The notes under the pieces were generated by a model. That model saw nothing but the letters and a program-made list of their open reading frames with translations, was not told the DNA's origin and ran no database searches. Below are positions 1 through 45,203 of a stretch of DNA of 45,203 nt, one piece after another; within the stretch, counting starts at the first letter, position 1, and every line of letters starts with the position of its first letter. A program made the position numbers and the translations under genes. This DNA is from a virus: positions 1 to 45,203 of the IMG/VR virus record IMGVR_UViG_3300042876_000075, one strand, 5' to 3'.

Positions 1-104
1 CAAAAGTCGACAACACGATATAAACTACATAGTTTTTGGTAAGATAATGAGGGATTGAAATATCCCTAAAATTCAAGCATTTTATCTAATGGAGAAATTC
101 AGAA

Positions 105-662
105 ATGACCGAACAGATTGCAGTTACCCCAAAAGAAATTTCTAAAACTTTAGTGACCTTGACCGTAGTTATCGACGGAAAAGACAAGTCATATTCTACC
201 TTTCGTCTTTCGCAATTGGCTGCCGGGCTGCGGGATGACTCTGCTCAAAAGGTAAGAATTAATAATCTGGTAAGTTTCCTTGAAATAGGAAACTCTTTCA
301 ATACCGGTGTAGAGGGTTTCTTTCATAAAGAAACTGGAATAAAAGCATTGAAAGTGTTCCTTGACTCGGATCTTTCGACCGCCGAACAGGACAGCGGGGT
401 TAAAATTACCGTTAGTGATTATATCGAGCTGTTTTCTGAGGTTCCCGGAAAACCGGGAAAACGAGAAATTAAACAAGACTCGATTAAAGACATTTCAATA
501 AAGGTAGTGCAGTTTGACTTTATTTCTATGCTTGCAAGTTTTGAGGGATCTCCATTGTCATGGGTTCTTAAACCAGAACGTGGCCGAAAATCCAATAATG
601 GAGATAGGTCTAACAATACCGTTGAAAAAGAGGAGAGTATTGATCTACTCTCCTTAGAGTAA
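105..662 (+). CDS. Hypothetical protein, 185 aa, first of three rightward genes
   Basis: I do not recognise this protein. It is soluble in appearance, with no signal peptide or membrane segment, a Thr/Val-rich beta-like N-terminal part (residues 1-35) and an acidic, Asn/Ser-rich tail after residue 155. The ATG follows GGAG by about ten bases. It is the first of three rightward genes (105-1128) that run opposite to the virion array and is followed within 7 bases by a strong hairpin terminator (669-700), so it is probably expressed partly on its own. The orientation suggests an early or middle gene, but that is inference only. Confidence 0.7.
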   Translation: MTEQIAVTPKEISKTLVTLTVVIDGKDKSYSTFRLSQLAAGLRDDSAQKVRINNLVSFLEIGNSFNTGVEGFFHKETGIKALKVFLDSDLSTAEQDSGVKITVSDYIELFSEVPGKPGKREIKQDSIKDISIKVVQFDFISMLASFEGSPLSWVLKPERGRKSNNGDRSNNTVEKEESIDLLSLE

Positions 663-668
663 TAACCT

Positions 669-706
669 AAAATGGGAGAATAGAAATATTCTCCCATTTT
701 CTTTTT
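669..706 (+). terminator. Intrinsic terminator with GAAA tetraloop
   Basis: A perfect 14-bp stem (669-682 with 687-700) encloses the tetraloop GAAA (683-686) and is followed by C and five T residues (702-706). It lies directly after the 185-aa gene. The A residues before the left arm mean it could also act on leftward transcription. Confidence 0.85.
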
Positions 707-746
707 AATAGAGGAAAGAATTTTTTCAGAAAATAGGAGAAAAGAA

Positions 747-941
747 ATGATAACAAACATTCTAGTACTTTTGGGAATTGTGGTAATTTGTTGGGTGTGT
801 TTTCCTTTTCTGTATCGAATTGTAGCGTTTGCAGTAAAGCACGTGCTACAATTTATCCTGATTGTAGCTGCAGTATATTTAGCGAGTCAAGTTATAAGTT
901 TTGGGATTGTAACGATAAGGTCATTTATCTATGGGTTATAA
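747..941 (+). CDS. Small hydrophobic membrane protein, 64 aa
   Basis: Almost the whole protein is hydrophobic. Two membrane helices can be read, about residues 3-25 and 30-50, with a few positive residues between (Tyr-Arg and Lys-His). The ATG is preceded by AGGAGAAAAGAA, a good ribosome site. It overlaps the next gene by 11 bases, so the two are probably translationally coupled. No family is recognised. A holin-like role is possible from size and topology, but it is far from the muramidase gene and on the other strand, so I do not assign it. Confidence 0.6.
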   Translation: MITNILVLLGIVVICWVCFPFLYRIVAFAVKHVLQFILIVAAVYLASQVISFGIVTIRSFIYGL

Positions 942-1128
942 GAGGATAATAGCGCGCTTGGTTTATGATCTTGCGGTTATTTACATTATTGTAAGGGAGG
1001 ATAATGATTATCAAGTGGATTTTGTGTATACCCTAAGTGATAAAGTTTTCTTTAGGGTTGTGGGAAGTAAACTTTCCTACATATTGGATATAATCACATC
1101 ATATCTAGTCAAGTATAAAATTGAATAG
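931..1128 (+). CDS. Hypothetical protein, 65 aa
   Basis: Short, unrecognised protein with several hydrophobic stretches (residues 8-21 and 45-60) and mixed charged residues. It overlaps the membrane-protein gene before it by 11 bases and is followed after 18 bases by a GC-rich terminator, so it is the last gene of the rightward group. Its existence rests mainly on this packing; there is no domain evidence. Confidence 0.5.
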   Translation: MGYKRIIARLVYDLAVIYIIVREDNDYQVDFVYTLSDKVFFRVVGSKLSYILDIITSYLVKYKIE

Positions 1129-1146
1129 CGAATATTAATACTTTCT

Positions 1147-1186
1147 ATCCCCCCGGTAGTAAAATAAAACCGGGGGGATTTATTTT
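1147..1186 (+). terminator. Strong GC-rich intrinsic terminator ending the rightward genes
   Basis: An 11-bp perfect stem (1147-1157 with 1169-1179), containing six consecutive C-G pairs, encloses an 11-base A-rich loop and is followed by a T-rich tract. It closes the rightward transcription unit. Confidence 0.9.
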
Positions 1187-1384
1187 ACACCAGGCCCCCG
1201 TGTGTCACTCACAGACGTGTAATACACGTTTTTATTTATAACCTAAAGACGCTACTTATATATTTCCTATTTGATGTAACTCACATAATTTACAATAAAA
1301 CGACCCCAAAAAATTTAAATGTAAAAAATTTTTCAATTTAGAAACGTATACTAAATTAGTATATAATATAAATAGGTAAAAAAT
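1187..1384. other. AT-rich intergenic gap between convergent units
   Basis: No gene is supported in the stretch 1129-1460. Apart from the two main terminators it holds a small 6-bp hairpin followed by T residues (1215-1229, loop AAT), which may be a backup terminator, and a weak AT-rich dyad near 1348-1364. I see no promoter, tRNA or repeat array. Confidence 0.5.
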
Positions 1385-1410
1385 TAGCCAGTATTGTTAT
1401 ATACTGGCTA
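1379..1410 (-). terminator. Terminator of the leftward virion gene array
   Basis: A perfect 10-bp stem (1385-1394 with 1401-1410) with a 6-base loop. Read on the minus strand it is followed by five T residues (1383-1379). It lies about 50 bases beyond the last leftward gene, so it is the natural end of the late transcript. Confidence 0.85.
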
Positions 1411-1460
1411 TTATTAGATATTATTAGCATTTACCTTTTCTTGTTGATTTCTTACCTTTC

Positions 1461-1691
1461 TTAGGCATTTTCTTTATCCTCCTTACCCTTTTCATGTTTA
1501 GGATCTTCTTTATGATTTGACTCATGATTCTTTTTCATGTTCTTTTCATTGCGCTTCATATTTCTAAAGCTTACTTTACAGATTGCTACTGCTTTGCTTT
1601 TATCTGCGCCTTTTTTCATTACTTTCTGGATACAATCTTCCATAAATTGTGTGCTTTCCGGTGTATCACCACCTTCAATATTGTATGGCAT
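1461..1691 (-). CDS. Small lysine-rich protein, last gene of the late array, 76 aa
   Basis: The first 43 residues look folded and include a Cys-x18-Cys arrangement inside a Lys-rich helix (ending AVAICKVSF). The last 30 residues are a charged, disordered tail rich in Lys, Glu, His and Asn. The ATG follows AAAGGAGATTAG, an excellent ribosome site. Proteins of this type occur in phage genomes but I know no function for them. Its opening, MPYN..GGD..ES...ME, is shared with the HNH endonuclease just upstream, which suggests that the endonuclease sits on a truncated copy of this gene. Confidence 0.7.
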   Translation of the reverse strand: MPYNIEGGDTPESTQFMEDCIQKVMKKGADKSKAVAICKVSFRNMKRNEKNMKKNHESNHKEDPKHEKGKEDKENA

Positions 1692-1693
1692 AT

Positions 1694-2197
1694 CTAATCT
1701 CCTTTATAATTATAATTACCAAATAATTCTTGGGCTTTTGCACCATAAACATTAGCCGCTTCTTCTGGTGTAGTGTAGCGACCCAATTTATAGTTTTTAC
1801 TGTTTATCATTATTTGCGCTATATATTTACCAGTTTGTTTATCAAAACAAACTCCTTTAGGATATAACTTGTTTTTAGGTCTGGAATTAAAAGAATTTTG
1901 TTGTTTGCTAACTAACCTAAGATTGTGTTTTCTGTTATCTAAAGTGTCGTGGTTTATATGATCTACTATATGCTCTGTGGGATTATTAAATAATAGTCTA
2001 TGTAAATAAACTGTTTTTCTATTAATAATTGTAGCGGCATATAATTGACTTTTACATGATTGCACATGCCATTTGTATTTAGATAATTGCTCATAGTATT
2101 CCGGATCTATTAATGTTTTATAACCCCTTGACAACTCCATCCAGGTATCATTCTCTTTACTATCTCCCCCTAAATCTTTATCCATGTTATATGGCAT
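1694..2197 (-). CDS. HNH homing endonuclease with AP2 DNA-binding domain, 167 aa
   Basis: Free-standing homing endonuclease. The HNH nuclease part spans residues 63-105: LHRLLF with His66, then VDHINHDTLDNRKHNLRLVS (residues 78-97), the typical metal-binding HNH core. Residues 112-160 form an AP2-type domain (KGVCFDKQTGKYIAQI followed by LGRYTTPEEAANVY), the usual partner that binds DNA. Such enzymes normally begin near the motif here at residue 20 (MELSRGYKTLID). The extra first 19 residues match the start of the neighbouring 76-aa protein instead. It lies 2 bases before that gene and is not inside an intron. It is probably a selfish element inserted between late genes. Confidence 0.9.
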   Translation of the reverse strand: MPYNMDKDLGGDSKENDTWMELSRGYKTLIDPEYYEQLSKYKWHVQSCKSQLYAATIINRKTVYLHRLLFNNPTEHIVDHINHDTLDNRKHNLRLVSKQQNSFNSRPKNKLYPKGVCFDKQTGKYIAQIMINSKNYKLGRYTTPEEAANVYGAKAQELFGNYNYKGD

Positions 2198-2201
2198 ATT
2201 G

Positions 2202-2648
2202 TTATCCTCCTTCTTTTGGTATTATGTTACCATTTACATCTATTTCACAATTAACGATTCTCATTAACTCTTCTATCTTATTGTATGCTATAGATTTATC
2301 TTTGGCGCAAGATCGCAAGTCTTGTTCTATTTCATCTATCATCTTATTTCTTTCTTTTAGTTGCACTTGGCAATTAGTTAGTTCTTCCTCTAGATACTTA
2401 TTTCTAGATTTTAGATCTTCTGCGATTGCTCTCAAAGTATCTATTTCTTGCTTGTGCATTTTCAATACTATATCTGCGATACTTTCTACGGCATCTATTC
2501 CTGCTTTACTATTTTCTATTTCTAGTTGTTGAGCAGCGCGTTTTATTTCTGCCTTGTCTTTTCGTAGTTGTAGTAAAGCCATAACTATAGTACCTAACAG
2601 GGAGAATAGTGCTATTATTATGCTAGGCTCAATGTCTTGTAAATTCAT
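2202..2648 (-). CDS. Membrane-anchored coiled-coil protein, 148 aa (possible spanin- or holin-like)
   Basis: One N-terminal membrane helix (about residues 9-27) is followed by a long charged coiled coil (about 28-125, heptad-like spacing of Leu/Ile, rich in Lys, Glu and Gln) and a short Gly/Pro-containing tail. Topology resembles inner-membrane spanins of the Rz type and also anchored coiled-coil proteins of unknown role. In a Gram-positive host a spanin would not be expected, so the role is open. It lies 12 bases after the membrane-PAS gene and is probably co-translated with it. Confidence 0.6.
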   Translation of the reverse strand: MNLQDIEPSIIIALFSLLGTIVMALLQLRKDKAEIKRAAQQLEIENSKAGIDAVESIADIVLKMHKQEIDTLRAIAEDLKSRNKYLEEELTNCQVQLKERNKMIDEIEQDLRSCAKDKSIAYNKIEELMRIVNCEIDVNGNIIPKEGG

Positions 2649-2660
2649 GTATTCCCCCTA

Positions 2661-3254
2661 CTATAGAAAGTAGATACTACCAGTTATAGTTATGTGTCCG
2701 TTCTGTGTCTCCTTGCCGATAATCTTAGCTTTTCTATAACCATCTTTTGTTTTGATGTTACACTCTACTATTCCATTCTTTTTTAGTTCTTCTACTGTAT
2801 TAGTTATTTCTAATAGCTTTAGAAGATTGTTTCCGATTAGATACTCTTTATCTAGTCCTACTAAATTAGCAAGACTGTCATTCAAGTATTCTATTCTCCC
2901 AGTAGTATCTATAGTGAAGAAAGGTGAGAAAGAACCATCTAAAGCTGCACTTAGTTTTTGTCTTAGCGAACTAATAACAGTTCCGTAGGTTTTGTTCATC
3001 TGCTTCTCTACTATATAATGTAACATACCAGTTATAGTATCACTTAGAAGTAATAGGATTAGTGCAGTTCTTACTAAGAAAGGTTGTGTTAATCCGGAAT
3101 ATATTTCTAGTCCCATCATAAGGGCGACAAACAATCTTGGTATAGCTGCACCAAAAATACTAATGTCTCTTTTCTTTATACTCTTATAAGTAAGCAGGAT
3201 AAAAGAGAATACTGCGAAGATTAATATAGGTACTTCCAATCCGGTTAGTTTCAT
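2661..3254 (-). CDS. Membrane protein with C-terminal PAS domain, 197 aa
   Basis: Three membrane helices are readable (about residues 5-25, 33-55 and 59-82), followed by a helical linker (83-105) and a PAS-type sensor domain (about 106-197). The PAS signature is clear: FFTIDTTGRIEYLNDSLANL (residues 112-131), then VGLDKEYLIGNNLLKLL, then the beta strands ending GHITITGSIYF. PAS domains bind small ligands or cofactors or mediate dimerisation. No kinase, cyclase or DNA-binding output domain follows, since the protein ends at the PAS fold. It overlaps the gene before it by one base. The small size and the membrane part suggest a holin-like or signalling protein acting at the cytoplasmic membrane; this is inference. 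Confidence 0.7.
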   Translation of the reverse strand: MKLTGLEVPILIFAVFSFILLTYKSIKKRDISIFGAAIPRLFVALMMGLEIYSGLTQPFLVRTALILLLLSDTITGMLHYIVEKQMNKTYGTVISSLRQKLSAALDGSFSPFFTIDTTGRIEYLNDSLANLVGLDKEYLIGNNLLKLLEITNTVEELKKNGIVECNIKTKDGYRKAKIIGKETQNGHITITGSIYFL

Positions 3255-3988
3255 TATATTTCATACTCTAATTGGAAGTTTACTAATTTTGTTCCCGAAG
3301 CTGTCCAGCTATTTGTTACTCCGGTAAGATCTTTTGTGCAGGTTATATTTGTACCTGCTGATCCTATGTATGCCCTAGCTGGTGCTGTTACTGCTGTTCC
3401 ACTATCTGTAGCAGCCCAACAACAAGCTCCCCAAGTAGCGCTAGTAACTGTAGCTGCTGTTACTGGGGCGGGAATAATTAGATACAACTGATCGCTAGTA
3501 GCTGCACCAGCTTGTTTTACAACTACCATTACCTTTCTACCATCTATTCTAAACTTGTATACCGCAGTAGCAGGGGCAGAAGACCAGCCAGCTAAAGCGG
3601 GAGCATAGTTGAACCAATCTGGAAAACCAGAGGGGGCAGTTAGATGACTTATATTTACTGCTGTAACCGCTAGATTAGCGAGAGAATAATCACTACCCCC
3701 AGTTACGGTTACTGTAGTGTTAGGTGCAGAATAAGTAGAACTAAGTACATAGAAGTACTTAGTAGTTGTATTATTGAGCATTAGTTTAACACCAGTAGTA
3801 AATACAGTAGTGTAATCACCTACTATAGTAAATGTACTTGCACTAACATAAGCGTATGTTCCAGCGAGTGTAGTCCATCCGGTAATTAGAGAAGAACTCC
3901 AAGCAGGAGCACCATTGTAAACTAATAACGCTTGTCCCTCGCTACCGTCTGGTTTTGTATTTGTTGCTAATGATATTTTTGTTGCCAT
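3254..3988 (-). CDS. Tail-associated structural protein, 244 aa
   Basis: Low-charge, Thr/Ala/Ser/Val-rich beta protein typical of phage tail-fibre heads. The opening (MATKISLATNTKPDGSEGQA) is like adaptor or fibre N-termini. The C-terminal half (about residues 115-244) reads as a beta-sandwich with RIDGRKVMVVVKQAG and a C-terminal strand FQLEYEI, as in capping or receptor-binding domains. It stands in the tail-fibre block after the 87-aa membrane protein gene. Receptor binding is plausible; no specific ligand can be named. Confidence 0.6.
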   Translation of the reverse strand: MATKISLATNTKPDGSEGQALLVYNGAPAWSSSLITGWTTLAGTYAYVSASTFTIVGDYTTVFTTGVKLMLNNTTTKYFYVLSSTYSAPNTTVTVTGGSDYSLANLAVTAVNISHLTAPSGFPDWFNYAPALAGWSSAPATAVYKFRIDGRKVMVVVKQAGAATSDQLYLIIPAPVTAATVTSATWGACCWAATDSGTAVTAPARAYIGSAGTNITCTKDLTGVTNSWTASGTKLVNFQLEYEI

Positions 3989-3996
3989 AGTTCTCC

Positions 3997-4260
3997 TTAG
4001 ACTAGTAATTCACAAGTAATTACTAATAAATTCCATAATACGGGAATGGCTGATATTATTACTATTATCCAGGCTAGCTTGGGCATTTTTAATCTAGAGA
4101 ATATTATTACGCCTAGTAAAATAACTAACAGCTTGCTTATAATAGTATTGAGGTTTATTCCTACTGGATTTGTTTCCCAAAGCCCTAGGAGTAGCCCAAC
4201 TCCTGTCGTGCATAAATCTAGAAGTTGGGCTACTAAAAAGTAAAATGTTATGGGCTTCAT
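3997..4260 (-). CDS. Small membrane protein, DUF5658-like, 87 aa
   Basis: Three hydrophobic helices (about residues 5-25, 38-56, 63-84). The first contains LLDLCTTGVGLLLGLWETNP, which resembles the motif of small DUF5658-type membrane proteins (Asp-x-x-Thr-Thr ... Glu-x-Asn-Pro). Function of that family is unknown. The ATG shares its A with the TAA stop of the upstream 53-aa gene (TAATG), so translation is coupled. A holin role is possible given the location among late genes, but it is not shown. Confidence 0.6.
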   Translation of the reverse strand: MKPITFYFLVAQLLDLCTTGVGLLLGLWETNPVGINLNTIISKLLVILLGVIIFSRLKMPKLAWIIVIISAIPVLWNLLVITCELLV

Positions 4261-4421
4261 TAGTTCATAACCTGTAAAGGTGGTCCATATTCTACCGTTA
4301 TTGGTGGAACTACGTCATTGTATTCCACCATCAGTTTAACCGCAGAAACAAACCTATCATTGTAAGTAGCTACATACTCTACTATTAGCTTTTCAGCAGA
4401 GACTCTAATATTAGTAGCCAT
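4260..4421 (-). CDS. Small repeat protein of the tail module, 53 aa
   Basis: A short gene that is easily missed. It reads from ATG at 4421 to TAA at 4260 and is packed between two genes, one base after the stop of the 327-aa gene and in TAATG overlap with the 87-aa gene. The protein holds a tandem repeat: RVSAEKLIVEYVATYND (residues 6-22) and FVSAVKLMVEYND (24-36), then a third shorter ITVEYGPP. Small proteins with such [RV]-S-x-x-x-x-x-VEY repeats are common next to tail-fibre genes in siphoviruses; their role is not known to me. Packing and repeats together support it as real. Confidence 0.65.
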   Translation of the reverse strand: MATNIRVSAEKLIVEYVATYNDRFVSAVKLMVEYNDVVPPITVEYGPPLQVMN

Positions 4422-4422
4422 A

Positions 4423-5406
4423 CTACACCACCTTTACACCCGCCTGTATTGCATCTAAATCTGCTATTGTCCAAGCTACTCCTGTTTGAGGATTGGTAGT
4501 ATGAACAGTTCCTAAGAATCTAGCGTAGGAAGTTAGTAAAGTTTGTGTGCTAGACCAATATTCTGTTCCACCAGTTTTAACCCCAAGTTGGAATGTACCA
4601 CTTGCCGCAACCGCTTCTCTTGCCCTAGCTTCGGGCCAAACTCTGAGAATGGTCTTTGAAGTCAGCCCAGTATCAGATAGGTTATACATATCTACATAAC
4701 CTACTCCTGAAGTGGCTACATATGTTGTATCCCCGTCTGATGGAGTTTCGTCTACCAGTAAATAGTTATCTGTGCTATTTCCGTCAGAACCTACAAACTG
4801 AGAAGAATCTCCATTTGCATTTGGAGTTAGTGCAATTACACGACCATCCCCACACCAGGAGTTATCTGTTGCTCCGGTAGTATCATTCATAGCCAGATCA
4901 TCTACAGCACCAGTTGAAGAATCTACTAAGTAAATATTATCTACTGTAGTTGCTGTTCCCGGTTTGGTATCTCCGGTGTAGTCAATGTCCAGTATTCCAT
5001 CTATTTTAGCTTCAATGCGCCCACCACTATCTGCTATCTTAATATGAAACTCAAAGAGATACCAAGTATTTGCTTGAAGTGTGGTAATACCTCCTGTGGC
5101 TACTAATGTAGTTCCTACGTAAGCCGCAAGCCCTCCACCAGTAACTCTGATTTGAACCAGCGAAGTAGTAGAGTTACGAAAACGAAATCTATATGACGTA
5201 TTATCTGTAGATGTGGCTCTCCATCCAAACCTTAAGTAAAGCTCAGACAGGCCAGTAAATGTTTTTGTGGCTCCGGTTGCAGAGTTTGTTTCTGTCGCAT
5301 AAGTCCCCGACCTAGGGTTTGTAGAGATTATACCTCCCCCATCGGCTGAAGCGTTCCAAAACAAAGTATCTCCAATCTCAAAACCTTCTGTAAATACTCT
5401 TGCCAT
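4423..5406 (-). CDS. Tail protein with jelly-roll (LamG-like) N-terminal half, 327 aa
   Basis: The first ~165 residues (EGFEIGDTLFWNA, LYLRFGWRAT, NTWYLFEFHIKIADSGG, RIEAKIDGILDIDYTGDT) follow the strand pattern of concanavalin/LamG-like jelly rolls that bind sugars. A linker with DDLAMNDTTG leads to a second beta-rich half (about 185-327) containing WCGDGRVIALTPNANGDSSQ, a sequence style common in phage minor tail proteins. It follows the large collagen-like fibre gene with 11 bases between. Likely part of the tail tip or fibre complex. The start ATG is preceded by AGGAGGAAC, a strong ribosome site. Confidence 0.65.
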   Translation of the reverse strand: MARVFTEGFEIGDTLFWNASADGGGIISTNPRSGTYATETNSATGATKTFTGLSELYLRFGWRATSTDNTSYRFRFRNSTTSLVQIRVTGGGLAAYVGTTLVATGGITTLQANTWYLFEFHIKIADSGGRIEAKIDGILDIDYTGDTKPGTATTVDNIYLVDSSTGAVDDLAMNDTTGATDNSWCGDGRVIALTPNANGDSSQFVGSDGNSTDNYLLVDETPSDGDTTYVATSGVGYVDMYNLSDTGLTSKTILRVWPEARAREAVAASGTFQLGVKTGGTEYWSSTQTLLTSYARFLGTVHTTNPQTGVAWTIADLDAIQAGVKVV

Positions 5407-5417
5407 GTTAGTTCCTC

Positions 5418-8400
5418 CTATGAATACACAACGTGGGCTGTGAGATTAGCACCAGCTATTGTGGAGCCAATTTGATCTACGTCTAAAGTAAGGTATTCAT
5501 CTGCATCCCAAGTAGGAACATTTATTGTAGTAGTACTTCCAGTAAACCCGGAAACTGCAATAGTTGGTCGATTAGCTTGTGAAGTGAAGATTGTAGTACC
5601 GTTCTTGTTTATATCAGCAATAATAGTAGCCCCAGTAGGAGCAGTTGAAACACTAAGAAACACTTTTGAAATTGTCTTAGCTGAACCAGTAGCGTTGTAT
5701 AAGCGAATTGCACCAGAGGCAACTACTAAAGTACCGACTACAGTAAAGATAGCTTGTGAATAGTTATTAGACCAAGTGGGAACACCATCAATAGTTTTTA
5801 GAACTTGACCTGAAACACCTACTGGTAATCTAGTAGCTGCTCCACTTGTAGTGGCTATAATCATATCCCCAGTAACAGTCATAGGATTAGCTACGTAGTT
5901 ATGGGTATGTGTAGTACCACTAAGAGCAGTTACTACTACTAATTTGTCTCCCGATGCTGGAACAAAGCCTACACAAGTAAACCCATAACCATTACCATCA
6001 ACAGTAATTGCTGTTGGCTCTTGTAGTAAACCATTCCAGAATACTTGGTTATGATCTGCTACTATTTGTGAAGTAGTTGTATAGTGACCACTAACCGAAG
6101 TTGCTATCTGTGAAGATATATCATAAGTATAAACTGTACCTGCATTAGTACCAGAAGATGTTGTTGTAGTAGCGGGAGCTTGTGCGTGCCATCTTTGATC
6201 CGCTGTGCTGTAAATGATGGTATCTCCATCTGCTCTACCTGCAACATCTACATCAGGTAAGTTTCTAAAGTAAATAATTGGGAAAGCGTCTTGGGGTAGC
6301 CAAACAAAGTCATAATCAGCATCAGATAACTTAGCTAATCTTTGGCCTTGATAACCGCCAGAGGGAACAATCCCGGATAGCTGAGTAGCTGTAAGGTGGA
6401 AGTACTCATTAGCTGTACCACCTTGTATACCCGCTAGTGTATTATGCGATAGTAAAGGAGTAGCAATTGTGCTAGAAACTCTAGAAGTATTAACTTCAAC
6501 AGGAGTAGCCGCTAATCTACATTTACCTTTTGTAGTGTAAGAAGCGTTAGTAAACCAAGTAAACTGATAAGCAATAATGTATTCGTCTAAAGGAACCCCT
6601 ACCATAGAGAACGTTGGAGTTTCTGCTTGGGCTAAAGCCAAAGAAGTAAACGAACCTCTACCATGAATAATAGTAAAACCATTACCTCCGGCATTGTTGG
6701 TATAGCAAAGGTAAGAGTTATAATACCTACCAGTTTGCCCTTCAGTCATCGTACCATTATTGTCATACTGAATATAACCTGCCGCAGTATAACGATAAGG
6801 CATTGGAGAAGTTTCCCATACCCAAGTAGTAGTTGCTGTGCGGTACATAAGGTTGTACACAGAATCAGTTCCGTTTGGATCAGAAAGACCTGAGATAGTT
6901 ATTTCAATATCTTCGTCTACGATTTTTGTCTCTGTAACTCCAAAGGTGTTTTCTGCGTCAGTAGAACCGGCTACAGTATAACCAGCGACTACACCACCGC
7001 TTTTTAGCTGAGTGCCCTCTAGAATATGCTCGTGCCAATGAACTCGTCTTGGATACGCTGAAGAGTGTCTTTCATCGTGTAACCAATATTTAGGAGTTAG
7101 TGCATTATCCCAAGCTATAGTAGCTACAGGAACTTTCGTGTCGCCTAAATCAAGTGTCCAGGGACTTGTACCTACAGATAAAGTACCATCTGTAGAATCT
7201 ATGTAAATATAGTACATACCCTTAGCTGCGGGTGGAGTAGCAGATAATACCGCTGTTTTATTGCCAGAGATAGAATACTTTCTTCCTGCTCTGTAATAAC
7301 TCCAACCAGAGCCAGCATCAGCTAATGTAAAGGTATTAGTTCCATCAAAAGCGATTGTAGTCTCTGATCTAGATACGAAACCATAACCATCTTCATTAGT
7401 AGTAATCCACTCTGTATCATAGTTAGTAGTGCTTTTCTTTACTAAGAACTGTCCCGCTGTTCCACCAGTAGCAATACCTGATCCAGGTAAACCATTTGTT
7501 CCTGCCGGACCTGTAGCGCCAGTTGGCCCTACAAGAGACACACCATCTCCCCAAGAGGCAGCAGCATTATAGGTTATTACTAGCTTTGGTCTATAAGTAG
7601 CTGTAGCGTAGTTAGAGCTAGCAAATGTTTTTACAGTTCCGACTGTGTTTTCGTTTTCACCAATTACAAACCAACCATAATTAGGGCTTGACCCATCTAG
7701 AATAGATTGAACATCGGTAGTTACATCAAAGGTATACCAAGTATTAATTCCACTAACTACTACAGAAGATGTAGCAGCCGCAGTATAATCTGTTCCTGGC
7801 TTTCCTCCATCTACCCCGTCTGTCCAACCAATAGTATTATACACTCTATAATAGAAAGAGCTTCCACCTAAGCTAAGACCTTGTGACTGATCTCCCTCAA
7901 ACCACTCTATTAAAGCTTTATTTATGTTTAAGGTTTGGTCACTAGTGTCGTTTTCTGCTGTACAATATACCGAAAGTTGTGCGCTAAGCACATCTATATT
8001 TGTTGGAACGCCGGATAAACTAACTTTTATTAATGCTCTTTTTGGCCTATTGGCTAAAGTTGCATCACCGCCAACAAGCAAAGCGACATTTGTTCCAAAG
8101 TTTAAATTACCACCATTAGAGTTGATATATGTATCGTATCCAGAAGCCTCGTCAGGTTGTATAGTAATAACCGAAGCAGATCCACTACTTGTTACTTTAG
8201 GGCCATAAATAACATGCGTTGTGGTGTTTATGTAAAAGTCGCCAGCATCACCATCAGCTAAGTGAGGAACATCAGTTCCATTTAAGACTGAGCTTCCGTC
8301 TAGTCCGGCAACTCCTTGTAAACCACTCGCCCCAACTGGACCTTGTGGACCCGTAGCGCCAGTAGCTCCGGCAGAACCAGTATCACCCTTGTCGCCTTTT

Positions 8401-9200
8401 AGACCACTAATAGCAACTAAGTCTGTCCAAGATACATCAGTATCATACTTCCATTGGATTACTGTTCCATTATTCTGTAGTTCAACTTCTCTACCGTCAG
8501 CACCATTAGTTCCTGGTAGCCCTTGTAAACCACTAGCACCTACTGGACCTTCTGGTCCCATTGGACCTTGAATACCAATTCCGCTTGGTCCTGCTGGTCC
8601 TTGTGGACCCTCTGGACCTGTTAGACCTTGTGCGCCCTGTAGATCAGCTAAAGCTACTAAATCTGTCCAAACAACGTCTGTATCATATTTCCATTGAACA
8701 TGTGTAGCAGATTTTTGTAATTCTACTTCTCTACCATCTGCTCCTGCTACTCCATTTGTTCCAGGAGTTCCAGCTACGCCACTAGGCCCTATTGGTCCTT
8801 GGGGGCCAGTTAGACCTATATCGCCTTGCTCTCCTTTTAGATCAGCTAAAGCAACTAGATTAGTCCAAGATACATCACCTGAATATTGCCAGACAATATG
8901 AGTAGCGTTAGCATCTAATACTATTTCTCTACCATCATCACCGGGAAGACCTTGGATACCTTGAATACCCTGTAAACCGCTTACGCCTACTGGTCCTTGG
9001 GGACCAACTAAGTCTGCTACTGCGATTAGATCGTTCCAAGTAGATTCTCCTGCATATCTCCATTGGACATAAGTAGCTCCTAATTGAAGCTCTACTTCTC
9101 GCCCATCAGTACCAGGAAGGCCTTGTGGCCCCCTGGAACCAGTAGAGGTAATAGTAACTTCAGTTGGAGTTTCAGTTATATTGATTGTAATATTATCCAT
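5418..9200 (-). CDS. Collagen-like tail fibre protein with DNRLRE-type domain, 1260 aa
   Basis: Large modular fibre. Residues 20-300 alternate collagen Gly-x-y tracts (e.g. GPQGPVGVSGLQG) with four copies of a ~33-residue module (about 32-64, 89-121, 155-187, 235-267; consensus DGREVELQ..AT.VQWKYD and W.DLVALADL.G). A short DGDAGDFYINTTTHVIYGPK unit (316-335), known from other fibres, follows. Residues about 350-555 match the DNRLRE type of cell-wall or carbohydrate-associated domain (RALIKVSLSGVP, WYTFDVTTDVQSIL, then RPKLVITY). The remaining ~700 residues are beta-rich shaft and head. The ATG overlaps the preceding gene's stop (ATGGATAA). Probably host-receptor binding. Confidence 0.85.
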   Translation of the reverse strand: MDNITINITETPTEVTITSTGSRGPQGLPGTDGREVELQLGATYVQWRYAGESTWNDLIAVADLVGPQGPVGVSGLQGIQGIQGLPGDDGREIVLDANATHIVWQYSGDVSWTNLVALADLKGEQGDIGLTGPQGPIGPSGVAGTPGTNGVAGADGREVELQKSATHVQWKYDTDVVWTDLVALADLQGAQGLTGPEGPQGPAGPSGIGIQGPMGPEGPVGASGLQGLPGTNGADGREVELQNNGTVIQWKYDTDVSWTDLVAISGLKGDKGDTGSAGATGATGPQGPVGASGLQGVAGLDGSSVLNGTDVPHLADGDAGDFYINTTTHVIYGPKVTSSGSASVITIQPDEASGYDTYINSNGGNLNFGTNVALLVGGDATLANRPKRALIKVSLSGVPTNIDVLSAQLSVYCTAENDTSDQTLNINKALIEWFEGDQSQGLSLGGSSFYYRVYNTIGWTDGVDGGKPGTDYTAAATSSVVVSGINTWYTFDVTTDVQSILDGSSPNYGWFVIGENENTVGTVKTFASSNYATATYRPKLVITYNAAASWGDGVSLVGPTGATGPAGTNGLPGSGIATGGTAGQFLVKKSTTNYDTEWITTNEDGYGFVSRSETTIAFDGTNTFTLADAGSGWSYYRAGRKYSISGNKTAVLSATPPAAKGMYYIYIDSTDGTLSVGTSPWTLDLGDTKVPVATIAWDNALTPKYWLHDERHSSAYPRRVHWHEHILEGTQLKSGGVVAGYTVAGSTDAENTFGVTETKIVDEDIEITISGLSDPNGTDSVYNLMYRTATTTWVWETSPMPYRYTAAGYIQYDNNGTMTEGQTGRYYNSYLCYTNNAGGNGFTIIHGRGSFTSLALAQAETPTFSMVGVPLDEYIIAYQFTWFTNASYTTKGKCRLAATPVEVNTSRVSSTIATPLLSHNTLAGIQGGTANEYFHLTATQLSGIVPSGGYQGQRLAKLSDADYDFVWLPQDAFPIIYFRNLPDVDVAGRADGDTIIYSTADQRWHAQAPATTTTSSGTNAGTVYTYDISSQIATSVSGHYTTTSQIVADHNQVFWNGLLQEPTAITVDGNGYGFTCVGFVPASGDKLVVVTALSGTTHTHNYVANPMTVTGDMIIATTSGAATRLPVGVSGQVLKTIDGVPTWSNNYSQAIFTVVGTLVVASGAIRLYNATGSAKTISKVFLSVSTAPTGATIIADINKNGTTIFTSQANRPTIAVSGFTGSTTTINVPTWDADEYLTLDVDQIGSTIAGANLTAHVVYS

Positions 9201-9540
9201 GAGTAATATCCTGTGTTATTGTCCAATCACCAGCTATGTATGTTTTTACTTCTCCATCTGGAAAAGCTATCTGAATATCATAAACATATTCGCCAGCGGC
9301 AATATCTACTATTTGAGGCACTATGCTAAAGATACCGCTAGTAGCAGGTGTACCTATTTCTATACCTCCCGTAGTGGAAGATATTCTTAGCAAGCTGCTA
9401 GATTTTGGATTTACCTTTTTTCTAACGTCCATATCTATAACAGCATTAGTTAAATCAACAGGAGCGCTATTCAGAACTAGAGTAAACTCTACTCCGTCAA
9501 AGGTATCTCCTTTAATGTGTGTTGGTAAGTTATACGCCAT
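9193..9540 (-). CDS. BppU N-terminal-like baseplate adaptor, 115 aa
   Basis: The fold pattern HIKGDTFDGVEFTLVLNSAP followed by VDLTNAVIDMDVRKK and AGEYVYDIQIAFPDGEVKTYIAGDWTI is that of the small N-terminal domain of the upper baseplate protein BppU of lactococcal phages. There it attaches the receptor-binding parts to the tail tip. Here it stands alone, which is common in Gram-positive phages. It overlaps the collagen-like fibre gene by 8 bases, so it probably anchors that fibre to the baseplate. Confidence 0.75.
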   Translation of the reverse strand: MAYNLPTHIKGDTFDGVEFTLVLNSAPVDLTNAVIDMDVRKKVNPKSSSLLRISSTTGGIEIGTPATSGIFSIVPQIVDIAAGEYVYDIQIAFPDGEVKTYIAGDWTITQDITHG

Positions 9541-9552
9541 AATTATCTATTC

Positions 9553-10686
9553 CTATGTTGCTTTTGTTAGAGTGGTGTAGTACCAATTAACGCTATCTGT
9601 TGTTACTAGGTACACGTCAGTACCCCCGCCATTATCATTTAGTAAAGAAGTAAATCCCGCAGGATGCGTAGAAGGTACTCCATAAACTGTATCCAGTTCT
9701 GCATCTGTGGGTGGATTGGAAACATTGTTTGTTTTATACTGTATAGAAGTTTGTGCATCACCATATAGTTTTAGAACACCGTTAGCGTTTACTTCTACGT
9801 AGTTATCTCCCATGCCTAGCTTAGCACTAGGAGATTGTATTCCATACTCACCATATTCATTTTTAGATGTCCAGTATCCCCAAGGAGTATAATCAAAGGG
9901 GGCTTTAGGAATGTAAGCAGCATTAGCTACAAACTGCCCACCTTCTATCATTACTTCTCCCCCACCATATATATTAGTAACTGCTACTGCATCACCAGTT
10001 TCATTATAGTTATAAGCACTTGCTCTAGTGTTTTTAATAAATACATCGTTTCCTACAGTATCAATACAAACCGCACCACTTACAGCACTATCTGTTGTAG
10101 CAAATACAGTAAGGTTGTCTAACGTACACCAATAACCTAAAGTAATCGTTGGATCTGCGGTACTGTTGTTTATTTCTGTACTGCCTCCCCAACCATCTTC
10201 AGATGCACCATAAGTTGTAGTACCGATTAGTGTAGTGCTATCTGGTAAGGTAATGTTAGCTGTAAACTTTAGTGGTGGAAGATAAAGAATATCCATTATC
10301 CCTAAATCAGCTACAGCAGTAACCAATCCTGCATTAGTTCCGGAATAGATAACCTCTGTTGAAGTTCCAGCATCCCATCGTACAATCTTTCCTACTGTAT
10401 TAGATGCTGTATCTGCTGTAGCATTTTCTAATCCGCTTAGTCTATAACGAATATGATTTAGGTTATCTAGGATGCTAGAAGATTCTGGTGTGGTTATTAG
10501 TGCAAACTCATCGGTATCATAAGATACTTTTGTTTGGGGAAGTTGCCCAATAAAACCCCCTATTGGGCCACCTCCACCACCTCCCGAACCAGATACACCA
10601 CCCAAGTATAAAGGTCTAGCCAACATCTGTGATTTAAAGTTTTCAAAGTAAGCTAGCCAAGTTCTCTCGTAATCGTAATAAGCCAT
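9553..10686 (-). CDS. Tail fibre/appendage protein with glycine hinge and beta-helix-like core, 377 aa
   Basis: The N-terminal helix (MAYYDYERTWLAYFENFK) is followed by a glycine hinge (SGSGGGGGGPIGG, about 32-44). Residues about 120-270 read as right-handed beta-helix (LPPLKFTANITLPDSTTLIG, then TITLGYWCTLDNLTVFA and GGGEVMIEGGQF), as in pectate-lyase-like fibre shafts. The C-terminus ends in a compact beta unit (DVYLVTTDSVNWYYTTLTK). The ATG follows AAGGAGAAATTCA. It lies between the hub gene and the BppU-like adaptor, which fits a tail-tip appendage. No catalytic residues of a depolymerase can be named. Confidence 0.7.
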   Translation of the reverse strand: MAYYDYERTWLAYFENFKSQMLARPLYLGGVSGSGGGGGGPIGGFIGQLPQTKVSYDTDEFALITTPESSSILDNLNHIRYRLSGLENATADTASNTVGKIVRWDAGTSTEVIYSGTNAGLVTAVADLGIMDILYLPPLKFTANITLPDSTTLIGTTTYGASEDGWGGSTEINNSTADPTITLGYWCTLDNLTVFATTDSAVSGAVCIDTVGNDVFIKNTRASAYNYNETGDAVAVTNIYGGGEVMIEGGQFVANAAYIPKAPFDYTPWGYWTSKNEYGEYGIQSPSAKLGMGDNYVEVNANGVLKLYGDAQTSIQYKTNNVSNPPTDAELDTVYGVPSTHPAGFTSLLNDNGGGTDVYLVTTDSVNWYYTTLTKAT

Positions 10687-10697
10687 TGAATTTCTCC

Positions 10698-13600
10698 TTA
10701 TAAGGCATCATCACAACGGATGATGGTAATGGGCGCGTTAGGTAAATTATTTGTTCTATCTTCGAATATGGTTTCAGATTCACCAGAACTGTAACCATCT
10801 TTCTGATAGAACCTTCCTGAATCTGTAATAACATTTACAAACATATAAGGATAGTCCAAATTGTTAGTTGTTTCTATATGATTAGCATATCCGGGGAAAG
10901 TAGCAATAACTGAAGTTCCCCCGCCTACTAATGTTCCGCTAGCAAACACTATTCCAGTTCCCCCAGTAAGTTCAGTAACATCTACTTGAACAAGCTCTGT
11001 ATAAGTGTCTGGTCCTACAAATTGTGTGCTTATCTGAGGCAGTAAAACAAACCTACCATAATACTCCCCATCCTCACCACTATATAAAGTTTTGTAGGTT
11101 CTTACATCAGTAATACTACTGTGTAAGGAGTTCAATAAAATCTCCGAATATGTTCTAGGCGATCCCGCAGGAGAAACATAAAGCTCTCCTTGATTTACAC
11201 CTGTTTGTGTACCAGAGAATACAATACCACTATAAGTAATAGTGTTATAAACGGTTACTGGGGATCGTAAAGATACTTCTATATTATATGGGTGTATCGT
11301 ATCAAACGCTTGAATAAACACACCACTCATAGCCATTTGAAAGACAGCAGCTTCATCATGCACATATCTTGTGTAATCAACTGGCATATCTCTACCGCTA
11401 GCTGGAATATAGATGGCTTCTTTAGATTTTTGCTTTCTGCCTATAACTGGGTAGTCTTTGTAAGAAACTAAGTTCAAGTACAGAGCATCAAAGACTAAAG
11501 CACAAATACTATCATCGTTAGAGAACTGGTATCCTAAATCTTCATATGGGTGAAGGTTAGTGTCAAGTGTAAACTCCCCTAATCCCGAAGCTGTAGTACC
11601 AGATACAGAAACACCAGAAGTAACAGCGAACGAATAAACATTTCCATCCGTCTTGTCATACATTAGAGCGTTACCTTCTGCGCTTATTTGTCTAGCAAAT
11701 AGCACATCTTGGTAATCTCTAAATAATCTCTTTGATACTCCCCCAGTTTCGCAGTTTACAATATTAAGTATCCCGTTAGCATCCTCTACAGTAAAGATGG
11801 AGTCGTTATTAGCTATAAAGCCAATATCCATATCGCCGCCCCAGTACGTTAAGCTAAATGAACCACCAGGACTTACTTTATATACCCTCTGCTCATAGTT
11901 AGCTCCATAAACTGTAACATAAGCATTACCTCCTGATGCCCCCAAAGCTATTAGAGATGCGTGCGTATTAGAAGCGTCAATGCAGGATTCTATAACTCTA
12001 ATCACTAGTGATCCTGTGTCGGTGTTGTAGAATACAATTCCGGGAATAGAAATCATCCCAACATATTCTCCACCGATATAAGCGTTCATGTACCACACAT
12101 CTACATAACCAACAATATATCCTTCTGTAAATGCTAAAGCTGCTGCTGGATTCCAAGATAGTGAATCAAAGGTTCCGTTTAGAATTGTCGATGGAGGATA
12201 AGCTGAATCTATGCTATGAACATTATCAGTCTCTACGCTCCACTTATACATTGATAAATGCTCTCCAAGCTCTGACATAGCCAGAGCGTAGAAATCTGGA
12301 AGACCACTAATAGAAACTGCTATAGCTCCAATAAAGGATTCTTGTGTACCAAGTTCTACTGTAGTTTCTTTATTTAGATCCGCATTGTAAGAATAGAATA
12401 TATTTTTATTTGCAGCATCATCCCAATAAACAGTAGCAATTGTTTTATTTCCTACTGGGACCATGCTTTGTATTTCTGAGTTCTTAGCTAACCCACCAGT
12501 AATTTTTTCTCCTGATCCTGTATAAATACCAATAACAGAAGAGTTTGATGTGTCGCTTTCTATCCCTGGATAAATGTATTTACCATCCCCATAAACTGCT
12601 CTACGATAAAATGCAGGGTAGCCGTCATTTGTAATCCCAGGATCATCGTACTGCCAAAGCCCTGAAAATCCAGTAGCCAATCCAGACAAAGTGTTATTAT
12701 AAGTGTAATAGTTAGGAGAGGTATCTAAAGAATGTCCATTCCACAAAACTACCATACCAGAAACATTTTCTACTGCTGAAACTACTAGAGTAGACCCAGT
12801 AGATCCAACGTCTACTACTGTGTAATCTGCTGATCCATCTGTATCTACAAATTGTGTTTTAGTGTAAACACCGCTTCTTGCAATATCATATATCCAGCTT
12901 CTTGCAGGAGAAGTTCCAGCTAAAGTGTAAGCAGCAATAACATGACCGTTTATTTTATCGGTATCACAAGCTACGGCTCTACCCGATGTTACTGGATATA
13001 AGTCACCCGCACCTGGGACAGCGTAGTCATCAGATAAATAAGGGTAAAAAGGTTGCCACGCAGAATCGCCAGGAAAGCGAGTAAATAAAGTACCATCTTG
13101 ACTAACAGCAGCAAAGGTATCATCTTGTATAGCTAGGTCAACAATATTTAGATCGGTAAGCCCTGTAGAAAAGTTTTCCCAAGTGTGCCAGTACTGTAAA
13201 GGCTTTCTCCAAATACCAGAACCAGCAGTTCCTACATATACATAACCATTAAAGTTATAATATGCGAACAGTCTTGGACACCTCTCTCCTAGAACCATTT
13301 GTCCCACATATCCAGTGTTGGACATAGACTGACCAACAGTAGTAACCATTTGTTTAATAGATATACCTTTTTCTGGTATACTTACTAAAACCATCTGACC
13401 CAAGTTATCTGTAATGCCATCTACTGTTTCTACGGTGGCTTCATAGTTTAATTTCTCAAACTCATCCAAAGCTCTGTTTGCAATTTTACTCGCTTCAGAA
13501 GCAGACTTAATATTAGAGTTAGATATTACTACTGTTCTTTGGTCTTGTTTCCAAGTTTCATTAGGATAGTTTCCAGTTCTGTCTACATTAGCAAAAACGT

Positions 13601-14270
13601 AACCGCCGGTTTTTGTATCTCCTGTTCCCCATACTACTGCTCTGTTTCTAAACATTCGATCATGAGTAAGATAATTAAGCTCTACTATGGTGTTACCGCC
13701 CCACTCTGAGCTAGGAGCAATAGAGGGATTTTTTAATACTCCCACATGGGCTACGTTAGTCTCGTCAAAGTACATATACCAACCGTTCTGCTGTAAAAGA
13801 GGCATAATAGCATCCATAGCAGAACACATACCTAAAGAGGTGTTGTTGGAAACTAATGAACCATTATCATTAGTTTCCATAACATAAGCAACACCAGCTT
13901 CGGTTAAAAACTTTTTAATCCAATAACCTGAATATGTGGGAGCCTCTGTAATATAACTTTCGGAGATAAAATAATTCTGTAAGAAAATTGAAGCGTCTTG
14001 ACAATAAAATGTAATAGTATTTTTAGTAGGCTCTGTTACGTAGGAGTGAACATAAAATATTCCCGCACCTTCTAATTTAATTAAATTATATAGATACGAA
14101 TATCCTGCTCCTAAATAATTACCCCCTAAAGTGAATCTCATTACTCCTGTGCTGGTGCATAAAGATTTACTCCAATCCATTGATACAATACCATCAAGAT
14201 CGTCCCAATATAAATCTGAAATGACTTTCTTTTTATAAAGTTTTACATAAGTACTAACATTTAGACCCAC
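10698..14270 (-). CDS. Tail hub-like protein fused to beta-propeller-like region, 1190 aa
   Basis: The first ~345 residues resemble tail hub (gpD/gp27-like) proteins: beta domains with TKNTITFYCQDASIFLQNYF, a helix IKKFLTEAGVAYVMETN, and later RNRAVVWGTGDTKTGG followed by ASKIANRALDEFEKLNYE, parallel to RNRVVVYGRDGVYAAR in the next gene. From about residue 350 the sequence changes to repeated beta units, YVYVGTAGSGIWRKP, DLAIQDDTFAAVSQDGTLF, reading like blades of a beta-propeller (to about 900), then more beta domains. Start is GTG with AGGAG seven bases upstream. Probably forms the tail tip, with the propeller touching the cell surface or binding glycan. Confidence 0.65.
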   Translation of the reverse strand: MGLNVSTYVKLYKKKVISDLYWDDLDGIVSMDWSKSLCTSTGVMRFTLGGNYLGAGYSYLYNLIKLEGAGIFYVHSYVTEPTKNTITFYCQDASIFLQNYFISESYITEAPTYSGYWIKKFLTEAGVAYVMETNDNGSLVSNNTSLGMCSAMDAIMPLLQQNGWYMYFDETNVAHVGVLKNPSIAPSSEWGGNTIVELNYLTHDRMFRNRAVVWGTGDTKTGGYVFANVDRTGNYPNETWKQDQRTVVISNSNIKSASEASKIANRALDEFEKLNYEATVETVDGITDNLGQMVLVSIPEKGISIKQMVTTVGQSMSNTGYVGQMVLGERCPRLFAYYNFNGYVYVGTAGSGIWRKPLQYWHTWENFSTGLTDLNIVDLAIQDDTFAAVSQDGTLFTRFPGDSAWQPFYPYLSDDYAVPGAGDLYPVTSGRAVACDTDKINGHVIAAYTLAGTSPARSWIYDIARSGVYTKTQFVDTDGSADYTVVDVGSTGSTLVVSAVENVSGMVVLWNGHSLDTSPNYYTYNNTLSGLATGFSGLWQYDDPGITNDGYPAFYRRAVYGDGKYIYPGIESDTSNSSVIGIYTGSGEKITGGLAKNSEIQSMVPVGNKTIATVYWDDAANKNIFYSYNADLNKETTVELGTQESFIGAIAVSISGLPDFYALAMSELGEHLSMYKWSVETDNVHSIDSAYPPSTILNGTFDSLSWNPAAALAFTEGYIVGYVDVWYMNAYIGGEYVGMISIPGIVFYNTDTGSLVIRVIESCIDASNTHASLIALGASGGNAYVTVYGANYEQRVYKVSPGGSFSLTYWGGDMDIGFIANNDSIFTVEDANGILNIVNCETGGVSKRLFRDYQDVLFARQISAEGNALMYDKTDGNVYSFAVTSGVSVSGTTASGLGEFTLDTNLHPYEDLGYQFSNDDSICALVFDALYLNLVSYKDYPVIGRKQKSKEAIYIPASGRDMPVDYTRYVHDEAAVFQMAMSGVFIQAFDTIHPYNIEVSLRSPVTVYNTITYSGIVFSGTQTGVNQGELYVSPAGSPRTYSEILLNSLHSSITDVRTYKTLYSGEDGEYYGRFVLLPQISTQFVGPDTYTELVQVDVTELTGGTGIVFASGTLVGGGTSVIATFPGYANHIETTNNLDYPYMFVNVITDSGRFYQKDGYSSGESETIFEDRTNNLPNAPITIIRCDDAL

Positions 14271-14280
14271 TTCTTATCTC

Positions 14281-15336
14281 CTATGTTTCATCATAACCAT
14301 TATCACCGTTAGGCATTTCTACCGCAGTAGCTCTTAAATTTAGATTCGTAGTGTATCCTCCCACAACGTCAAAATTATGATCCACGCCATAAACGTACCA
14401 ATTACCTATAAAATTAGATATATCGGCTGGTGCGTCTGCTGTTGGAAACTCCATAACTCTTCTACATTGTATATAATGTGCTCCAACTATAGTCATGCTG
14501 ATATTATAATATAATCTGTTTAATAATCTAAGATTATAAACAGCAATATCATCTGCCATCTGAGCATCATCAACTAATCCAGGAGATGATAAAACCGAGG
14601 TTTTGTAGTAAGCCATACCAAAAGCAAATCCAGACGCTCTTCTAGCGGCGTAAACACCATCTCTACCATAAACAACAACTCTATTTCTTAGATCCCTTTC
14701 ATTAATCTCTACTGACCAATCTAAGATTTGTTCATAATCTAGTATATAAGATACTACATCTGCTACATCTCCGACTTGTCCTGAGTTTCCATCCATAACA
14801 TAAGGCTTTCTATTTTTAAAATTTATTGTTCCGTCATCTGGATCTGCCCAAATTGACCAAGTAATTAAATCTCCGATCATTCTACTGTAATCATAAGCAG
14901 ATACTAGATTAACTTCAAAGGAATTATTTATACCGAAAGTAAAGTGAGAGGCTGTGTACTCAAAAGAATTTAATCCGGCGGTAGCCATAACTTGCCTAAC
15001 CAATTCCTCAGCAGAAATATTTTTGTAGGTCATTGGTGTCTTAGGATTTGCAGAAGCAATAAAATAATCTTGTGCCCTAATCATATAATCGTAAGCAGTA
15101 ATAGTATAAGTACCAGCACCTACTGATCTTTCTATTTGTTTTACATAACCTGTAAAAGCTATTCCGTGGTCATTCTCATATCCTAAATCTATCGTGATTA
15201 AATCACCCAAAATAAGAGTAGTAGAAGTTCCAGTAATAGTAGCTGTAGCACAAGCAGATCCGTGATTAGCAGATATGCTTACTGAGACGACGTTTGGAAC
15301 TCCCGTAACCACACAGTAGCCGTTATACACTATCAT
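14281..15336 (-). CDS. Tail hub / baseplate protein (gp27/gpD-like), 351 aa
   Basis: Contains the hub pattern seen in phage late control gpD-like proteins: LGDLITIDLGYENDHGIAFTG, TYTITAYDYMIRAQDYF, helix SAEELVRQVMATAGL, then LRNRVVVYGRDGVYAARRAS, and a final beta part with NWYVYGVDHNFDVVGGYT. I start it at the ATG at 15336, preceded by GGAG at seven bases, and not at the longer open frame (to 15375), which has no ribosome site. It then overlaps the preceding gene by 14 bases. It follows the tape measure and distal tail genes, the usual position for a hub. Confidence 0.7.
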   Translation of the reverse strand: MIVYNGYCVVTGVPNVVSVSISANHGSACATATITGTSTTLILGDLITIDLGYENDHGIAFTGYVKQIERSVGAGTYTITAYDYMIRAQDYFIASANPKTPMTYKNISAEELVRQVMATAGLNSFEYTASHFTFGINNSFEVNLVSAYDYSRMIGDLITWSIWADPDDGTINFKNRKPYVMDGNSGQVGDVADVVSYILDYEQILDWSVEINERDLRNRVVVYGRDGVYAARRASGFAFGMAYYKTSVLSSPGLVDDAQMADDIAVYNLRLLNRLYYNISMTIVGAHYIQCRRVMEFPTADAPADISNFIGNWYVYGVDHNFDVVGGYTTNLNLRATAVEMPNGDNGYDET

Positions 15337-15697
15337 AATAAAGCTCCATTGATAAAGTGAATACGGGAGTTTCACAGTCTTGGCTTGTATCTAAAGTCTG
15401 GTAATAAGTTTCGTCCATTTTATAAGACATACTAGAGGGGTAACAAGCTTTTGAATAGCTTGGCCCCACTAGCGTGTACTTAGTTTTATTGTCTATTAAT
15501 CCTAATATAGCATTTAGATTTGTCCAACCAACAACTTTAGCTTGAACTTTAATAATTTCCTCGTCCCAACCAAAAATTTGAATAGCCGTTCCAGCTAGGG
15601 GGCCAGAATATAAAGGATTAAGTCTTGCAATTATTTGTTTGGTGGAAGCTTCTAAAGATTGCACATATATTCTTGTGCCATTAAACGTCCATGCCAT
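15323..15697 (-). CDS. Probable distal tail / tail tip connector protein, 124 aa
   Basis: Small beta-rich protein (FNGTRIYVQSLEASTKQIIA, IQIFGWDEEIIKVQAKVVGW, KTKYTLVGPSYSKACYPSS) resembling the small tail proteins coded directly after tape measure genes in Gram-positive siphoviruses. It is likely a ring component between tube and hub. It starts 12 bases after the tape measure stop with GGAGAAAACAA upstream, and overlaps the hub gene at its end. Confidence 0.55.
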   Translation of the reverse strand: MAWTFNGTRIYVQSLEASTKQIIARLNPLYSGPLAGTAIQIFGWDEEIIKVQAKVVGWTNLNAILGLIDNKTKYTLVGPSYSKACYPSSMSYKMDETYYQTLDTSQDCETPVFTLSMELYYDSV

Positions 15698-15709
15698 GTT
15701 TGTTTTCTC

Positions 15710-18700
15710 CTAGATTACTGAAACTGATCTATTTCCAGTTCCACCAGCAAAGTTTAATAGATCGCTCTTTAGATATTGTTTTACAACAGCGGCTAATTGT
15801 CTACCATCTACTTGTACTACTGTTCTGCTATCTATGGTTAGATTTAGTCTAGTAGTTAGATTAGAAACACCATTAGCTATTATTGCTCCAATATCTTGTA
15901 GATTTGTTTGTGAAGGTTGGGCGCTAGGTAATGTTGGAACATCTGTAACACCTAAACCTGTTGGTTTTGGAGTCATAGAAGACAATCCTAAACTCTTAAA
16001 AAACGTTAGGATGCTTTGAGTTAGTGCCTCTAGTCCTGTAGGTTGCTGTGACTGAGTAGTAGGCTTTGCAGCGTATTGTGCGTTATAAGCAGCTAAATAC
16101 TGTTGAGGAATTTGCCCACCAAACGGTACTGGTTCTTTATTTAGTTTATTTTCAAAAGGACCGTAAATAGGTAGATTTAATTTACCTATTTGAGCGAGAG
16201 TCTTTGGTAAATTAATGTTAGACTGTTGCTCTCCTTGTCTAAATAACTTCATTTGATCCTCAAATTTAGTAGGCCAAAAGCTTTGTTGTTCGCCTTGTCT
16301 AAATCCTTTCATTTGCTCTACCCAATTACCAAACTTTACAACAGCTTGGTCGAAGTTACTAACTCCACCATTAAACTGTGTAGCATCTAAAGCTCCTTGT
16401 GCATTAGCTGTGTCTCTAGACATTTGTGCTGCTTGAGCAGGAACCCAAAACGAAGATCCTTCAGGTAAGTTGAACATACCATCTAACTGCTTTTCTTCAG
16501 TCTTTAGAATCTGTTGTAATAGATACTGTAGTACTTTAAAATCCTTTTGGTAAAGGGGCGTTATCTTTTGATCTTTTGTAGTGATAGCAATGTTATCTTC
16601 TAGTTGAGGTTGGTATCCAAATGATTGTAACTTCTTTAGAAGGGCATCATATTGTGGACCATTAGCAACAGATAGTAGTTGTTCTTGCGACATATCAAAA
16701 GTTTGAAAATCTATGCCTTTAGCAGACTCTTGTAAAGCTTTTCCTTCTGCGACCAGCCTTTCGAAGGCCTTATTAATTGCATCTGTAGTAGTACCTTCAA
16801 AAGTGTATACAGTATCTCCAATAGTTACAATAACATCTTGATAACTATCTTTGATTGCTTGTGCAGTTTCATCTGTAATAGCTTTCGCATCTACTTGATC
16901 TTTTAGTGCCTGGTCTGAAAATCCTACGGCTATCTTTTTAAAGTCTTCCTCAGTTGTTCCAGAGGTTAGCTTAGCTGTTGGGAATTCTAATGTTGGAAGT
17001 AAAGTAGCTTGTGCAGCATATTGATTATAGAGTTTTGTTACAGCTTCGTATAAATCAAGCGAAGTTTGTGTAGCTAACTTTTGCTTTTCTGCATAATCTT
17101 CTGTAGATAATGATCCAGAATCCATAGCAGTATTAGCATCAATAATAATCTGCTTCATTTGATTTAGGTTTTCTAAATCTGCTGTGTTACCTTGTGCAGT
17201 AATATTGCTATACTGCTTTAAGAAAGTTTGTTTATCAAAACCTTCTACGCCACTTAAAACATTCATAAATTGTGGAGCAGTAGCACTAAATCCACCTAAA
17301 GCTTCTTTACCTCTATTATAAGCAGCAGCCCCTATTAGACCTTTACCAAATTTAGATTCTAATTCTTTTGATCTAGCATCAATAGCATCGCTAATTTGCT
17401 GATCTTCAATAGGAGTTGTCTTAGTATATTTCTTATTTCTATCTTCTATTAGCTTTGTTTCCGCAGCTAACATCTTTCTAAGTTCTTCTAGCTTTTTCTT
17501 TTCTTCTTCTGTTAGAGGTACAAACCTCTGGCCTTGAAATCTTCCACCAGCCTCTTCTATACGCTTGACTTGCTCTAATAGAGCCTGTGTATCAGAAAAG
17601 CCCGAAGGAGCAAAACCACTACCGTATTTTAGTTTGCCGATAAAGTTTTCAAAGTTTTTATTCTGTGAGTTGAAGAATTCGTCTAAACCTTTTAGTCCAG
17701 TTTTAGACCCTACTAAATCTTCTAGAAGAGCTTTTAATTTTTCATCTTTTGTTACATCAGGAGCGTTATCTTTACCTGGTTTTGGAGGTTCTGGAATTGG
17801 GCTAGGAGCTAAAGCATCTGATAATCTAATCTTATAATCTTCAGCAGAGTTTACCATACCCTCTAGGATAGCTGAGCCGATAGATGCTCCAATTGCAGTA
17901 CCCATTGGACCACCAGCGGAACCAAGTAAACCACCCATAATCCCGCCGACAATGTTACCAATGCCCTGACTATTTCTTCCAGCAAGGAAGTTTGGAGCGG
18001 CCGAACCAAGAATGGCTAAACCACCTGCGGCAGCGTTTTGTGCAAACTTGCCACCAAATTCCATAGCGGCAAGTGTTCCAGCAGGATTAGCCTTGTTTTT
18101 ATTAAATGTGTTATATAAAGAAGCTCCGGTGCGTTGTCCGAAAGCGTTTACGGAAGCGTTTATGCCTCCCATCTGGCCTACCTGATAACCCGCCCCACCA
18201 TTTAATAAATCCGGTCGCCTAGAGAATAGAGTAGCAGCACCTAATGTTCCTATTAATGCTGGACCTGCTCTACCTGCTACATCTGCTAAGTCTGCAATAG
18301 ATTTAGTAAGTAATGTTACTAAATCAACACCAACTTTAAAGGCATCAAGAATCCCACCTTTATCTCCTAAAGCTTGGGCTAGCTCTTGAAAAGCATTACC
18401 TAAACGAGTTGTAGCAGTTTCTACTGTATTTAGTTTCTTTCCTAAAGCCTGAGCAGCAGCTCCTTGTGAGTTATTTTGAGCAGCTACGAGCTTGTCTATT
18501 TTACCTAAGTTCTCAATAAAGCTAATGGCTGTAGCTGATCCTCTAGATCCACCACCAATAGCTAAAGTTAGCTTACTAAGCTGATCTGGATTAATAACCC
18601 CTGTCTTGCTTAGGGCTGAAATCTCTTTCATAATATCTAAGAAACTTCTAGCTTTTCCTTCACCATCAATAAAGGAAATACCTAGCTTAGCCATTTCTTG

Positions 18701-21034
18701 TCTTGCACCGTCTGATTGGAAACCCGCCACTAAAGCTCTAGCTCTATTTGCAATTTCTTTACCCGACTGTGCTGAACCTTCTGCAATAATAGCGATTACT
18801 GCATTAAGTTCTTCCATTGATAAACCAACTGCATCAGCGGCCTCACCTAAGACGGAGAAGCCTAAAGCTAGTGTAGTAAGATCAACACCAGCTACCTTAG
18901 TAACAGCTACCCACTTATCAAGTAAAGTAGTTCCTTGATCTAATGGCGTATTTGTTTGTCTGAGAGCAGCAGTAAGTACATCAATTGATTCTGCTTGGTC
19001 TAGAGTGGATAACTTAGATAATACAATTGCATCAGTTAGTAGCTTGTTTGCTACAGCAAATCTAGTAGTTGCATCTTCCATACTACCAGTAGCCTTATAA
19101 GCTAGGTTGTATGCTTCAACAACGCCAGATAGTTCCTCACCAGTTTGAGCAGCAATATCAGCAGTAGCTTGGAAGATTTCTCCCGTTGATTGCGTAGCAT
19201 TACCTAATGCGATAGCTACGTCTGCTAATGCTGATTGGTTCTTTATCGCTATGTCTACTAATTGATTTAGTGCGTTTAGAGGGCCATAAACAGCGGCGAT
19301 AGCAATAGACCACTTTAGAGCTTCTAATATATCTCTACCAACATTCTCAAAGAACCCTCTAAATCTTCTTTGAGTATCTACAAGAACTCTACCAAACTTA
19401 TCTACTGTAAAGGTAGTAGATTTTATTACGCCTTCAGCGGCTTGATACTCATATCTAACTTTTGTAATATTAGAAGATGGTTCTGTGCTAACACTCTTGA
19501 TCTTATCTCTTGTAAAGTTAGGATCTAGTTTGGCAGCTTTTTCATCTAATATTCTTGCAGCGCCAGCACCTCCGGGAATGTAACTCCCGATGTTCTGCAT
19601 AGCCTTGAGTTTATCAAGTTCTTGTAGTTTTTGCTGAAACTCTCTAATGTTTCTAATAGCATCATTAGTAGCAGTTTTATAAGCTGCACCACCTTTTTTT
19701 ACTTGCTCGGCTCTTTGTTTAATGCTTTCTGCGTCGCTAAAGTTTACGCCAGCTTTTAGCATTTCCGGCGTTTCTATAGGAGTTGGAGCAGGATAGGGTG
19801 AAGGCTTTCCCTCTGATCTTGGCCCATATTTCATATCCAAATCATAAAGCATTTGAATAACTTTTTGGTACTTTTTCTGTACTTCTAAGTTTTTATCAAT
19901 CGCTTCGTTTAAAGATTCTGTAGCTTTCTTTAATTTTTCTGCTTTCTTATCTACTGTTGTTTTACCTTGTGGAACATCTCCCTCTTTAACGGTAGTTCCA
20001 GTTCCACTAAAAGTACCTGTAGCTCCTTGACTAGCTTGACTTGCAGCAGCTTTTATCTTAGCTTTATATTCTTCTACTATCTTTAGTTGAGCTTGATAGA
20101 AAGCTTCTAACCTTTTAGTGTCTTCTTGAATTAACCTTAGCCAATCAGAATCTCCCATTCCGGGAGTTCTTACTGGTCTGTTTCCCATATTCTGCTCCAT
20201 CCATTGAGCAGACCTGGCATCTCCTAAATCCTCCATCTCCTTTTTAAGAGCAGATATTTTACTAATTGTATCTGCATTAGCTTTTTCAGCAGAATCTATC
20301 TTAGGTCTGCTTTTATCGGCATTAGAGATACGCTTTTCAAAATCTCTAATAGCTCTTTCTGCTTCAAGAGTAGCATCATTTAAACTAGCAGTTTCTTTTC
20401 TAATTTCAGAAGTTAATACTGTTAGTTTAGTTGGATTATCTTTTACACTATCAATATCAAAGGTAATCCCCTTGATAACATCGGGAGATTTTTGTTCAGG
20501 TGTTCCTAATACACCTGCTCTACCTTCTAATCCTTTTAGTTTATCTAAAGCTTCTAAATATCTTTTTTGGACAGTATTGAATTTGTTCAACGCTGTCTGC
20601 ATTCTATTTGTAGCTATGTCTAATCTAGCGGCAGATTTCTCCGCTTTTTCGGCTAGCTTGTCATCCTGAGTTGGAGAAGACTTTACTGTAGCAGTTTGTA
20701 ATTGTAAATCCTTCGCAGTAAGTCTAGAAGCATACTCTAAAGCAGACCCCTTTATAATTGGGGCTAATTTACTTGTTCTTGCCTCGACCCCAAGGGCTGT
20801 AAATCTTGTCTTTTGCCCGGATAGAACGGCTTGCATTTTAGAAGCAAAGTTAGATAACTGCTTATCAGATAAAGCTATCTGACCATTGAGTATCGTTAAA
20901 GAATTGCTAAAAGCAAGCACAGCATTACTAATGTCTTTATAGGCATCAGAGCTTTGATTTAGCTTAGCTTGCTCTTTAGTCAATCCCTCAATAATTATTT
21001 TAATTTGTTCGATTAATTGTTCGTTATTGTTCAT
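15710..21034 (-). CDS. Tape measure protein, TP901 family, 1774 aa
   Basis: Largest gene of the window, in the position after the tail chaperones. Residues about 1-560 are mostly helical coiled coil. Residues about 575-870 hold the TP901-type tape measure core (ATADIAAQTGEELSGVVEAY, DQAESIDVLTAALRQTNT, GEAADAVGLSMEELNAVIAI). Around 990-1090 is a Gly/Ala-rich hydrophobic segment (GNIVGGIMGGLLGSAGGPMG), typical of the part that enters the host membrane. At 1.5 angstrom per residue, 1774 residues would set a tail near 265 nm; this is a rule of thumb. ATGA overlap with the preceding chaperone frame couples translation. Confidence 0.92.
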   Translation of the reverse strand: MNNNEQLIEQIKIIIEGLTKEQAKLNQSSDAYKDISNAVLAFSNSLTILNGQIALSDKQLSNFASKMQAVLSGQKTRFTALGVEARTSKLAPIIKGSALEYASRLTAKDLQLQTATVKSSPTQDDKLAEKAEKSAARLDIATNRMQTALNKFNTVQKRYLEALDKLKGLEGRAGVLGTPEQKSPDVIKGITFDIDSVKDNPTKLTVLTSEIRKETASLNDATLEAERAIRDFEKRISNADKSRPKIDSAEKANADTISKISALKKEMEDLGDARSAQWMEQNMGNRPVRTPGMGDSDWLRLIQEDTKRLEAFYQAQLKIVEEYKAKIKAAASQASQGATGTFSGTGTTVKEGDVPQGKTTVDKKAEKLKKATESLNEAIDKNLEVQKKYQKVIQMLYDLDMKYGPRSEGKPSPYPAPTPIETPEMLKAGVNFSDAESIKQRAEQVKKGGAAYKTATNDAIRNIREFQQKLQELDKLKAMQNIGSYIPGGAGAARILDEKAAKLDPNFTRDKIKSVSTEPSSNITKVRYEYQAAEGVIKSTTFTVDKFGRVLVDTQRRFRGFFENVGRDILEALKWSIAIAAVYGPLNALNQLVDIAIKNQSALADVAIALGNATQSTGEIFQATADIAAQTGEELSGVVEAYNLAYKATGSMEDATTRFAVANKLLTDAIVLSKLSTLDQAESIDVLTAALRQTNTPLDQGTTLLDKWVAVTKVAGVDLTTLALGFSVLGEAADAVGLSMEELNAVIAIIAEGSAQSGKEIANRARALVAGFQSDGARQEMAKLGISFIDGEGKARSFLDIMKEISALSKTGVINPDQLSKLTLAIGGGSRGSATAISFIENLGKIDKLVAAQNNSQGAAAQALGKKLNTVETATTRLGNAFQELAQALGDKGGILDAFKVGVDLVTLLTKSIADLADVAGRAGPALIGTLGAATLFSRRPDLLNGGAGYQVGQMGGINASVNAFGQRTGASLYNTFNKNKANPAGTLAAMEFGGKFAQNAAAGGLAILGSAAPNFLAGRNSQGIGNIVGGIMGGLLGSAGGPMGTAIGASIGSAILEGMVNSAEDYKIRLSDALAPSPIPEPPKPGKDNAPDVTKDEKLKALLEDLVGSKTGLKGLDEFFNSQNKNFENFIGKLKYGSGFAPSGFSDTQALLEQVKRIEEAGGRFQGQRFVPLTEEEKKKLEELRKMLAAETKLIEDRNKKYTKTTPIEDQQISDAIDARSKELESKFGKGLIGAAAYNRGKEALGGFSATAPQFMNVLSGVEGFDKQTFLKQYSNITAQGNTADLENLNQMKQIIIDANTAMDSGSLSTEDYAEKQKLATQTSLDLYEAVTKLYNQYAAQATLLPTLEFPTAKLTSGTTEEDFKKIAVGFSDQALKDQVDAKAITDETAQAIKDSYQDVIVTIGDTVYTFEGTTTDAINKAFERLVAEGKALQESAKGIDFQTFDMSQEQLLSVANGPQYDALLKKLQSFGYQPQLEDNIAITTKDQKITPLYQKDFKVLQYLLQQILKTEEKQLDGMFNLPEGSSFWVPAQAAQMSRDTANAQGALDATQFNGGVSNFDQAVVKFGNWVEQMKGFRQGEQQSFWPTKFEDQMKLFRQGEQQSNINLPKTLAQIGKLNLPIYGPFENKLNKEPVPFGGQIPQQYLAAYNAQYAAKPTTQSQQPTGLEALTQSILTFFKSLGLSSMTPKPTGLGVTDVPTLPSAQPSQTNLQDIGAIIANGVSNLTTRLNLTIDSRTVVQVDGRQLAAVVKQYLKSDLLNFAGGTGNRSVSVI

Positions 21035-21297
21035 CCTTCTATCTCTGAGTCGGAGAATACAATCTCTGAGTTTAACTGTTCTTTTCCTTTGAATATTCTA
21101 TCCAACCAGCTTTCAATATCTTCCGGTGGACTATCCCAAATCATTTTATCTGGTGGACGCTTTTCTTTAGGAAGCTCATTAAAATTATCTACTTGGGATC
21201 TTTTTCTTATTACAAAGGAAATTGTGTAGGGAATATCTGGCAACTGTTTGATATTAGTGTCAAGAGGTTCTCGCAACGCCTTTGCCATTTCCCACAT
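21031..21297 (-). CDS. Tail assembly chaperone, downstream (-1) frame
   Basis: This 88-codon frame has no ribosome site before its ATG at 21297. The same frame is open back to the slippery run at 21324-21330, so it is best read as the C-terminal extension of a frameshift product: 237 codons of the 243-aa chaperone frame, then 97 codons in the -1 frame, giving 334 residues. The sequence is charged (PKEKRPPDKMIWDSPPEDIE) as in the T part of G/GT chaperones. In siphoviruses the GT form binds the tape measure and recruits tail tube subunits. It ends in ATGA overlap with the tape measure gene. Confidence 0.8.
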   Translation of the reverse strand: MWEMAKALREPLDTNIKQLPDIPYTISFVIRKRSQVDNFNELPKEKRPPDKMIWDSPPEDIESWLDRIFKGKEQLNSEIVFSDSEIEG

Positions 21298-21302
21298 TGA
21301 TA

Positions 21303-22034
21303 CTACTGCGTTGCTTCTAGCAATTTTTTTAGTTCTTCCACATTAATTTCTAACGAACCGTAATAATTGATAAGTTGTTCTTTAATCTCGCTAGGAAGAT
21401 TATCAAACTCATCAAAGTTCGTGAAATACCTTTCTTTAAATTTATCATCTTTATAACAACCAAAGTAAACACACATATCTCTAAACTTTGTAACCATTTC
21501 TTTTTCACAAAGTTCATCAATCATATTTCTTTCGTATAGTTTCTTTAGTTGTTCTATTGGTTTTTCTAGTAGTTCTAATCTATAGCTCTCTATTAGTTTT
21601 AGAACTTCATCATTAATCCTCTGCATTCTTCTTTCGGAATAGTTATCTACCGCTTTCTGATACTCTTCAAAATCCTCCAAGTCTGCTGTTGATTTAGGTT
21701 CCTTTGGCATAGGAAGATCTACATCTCGCATAACATCTTGTGTAAACTTCTTGGTTGATAAAAGAAGAATGTAGTTTATAACGTCACTTTTATCGTCCAA
21801 ATCATAGATAGAAGAAACGAAAGCGATCCTCTCGTCTGTATCTTCAGTCTTTAATAGCTTTCGTAAATCTGCGCTTTTTCTAATTGCGAAAACTCTTGAA
21901 CGATTAATCTCTGCGTCACCAACTAATCTAATATAAATATTTTCTATTTCTTTTCCGTAGCTATCAAAGATAGCAAACTTACTTCCCCAATGAAATAAGC
22001 GGGAAACATCAACGTCATTTTTCTCTGGAAGCAT
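21303..22034 (-). CDS. Tail assembly chaperone, upstream frame (G-like), 243 aa
   Basis: Acidic helical protein coded directly before the tape measure, where tail chaperones always lie. It contains a central linker (DLPMPKEPKSTADLEDFEEY) and helical ends. I start it at ATG 22034, with AAAGGA nine bases upstream; the longer open frame begins at a TTG inside the ribosome-site region. Near its end the codons CTA AAA AAA TTG form a slippery heptamer, after which ribosomes shifting to -1 continue into the downstream frame. A strong hairpin (22064-22096) just before the gene may separate its expression from the tail tube genes. Confidence 0.8.
   Translation of the reverse strand: MLPEKNDVDVSRLFHWGSKFAIFDSYGKEIENIYIRLVGDAEINRSRVFAIRKSADLRKLLKTEDTDERIAFVSSIYDLDDKSDVINYILLLSTKKFTQDVMRDVDLPMPKEPKSTADLEDFEEYQKAVDNYSERRMQRINDEVLKLIESYRLELLEKPIEQLKKLYERNMIDELCEKEMVTKFRDMCVYFGCYKDDKFKERYFTNFDEFDNLPSEIKEQLINYYGSLEINVEELKKLLEATQ
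21324..21330 (-). promoter_or_regulatory. Programmed -1 frameshift site A_AAA_AAA
   Basis: Minus-strand reading of the zero frame gives CTA AAA AAA TTG, a perfect X_XXY_YYZ slippery heptamer, six codons before the last sense codon of the chaperone. A Shine-Dalgarno-like GGAAG lies just upstream and a small stem (TTGCT with AGCAA, loop AGA) lies just after it; both are candidates for stimulators. The -1 frame is open from here to 21031. Confidence 0.85.
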
Positions 22035-22063
22035 ATCCTTTTTTCCTTTCAATTTAAATTAAA

Positions 22064-22096
22064 TACGCCGAGAATTGTTTTATGATTCTCGGCGTA
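22064..22096 (-). terminator. Hairpin between tail tube block and chaperone genes
   Basis: Perfect 12-bp stem (22064-22075 with 22085-22096) with a 9-base loop, lying in the 110-base gap between the 108-aa gene and the chaperone gene. On the minus strand the next bases are TTAATTTAAATTG, T-rich but broken, so it is probably a partial terminator or an RNA processing/stability element. Confidence 0.65.
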
Positions 22097-22144
22097 CCAT
22101 TTTACAACAATCCTTTATTCAAAGCCCAATACTATTAAGTTTTA

Positions 22145-22471
22145 TTATTCGGGAGTGCTAGCAACTGCGGCAGCTAATTCTGTTCCTTTTGCGTCTAATG
22201 AATCTACTAGGGGTTGAAGAAGTTCTGGATCAACCATTTGTTGCTGGATTTGAATTAACTCGTCTCTTAGATTTTGGATAAGAACTATGGCTGAGTCTAC
22301 GACAGTAGCCATTTCTGAAACTTCTCTTACTAAATTATCAAATTGAATTGCCATTTGATTTTGTTTCTCCTGTATCTGAGTAACTATAGCTTCTATTCTT
22401 TCTACCGCTTGCAGAGTAAGAAACTCTGCGTAATTACTTCTTATGAACATTTCCGCATCACTATTGTGCAC
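22145..22471 (-). CDS. Small helical protein of the tail block, 108 aa
   Basis: Mostly helix, with a heptad-like region from about residue 17 to 80 rich in Gln, Glu, Val and Ile, and an Ala/Ser-rich end. It lies between the tail tube gene and the chaperone genes. The open frame begins at GTG (22471) with a weak AGGGTG upstream; an internal ATG eight codons on (MFIRSNY) lacks a ribosome site, so the GTG is kept. No family is recognised; a tail completion or tube-associated role is a guess from position. Confidence 0.5.
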   Translation of the reverse strand: MHNSDAEMFIRSNYAEFLTLQAVERIEAIVTQIQEKQNQMAIQFDNLVREVSEMATVVDSAIVLIQNLRDELIQIQQQMVDPELLQPLVDSLDAKGTELAAAVASTPE

Positions 22472-22491
22472 GCTTACACCCTATAAATAAA

Positions 22492-23691
22492 CTATGGTTT
22501 AGCTCCGCTGTAAACAACTAAGTGTGCTGTTTGTGATTTCCAGTTCATGCTAAGTTGAACGTCGCCGTTAACATTAACAGAAGTTGCATCACCAACTACA
22601 ACGATGTCATCAAGATAAATCTCTTTTAGAACGGTGTAGGGGGAAGATTCGTCACAGGGATCTAATAGCTGAATGGAGAGAGAAATACCGCTTGTGGTAC
22701 AACCTTCACCAGGCGCCCATTCAACAACACCAGAAGTAGATGTAGTACCATTAGTGAATAAGTTTACTAGCTCAGTATCAGTATCTAGTACTGTAATAGT
22801 TCCTTCAATTGTTGGAACCTGAGTTTGATAACCTACAACACCTCTGCTACCAAGTTCTCTAACTGCTGTGGAGTTCATGCTACCATTGATAGTAACATTC
22901 TGGACTCTGGAAATAGAGTTGGCTGCTAGCTGGATTTTTACGTCTCTACCACGAATAGCTGCTGGAAGAACTGGATCACTAACATCTGACCAGTTAGTTC
23001 CTGCTGGATTAGCGTGATAAACAACTAAAACTTGTGAAGTTCTGGAATCACCAGTAGTAAGTGTAGTACCAACTAGTCTATATTGACCAGTAGCAGGAAC
23101 ACCAGTAACTTCGGTTAGATACCCACCATCAAGAATAACGGATAAAGCGTTATTACCGTTCTTTAGCTGAATGGGGGTTTGGGTAAGAGTAAATGATGTA
23201 GTACCTGTAGTAAACTTGTCTACAACAACATCGTATGCAAATAAACGCTTTTCGCTACCTACGCAGGTATAATCTTCAGTAGCTTCACCATCAACTGAAT
23301 AGCTGTAGGAGAAGTCTCTAACTGCAAGACGTTTACCATGAATAGATTTTGAATAGTCAGATACACTATCACTCTTTGTATAAATAATAGCATCAATTTC
23401 GCCAAACTCGCCAATGTCAACACCAGCGGCAGGATAAGCGTCTGTTAGGCTTGTCCCAGTTAGTACCGAAAAGATCTTTGTACTAACATCAAAAGCTGAG
23501 AAAGTAAGTGTAACACTAGCTTGGTCTTTCGCTTCACCAGCGTGAGAGGCTGAACCAATCTCATCAATGGTTGTGCTAGGAACATCTGTGTTAATAGATA
23601 ATCTCTGAACTCTTGAAGCTTTGAAATAATCTTTAGGACCAACAATGACTAATTGTAACTCTTTCGAGGGAATGCTTAATCGCTTTGCCAT
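22492..23691 (-). CDS. Major tail tube protein, 399 aa
   Basis: Beta-rich protein in the canonical place for the tail tube, after the tail completion gene and before the chaperones and tape measure. Tube-like features are RVQRLSINTDVPSTTIDEIG near the N-terminus, repeated strand pairs with many Thr, Val and Ser, and a second half (VQNVTINGSMNSTAVRELGS, TIEGTITVLDTDTELVNLF) that resembles the first, which may mean two fused tube-like domains. At 399 residues it is about twice the length of a simple tube protein, which fits a duplication. No sheath gene is present nearby. Confidence 0.7.
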   Translation of the reverse strand: MAKRLSIPSKELQLVIVGPKDYFKASRVQRLSINTDVPSTTIDEIGSASHAGEAKDQASVTLTFSAFDVSTKIFSVLTGTSLTDAYPAAGVDIGEFGEIDAIIYTKSDSVSDYSKSIHGKRLAVRDFSYSYSVDGEATEDYTCVGSEKRLFAYDVVVDKFTTGTTSFTLTQTPIQLKNGNNALSVILDGGYLTEVTGVPATGQYRLVGTTLTTGDSRTSQVLVVYHANPAGTNWSDVSDPVLPAAIRGRDVKIQLAANSISRVQNVTINGSMNSTAVRELGSRGVVGYQTQVPTIEGTITVLDTDTELVNLFTNGTTSTSGVVEWAPGEGCTTSGISLSIQLLDPCDESSPYTVLKEIYLDDIVVVGDATSVNVNGDVQLSMNWKSQTAHLVVYSGAKP

Positions 23692-23710
23692 TTTGTATCT
23701 TTATTATCTC

Positions 23711-24163
23711 CTAAAATTTATCGGTTACAGTTGTGAAAATAATAACTGCTCGATAATAAAGCTCGTCTACCAATTCTGGTAGAATCTTTACGTTTTGAAT
23801 TTTTCTTTCTATCGCTATTAGGCTACCTAATTTACTTGGCGAGGCTCCCTGCTCTGGAAATCCTTCGTTATAATTGTAAATTACGATGCCATCATCTAAA
23901 TCATTATAGATTTTATATGCAAATTCGTCTCTTTGTGCTTTGTTTTTCGCAAAGACATCAATATACCAAACTCTTTCTTTTACGGTTTTTCTGTTTCCAA
24001 GTTCTCCTTGAAGACCCGTGATGGTGTCCCACTCCACCGAAATAGTTGGTAAGACTAGATCATCTTCTGGAAAAGCATCAACTATCGTGACGAAATTGTA
24101 TGAACTAAATTTATCTTTCAGCCAATAAACGACTGATAAGTCTTCTAATCTTTCTGGATATAT
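23711..24163 (-). CDS. Tail completion/terminator-like protein, 150 aa, apparent ATA start
   Basis: The obvious open frame starts at an internal GTG (24037), but coding clearly continues upstream: the frame reads YPERLEDLSVVYWLKDKF, then YNFVTIVDAFPEDDLVLPTI, before joining VEWDTITGLQ. No ATG, GTG or TTG exists between the previous gene's stop and this sequence. An AGGAGG box lies 8 bases before an ATA at 24163 (an ATC at 24169 is the other choice, 2 bases from the box), so a rare start codon is likely. The fold pattern (SVEWD start of strands, helix NKAQRDEFAYKIYNDLDDG, end YYRAVIIFTTVTDKF) suits a tail terminator or neck protein. Confidence 0.65.
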   Translation of the reverse strand: MYPERLEDLSVVYWLKDKFSSYNFVTIVDAFPEDDLVLPTISVEWDTITGLQGELGNRKTVKERVWYIDVFAKNKAQRDEFAYKIYNDLDDGIVIYNYNEGFPEQGASPSKLGSLIAIERKIQNVKILPELVDELYYRAVIIFTTVTDKF

Positions 24164-24177
24164 GTTGATACCCTCCT

Positions 24178-25299
24178 TTATCTATTTAAACGTCTTTGTA
24201 TATCTTTAATTCTGATCTCCACATTTTTACCGGGCTGCCCTACCCTGGCTCTTGTAGGAGCTGTATTCGCAAGAAGTTGACTTGCCAGTAATTGAATTCT
24301 TTCTAGTGAAGCGTTCTGTAAGCGGCTGCCAAGCTGTGCTTTTATCATATCTACCACTAGTTCTTCATTCGGCCTATCAGAAATATCTTTAGGCATTACT
24401 CTTAGTCTTTGTTCTACGGAAGCTAAATATTCTAAACCTTTTAGTGCATCTTTCCTTTGGGCACGTAGCTCATTCAATTGCGTAGCAGAGCTTGTATAAG
24501 TTTCATTAAAAAGAGCTTTTATTTCTCTTATCGAGTGCTCAACAAAATAAGTAGCTCTGGTCATAGGGTAAGGAGTTCCTTCACCCTTCATAACTCCCCT
24601 AACTTTAGGAGAGGCTACACCATAATTTAGAATCGACCACCAAGGAGCTTTAGCGCCAGTAAAAGAACTTTGTCTATCTCTAATTGTTTTCCAATACTTA
24701 GCTCTATACTTTTCTAAGTCATATTCTCTTGGTTTCTTTTTCTTTTTAGTTTTATCTGTAAGATGCCCGTGTCTTTTCGGGGGTGGAATTGCTGTAAACT
24801 CTCTGGCTACTCTGTAATATTTTTCTCGCCAAAACAGAGATAGTAGTGCTGGATCTGCTGTTCCTTTTACGTTATTAGATTCTCTTGCGTCCGATACAGC
24901 AACAGCATATAACGCTAAGTTTCCAGCGACTTCATCCATATCTATTTTAACATTTACTGTATTACTATCAGGTTTATACTCAATAATAATAGCTCTAGGA
25001 TCTCTTAGAGCATCCATGAAATCTCTATCAAAGTATATTCCTTCTTTACCACCAAAATCAAATTCTGTTCCTTTTATGGCATTCATTCCATTACGAATAA
25101 GAATTTGTTGTGCCTGTTGCATAACAGAATTCATAGCAACTTCTTTTGGTTGGTTTACTGTATCTAGTGCTGCCTCTGCTTTTTCTACCGCCCTAACTAG
25201 CTCTTCTTTCTTTTCTTGAATATATAGAAGAGCTTTTTCTTTATTTTTCAAATAGCGTATTTGCCTATTAATTTCTTCTATATACTCTTGACGATTCAT
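24178..25299 (-). CDS. Probable neck/connector structural protein, 373 aa
   Basis: Helical coiled-coil N-terminal part (residues 1-65), a central region with SLFWREKYYRVAREF, a very basic stretch DKTKKKKKPREY (about 181-192) and WWSILNYGV (about 219-227), and a helical C-terminal part. The mix is like minor neck proteins of Gram-positive siphoviruses, but I cannot name a family. It starts in TAATG overlap with the 76-aa gene and is followed at once by the AGGAGG box of the next gene. Role inferred from position between connector and tail tube genes. Confidence 0.5.
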   Translation of the reverse strand: MNRQEYIEEINRQIRYLKNKEKALLYIQEKKEELVRAVEKAEAALDTVNQPKEVAMNSVMQQAQQILIRNGMNAIKGTEFDFGGKEGIYFDRDFMDALRDPRAIIIEYKPDSNTVNVKIDMDEVAGNLALYAVAVSDARESNNVKGTADPALLSLFWREKYYRVAREFTAIPPPKRHGHLTDKTKKKKKPREYDLEKYRAKYWKTIRDRQSSFTGAKAPWWSILNYGVASPKVRGVMKGEGTPYPMTRATYFVEHSIREIKALFNETYTSSATQLNELRAQRKDALKGLEYLASVEQRLRVMPKDISDRPNEELVVDMIKAQLGSRLQNASLERIQLLASQLLANTAPTRARVGQPGKNVEIRIKDIQRRLNR

Positions 25300-25529
25300 T
25301 ACTTAGAACCCTCGAAATCATCTCCAAAAATTGTTCTTACTACAGAACGAGAAAACTCATTGGTATGGTCCAATACAATTTTTCTAATTAGTTTATAATC
25401 ATCAGAACCAGTATCAAGAATGTTTTCTAACTCACTTAGTAAAAGTCTTTGGTGTAGTTTCTTTTTTCTATTAATAAAATCAATAAGGTCAATTGTTTCG
25501 ACCCTTTGAATTATTTTGAATTCTTCCAT
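25299..25529 (-). CDS. Small helical protein in connector block, 76 aa
   Basis: Charged helical protein (RKKKLHQRLLLSELENIL, DYKLIRKIVLDHTNEFSRSV) with no recognised family. GGAAAGGATATAAA precedes its ATG. The stop overlaps the next start (TAATG). Position suggests a small head-tail joining or assembly factor; this is inference. Confidence 0.55.
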   Translation of the reverse strand: MEEFKIIQRVETIDLIDFINRKKKLHQRLLLSELENILDTGSDDYKLIRKIVLDHTNEFSRSVVRTIFGDDFEGSK

Positions 25530-25543
25530 TTTATATCCTTTCC

Positions 25544-25972
25544 TTACTTACGGATTAGGTCTACGAGTATTCGATTTAGCTCCTTAACCCCTCGTAAAAT
25601 TATTTTCCTTACGTCATAATTTTCATTATCAACCCAAACATAGTTAGTATTCTTTACTAAGTTTAGATTGGCTAAAGTATAGTTGATTTGTATTCTACAA
25701 TCTCCATCTACTAGCTTACCACCAGTTTGCCAATTTAGAACTTCATCTTGTGCGTGGGTAATATGTGCTAGCATTGTAGTACCTGACATAGTATAAATAT
25801 ACCCTTCTCCACTACAAACGATACAGAAGGAGTTTGTAGATGTATCAGTTATAGGATCTATGCTACAAGCAGAACAAGTAGTTTTATGCTGTTCGTAGAA
25901 AATTACTTCCCTGCCAATACCTGATCTAATAGCATCTATAACTTCACGAGTTTCAGGGAATGTAATAATCAT
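25544..25972 (-). CDS. Head-tail connector protein with zinc-ribbon-like motif, 142 aa
   Basis: Contains two Cys-x-x-Cys pairs (Cys33/Cys36 and Cys50/Cys53), a zinc-ribbon arrangement seen in some small head-closure proteins of phages, followed by a beta-rich barrel-like part (GDCRIQINYTLANLNLVKNT, YVWVDNENYDVRKIILRGVK) typical of head completion proteins. It lies in the connector block, after a GT4 glycosyltransferase gene that ends 4 bases upstream. Probably closes the portal channel or binds the tail. Confidence 0.6.
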   Translation of the reverse strand: MIITFPETREVIDAIRSGIGREVIFYEQHKTTCSACSIDPITDTSTNSFCIVCSGEGYIYTMSGTTMLAHITHAQDEVLNWQTGGKLVDGDCRIQINYTLANLNLVKNTNYVWVDNENYDVRKIILRGVKELNRILVDLIRK

Positions 25973-25975
25973 TTA

Positions 25976-27145
25976 TTATCCCTCAAAAATTTCTGCCCAA
26001 GTTTTAGAAATCTCTTGCCAAGAATATTCTGGTGAAGAGAACTTCTTTAGACCTTGTTCAGCTAAAGTATTATATAAATCTTTGTTGTTGTAGAGTAATT
26101 CTAGTTTTTCTGCTACGTCTTCTGGTCTTACTAATTTCCCCACAGTCATAATATTATCTAGGGTGTAGTTCATCTTTGTTGGGATAAGCAAGCCACAATC
26201 ATAGTAAAGCTCTTGTAAAGCACTATGATCTGCAACAACCTGTGGAGCACCAGTAATAGCGTGCTCAATATTTGTTAGGCTAAAACCCTCTCCTACACCA
26301 GTATTAATTCCTACATCTGTAGCATTATAAATTAGATTTAATCTTTCTGCTGGAATTCTTTGAACGCCAGTAGTTAAACTTGTGAGTAACAATCTTCCAC
26401 CAATAGCTAATCTTTGTGCCATCTTTGGAATATTAATTGCAGAATCAACTACTCCACAATGCATATAAATTTTAACATTTGCAGGTTTATTTTCTGCAAA
26501 CATTTTAAAACCTTCCATAGCAATATCTAATCGTTTACGAGGTTGATTACGACTAGCAGAAAGGACTATAAAGCTATTAATAAATTCATCTTTATCTGGA
26601 TAGATCATTCTTTTTAGATCTTCTTTAGGTCTAGAAACTTTAAAGAAAACTTTTTGATCTATACCATGAGGAACAATTTTTATTCTATCCTCTAATTGTG
26701 GGCTTGCCTTTATCATTTCCCGCTTACCAAATTCTGTATAAGCTACTGGAACTGATACAACATCAAAAGGTTTGTACCAATCGCTGTCATGTTCAGCAGC
26801 ATCAACGGGAGTATAAGTAACTATTCTAGGAAGCTCTTTATCTTTATAAATCTCCTTTAGCTTATCTAGCATAGGCTGTTGTATCCAAGCATCGTTTATA
26901 ATAAATATAACATCTGGTTGCTCGTGCTTTACAATGTCTTCCACTCTTTTTATTCCATATATATCCCCGTTTGTTGAAGCGGGATAGATCTTATATGGAT
27001 AGTTATGTGGATCACCATAGTAATTTACACCTATTGCAACTACATCATAATTTCTAGGTAAGTACTTTACAATAGAGTGTGCTACTCTAGCAAACCCAGT
27101 TTCAACAACTTGGTCAGCCCAAACTAATAATTTTATCCTTTTCAT
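25976..27145 (-). CDS. GT4-family glycosyltransferase, 389 aa
   Basis: GT-B retaining glycosyltransferase of the GT4 type. The N-terminal half begins LLVWADQVVETGFARVAHSI and includes FDVVSVPVAYTEFGKREM and VPHGIDQKVFF. The C-terminal half has the sugar-nucleotide binding pattern ASRNQPRKRLDIAMEGFKMF and the donor-site motif GVGEGFSLTNIEHAITGAPQ, the equivalent of the E-x7-E signature. It sits between two connector genes rather than with the sugar island 9 kb away. The flanking virion genes suggest a virion protein (capsid or neck) as acceptor, but a cell-surface glycan is equally possible. Confidence 0.9.
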   Translation of the reverse strand: MKRIKLLVWADQVVETGFARVAHSIVKYLPRNYDVVAIGVNYYGDPHNYPYKIYPASTNGDIYGIKRVEDIVKHEQPDVIFIINDAWIQQPMLDKLKEIYKDKELPRIVTYTPVDAAEHDSDWYKPFDVVSVPVAYTEFGKREMIKASPQLEDRIKIVPHGIDQKVFFKVSRPKEDLKRMIYPDKDEFINSFIVLSASRNQPRKRLDIAMEGFKMFAENKPANVKIYMHCGVVDSAINIPKMAQRLAIGGRLLLTSLTTGVQRIPAERLNLIYNATDVGINTGVGEGFSLTNIEHAITGAPQVVADHSALQELYYDCGLLIPTKMNYTLDNIMTVGKLVRPEDVAEKLELLYNNKDLYNTLAEQGLKKFSSPEYSWQEISKTWAEIFEG

Positions 27146-27162
27146 ATTCCTTTATCCTTTCT

Positions 27163-27672
27163 TTATAACTCGCCTTTAGACTCGTATTCGTTATTCTTGT
27201 ATCCTGGTAGAGATTGTTTATCTGTTACAGCTAATCTTCTTGTGGGGGATAAGACTAGTTTATCTAGTTCGTCAATGAGACGTTTTAGATTACTGTCTTT
27301 CATTCTTCCACCTTCTATATTACTAAAAGATATTTCATTATCTTTCCAGCTAGAAGTAGAATAAGCTGAATTTTCTAAGCTGCCTTCCAACATTATTATT
27401 GATGCCATTAGTATAATAACAGCTTCGTCTTTTTTCTCTATAATACCTTCTACAGATTCTTCTGTTGAAAATTGTAAATAACTATCTGTATTCCTGTATA
27501 GCTCTCCATCTGCATTTATTAGGTATTTAGACTTATTGTATCTTTGAAACTTTTTAGCAGCTAGATTTAAGGCAGCTAAAATCCAAGCATCAATATATCT
27601 GTAAGGAGCAATAAAGTCTCCGATATTTACTCTTACTTCTTGTATTAAATAATCTAGTGCTATTGTTGCCAT
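27163..27672 (-). CDS. Head-tail connector/adaptor protein (gp6-like), 169 aa
   Basis: Helical N-terminal part, IQEVRVNIGDFIAPYRYIDA then ILAALNLAAKKFQRYN, resembles the helical adaptor proteins that dock below the portal in many siphoviruses. The position, two genes after the capsid gene, fits. No motif gives certainty. Confidence 0.6.
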   Translation of the reverse strand: MATIALDYLIQEVRVNIGDFIAPYRYIDAWILAALNLAAKKFQRYNKSKYLINADGELYRNTDSYLQFSTEESVEGIIEKKDEAVIILMASIIMLEGSLENSAYSTSSWKDNEISFSNIEGGRMKDSNLKRLIDELDKLVLSPTRRLAVTDKQSLPGYKNNEYESKGEL

Positions 27673-27675
27673 TTA

Positions 27676-28173
27676 TTATTCCTGTTTTAGTTGAGTGAAT
27701 TGTAGCTCAGCTAGTCTAGTTTCAATAGCTTTTACAAATCGCTCAGATTTTTCTTCTCGTCTAGCAGCCTCTAGAAGTCTATTTACAAAAGCCTCTGAAT
27801 CTGTTTTCTGAAGAATATTTTGTACAGCATTAAATCTGCTATTAATAATTTTTAGAACTTCTTCATCGGACGACTGTTCTAGTGGAACATCTGCCTCTGG
27901 TTCATCTTTCTTTGATTCAATTCTAATGATTAGACCTTCTTTAAATAAACGTCTGTTCTGTCTAGTGAAGAAAACATCTTCAGCGTCAGACCAAGATCTA
28001 TAGATAGATTCATCTTCCCCAGGTTTTCCAGTAAGAAGAGATCCATTAGGTTCGCCTGTAAATGGATTTAAAATCTGAACGTTTACCTTAGAGATTACGG
28101 TTTTCTGATATGTACCGATAGGATTACCAGTTTGCATAGCAGAGAAAACACCCGGATCAAATTGCTTATTCAT
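27676..28173 (-). CDS. Hypothetical protein after the capsid gene, 165 aa
   Basis: Unrecognised. The N-terminal 60 residues contain VNVQILNPFTGEPNGSLLTG, and the rest is helical and charged (EEVLKIINSRFNAVQNILQK, EAARREEKSERFVKAIETRL). It starts after the capsid-gene terminator with its own AAAGGA and AAGG boxes. Possibly a minor head or neck component by position only. Confidence 0.5.
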   Translation of the reverse strand: MNKQFDPGVFSAMQTGNPIGTYQKTVISKVNVQILNPFTGEPNGSLLTGKPGEDESIYRSWSDAEDVFFTRQNRRLFKEGLIIRIESKKDEPEADVPLEQSSDEEVLKIINSRFNAVQNILQKTDSEAFVNRLLEAARREEKSERFVKAIETRLAELQFTQLKQE

Positions 28174-28206
28174 ACCTTAATTTATTATCCTTTCAAATTA
28201 AAAATA

Positions 28207-28240
28207 AAAGGAGATGGAGATTTTAACTTCCATCTCCTTT
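28207..28240 (-). terminator. Terminator after the major capsid gene
   Basis: Perfect 12-bp stem (28207-28218 with 28229-28240), 10-base loop, 15 bases beyond the capsid stop codon. On the minus strand it is followed by TATTTTTAATTT. A leaky terminator here would give high capsid output relative to the downstream tail genes. Confidence 0.8.
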
Positions 28241-28254
28241 ATTACTAAAACAAA

Positions 28255-28993
28255 TTATGCAACTTTGAGAACGCCGATTCCCTGGGCATTATCAATAATC
28301 ATACCAAATTGCTGATATAATCTGAATGTCCATTGTGGAGGAACGGGGCGTTGATCGGTCCATTCGCTAGGAATGGCATTACCGAAAGTAACAAACTCAC
28401 CAACATTTTCGCCAATAACGAGAATTTTATCTTCTGGAACTAGCTTGTTATAAGTATCGGGGCTATCATAATCCTGTCTTACTACAACTAGTGGAACGCC
28501 TAGATATTGACCAACCCAACCAGTTCGGCGTAGTTCGTCAGAAATATTCTGAAGCATACCGTCAGTTGAAGAATAGGTATCCCAACCGATGAAAGCCATG
28601 ATTGGCTGTAAAGCCGCACGAGTACCAACAATAGCCTTGGCTCCTGGTGTGGTCTGATTGATAGTTTCAATCATATCGTCTAGAGCGGTTTTAGTTACTG
28701 AAGTACCAACGTTGGTAAAATTATCGGGAGTATTTGTAGCGGTCCAGATTGTAGTTAGGGCGGTGAAAACTTTGTTCATGAAATAATCACGAAGAACAGC
28801 TTGCATCTCACTCTTAATGCTCTGAACAGTACCAATCTCACCTGCCTGAAGTTCCCAATCATTAGCGGTAACAGATACGATAGCACCGTCAAGAATGTAG
28901 TTCATTCTTTCCGATACTGTAATCTCGCTAGTTAGAGGGATAGCGCCAGGAACAAAAGTATGAGCACGAATGCCCTTTCGAACTTTCTTGACT
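28255..28993 (-). CDS. Major capsid protein, exon 2
   Basis: Second exon of the capsid gene. With exon 1 (29830-30002) it gives 912 bases, 303 residues. It begins with the last base of a Leu codon and continues VKKVRKGIRAHTFVPG, then ITVSERMNYILDG, ANDWELQAGEIGTVQSI, and ends GMIIDNAQGIGVLKVA. The TTDFIGLLLN..SMKPGDAL part in exon 1 together with these beta and spine-helix patterns is HK97-fold-like, as in major capsid proteins of many Gram-positive siphoviruses. Neighbours (decoration protein, protease/scaffold, portal upstream) agree. The open frame alone seems to begin at an internal ATG (28905), but coding clearly extends to the 3' splice site. Confidence 0.9.
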
Positions 28994-29829
28994 CAAATTT
29001 GTTGTATCCACATCATTTCTGTGTGGCTTCTTCTGATTTCGCAGAAGTTCGGACTATCTCATCATCGTCAGCATTACCTGTTACGAGTTCTACATACGGA
29101 TTTATTTTATATTGGAAACTTGGAAATATATAATTATATATACCATCCAAGAACTTTGGAAAACTTTTTCTTTGAAGAGACAAAATATAAGTTTGCTCCC
29201 CATTAGAGTTTATAGAATGTTTATTTATATTGAACTCTATTCCAAGTTTTTCTTTTATAGCTTCTTTTATTAGGAGATTATCTCCATAACTAAAACAGTT
29301 TGTAGCTATATTTGGTACTGCGTATTCATAATGGCTGTCTTTGTAGTCTTGTTTTACTAATCTAAGATTTCCATCATCCATATACCAAATAGCTAACGTT
29401 TCCCAATCTAAAAGCGTTAGATAATGCGGATCTATTACTTTTTTTCCTAATAAGTACATTCTAGAATGTACTTTAGTATATATTGGATTTGTTCTAGTTA
29501 CAGTTTTTACTATTGTTTTTCTATTTTGGCGTTTATCATTTATTTCATAAGTAGTAACTTTTGTAAAGTTTTCTAATATTGATTTACGCCAATTTATATA
29601 ATCTAGGTTATCTATTATGTTATTAGCTTCGAACCTGCACTCGGTTCCATGATAACCTATATACCCATCTCCATAAGTAAAAGCAACTATATATTTTACT
29701 TCTTCTTTTTTATCCATAGTCTCTACACCTCTCATAACGAGTTGGCACGGGATTGTCCTTTTCAGGAGTTTCCCCGTTTTTAGTAGAATTTTCTTAGACA
29801 ATTTTTTGTCTAAGCCCCAGTTTTAGTTT
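28994..29829 (-). mobile_element. Group I intron (836 nt) in the major capsid gene
   Basis: All core elements can be read on the minus strand. P1: exon end GCCCT pairs with GGGGC, placing the required U.G pair at the splice site (exon 1 ends at 29830). P2: 9-bp stem CTTAGACAA/TTGTCTAAG. P3: TTCTAC with GTAGAG. P4: ACGGG with CCCGT. P7: GACTA (29721-29717) with TAGTC (29056-29052), in the conserved context GATAGTCC. P9: CTTCTG/CAGAAG; a last stem CCACA/TGTGG follows. The intron ends in the required G (28994), and the first bases of exon 2 (AGT) can form P10 with ACT next to the guide. Joining 29830 to 28993 restores the frame exactly. Confidence 0.93.
29013..29717 (-). CDS. LAGLIDADG homing endonuclease inside the intron, 234 aa
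   Basis: Two-motif LAGLIDADG enzyme: motif 1 VAFTYGDGYIG (residues 11-21, acidic Asp17) and motif 2 LAIWYMDDGNL (107-117, Asp113/Asp114), with the spacing expected for a single-chain enzyme. It would cut intronless capsid alleles and spread the intron. I start it at ATG 29717; the longer open frame (to 29801) would be translated from RNA that forms P3-P6. The ATG begins at the last base of the P7 5' strand, and the final 17 codons run through the P7 3' strand and P9, so the gene and the ribozyme share sequence. AGAGG lies about ten bases upstream. Confidence 0.92.
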   Translation of the reverse strand: MDKKEEVKYIVAFTYGDGYIGYHGTECRFEANNIIDNLDYINWRKSILENFTKVTTYEINDKRQNRKTIVKTVTRTNPIYTKVHSRMYLLGKKVIDPHYLTLLDWETLAIWYMDDGNLRLVKQDYKDSHYEYAVPNIATNCFSYGDNLLIKEAIKEKLGIEFNINKHSINSNGEQTYILSLQRKSFPKFLDGIYNYIFPSFQYKINPYVELVTGNADDDEIVRTSAKSEEATQK

Positions 29830-30002
29830 AGGGCGTCACCGGGTTTCATACTTCTAGTATTGAGTAATAGCCCAATAAAATCTGTAGTAAGATGACCGGG
29901 ATCAATATACTCTACCATCATTTCAGCAAAGGCTTCTCGTTCCTTTTGTTCTTTCATTAGAGAAGCTGCTGATTCTAAATATTGCTTTAATTCATTGTCC
30001 AT
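29830..30002 (-). CDS. Major capsid protein, exon 1 (57 codons plus 2 bases)
   Basis: Reads from ATG 30002 (GGAG about 14 bases upstream) to the 5' splice site. The protein starts MDNELKQYLESAASLMKEQK, a helical N-arm, and goes on to ..HLTTDFIGLLLNTRSMKPGDA. Without splicing the frame stops two codons later (AAC TAA), so the fragment is meaningful only when joined to exon 2. It is too short, and broken, to be seen as a gene by itself. Confidence 0.9.
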
Positions 30003-30030
30003 TGAATTTGTAATTCTCCGTTATTTAATA

Positions 30031-30606
30031 TTAGAACTCACGAGTAGTGAAAGTCATATCATAGGTAGAGGTGTTGAATTCAACAACAGTACCAACAACT
30101 ACATCTGAATCCCAAGTAGCCTGATATTGTAATTTGCCTTTATCAGTTCCAGAAATGCTAACTGAAAGTGCACAACCTGGGGTCTGCATAGCTGCATTGT
30201 ATAAATACTGACCAGACTGTACTGTATAAGTTCCAGCACCAAAAGCTAAAGCTGAAGTACCGGATGGGATTGTAACACCACTCTGATAACCAGGATAGGT
30301 TAGCCATACTGTAGCAGAAAATGGAACATTAGCTGCTGTACCAAATCCACCCCGTCTTAGCGACCAAGAGTAAGCTGGCATTGGAACATAGTATGGGGGT
30401 TGGCGATTATCTACTGCCCAAGTAACGATAAAGCGAGCACGCTTAGCTTCATCTGCTGTGGTAGGTAGCTTTACTGCTGGAAGGTCGGTTTGTGAACCAA
30501 AGTCGTGATTAAAGGTGTGAGAAGTTAGGCAGACCATTCGGCCTTCAGCCATATCTTCATTTACCACAACACCTAAAATATCACCAATAACTTTATTAAT
30601 TTCCAT
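30031..30606 (-). CDS. Probable capsid decoration protein, 191 aa
   Basis: Beta-rich, low-charge protein coded directly before the capsid gene. The start EINKVIGDILGVVVNEDMAE followed by GRMVCLT and a later AKRARFIVTWAVDNRQPP resembles head decoration or stabilisation proteins whose N-arm contains a short loop binding the capsid. The C-terminal part (GQYLYNAAMQTPG...LQYQATWDSDVVVGTVVEFN) suits this too. Position is the strongest argument. Confidence 0.6.
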   Translation of the reverse strand: MEINKVIGDILGVVVNEDMAEGRMVCLTSHTFNHDFGSQTDLPAVKLPTTADEAKRARFIVTWAVDNRQPPYYVPMPAYSWSLRRGGFGTAANVPFSATVWLTYPGYQSGVTIPSGTSALAFGAGTYTVQSGQYLYNAAMQTPGCALSVSISGTDKGKLQYQATWDSDVVVGTVVEFNTSTYDMTFTTREF

Positions 30607-30623
30607 TGTTATTTTATCCTCAA

Positions 30624-31571
30624 TTATTTACTATTGCGAAGTCGTCTTCCGAGTTCTTTAGGATCAACGGAAGTACTAGTTTTGTTTATAATAGGTAGAG
30701 CATCAGATTTCTTTTCTGATGCAGTTGCTAATTCAGCAGAAAAACTAATTAGATCTTGGATCATAAAATCTAGTGATCCATCATCAAGTGCTAGAAGTCT
30801 TTCTTTATTAGTATCAAAATATTCATCACTTCTGACTAAACCAGAATCAACGAATTTTGCTTTGATAGCTGCGAATTTGCTTTCCTTTTCTTTTGCTAAT
30901 TCAACCTCTTCTTTGAAAGAAGCAAGAGACTGATTTTCTGATTTTAGCTGTTCAATCTCAGTATCTTTAGCGGAGAGTGCAAGTTCTAGCTCAGCTACCT
31001 TTGCTTTTAGGGTTTCAAGTTCATCCAACTTATTTTCCTCCATATCATTTTCGGCAGAAGCTACGGCTAGAATAGGAGTCCTACCAGCATACGCTGGCAT
31101 ACCAACGAATGTAGTTGCACGCAGAGCAGTATCACGTAAAGCAATTACACCATCTGGTTCTTCATCTTTGGATGCGTAAAGCACTTCCCATGATAAATTA
31201 AGTGGGGTTCCTTTATCATAAAGTTCTTTAATCATCTGAACATCTTCGGGACGCTCTCTAGACCATAGTGCAGCTAAACCTTTTATATAGTTGTTTTCTT
31301 TCGTTAGAGCAGTAATAACTCCTAGTGGAAAAGATTCAGCATGACCGGGTTTTATTTCTTTGGCAGCCATTTTAATCGGAGCATTAACTCCGCTTTTGAT
31401 TAGGTTATCAAATTCTTCTAGTGGAATTCTTTCTTTATTTACATTTGGTTGGTCGTCTGTTAAAATAAATTTGCACCAACGAAATGTAGGATTTAGAGTT
31501 ATAGAAGCAAAAGCTTCATCTTCCTCGCCATCAATAAATTGAAATTCCTTTATTTCAAAGTTTTGTTCCAT
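30624..31571 (-). CDS. Capsid maturation protease-like protein with scaffold tail, 315 aa
   Basis: The N-terminal ~175 residues show the pattern of prohead protease-like proteins: GHAESFPLGVITALTKENN, then ALWSRERPEDVQMIKELYDK, LNLSWEVLYAS and ALRATTFVGMPAYAGRTP. The His of GHAESF and the Ser of LSWEV are candidate catalytic residues. Residues 180-245 are a strong coiled coil (LDELETLKAKVAELELALSA), followed by a helical tail, as expected for an internal scaffold. A protease-scaffold fusion in one gene between portal and capsid genes is common. Whether the protease is active cannot be told from the sequence alone. Confidence 0.65.
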   Translation of the reverse strand: MEQNFEIKEFQFIDGEEDEAFASITLNPTFRWCKFILTDDQPNVNKERIPLEEFDNLIKSGVNAPIKMAAKEIKPGHAESFPLGVITALTKENNYIKGLAALWSRERPEDVQMIKELYDKGTPLNLSWEVLYASKDEEPDGVIALRDTALRATTFVGMPAYAGRTPILAVASAENDMEENKLDELETLKAKVAELELALSAKDTEIEQLKSENQSLASFKEEVELAKEKESKFAAIKAKFVDSGLVRSDEYFDTNKERLLALDDGSLDFMIQDLISFSAELATASEKKSDALPIINKTSTSVDPKELGRRLRNSK

Positions 31572-31592
31572 AATTCCTCATTAATATATTTA

Positions 31593-31641
31593 TTATACTA
31601 TACTTATAGTATAACATATTTTTATATTTTGACATTGATAT
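31593..31641 (-). promoter_or_regulatory. Candidate leftward promoter with overlapping dyad, before the head genes
   Basis: The 75-base gap before the protease gene is AT-rich and unusually long for this array. On the minus strand an extended -10 (TGTTATACT) lies 17 bases after a poor -35 (ATGTCA). A perfect 9-bp inverted repeat (31593-31601 with 31606-31614, loop 4) overlaps it. It could be a promoter with operator, or only an AT-rich hairpin. Confidence 0.35.
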
Positions 31642-31646
31642 AACCA

Positions 31647-33212
31647 CTAATTAGACCCATTTTTATTGTTACTGGTGTTATTTACATCAGATGGCTTCTT
31701 TTCCGTGGTTGTTTTACCACTTCCTGCTGGACCCTGACCGGGCTGATTACTAAAGGGTTTAGGAGCAAACTCATCCAACCCAAGAGATTCGAGCTTATCT
31801 TTTTCAATCTTTCTTTGTTCAGTTTCATCATTCCAATCGTATCCTAATTCTTCAGCATAAGTAGATCTAGAAATATTAGCACCACCATAAAGATCGGCTA
31901 AGCTCTTTAGAAGTGTAGCATGATCGAATAGTGTGAGTGGTTTAAACTTTACTTCTGGAACACTTTTTATGCTATTTTCTTCAGCAACTCTTCTAACTAT
32001 GGATTGAATAACTTTAATAATCTTTCGTCTAAAGTTTTCCATTGTTTTAGCTGGCGACATCATAGCGTACTGTGGATCTGATGTTCCTGTCTTTTCGGAC
32101 TCGCCTGTAATTAGAATTCTTGGAAATCCTAAAGCATAAATAATATCTTGGTTTACGCTAATATACTTCTGTTCATCTAGCATGGCTTGTGTATCTGGAA
32201 CAACCCATTCGATTTGTAAAGTATGGTTAGCAAACAATTGGAAAATTCTTTCTATATCTTTTCCAGAATAATCTCGCCAAAGCATCTGATCCTTGATCGC
32301 TCCAAACTGAGCATCCTTATCATCTTCTGTTACTGGGAAATCTTTATCACCTAGCTTGAATAATTGAATAGCTCCAATTACTCTAGAGGCAATAGCATAA
32401 TCCATTCTACGTAAGTTACGTTTATGCTTTAAAGATTCCAAAGCTGCGGATAGATAAGGAGTTGGCGTAGGACCATCTGTTTGAACTTTGCGTCTTATAA
32501 TAAGATCGGTATCTTTCTCAATGAGGAATTTTCTGACCCCTTGCTTTATCGCTAAAACAAACTCAGGATATAATGCTAGTAGCTTTTGATAAGCAACTCT
32601 ATCATAAGTACCATCACCATATCTTCCCTCATTTAGAATGAAGTCAACAACTTCAGGAGGAACAAGTAAAAAGTAACTAGGACTATCAGAAAATGGATTT
32701 ACTTTTATTTCTATAGTAGCTGGATCTCTGATATACATAGTAGCAGGTAACATTAGACTATCATATTTCTTTAGCCCATAGATACCTAGATTTTTAATTT
32801 GTTCTTTATTTAATCTCCCGAATTGGATTTCTGGAACTACTAATCCAGAAATTAAATACTCTAAAGCCATGCTCTCCGCAAACTCTTCTAACTTTTCCCT
32901 AAGACCTAAAAAGATTTTATATTCATTTTCAGTAAGACCATTCTTACTAAACATAAGTCTATTAATACCTACCTCTACAAGTTTATTTATTGTAGAGGAA
33001 ACCAGAGGGTCTTTTTTGTAGAAGAATCTGCACGCTTTAACTATCTTATGATAGTCGTCCGTATTGAGTTCTAATTTATCAACATCTGAAGCTGTCCAGG
33101 GATTAGAACTCGTAGAACCTCCTAACGTATTAATAGATGCGGAAGCTAGTTTATTAAATTGTTCCGAAGCTATTAGATCTTCTTTTGTTGCGTCTTGTAC
33201 GGTAATTTCCAT
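31647..33212 (-). CDS. Portal protein, 521 aa
   Basis: Portal of the siphovirus type, coded directly after the large terminase. Readable portal features: KACRFFYKKDPLVSSTINKL near residues 55-75, FAESMALEYLISGLVVPEIQ, a stretch of strands with PPEVVDFIL, the later helix RKIIKVIQSIVRRVAEEN, and a disordered Gly/Pro/Asn-rich C-terminus. Length suits the family. I start at ATG 33212; the longer frame begins at a TTG inside the terminase gene. The result overlaps the terminase stop (33218) only minimally, in keeping with neighbouring junctions. The portal forms the DNA channel and docks the terminase motor. Confidence 0.85.
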   Translation of the reverse strand: MEITVQDATKEDLIASEQFNKLASASINTLGGSTSSNPWTASDVDKLELNTDDYHKIVKACRFFYKKDPLVSSTINKLVEVGINRLMFSKNGLTENEYKIFLGLREKLEEFAESMALEYLISGLVVPEIQFGRLNKEQIKNLGIYGLKKYDSLMLPATMYIRDPATIEIKVNPFSDSPSYFLLVPPEVVDFILNEGRYGDGTYDRVAYQKLLALYPEFVLAIKQGVRKFLIEKDTDLIIRRKVQTDGPTPTPYLSAALESLKHKRNLRRMDYAIASRVIGAIQLFKLGDKDFPVTEDDKDAQFGAIKDQMLWRDYSGKDIERIFQLFANHTLQIEWVVPDTQAMLDEQKYISVNQDIIYALGFPRILITGESEKTGTSDPQYAMMSPAKTMENFRRKIIKVIQSIVRRVAEENSIKSVPEVKFKPLTLFDHATLLKSLADLYGGANISRSTYAEELGYDWNDETEQRKIEKDKLESLGLDEFAPKPFSNQPGQGPAGSGKTTTEKKPSDVNNTSNNKNGSN

Positions 33213-33217
33213 ATTTT

Positions 33218-34774
33218 TTATCCAAACCAACCTGGACTAGCCAGCGTTTTCTTTTGAGATTTATAAGTCATAAAATCATTTTTCAAATAATAAGCTAATA
33301 CAGCACAAAGTAAAGCAGAAGTAAAGTGGTCTTCACCTCTTTTTCCACCCTTATTAGTAACAGTTCTATACACAATATCTCCCGTAGGAGTTTTAGTATA
33401 AGTCATTCTTTCTAGTTCTGTAACTAATTCTAAGTCTGTATGGGAGAATACTAGCTTATGATTATTAGCATAATCCTGTAAAACTGAAGTAGCAAATGGT
33501 TTTGTCTTAGATTTAATTTCTTCGCCATTACCATCTATACCTATAACAAGTGAAGTAGAGAAATCTATTGGAACTACTCTTTTTGAATAGTTTTTGTGCA
33601 TGAAGTCTTGATGCTCCAAAAGGTCCATAACTACTGGTTTGCCTACTCCACCAGCATCAACTCCAATAATAATAGGATTGTATTTGGTATCCAAAGCATC
33701 TATGAAGCTTTTCTGAACTGGATAAGAAACTTTATCTAATCTAATTCTTCCGTGAAATCTAAGCCTTCCAGAATTTTCTAAATATAGAATTATAATAGCT
33801 GTTGGTTCTGTATAACCTAAGTCCACTCCAAGTATTACTTTATCACTCTTATTTGGGATTGGCGGGAAGACTGTAATTCTAGAAACAATTTCATTTAGAT
33901 TGTCTTCTAGTTGTAAACCATTTAGAATTAGTTTATAAACTGGGTCCGATCCAATACTAAACGAAGTTCTATCAAACAAAGCAAATACAGGCTTACCATG
34001 TTGAGCTTTCCACAAGTGGGTAAAGTCATCACTATCTTCTCCCCCATACTGTTCTATAGCTCTCTGCTTATCTGCTTCTGCTAACCTGGGGTTCATATCA
34101 GAACTAATTCTATGTTTAGAATAGTTAGAGTTCTCTCTATCACAATGATAACAAACTGAGTTCTCTCGTCTACCATCTGGAACGCCAGAAACCATAAGTC
34201 TAAACCCGGAAGTAAATGTATTTACTGTAGGTTGTAGTTCTATCCAAGATCCCCAAGGTTGATAACCGCTTTCATCAACAATAAAGAATGGTGTGTGCAA
34301 ACCAATAACAGAAACACCAGTACCAGTTTGACCTGCGATACGGCACATTAATACTGCTTGGTTCAATAATGTAATCTTAAAATCACTACTATTGATACCT
34401 GCATTAGGTTGTATAAAATGTTTTAGAAAAGTATTAGATCTAAATGTTCTTATTAATCCGGACCACACAGGTTCAAGATGTACTTTAGATGGTACTAAAT
34501 AAATAATATAATCGGAGGGGAAAACATTATATACTAAAATCCAGCGAATTATAGAAACTAAAGATACAGTTTTACCAGCACTACGACCAGCTACAACTGA
34601 CACATAAGAATTAAAATCTCCCATCAATTCTTTCTGATACCAAGTAAGTTCGAACTCTTCTTCGTATTTTTGTTTATCAAAGTTTTCTATAAACTCTGTG
34701 CAAAGACAGGGATTTCTTAGTATTTCGTATAATGCTAAATCCTCTGGTCCATATATTTTTTCTATGATTGCCAT
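33218..34774 (-). CDS. terL: Terminase large subunit, 518 aa
   Basis: DNA-packaging motor. ATPase part: Walker A VAGRSAGKT (residues 61-69; Lys68), Walker B FFIVDESG (163-170; Asp167, Glu168), preceded by an adenine-binding-like LTWYQKELM (43-51). Nuclease part, RNase H-like: VILGVDLGY (313-321; Asp318), IIIGVDAGG (368-376; Asp373) and GEDHFTSALLCAV (480-492; Asp482), the three acidic positions expected. A pair of Cys (CYHC, 208-211) lies between. The ATG follows AAAGGATACTC; just before it stands a strong hairpin (34785-34808). Confidence 0.95.
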   Translation of the reverse strand: MAIIEKIYGPEDLALYEILRNPCLCTEFIENFDKQKYEEEFELTWYQKELMGDFNSYVSVVAGRSAGKTVSLVSIIRWILVYNVFPSDYIIYLVPSKVHLEPVWSGLIRTFRSNTFLKHFIQPNAGINSSDFKITLLNQAVLMCRIAGQTGTGVSVIGLHTPFFIVDESGYQPWGSWIELQPTVNTFTSGFRLMVSGVPDGRRENSVCYHCDRENSNYSKHRISSDMNPRLAEADKQRAIEQYGGEDSDDFTHLWKAQHGKPVFALFDRTSFSIGSDPVYKLILNGLQLEDNLNEIVSRITVFPPIPNKSDKVILGVDLGYTEPTAIIILYLENSGRLRFHGRIRLDKVSYPVQKSFIDALDTKYNPIIIGVDAGGVGKPVVMDLLEHQDFMHKNYSKRVVPIDFSTSLVIGIDGNGEEIKSKTKPFATSVLQDYANNHKLVFSHTDLELVTELERMTYTKTPTGDIVYRTVTNKGGKRGEDHFTSALLCAVLAYYLKNDFMTYKSQKKTLASPGWFG

Positions 34775-34784
34775 GAGTATCCTT

Positions 34785-34808
34785 TGGGAGGGATTTTAAT
34801 CCCTCCCA
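34785..34808 (-). promoter_or_regulatory. Hairpin between muramidase and terL
   Basis: An inverted repeat of 11 bp (34785-34795 with 34798-34808) with a minimal T-rich loop, 6 bases beyond the muramidase stop. On the minus strand it is followed by AAAGGATACTC, the terL ribosome site, with no T-run, so it is not a classic leftward terminator. It may stop RNase decay or affect terL translation. Confidence 0.5.
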
Positions 34809-34814
34809 TATTTA

Positions 34815-35867
34815 TTACTTAGATGTAGTTACAACTGGGATAGTAACAGAGTGTGTATGTCCTGCGTCTACCTTAGTTGTTAGTGCGGTGAGTTTTGTTT
34901 CCTGTTCCGCTACTTTAGTTTCTAGTGCTACTACTCTAGCTGTTAGATCTGTAGCTGGTGGGGGTGGGGGAGGTGGAACTACAGTACCGGGATCAAATCC
35001 TAGCCAAGAATATAAGGCTGCTTTAGTTCCATTGTAGAAATTAACATCAGTTCTCCCACTTCCACCGGGAAGAATTAGTGAAGAACTCCATTGTAGAAAC
35101 TTCCAAGTTGCAAAACCGGGAGTAAGAACTTTCATACTAATAGAAGGCATAATAGTAGAAACAACATTAGCCCAAGTTGTATTAGTTACAGTATTGTAAA
35201 CCCATTGAGCCATCCATAAGTTTTTATTAGCTCCGGGGAAAGACAACTGGTCCCTAAGTTTTGGATAATAAGAGTTGTACATACTCATTGAGGAATAAAC
35301 AATTACAGGAACTTGCGACATCTTTGGATCAGCCGCAATAGCTTCCATCATCTTTAGTACAACATCACTTCGATTTGGTTCTGTACCAGTAGCTTCTTCA
35401 ACATCAAGAACAATTGCATGATAGCTTTTCTTTGGAGTTAGTGGGTCTAAAGCTGCGTGAAGAGTTTTCATGTTCCAAGCTACAATACCTTCTAGAGTGT
35501 AATCTGGAAAAAATGGTTGTACATAATGGTAGGGTCCACAAGCTATTTTAGCATCGTAGCATTTCTGCACATTACGATAAAGCCAATCATCAACATAGTT
35601 ATTAGCATAAGTTGGATCACCAGCTTGTACTTGTTTGCCATCCGAAGCTTTTGGAAACACCATTGAAATGTCTCCTTCTGCTTTCATCTTGGCAATATCA
35701 ACATCACCTTGCCAATGTGAAATATCAATTTGTCTGGCTAAAGTCGTTGGATCAAGAGTACCAATTAGGGTAGGCTCTTCTTTCATTCGCCATAGATTAT
35801 AGCGATCAATTAGGTTTAGCTTACCAACCTTAGCATCTCTGGTCCAGGTATCAAGATATTTAGTCAT
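34815..35867 (-). CDS. GH25 muramidase (endolysin or virion lysin), 350 aa
   Basis: Glycoside hydrolase 25 domain, about residues 42-290: QIDISHWQGDVD (Asp48) at the N-strand, KIACGPYHYVQPF, and the catalytic VLDVEEA (Asp155, Glu157). It cleaves the beta-1,4 bond between MurNAc and GlcNAc in peptidoglycan. A seven-Pro linker (298-304) leads to a short coiled coil (LTARVVALETKVAEQETKLT, 308-327) and an end with GHTHSVTIP. There is no SH3, LysM or choline-binding wall anchor. Position just upstream of terL, next to a small structural protein and far from the membrane-protein genes, leaves open whether it acts as endolysin or is carried in the virion. Confidence 0.88.
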   Translation of the reverse strand: MTKYLDTWTRDAKVGKLNLIDRYNLWRMKEEPTLIGTLDPTTLARQIDISHWQGDVDIAKMKAEGDISMVFPKASDGKQVQAGDPTYANNYVDDWLYRNVQKCYDAKIACGPYHYVQPFFPDYTLEGIVAWNMKTLHAALDPLTPKKSYHAIVLDVEEATGTEPNRSDVVLKMMEAIAADPKMSQVPVIVYSSMSMYNSYYPKLRDQLSFPGANKNLWMAQWVYNTVTNTTWANVVSTIMPSISMKVLTPGFATWKFLQWSSSLILPGGSGRTDVNFYNGTKAALYSWLGFDPGTVVPPPPPPPATDLTARVVALETKVAEQETKLTALTTKVDAGHTHSVTIPVVTTSK

Positions 35868-35876
35868 AAGTCTCCT

Positions 35877-36161
35877 TTATACGTTAAGAACTATCCAGCT
35901 TACTTTTTGTCCATTGACTGAAGAATCAACATAAATGTCTTCGAGTCTGCCAACTAATTCAAATCTAACTTCATTACCTGCTGATAATACGAATCCGTTT
36001 GTACTAGTTACATCGTTAACTCCATCGTTTCCAACATAGATTAGTCCACTATTAGTTGCAAAAGCTTTTACGATTAGTGCGTCATTAATAACGCCAGTAC
36101 CTAAAACTACAGCAGTTCCAGCAGTAGTTACTGTAGTCTGTCCACTTAATTGTTTACTCAT
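35877..36161 (-). CDS. Small phage structural protein, 94 aa
   Basis: Beta-rich protein with the pattern TTAGTAVVLGTG, ALIVKAFATNSGLIYVGNDG, VTSTNGFVLSAGNEVRFELV, seen in small phage virion proteins of unknown exact role. It starts inside the end of the GT2 glycosyltransferase gene (8-base overlap) with ACGGAG upstream of the ATG. A decoration or fibre-tip role is possible. Confidence 0.6.
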   Translation of the reverse strand: MSKQLSGQTTVTTAGTAVVLGTGVINDALIVKAFATNSGLIYVGNDGVNDVTSTNGFVLSAGNEVRFELVGRLEDIYVDSSVNGQKVSWIVLNV

Positions 36162-36804
36162 TATTTACTCCGTTGTAAGGTGTTTTATATTCTTCCTTTC
36201 CAGGTAATCCACCCCACTTTTTTTGATAATTATTTTGTGCAATTCTAAATTTATTATGATGATCTTCCATTTCTCTAGAAGAATAGTTCTTTAGGGTAGC
36301 GCTTCCAAAATGACCACAAGAGCAGTTATGTACTCTGTGGATTTGATAACCTAGAAGCTCCATTCTATAAGCATAGTCATTATCTTCAAAGTAAGCATAA
36401 CCAGGAGAAATGGATTCATCAAATAATCCAACAGTATTTACTAACTCATCTCCAATAGTAAATAAAGAAAAGGAGCTAGCTTCTAAATCCCTAGTACAAG
36501 TTATTTGATTTCCTTCATACTCTGCTAAAAGATTTCTTAGTGTTTCTGGATGAAAGAAAATATCATCATTACAAATAACTCTTACTTCTTCCGTATAATT
36601 AATAAAGTAATTCCAGCTTTTAGCCACACCTAAGTTATAACCAAATTTTACAACTTCTAATTTTGGTAATTTTAAATCTAAACTTCCACCATTGTCTATT
36701 ACTAAATATCTGTCTGGTTTTATAATACCGGCTTCAGCAGACTCTAAGCATCTCTTCAAAAGATCGTATCGAGAAAGCGTGGGGATGCAGAGTGTTATTG
36801 TCAT
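36154..36804 (-). CDS. GT2-family glycosyltransferase, 216 aa
   Basis: GT-A inverting glycosyltransferase. The nucleotide-binding start is MTITLCIPTLSRYDLLKRCL, followed by YLVIDNGGSLDL, then FGYNLGVAKSWNYFI and the metal-binding VICNDDIFFHP (Asp-Asp). ISPGYAYFEDNDYAYRMELL contains the acceptor-side E-D-x-D-Y motif typical of rhamnosyl-/galactofuranosyl-type GT2 enzymes. Compact at 216 residues. It overlaps both neighbours by a few bases. The presence of a UDP-galactopyranose mutase in the same island makes galactofuranose a reasonable, unproven donor. Confidence 0.85.
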   Translation of the reverse strand: MTITLCIPTLSRYDLLKRCLESAEAGIIKPDRYLVIDNGGSLDLKLPKLEVVKFGYNLGVAKSWNYFINYTEEVRVICNDDIFFHPETLRNLLAEYEGNQITCTRDLEASSFSLFTIGDELVNTVGLFDESISPGYAYFEDNDYAYRMELLGYQIHRVHNCSCGHFGSATLKNYSSREMEDHHNKFRIAQNNYQKKWGGLPGKEEYKTPYNGVNNE

Positions 36805-38003
36805 AATTGATTACCTCCGATCCCACCCACTAAATATTTAATTTGGTGAGTGAGAACATATCTTGCTCCTGCATTTCTACAAGCATCGAGAAATGCAAAA
36901 TCCTCAATTGCGCCCTTTGGAAATTGTATATTATTCTTTATAACAAAATCCGTTCTTACAGCAAAGCTAATTCCAACATTACAACTAATTATGTCATTTA
37001 TATAAACAGGAGGTTGAGTATTACCTGTCTTGACATCACGATAAGTAAAGATAACTACATCATTATTTTCTACATATTGTCTTAGTGTTACTAAATAATC
37101 TTCAGCTAGCCAATCATCATCATCACAAAATGCTATCCAATCAGTAGTTACTAACTTCATAGCTTCATTTCTTGTTAGTCCAGCAGAGTTTTGTTGCTCA
37201 CATTTAGTTATTAGAACGTGGTCATTATCACACTCATAGTTTATATCTCTACCATCAAACATAACAATAGCTTTCCAACTCCAATCTGTTTGATTTATAA
37301 AAGATTGCACAGTTCTTGGTAATGTTTTACGACCTATTGTCGGGGTTACAAATGTACAAAATGTAGGCTCAGCAACTTTAAATTTCTTTCTTGTAAGGTG
37401 TTGATCGAACCTCTCTAAAAACACTTGATTAGAATCCATTCTTCTTCCTTGAATATCCGAGTAAGAATCTCTTTGTCCCGCCAGTAATGGTACAGATACA
37501 TAGCAATTATAATTTGGAATTATTTCATAAGCCATTCTAACATCATTATGAACGGTCTTCGTATCCTCATTTAGTTCTATAAGAGTATCAAATAATGTTT
37601 TATTGATTGCATAAGCGTGTGTAGAATACCCACCATTTATCTTGGCTAGATGGTAATTAACTTGCGTTGCACTATATCTATCCATATTTATTCCAAGGTA
37701 AAAAAGATCCCAATCAGTAGGTAAATCCACCCTTTTCAAAATTAGCGGATCATTTAGCCACTCAACATCATCTTCAAATATCAAAACATTTTCGCAATTA
37801 TTTTCTTTGGCTTTTTTTATACAAGCGGCGTGACTTAGGTGGTTCCCTCTAGCTGTAGCATAAGGAAGGTTGTATGCTGAAAATCTTTCGACTTTATCTA
37901 GTATTCCAGCTTTTTCAAATTCTTTTTGAGCTTGTTCCCAACGATCTACACGCCTATCTAAATTGATGCAAAATATCTTTGAAAATTTATCGAATGGGTT
38001 CAT
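36801..38003 (-). CDS. GT25-GT2 fused glycosyltransferase, 400 aa
   Basis: Two transferase domains in one chain. Residues 1-195 are of the GT25 (LPS galactosyltransferase-like) type: KIFCINLDRRVDRWEQAQKE, NHLSHAACIKKAKENN and VLIFEDDVEWLND. Residues about 200-400 are GT2: FVTPTIGRKTLPRTVQSFIN, KAIVMFDGRD, WIAFCDDDDWLAEDYLV (Asp-rich metal site), and IEDFAFLDACRNAG. I start at ATG 38003 (AGGA six bases upstream), not 38027, which lacks a good site. It overlaps the isomerase gene by 17 bases and the next by 4. A single chain may add two sugars in sequence. Confidence 0.85.
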   Translation of the reverse strand: MNPFDKFSKIFCINLDRRVDRWEQAQKEFEKAGILDKVERFSAYNLPYATARGNHLSHAACIKKAKENNCENVLIFEDDVEWLNDPLILKRVDLPTDWDLFYLGINMDRYSATQVNYHLAKINGGYSTHAYAINKTLFDTLIELNEDTKTVHNDVRMAYEIIPNYNCYVSVPLLAGQRDSYSDIQGRRMDSNQVFLERFDQHLTRKKFKVAEPTFCTFVTPTIGRKTLPRTVQSFINQTDWSWKAIVMFDGRDINYECDNDHVLITKCEQQNSAGLTRNEAMKLVTTDWIAFCDDDDWLAEDYLVTLRQYVENNDVVIFTYRDVKTGNTQPPVYINDIISCNVGISFAVRTDFVIKNNIQFPKGAIEDFAFLDACRNAGARYVLTHQIKYLVGGIGGNQL

Positions 38004-38475
38004 CTCCAATCCTATCAATAATCTCATGTAAAACCTGAATATGTTTGTCTTCTGCTTTCCTCATATCTGAGATTGGAACATGAATAACATAATCAACCAT
38101 GTTTTTTAATTCTCCCCCATCAAAACCAACAATAGCTATAGTCTTTACTTTACCTCGCATAGCTTCAGTAACTTTTAGTAAATTTACACTATTACCACTA
38201 CCACTAATAAGAACTAGTAGATCTTGCGCTGTCCAAAACAACTCCATAAAATTTCTGAAGATATTATCATAACTATCATCATTTGCAGTAGCAGTAATAA
38301 AAGGAACGTTATCTGTAATACAGATAGATTTTATTCCACAAGCTTTTATTAAATCCTGCGTAAAATGTGATGCTGCTGAAGAGCTTCCACCATTTCCACA
38401 GGTATAAACTATACCTCTGCAATTAGCTATCATAGTAGCTACATTGTCAATATCAAACGCAATATTATATCCCAT
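37987..38475 (-). CDS. gmhA: Sedoheptulose-7-phosphate isomerase-like SIS protein, 162 aa
   Basis: SIS-domain sugar isomerase. The phosphate-binding IVYTCGNGGSSSAASHFTQD (residues 22-41) and the second loop LLVLISGSGNSVNLLKV match phosphoheptose isomerase GmhA, which makes D-glycero-D-manno-heptose 7-phosphate from sedoheptulose 7-phosphate. The C-terminal EDKHIQVLHEIIDRI holds the His/Glu residues of the family. I start at ATG 38475 with AAGGA nine bases upstream; an ATG seven codons earlier is weaker. It overlaps the heptose kinase gene by 11 bases, which supports a shared pathway. Confidence 0.85.
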   Translation of the reverse strand: MGYNIAFDIDNVATMIANCRGIVYTCGNGGSSSAASHFTQDLIKACGIKSICITDNVPFITATANDDSYDNIFRNFMELFWTAQDLLVLISGSGNSVNLLKVTEAMRGKVKTIAIVGFDGGELKNMVDYVIHVPISDMRKAEDKHIQVLHEIIDRIGDEPIR

Positions 38476-39394
38476 TGTAAATAATCCTTGTCCCATAATT
38501 TGTAAACCTAAACGGGAGTTGTTTATAATCTTTCATCTTATCTAAGAATAGGTCTTGTAGATCCTTTGGAACATAAGATAAAAGAAATCCTCCCCCACCA
38601 GCACCTAAAATTTTATATGCCATAGCTCCACTTGATTCAGCGATGCTTATCATATTTTCTATTTCTGTATTTGAAATACCATCAGCTAGTTGTTTCTTTA
38701 TTGCCCAACCATTTCCAAGAACATCACAAATATGTTCTTGATTAAACTCTTTAGCTAATTTGGTTAGCTTTTTATATAACTCTTCTTTTCCTTCTATACT
38801 AGAAGCTTGCTCTTTTAGAATATCATTAGCATTTCTAGTTATACCTGTGTAATGCAAAAACAAGTTATCGTCTGAAAGTTTTACAGGTTCGTGATAAGGA
38901 AGATCGTTAGAAAACGATAGTCTAAGCTGTCCACCAAAAGAAGAGAACATATGATCCTGCATTCCAGCATTTCTACCTAAAACATACCTCTCTATATAAA
39001 ATGCTTGATAAGCTAAGTGAGAGTGTTCTTTCGGATTATTCTGATAATGATAAAAAGCATTTAGTAACCCAACTAAAACAGCACTAGAAGATCCTAAACC
39101 AGAGCCTTGTGAAGGAACATCAGCCATAGTTTTTACTTCAAATCCTTTGGTCATTCCTGTAGCTTTCGCAGCTTCTCTAACTAAATCGTGTTGAATTTCT
39201 TCTACAGAATCTACAGTTTCTTGCTTAGAATAACCAACAGAAATCTTATCATCAAATCTATTATTTACTATTACATAAATATATTTATCTATTGATGATC
39301 CAACAACACAACCTTCATTATGCTCAAACCATTCTGGTAAATCAGTTCCCCCACCTATAATAGACACCCTTAATGGGGTTTGCGAAATAATCAT
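38465..39394 (-). CDS. hddA: GHMP kinase, heptose-7-phosphate kinase-like, 309 aa
   Basis: GHMP kinase of the HddA type, which phosphorylates D-glycero-alpha-D-manno-heptose 7-phosphate at O1. Motif 1: ISQTPLRVSIIGGGTDLPEW (residues 3-22); ATP-binding motif 2: PSQGSGLGSSSAVLVG (94-109); motif 3: KILGAGGGGFLLSYV. Length is normal. Together with the adjacent isomerase it covers two steps of the GDP-heptose route; a bisphosphate phosphatase and a nucleotidyltransferase are not in the window. ATGA-type overlap with the mutase gene before it. Confidence 0.85.
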   Translation of the reverse strand: MIISQTPLRVSIIGGGTDLPEWFEHNEGCVVGSSIDKYIYVIVNNRFDDKISVGYSKQETVDSVEEIQHDLVREAAKATGMTKGFEVKTMADVPSQGSGLGSSSAVLVGLLNAFYHYQNNPKEHSHLAYQAFYIERYVLGRNAGMQDHMFSSFGGQLRLSFSNDLPYHEPVKLSDDNLFLHYTGITRNANDILKEQASSIEGKEELYKKLTKLAKEFNQEHICDVLGNGWAIKKQLADGISNTEIENMISIAESSGAMAYKILGAGGGGFLLSYVPKDLQDLFLDKMKDYKQLPFRFTNYGTRIIYNGI

Positions 39395-40434
39395 AATTCA
39401 TCCTTTACAATCTTTAATGCACTAGCTAATGCTTTATCCATATCTAGGTAAGCGTAAGTTCCCAATCTTCCAGCAAAAATTACAGAATCATTTTTTATTT
39501 CTTTATATTTATTATAAAGACTTTTACTTTTTTCTGTATCTATTGGATAGTAGGGAGGTCCGTAATCTGATGCAAACTCTGTAGCAGTTACTTTTTCTGC
39601 TCTATTTTGCGGATAAAAATAGTTATAAGTTATTTGCCTTGTGTACTTAATATCTTCACTAGTGTAGTTTATAGTAGCTGCTCCCGTATCTTCATCGGAG
39701 TATGTGTGATACACACTTCTGTATGGAAGCGTACCATAAATATATTTATAATACTGATCTATAGATCCGGTATAAATAGTTTTACTAGCTATAGTTTCAT
39801 AGTTATACTGTGTATCAAGTTTAACTTCTATCCCATCTAATAGCTTATTAAAAAAGTAATCATATCCTTGCTCAGGCATTCCTTGATAAAGGTCGCTAGA
39901 GTATCTATCATCATAAGTAAATCTAATAGGAATTCTACTAATCAATTTTGCGGATAACTCTTTAGGTTCTACTCCCCAATGCTTCTTTGTATATCCATAG
40001 AAAAACTTATAATATACTTCTTCTCCAACCATAGATAAAACCTTTTCTTCGAAGTTAGTTGGAACTATATTTAGCTTTACACTTTCTATTTTTGCTTTAG
40101 CTTGTTCCGGTGTAATGGTTCCCCAAAGCTGAAAAAATGTCAGCATATTTATAGGGAAAGAGTATATGTTATCTTTGTAATTTACTTTAACTCTATGATA
40201 ATAAGGAGTAAAAGGGCAGATATTATTTACATAATCGTAGATACTTTTGCTATTCGTATGAAAGAAATGACCACCATACAGATTTACATGAACACCATTT
40301 ATATCTTTAGAAAAGCAATTACCGCCAACATGATCTCTAGAATCTATAACTAGTACTTTTTTACCTAGCTTGTGCATTTCATGGGCTATCACAGATCCGG
40401 TTATTCCAGCACCTACTATTAAATAATCATACAT
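39391..40434 (-). CDS. glf: UDP-galactopyranose mutase, 347 aa
   Basis: Flavoenzyme interconverting UDP-galactopyranose and UDP-galactofuranose. The FAD-binding start YLIVGAGITGSVIAHEM (GxGxxG at residues 8-13) is followed by VLVIDSRDHVGGNCFS and NLYGGHFFHT, typical of Glf. KHWGVEPKELSAKLISRIPI and, near the end, VIFAGRLGTYAYLDMDKALA (active-site Arg and FAD pyrophosphate contact) are conserved parts. I start at ATG 40434 with GGGGGT six bases upstream; the longer frame runs into the previous gene. It implies galactofuranose in the product glycan. Confidence 0.93.
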   Translation of the reverse strand: MYDYLIVGAGITGSVIAHEMHKLGKKVLVIDSRDHVGGNCFSKDINGVHVNLYGGHFFHTNSKSIYDYVNNICPFTPYYHRVKVNYKDNIYSFPINMLTFFQLWGTITPEQAKAKIESVKLNIVPTNFEEKVLSMVGEEVYYKFFYGYTKKHWGVEPKELSAKLISRIPIRFTYDDRYSSDLYQGMPEQGYDYFFNKLLDGIEVKLDTQYNYETIASKTIYTGSIDQYYKYIYGTLPYRSVYHTYSDEDTGAATINYTSEDIKYTRQITYNYFYPQNRAEKVTATEFASDYGPPYYPIDTEKSKSLYNKYKEIKNDSVIFAGRLGTYAYLDMDKALASALKIVKDEL

Positions 40435-41059
40435 GATAAACCCCCAAGTGTTTTCCATATCTATATAGCTTATAGTTTTCTTTTGGTAATATAGCGTTAA
40501 ACCACCAGGAGTTTAGCATTGGCATATGCGTATCTGGAATAATATCGTGAACACAAATAAAACCACCGGGATGCAAATTATCTTTAATAAGATCATAAGC
40601 GTACTGCATTGACTCTGCTAAATCAAAGTCCAATAAAACATAGTGATACTTGTAATCTCTCTTTTTAGTTTTATTGTTTACTAGTCCTTCGATTAGTTCA
40701 AAATTGCTAAATGATTTTTCCAACTCACTTTGTATATATTTTTTTGATAACTTATCTTTTCCTAGCTTCTGATACCACCCATCCATAGCTGTAGCTTCAG
40801 GAGAGTTTTCATCCTTTGCTAAAAATCCGGGATGATTAGTAAAGGTATCATAACCTAATACAAATCCTTTATCTTTCCATATAGAACATATTTGTTCTAT
40901 ACCACCACCAAAAGCAACTCCGAACTCCACCCCATATAATTGCTCATTTGGAAACTTATCTAGTAATGTGTATTGAATATGAGCTAAAAGCTTACTATCT
41001 CCGTTTGTATCATTAATATTAAACATAGTACTTGTGCCTAAATAATACTCTTTCGCCAT
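40427..41059 (-). CDS. TylF/MycF-like class I methyltransferase, up to 210 aa
   Basis: SAM-dependent methyltransferase pattern: LYGVEFGVAFGGGIEQICSI (motif I region), GYDTFTNHPGFL (acidic post-strand 2), and HYVLLDFDLAESMQYAYDLI with GGFICVHDII, similar to TylF/MycF sugar O-methyltransferases. It may cap a sugar with a methyl group. The start is uncertain: ATG 41059 gives a 41-base overlap with the preceding gene and lacks a ribosome site, ATG 41026 gives the short overlap usual in this array but also has a weak site. Confidence 0.7.
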   Translation of the reverse strand: MAKEYYLGTSTMFNINDTNGDSKLLAHIQYTLLDKFPNEQLYGVEFGVAFGGGIEQICSIWKDKGFVLGYDTFTNHPGFLAKDENSPEATAMDGWYQKLGKDKLSKKYIQSELEKSFSNFELIEGLVNNKTKKRDYKYHYVLLDFDLAESMQYAYDLIKDNLHPGGFICVHDIIPDTHMPMLNSWWFNAILPKENYKLYRYGKHLGVYHV

Positions 41060-41768
41060 TTACATACATTGTGTGGTCAGCTTCAAATGACATATCAGGT
41101 TGTGATCCGTTGTGTGGGTGAGAGTGAAAACTAAATGGTAATAAACTAACATTACAAAAAGAATATATAGCACAGTTTATATACCATTGTTGCCTCGCCA
41201 TATGATCTGTTACTTTTGGATATTTATTATATATCTCATAGGTAAGCTCATAAATTCTTTTATAAGTTTTTGTAGTACAAATTATTACACCAACATTAAG
41301 CGTAGCTGAGTTTTTGTTTATCCCGTACTCACTAAATAGAGAATTTAAATACTCGTCGCTACAATATCTATTTAGACCATTAGCTTCATTCAGTAAAGTG
41401 TTGTTTGAATGGGTAGCATTTGGTCCTATCAAAACTTCATCATGCTTTACATTAGAAACTTTATTTAGTTCTTCGTTTGTAAAAGCTCGCTGTAATCTAA
41501 TGTCTCCGTCTGTAAATATAATTATATCGTCATCATTAAAGGAGACGTAAGGTAGGAACTCTCCTGCTTGGACGCACGGATTAGTTGTAATATCAGTAAG
41601 AGAATCTTTAGGAATTGATTTATAAGTTATATTATCAAATTCCGAATCTTTGCTAAATCCAACACATAATAGAATATTTTTAAAAGCAGAATACTTATTA
41701 ATAGTTTCTAGATATGGATAAATTTTTGGGTAGTACTTTTCATCTGTTCCTGTAATTAAATAGATCAT
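41019..41768 (-). CDS. Putative GT-A-fold glycosyltransferase, 249 aa
   Basis: The start MIYLITGTDEKYYPKIYPYL and the metal motif IIIFTDGDIRLQ (Asp-Gly-Asp) with SATLNVGVIICTTKTYKRIY downstream are typical of GT-A transferases of the GT8/GT77 kind acting on nucleotide sugars. The C-terminus has DHMARQQWYINCAIY and FHSHPHNGSQPD. The enzyme class is fairly likely; donor and acceptor are unknown. It starts with AGAGGATAGG just upstream, one base after the stop of the gene before it. Confidence 0.65.
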   Translation of the reverse strand: MIYLITGTDEKYYPKIYPYLETINKYSAFKNILLCVGFSKDSEFDNITYKSIPKDSLTDITTNPCVQAGEFLPYVSFNDDDIIIFTDGDIRLQRAFTNEELNKVSNVKHDEVLIGPNATHSNNTLLNEANGLNRYCSDEYLNSLFSEYGINKNSATLNVGVIICTTKTYKRIYELTYEIYNKYPKVTDHMARQQWYINCAIYSFCNVSLLPFSFHSHPHNGSQPDMSFEADHTMYVNGERVLFRHKYYV

Positions 41769-41769
41769 C

Positions 41770-42426
41770 CTATCCTCTGTAATTATGAATGGTATACTTA
41801 CGCTCTACTTCGTTGATAGAAGATGCTGGTATATTATACTTTACTTGCAGGTTCGTAAGAATACTCTGATCTCTGCTGTGCCTTATAACATGATCGTCTC
41901 GTTCTCCTAACGGATCATCTAACAGCACTAGATAGTTCGAGCAGTAGTTATTCCACTCCTGTAATAAGCTTTCAGTAAAGGGAGATTTTATAAATCCAAT
42001 CTGTCCAGCATCTAATTGTAGCGTATCTTTATACTTGTCTTCGTTGCACTCCATATACTTGAAACAGAAAGTTTTTGTCCAGTATCTATTTACAAAATTG
42101 CTTGTAATAAAAAAAGTATCCTGTCTAATTCTACTTTTTATAAAAGATAGGTAGCCTGGTAATATCTTATCTCCACAATCAAAATAAACTAGCAAATCTC
42201 CCGGATCTATTTTAAGAAATAAATCTAAAATTATGTATGGTTTCCAAACGCACCCACCATTCTTTAAAGAAGTTAGAGAGTGTTTTTGATATTCGTAAAA
42301 ACCACTATCAATTAGAAATTGCTTTTTATATGGAACTTTATAATCAAACTCGTTACACTCTTTTAGTATTTCTTCTTGCTGGTTCTCGTAGTTTTCATCA
42401 GCATAACAAGTAAAGTATGTTTTCAT
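41770..42426 (-). CDS. Putative glycosyltransferase (nucleotide-sugar type), 218 aa
   Basis: The stretch GGCVWKPYIILDLFLKIDPG followed by DLLVYFDCGDKI and, later, LQLDAGQIGFIKSP and IRHSRDQSILTNL is the pattern of small GT-A-like sugar transferases found in capsule and phage glycan clusters. Asp-Cys-Gly in place of the usual Asp-x-Asp is a variant metal site. It overlaps the preceding methyltransferase-like gene by 4 bases. Substrate unknown. Confidence 0.65.
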   Translation of the reverse strand: MKTYFTCYADENYENQQEEILKECNEFDYKVPYKKQFLIDSGFYEYQKHSLTSLKNGGCVWKPYIILDLFLKIDPGDLLVYFDCGDKILPGYLSFIKSRIRQDTFFITSNFVNRYWTKTFCFKYMECNEDKYKDTLQLDAGQIGFIKSPFTESLLQEWNNYCSNYLVLLDDPLGERDDHVIRHSRDQSILTNLQVKYNIPASSINEVERKYTIHNYRG

Positions 42427-42932
42427 ATGTGTGCTATAAGTACATCTTTGTCTGTGTAACCATCTGCATATTCTATTACATATTGTGGATTTATTTCTAA
42501 CAATTTATTAACAATAATATCTTCTGAAACATTCCACAAAGCTTTAAATAATCTAACATCATCTATTATTATAGTATGTGTTTTTACTGGATGGGTTGCT
42601 ATAATTTCTAGTTCTTTATAGATTGGGAAATCAAAAATACCTCTAGTCTCGTCCTCGTCTAAATCCCAATGACCGTCTAGATAAAATGTTATTTGCTCTT
42701 TTATATTGCTTATAACTTCAGAAAGCTTCTCTGCTGAGTCTCCGAAGACTAAGGTTACATTTTTATTATTTCTAAATCTATTTACACAATGTCTAAAATA
42801 CTTATCTGTAATCTCTATAGAGATTACATTTCTAAATCCAGCATCTATAGCTGACTGAATTCCATTACCATAATAACTACCAGTTTCTACAAAGTAATTA
42901 TTTTTATATAAATCAAATTTGCTAAATGGCAT
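42423..42932 (-). CDS. Class I methyltransferase-like protein, 169 aa
   Basis: Rossmann-type pattern: YFVETGSYYGNGIQSAIDAG (SAM-binding loop), FRNVISIEITDKYFRHCV (acidic end of strand 2), VTLVFGDSAEKLSEVI and ITFYLDGHWD. This resembles small SAM-dependent methyltransferases linked to glycan clusters. I start at ATG 42932 with GAAAGGATAAAA directly upstream; the longer frame reads back into the preceding gene. Substrate unknown. Confidence 0.65.
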   Translation of the reverse strand: MPFSKFDLYKNNYFVETGSYYGNGIQSAIDAGFRNVISIEITDKYFRHCVNRFRNNKNVTLVFGDSAEKLSEVISNIKEQITFYLDGHWDLDEDETRGIFDFPIYKELEIIATHPVKTHTIIIDDVRLFKALWNVSEDIIVNKLLEINPQYVIEYADGYTDKDVLIAHI

Positions 42933-43506
42933 TTTTATCCTTTCTAAAAACAAAGATAGTAAAGCCAAACCACCAGCAGGGATTAGGATAACCAGCACAA
43001 CTGTATCTAAGTGTTATTGTAGAATCTTCATCATACTTATAACCTAGCTTGGTAAACTTATCAATCACATAAGAATTTTCTTTTGGATTTACATGCCCAT
43101 CCCCACCGAAAGTAGGAATAGACCAACTGATAACAATACCCTCTGTATTATGTCTATGAAGATTATCAATGAAAACATCTTCAAATTCTTCTGGAATATG
43201 TTCTGCTACTTCTAATGACATAACCCAATTAGCTTTTCCAAACTCTTGCGGAACAGATAAATCAGCTACATAACAATTATCACCAGCTAATTCTTTGGTA
43301 AACGGATTACCGTCATAACCTTCACACAACATACCACCGTAATTATTTAGATAATGCGTATAAAATCCATTTCCGCATCCTAAATCAAATACTAAATCTG
43401 CGTTATTCTTTGAAAAAAATCTAGCTAACTCTTTTGCTAACCCAAGATCTACCCCGTGAGGTAAACCTTCTTTACCTTCCCAATAGCCCCGTTCATTTAT
43501 TCTCAT
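42922..43506 (-). CDS. Class I SAM-dependent methyltransferase, 194 aa
   Basis: Clear motif I LVFDLGCGNGFYTHYL (residues 37-52), then GYDGNPFTKEL, VMSLEVAEHIPEEFEDVFI (the EVAEH post-I motif) and GIVISWSIPTFGGDGH. It follows the pattern of methyltransferases that act on sugars or small molecules. I start at ATG 43506 with GAAAGGATTTCAAT upstream, giving a 4-base overlap with the fucosyltransferase gene. Function beyond methyl transfer is unknown. Confidence 0.85.
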   Translation of the reverse strand: MRINERGYWEGKEGLPHGVDLGLAKELARFFSKNNADLVFDLGCGNGFYTHYLNNYGGMLCEGYDGNPFTKELAGDNCYVADLSVPQEFGKANWVMSLEVAEHIPEEFEDVFIDNLHRHNTEGIVISWSIPTFGGDGHVNPKENSYVIDKFTKLGYKYDEDSTITLRYSCAGYPNPCWWFGFTIFVFRKDKNAI

Positions 43507-44234
43507 ATTGAAATCCTTTCCCACCCAGGAGGAATACGATCTTCTATCGTTTCTCTAGGTTCATTATAGGCCCAAACGTTAGGAGACACCACTGGTTTAT
43601 CTTTAGCTAACCAAGCGGCCCACCAAGAGAACGAACTATTAGCAATAATAAATCCTGCGTGTTTTGACATATAAAAGAAATCTAATACTGGATCATTCTG
43701 TGGATTTTCAATAACGAATGTACAAGTATCATTATCAAAGTTTTGTTTACACCACTCAATGTCATCAGAGAATATCTTGAATTCTTTTCCGGGAAATAAT
43801 TTCATAGCCTTATTATAATAATCCATTGTAAGATTAGGATGAATATGACCAAGAGACAAATAATCAGTTCTTCTAACATGAATTGCTATTTGATCTAGAC
43901 CGTGATCATTTGTTTCGATTATTGGTTCAAAAAAATATTCTATTAAATCTTTACAATGTTCAAAGTATTTATAGCTTTGAAAATAACCTTGTAAATCATG
44001 ATCTACAAAATCTTTTAGGGTGGTATCAACATATCCAGAAGATAACTCTGGTACTCTTCTAGTTGGTTTCTTTTGATTATATAAGGGTAAAGAATGTTCA
44101 AAGTATTTTTGATATTCCCACTCCGAGAATCCAAAGTCTTGATTATTTTTAATAGCTATACCTATAGTGCTAGCTATTTGCCAAAGTTGATTTCCGAATC
44201 TGCCAAATTTTCCTAACTGACTAAACGTAATCAT
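43503..44234 (-). CDS. Alpha-1,2-fucosyltransferase-like GT11 protein, 243 aa
   Basis: GT11 signatures are all visible: GRFGNQLWQIAS near the N-terminus, IAIHVRRTDYLSLG (the H-x-R-R-x-D-Y motif), FKIFSDDIEWCKQNF, and GFIIANSSFSWWAAWLA. These enzymes move fucose, or a similar sugar, from GDP-sugar to galactose. Length is a little short but complete. It opens the sugar island as its first transferase, 4 bases overlapping the small 65-aa gene. Confidence 0.9.
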   Translation of the reverse strand: MITFSQLGKFGRFGNQLWQIASTIGIAIKNNQDFGFSEWEYQKYFEHSLPLYNQKKPTRRVPELSSGYVDTTLKDFVDHDLQGYFQSYKYFEHCKDLIEYFFEPIIETNDHGLDQIAIHVRRTDYLSLGHIHPNLTMDYYNKAMKLFPGKEFKIFSDDIEWCKQNFDNDTCTFVIENPQNDPVLDFFYMSKHAGFIIANSSFSWWAAWLAKDKPVVSPNVWAYNEPRETIEDRIPPGWERISI

Positions 44235-44428
44235 AAGTTATCCTTTCTTGGGTAATAGCTATCAGGCCATTCGATAGTTTCCCTTCCTACATTTTCGTTT
44301 AAAATACAAGGCCCAACAAAGCATAGGGTGTCAAAACATGCGTTTACAGCAAGCTGTTCATCATCAAAAACTCCGATGAATTCCCAATAATCCATATCTA
44401 ATACTCTACCTACTACCCATAGTTTCAT
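44231..44428 (-). CDS. Small hypothetical protein, 65 aa
   Basis: Acidic, Trp/Cys-containing protein (KLWVVGRVLDMDYWEFIGVF, DEQLAVNACFDTLCFVGPCI) resembling small phage proteins with a beta-strand-helix design, whose function I do not know. GTGAGGTAAAC precedes the ATG. It is placed between terS and the fucosyltransferase gene and overlaps the latter by 4 bases. Confidence 0.6.
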   Translation of the reverse strand: MKLWVVGRVLDMDYWEFIGVFDDEQLAVNACFDTLCFVGPCILNENVGRETIEWPDSYYPRKDNL

Positions 44429-44430
44429 GT

Positions 44431-45126
44431 TTACCTCACGCTTTCTGGTAATAATTCTTTTCTATTACTACCGCCCATTTCTAAAATTTCCTTAGCTGTA
44501 TAAGCTTTAGTGAAATTACATTGTTTATCATCGTCTAGAATTCTAGTACAATGAACTACTATTTTAGATTTTACATCTTCTGGTTTCATCCACCAAACAG
44601 TTGCTAAAAGAGTTCCGCAATTTTCACAAATAATGTACTGCATCTTCTGTTGATAAAACTGTTGTGCTTTCTTTTTTAGATCCTCGATAGTATTTAGTAC
44701 AGAAGCTTCTTTATCGTTCTTTCTACTTTTCCTAGTAATACCTAGATCATCTTGCATTTCAGAAATATCATTACGAAGAGCTTTACAAACATTGTTCAAT
44801 TCTCTAACAATAACAATGTTATTATTGTTAAACCCTTCTTTAGAAACTAGCATTAGCTGTGCTTCATAATCTTCTAGTTGCAACATAGCATTGATTAGAT
44901 TTTTTAGAATAACTCTATCATTTGGTAACATCTCCGATAGATCATATTCTTCTTCAAATTGTTTCATCAAACGATCATACTTTTCTCTAATAACACTATC
45001 TCTACTCGCTCCAAAAACTAATTGAGAGTATGCTTCACTAAATTCTTCTTCTGGCATTTCTCTATATTGTTTTAGAGAACGTAATTTATTTCTGCTTGGT
45101 GCATGTCTTTTGTTTTCTGGTTCCAT
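44431..45126 (-). CDS. Probable terminase small subunit with zinc finger, 231 aa
   Basis: First leftward gene of the window. N-terminal 60 residues are charged and helical, the middle (about 65-165) is a coiled coil, and the C-terminal part has four Cys (Cys167/Cys170 in ICENCG and Cys193/Cys203) that may hold zinc. Small terminase proteins of some Gram-positive phages have such helical and zinc-binding parts and lie at the head of the late array. The large subunit is almost 10 kb away. The assignment is by layout and composition, so moderate. A good promoter and AAAGGA box lie upstream. Confidence 0.5.
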   Translation of the reverse strand: MEPENKRHAPSRNKLRSLKQYREMPEEEFSEAYSQLVFGASRDSVIREKYDRLMKQFEEEYDLSEMLPNDRVILKNLINAMLQLEDYEAQLMLVSKEGFNNNNIVIVRELNNVCKALRNDISEMQDDLGITRKSRKNDKEASVLNTIEDLKKKAQQFYQQKMQYIICENCGTLLATVWWMKPEDVKSKIVVHCTRILDDDKQCNFTKAYTAKEILEMGGSNRKELLPESVR

Positions 45127-45149
45127 AAATTATATCCTTTCATTATTTA

Positions 45150-45177
45150 ATTATAACATAAAATCTAATAAAGACAA
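45150..45177 (-). promoter_or_regulatory. Sigma-70/sigma-A-type promoter of the late array
   Basis: On the minus strand TTGTCT (45177-45172), a 16-base spacer ending in TGT, and a perfect TATAAT (45155-45150) with the extended -10 TG. Transcription would start near 45143, leaving a short leader with AAAGGA (45140-45135) before the ATG at 45126. Confidence 0.75.
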
Positions 45178-45203
45178 GTTAATAACAATTATTCTATGTC
45201 AGA

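Follow-up and report, generated by a model that had tools for sequence, protein, structure and literature searches.

What does a phage build with an island of glycan-type genes set between its two terminase genes, and where does the product go? The window analysed here, the whole 45,203-nucleotide stretch of viral DNA of IMG/VR record IMGVR_UViG_3300042876_000075, is part of a phage contig of 94,079 bp whose two ends are nearly identical. The first-pass annotation had placed the island exactly, at positions 36154-44234, and described it as ten genes; we counted 11 overlapping open reading frames (ORFs), to which the annotation's own gene list also sums, all on the minus strand, as is every other window gene given below. 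They fill 99.99% of the 8,081 bp; neighbouring ORFs overlap by 4-77 bp or leave a gap of 1 bp, and chance ORFs are ruled out by Pfam and PDB matches and by conservation. No minus-strand terminator-like site was found within the island, and promoter-like sites in positions 30000-45203 occur at chance level (58 versus 65.4 expected).

The upstream border is a gene for a 231-aa TerS-like protein (44431-45126), previously called the small terminase; synteny is the basis of that call (homologues abut the TerL gene in 8 of 24 lineages); the protein has no PHROG match and stays below the cut-off for every Pfam family. TerL itself (33218-34774; phrog_2, 1.8e-13) forms the downstream border. Also between the two are a 65-aa ORF without a Pfam match on the TerS-like side of the island (44231-44428), a 94-aa ORF after the island that matched neither Pfam nor PHROG (35877-36161), and a GH25 lysin gene (34815-35867; PF01183, 3.3e-15). 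The portal gene (31647-33230) was assigned by synteny and by comparison with GX15bay, whose annotated portal is 23% identical, and the main part of a major-capsid-like gene (28255-28905) is 46-83% identical in the lineage and 26% identical in GX15bay, its PHROG matches lacking functional annotation; in the relative L020 the capsid-like protein is intact, at 300 aa. No Rfam match was found at the LAGLIDADG site. The glycosyltransferase genes are located within the virion structural gene block, as in virion-glycosylating phages of the Corndog/Che8 kind, and the earlier description of a phage glycan-type gene set within a late virion block is supported.

Reading from the TerS-like side, the first island gene (43503-44234) encodes a GT11 protein of the alpha-1,2-fucosyltransferase type (PF01531, 3.4e-22), with relatives in 102 phage records, cyanophages for the most part. 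Three methyltransferase-like proteins and two further transferases had been proposed for the next five genes, and these calls hold to differing degrees. Two of the methyltransferase-like proteins have weak Pfam matches below cut-off, namely a class I type (42922-43524; PF13489, 0.0011), which is 64% identical to its homologue in one relative (L020), and a Methyltransf_24 type (40427-41059; PF13578, 1.4e-4), for which no PDB match was found; the third (42423-42998) is marginal (DOT1, 0.054; Methyltransf_4, 0.18), its hydrophobic N-terminus falls in the 77-bp overlap, and its true start is probably downstream of the called GTG. One of the further transferases (41770-42426) matches nothing in Pfam at E values as high as 1, and its AlphaFold model (pLDDT 89) predicts a GT-A-fold, GT6-like glycosyltransferase, aligning to BoGT6a with a Z of 14.9 over 185 residues (rmsd 2.9, 8-12% identity) and having a weak match to 2p72, a capsid glycosyltransferase of PBCV-1 (E 0.001, rank 25); a relative of this protein adjoins GT11 in cyanophage P-TIM68. 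The other (41019-41768) is a candidate glycosyltransferase with a DGD motif read by eye, for which repeated searches gave no significant match.

The mutase, heptose isomerase and kinase of the first-pass annotation keep Glf, GmhA and HddA as their nearest families, and since all three score below the NCBIfam equivalog cut-offs, their substrates are not certain. The UDP-galactopyranose mutase (UGM, Glf; 39391-40458; PF03275, 4.7e-48; E. coli UGM, 5e-89) falls just under (282 versus 304 bits); it has relatives in 88 phage records and aligns full-length to 1i8t as a GLF with the FAD motif and both of the arginines that we take to be active-site residues. The HddA-like GHMP kinase, a D,D-heptose-7-phosphate kinase type (38465-39394; best PDB match 3k85, 1e-29), matches NF049969 at 2.6e-36, yet with 126 versus 600 bits it is far under the cut-off, and the GmhA-like SIS isomerase, a sedoheptulose-7-phosphate isomerase type (37987-38496; 1x94, 7e-21), reaches 94 versus 209 bits with TIGR00441; one Glu of 1x94, presumably with an active-site role, is Asp in all 6 phage copies compared. 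The last two genes encode a GT25-GT2 fusion (36801-38027; PF00535, 8e-12; PF01755, 4e-7) and a GT2 (36154-36804; PF00535, 3.4e-7), calls which Pfam backs along with GT11, the GT25 match covering 27 residues only. Homologues of the fusion are two adjacent genes in six relatives (L037, L043, L048, L091, L099 and L113), and the GT2 family lies upstream of TerL in 23 lineages, as the last gene before it in 15. Given that the island lacks part of the heptose pathway (no GmhB phosphatase or HddC nucleotidyltransferase was recognised among the 11 proteins) and that no GDP-fucose genes were recognised there, galactofuranose, heptose and fucose are guesses as sugars of the glycan.

The annotation had suggested a search of related phages, and in these the same place holds other glycan sets across the phage lineage. 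We compared 57 lineages, each a cluster of TerL-portal DNA at 90% and one of them the window's own; they came from scans with the portal and TerL, from scans of the genome collection, and also from scans with the GT25-GT2 protein. In 33 of these no TerS-like gene is visible, in many cases because the contig ends early. In the 24 in which both the TerS-like gene and TerL are visible (window included), the gap is filled, by 3.2-9.9 kb, in 16 (15 of 23 without the window's own), and the genes abut in 8. The filled slot of L112/L113 lies outside the 24 and is no independent evidence, since that lineage was found only via an island gene. Slot proteins were taken as ORFs of at least 100 aa from a simple ORF caller, and each cluster was classed by a single representative, in some cases on a match below the Pfam cut-off. 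Counted in this way, the filled gaps hold 114 genes, of which 72 belong to glycosyltransferase, sugar-enzyme or methyltransferase clusters (62 of 102 if the window is left out), the weak classes among the 72 being the three methyltransferases of the window and their relatives, the GT4 of L038/L044 (below cut-off) and the 41770-42426 family (fold alone). The largest slot family (C00, 31 members) had a best PDB profile match of 0.037; one member each gave no Pfam or PHROG match, and no profile match to the GT2 family was found. Inserts of more than 3 kb were seen in 0/57, 0/51, 0/50, 0/48, 1/36 and 1/31 lineages at core gaps 1-6 from TerL and in 0/31, 0/20, 0/18, 0/14 and 0/13 at gaps 7-11 (up to g134).

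The contents of the slot are exchanged. The nearest relative has 7 of the 11 island genes in the same order, with an epimerase where the window has the mutase, and two other relatives carry NeuB and a CMP-sugar transferase. On the TerL tree, slot types change 15 times (minimum 5), counted on the analyst's single-family labels with 7 of 54 rows unlabelled and left out, and the GT11/GT25 type does not cluster (240 of 500 shuffles as low). The tree is a quick one, with weak support at 12 of 51 inner branches and long branches for L064 and L106. Linkage to the terminase genes is not obligatory, as some relatives show: in L078 the glycan genes lie on the opposite strand, about 20 kb upstream, and in L108 a single GT2 lies 26 kb downstream. 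One of the 22 matching records is a bacterial MAG rather than a phage, and in one scan of the species-genome collection the only relative was a contig in a MAG titled Brevinema andersonii, which is no proof of host.

Selection on the island and its GC3 are similar to those of the virion genes. Rough dN/dS values of its genes are 0.14-0.34, with dS near saturation and g117 and g133 not computable, and the island is apparently under purifying selection. Given these values and the conservation in relatives, a recent silent insertion, which the annotation had allowed for, is unlikely.

A further glycosyltransferase stands inside the head-tail block itself and is present in all 31 lineages that cover its neighbours. 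This core transferase (25976-27145) has a GT-B fold and belongs to a family of which 23 of 24 members match PF00534, the window's own copy falling below the cut-off; E286 and E294 are invariant in 24 sequences and form the EX7E motif that we take to mark GT4, a retaining GT-B type. Its nearest solved structure is 3oy2, chlorovirus NY-2A B736L (E 7e-39; Z 38.8). S-CBS4 and TJE1, two other phages that encode a relative of the core GT4, have their glycan genes within packaging/head blocks; in S-EIVl the relative adjoins a primase gene, not virion genes.

The island lies among particle genes, and the sets of relatives differ or are absent, a pattern suggestive of phages that dress their own particles in exchangeable sugars. 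We therefore favour, with slightly better than even confidence, a reading in which the gap between the terminase genes is a slot for exchangeable glycan sets; the island would be one such set, and its enzymes would glycosylate a virion protein, so that a swap would change the sugar of the coat. The island enzymes would be made late, together with the virion proteins, and would use host sugar nucleotides in the cytoplasm, some after conversion (UDP-Gal to UDP-Galf; a heptose phosphate). The lineage-wide GT4 may start or extend a chain on a capsid or tail protein, the GT2, GT25-GT2, GT11 and GT6-like transferases would add sugars, and methyl caps would follow; exchanging the island would give a new coat sugar on unchanged virion proteins. 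The best reading of the product is a short, branched, partly methylated cytoplasmic glycan on a virion protein, for which the capsid-like protein is a candidate acceptor. A more elaborate version, which we regard as possible and somewhat doubtful, is a modular coat-sugar system in which a fixed, chlorovirus-like GT4 would serve exchanged glycan programmes (galactofuranose/heptose/fucose, C-methyl-sugar and nonulosonate types) that define phage types as O-serotypes do, with GT11 and the GT6-like enzyme building a fucosylated unit like that of blood groups.

On the other hand, the island might act late in infection to remodel the surface of the host (its LPS, capsule or teichoic acid), so that released particles would not stick to debris or other phages would be excluded, which we consider rather unlikely. 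UGM, HddA, GmhA, NeuB, epimerases and FkbM enzymes are typical of surface polysaccharides and all were found in slots, and the presence of several such enzymes among those swapped counts against a virion product. Similar cyanophage islands were also taken as cell-wall genes in the portion of PMC9602691 that treats them. The island sits, however, among packaging and head genes, and a simple hydropathy scan of 213 slot or upstream proteins (upstream genes being included where TerS is not visible) found none with two or more hydrophobic segments, and hence nothing resembling a flippase, a polymerase or a Gtr-type set. The Gtr or serotype-conversion cassette consists of a membrane flippase and membrane glucosyltransferases, and the scan recognised no such membrane proteins among the 213. 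A search of 15 records for Phage_integrase found it in none, the control matching in 14 of 14, which makes lysogenic conversion by that integrase type unlikely, and lysogenic serotype conversion is disfavoured on both counts.

It is quite improbable that the slot is a general cargo site that holds glycan genes along with other cargo, in a mixed or selfish role. Its 35 unclassed genes out of 114, two lysins and a D12 DNA methyltransferase (in L104) would fit such a site, but the glycan-type majority given above does not, nor do the single GT2 family upstream of TerL in 23 lineages and the 7 of 11 genes that G001 and G002 share in order at 31-69% identity. We hold it very improbable that the transferases act on phage DNA and make hypermodified bases of the kind found in T4 or TET phages: a C5-cytosine methyltransferase lies directly upstream of the TerS-like gene in G001, a TET-associated glycosyltransferase (TAGT) occurs in one relative (L113) and the slot adjoins packaging genes, but the C5 methyltransferase is in 2 of 37 records only, TAGT is above cut-off in 1 of 37 and also matches 2 of 14 cellular controls, Tet_JBP matched 0 of 37 with its control silent, the thymidylate-synthase/hydroxymethylase family, which includes the dCMP hydroxymethylase of T4-type glycosylated-DNA phages, is in 0 of 15 (control positive in 9 of 14), and we know of no heptose, furanose or nonulosonate enzymes from DNA modification.

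To our knowledge, phage virion glycosylation is documented for few systems. Here one locus varies on a constant virion background, with some relatives lacking it, so that effects of a coat sugar on adsorption, host range, particle stability and antibody recognition would be directly comparable. Moreover, given that NeuB/CMP-sugar, UGM and heptose-type genes occur beside packaging genes, the label of "auxiliary metabolic gene" in metagenomes may sometimes be wrong.

The first-pass annotation knew of no described phage system with this combination; among titles and abstracts of the open-licence PMC literature we found no paper describing a glycan island between terminase genes, but cyanophage islands, Cr30 and Corndog hold comparable parts. 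T4-like cyanophages (S-SM2, S-SCSM1, SynMITS9220M01 and P-TIM68; genomes 190-229 kb) carry GT11, GT25, GmhA, HddA and methyltransferases in varied sets, and the four stretches examined carry no terminase annotation; the S-SCSM1 genes are cell-wall genes in its authors' reading, as far as their account of these genes goes. Caulobacter phage Cr30 has GmhA, HddA, a glycosyltransferase and an epimerase together, whereas no UGM, GT11, methyltransferase or terminase is annotated within the 16 kb examined. GX15bay, whose TerL is the nearest in the phage collection yet 23% identical, has seven glycan genes (six of glycosyltransferase type and one methyltransferase), the last of which ends about 1.6 kb ahead of TerL, and Tetrasphaera phage TJE1, not found by the TerL search, has a core-GT4 relative, a methyltransferase, an epimerase and a nucleotidyltransferase about 2-7 kb before TerS; gene content differs in both.

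Mycobacteriophage Corndog (cluster O) is alike in having glycosyltransferase and methyltransferase genes within the virion gene block: the passages of PMC4351075 on its virion operon list an O-methyltransferase, two glycosyltransferases and a putative GlcNAc-transferase, which in the authors' words there could modify the capsid, and mycobacteriophage capsids and tail tubes carry glycans (Freeman 2023, as cited in a passage of PMC12619734). Corndog's four genes lie in the portal-protease interval, and those passages name no sugar-nucleotide enzyme there; the island has 11 genes, includes UGM and HddA- and GmhA-like enzymes, and is swapped between relatives. Chloroviruses (PBCV-1, NY-2A) bear capsid glycans with methyl groups and encode the transferases, according to the part of PMC9614988 that concerns them; B736L is nearest to the core GT4 and 2p72 weakly matches the GT-A model, but these are algal viruses, and the acceptor of B736L is given in that part as not established. 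While the parts are thus already known from cyanophages and Corndog, what is new is a swappable terminase-gap locus with a fixed core transferase.

The 94,079-bp contig IMGVR_UViG_3300044712_001034 (G001) includes the entire window in reverse orientation at 99.85-100% identity, and the window is a portion of a phage. The ends of this contig share a 189-bp repeat with one mismatch, which gives it the look of a complete, circularly permuted genome. On the minus strand a TerS-like gene (44431-45126) and TerL (33218-34774) enclose, in order, a 65-aa ORF, the glycan-type island (36154-44234), a 94-aa ORF and a GH25 lysin. The island is an overlapping gene run, as the first-pass annotation had proposed, although its count of ten has to be raised to eleven, the number in its own list; the eleven ORFs fill 99.99% of 8,081 bp.

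A TerL search of 50,697 phages returned two matching records, both distant, one of which (GX15bay) has seven glycan genes, the last lying ~1.6 kb upstream of TerL. Further loci came from scans of IMG/VR with portal (79 loci), TerL (24 loci) and GT25-GT2 (78 loci), and of a genome collection (one locus). TerL was recognised in 96 loci, representing 57 lineages with that of the window counted. The TerS-like gene and TerL are both visible in 24 of the 57; the gap between them, the slot, is filled with 3.2-9.9 kb in 16 and measures -3 to +4 bp in the other 8 (15 filled and 8 empty of 23 without the window's lineage). Gaps of >3 kb occur in only two cases at the next eleven neighbouring core-gene pairs. 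The 16 filled slots hold 114 ORFs of at least 100 aa, which we classed by cluster from Pfam matches of representatives, several of them weak: glycosyltransferases account for 28, sugar enzymes for 18, methyltransferases for 26, other enzymes for 5 and lysins for 2, and 35 have no class. Glycos_transf_2 alone matches 22 of 37 records, one of the 22 being a bacterial MAG.

The nearest relative (L020/L111; TerL 81% identical) has seven of the eleven island genes in the same order, with identities of 52% (GT11), 64% (methyltransferase), 31% (GT-A), 69% (HddA), 63% (GmhA), 66% (GT25-GT2) and 58% (GT2). At mid-island it carries a GT2, two FkbM-cluster proteins and an epimerase, where the window has UDP-galactopyranose mutase (UGM) and three others. 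It also has a second insertion (L020:16828-19528), between the homologue of gene g128 and the core GT4, whose products are a protein of 562 aa and one related at 34% to the 94-aa protein of the window. The slots of L038 and L044 hold a weak GT4, RraA-like, NeuB, a TylF-type and a second methyltransferase, and a CMP-sugar transferase; other lineages carry a C-methyltransferase, an epimerase, an aminotransferase, GT10 or TAGT.

On a TerL tree quickly built for 54 lineages, of which 47 bear a slot label of our own, the labels require 15 changes against a minimum of 5; none of 200 shuffles was as low. The GT11/GT25 type requires 8 changes for 9 rows (240 of 500 shuffles were as low), and the empty state 3. 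By these counts, slot content is inherited for some time and often exchanged. Glycan-type genes lie elsewhere in three of the eight empty-slot lineages: directly upstream of TerS in L079, with one GT2 relative recognised, ~20 kb upstream in L078, and as a single GT2 26 kb downstream in L108. None were recognised in the sequence of L109 (24.6 kb) or L077 (13.6 kb); these five were followed further among the eight, which also include L074, L103 and L080. Relatives of the NeuB/CMP-sugar module of L038 (2361-8442) and L044 are found on the L078 contig, on the opposite strand ~20 kb upstream of TerL.

Between G001 and its relative G002, dN/dS is 0.14-0.34 for the seven shared island genes, and thirteen virion genes, TerS, TerL and portal among them, give 0.05-0.27. 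No value could be computed for one gene in each set, and all are rough because dS is near saturation. GC3 in the island (0.19-0.31) is like that of ten virion genes (0.20-0.34). By these comparisons, the function of the island genes appears to be kept.

In order, the island encodes GT11, a methyltransferase-like and a marginal methyltransferase-like protein, a predicted GT-A-fold enzyme (41770-42426), a protein of no recognised family (41019-41768), a Methyltransf_24-like protein, UGM, an HddA-like kinase, a GmhA-like isomerase, a GT25-GT2 fusion and GT2. The 41770-42426 product has no Pfam family match up to E 1; its structure model (pLDDT 89) aligns best with GT6 enzymes, namely BoGT6a and the blood-group transferases (Z 14.9, 185 residues, rmsd 2.9, ~8-12% identity); Foldseek itself ranks other GT-A enzymes first (E ~1e-4). 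Fucosylated galactosides are the acceptors of GT6 enzymes, which makes a pairing of GT11 with this GT6-like protein suggestive. All four slots where a GT11 relative was seen (L037, L043, L111 and L110, the window's own contig) also carry a relative of 41770-42426, and the two adjoin each other in cyanophage P-TIM68. GT6 genes have been reported in two cyanophages (PMC3961637). The sugars made by the island-encoded enzymes are uncertain, given that neither GmhB nor HddC was recognised among the island proteins and that Asp replaces the Glu of the solved homologue in all six phage GmhA-like copies compared.

The core transferase (25976-27145), flanked by head and tail genes, is present, partially in some, in all 31 lineages covering its neighbours, and all 8 empty-slot lineages carry it. 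All 24 sequences compared keep the EX7E glutamates, and PF00534 matches 23 of them, the window's copy falling below the cut-off. The structure model (pLDDT 94) aligns best with B736L of chlorovirus NY-2A (Z 38.8, 363 residues, rmsd 2.7, 19% identity; next Z 35.0), also the best profile match (7e-39; next 4e-6). B736L is a GDP-mannose-binding protein with no known acceptor (PMC9614988). Relatives occur in 13 deposited phage records. In S-CBS4 the relative belongs to the head block, together with genes for a galactosyltransferase and a methyltransferase. In TJE1 it is found ~2 kb upstream of TerS, accompanied by methyltransferase, epimerase and nucleotidyltransferase genes. In S-EIVl it is near a primase gene, which counts against a strict rule.

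A LAGLIDADG endonuclease ORF (29013-30002) separates a 59-aa ORF from a 216-aa ORF (28255-28905), both of which match a single 300-aa gene in relatives. This would be an intron-like interruption of a probable capsid gene, and Rfam has no match at the site. TerL is interrupted by an insert, perhaps an intein, in L018 (10001-12772), L046, L068, L074 and L089 (863-923 aa versus the usual ~517). Beyond the window, G001 has intein-splicing and HNH domains in a class II ribonucleotide reductase gene (L006:2444-5098) and, in its left arm, a cluster of Amidoligase_2, GATase_6, ATP-grasp and COOH-NH2-ligase (L005:8969-15439), a possible second modification pathway in which GATase_6 alone exceeds its cut-off. 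Just past the window, upstream of the TerS-like gene, is a C5-cytosine methyltransferase (L007:8162-9154), partially matched in one of 36 other records, G002.

As rival and less probable readings, the island enzymes might remodel the host surface or modify DNA. The simplest fit is that the glycan would be assembled on a protein in the cytoplasm; the cytoplasmic glycosylation of Caulobacter flagellin (PMC7591256) is a cellular precedent. O-antigen and Gtr systems have a flippase, a polymerase and membrane transferases; nothing similar is seen among 213 slot or upstream proteins, since none of these has at least two hydrophobic segments (six have one). In the open-licence PMC literature we found no account of a glycan slot between terminase genes that is exchangeable across a lineage and accompanied by a fixed core transferase, and it is this arrangement that we regard as new here. 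The identified island gene classes are themselves known from other phages, and virion-operon transferases together with an O-methyltransferase were already known in Corndog (PMC4351075).
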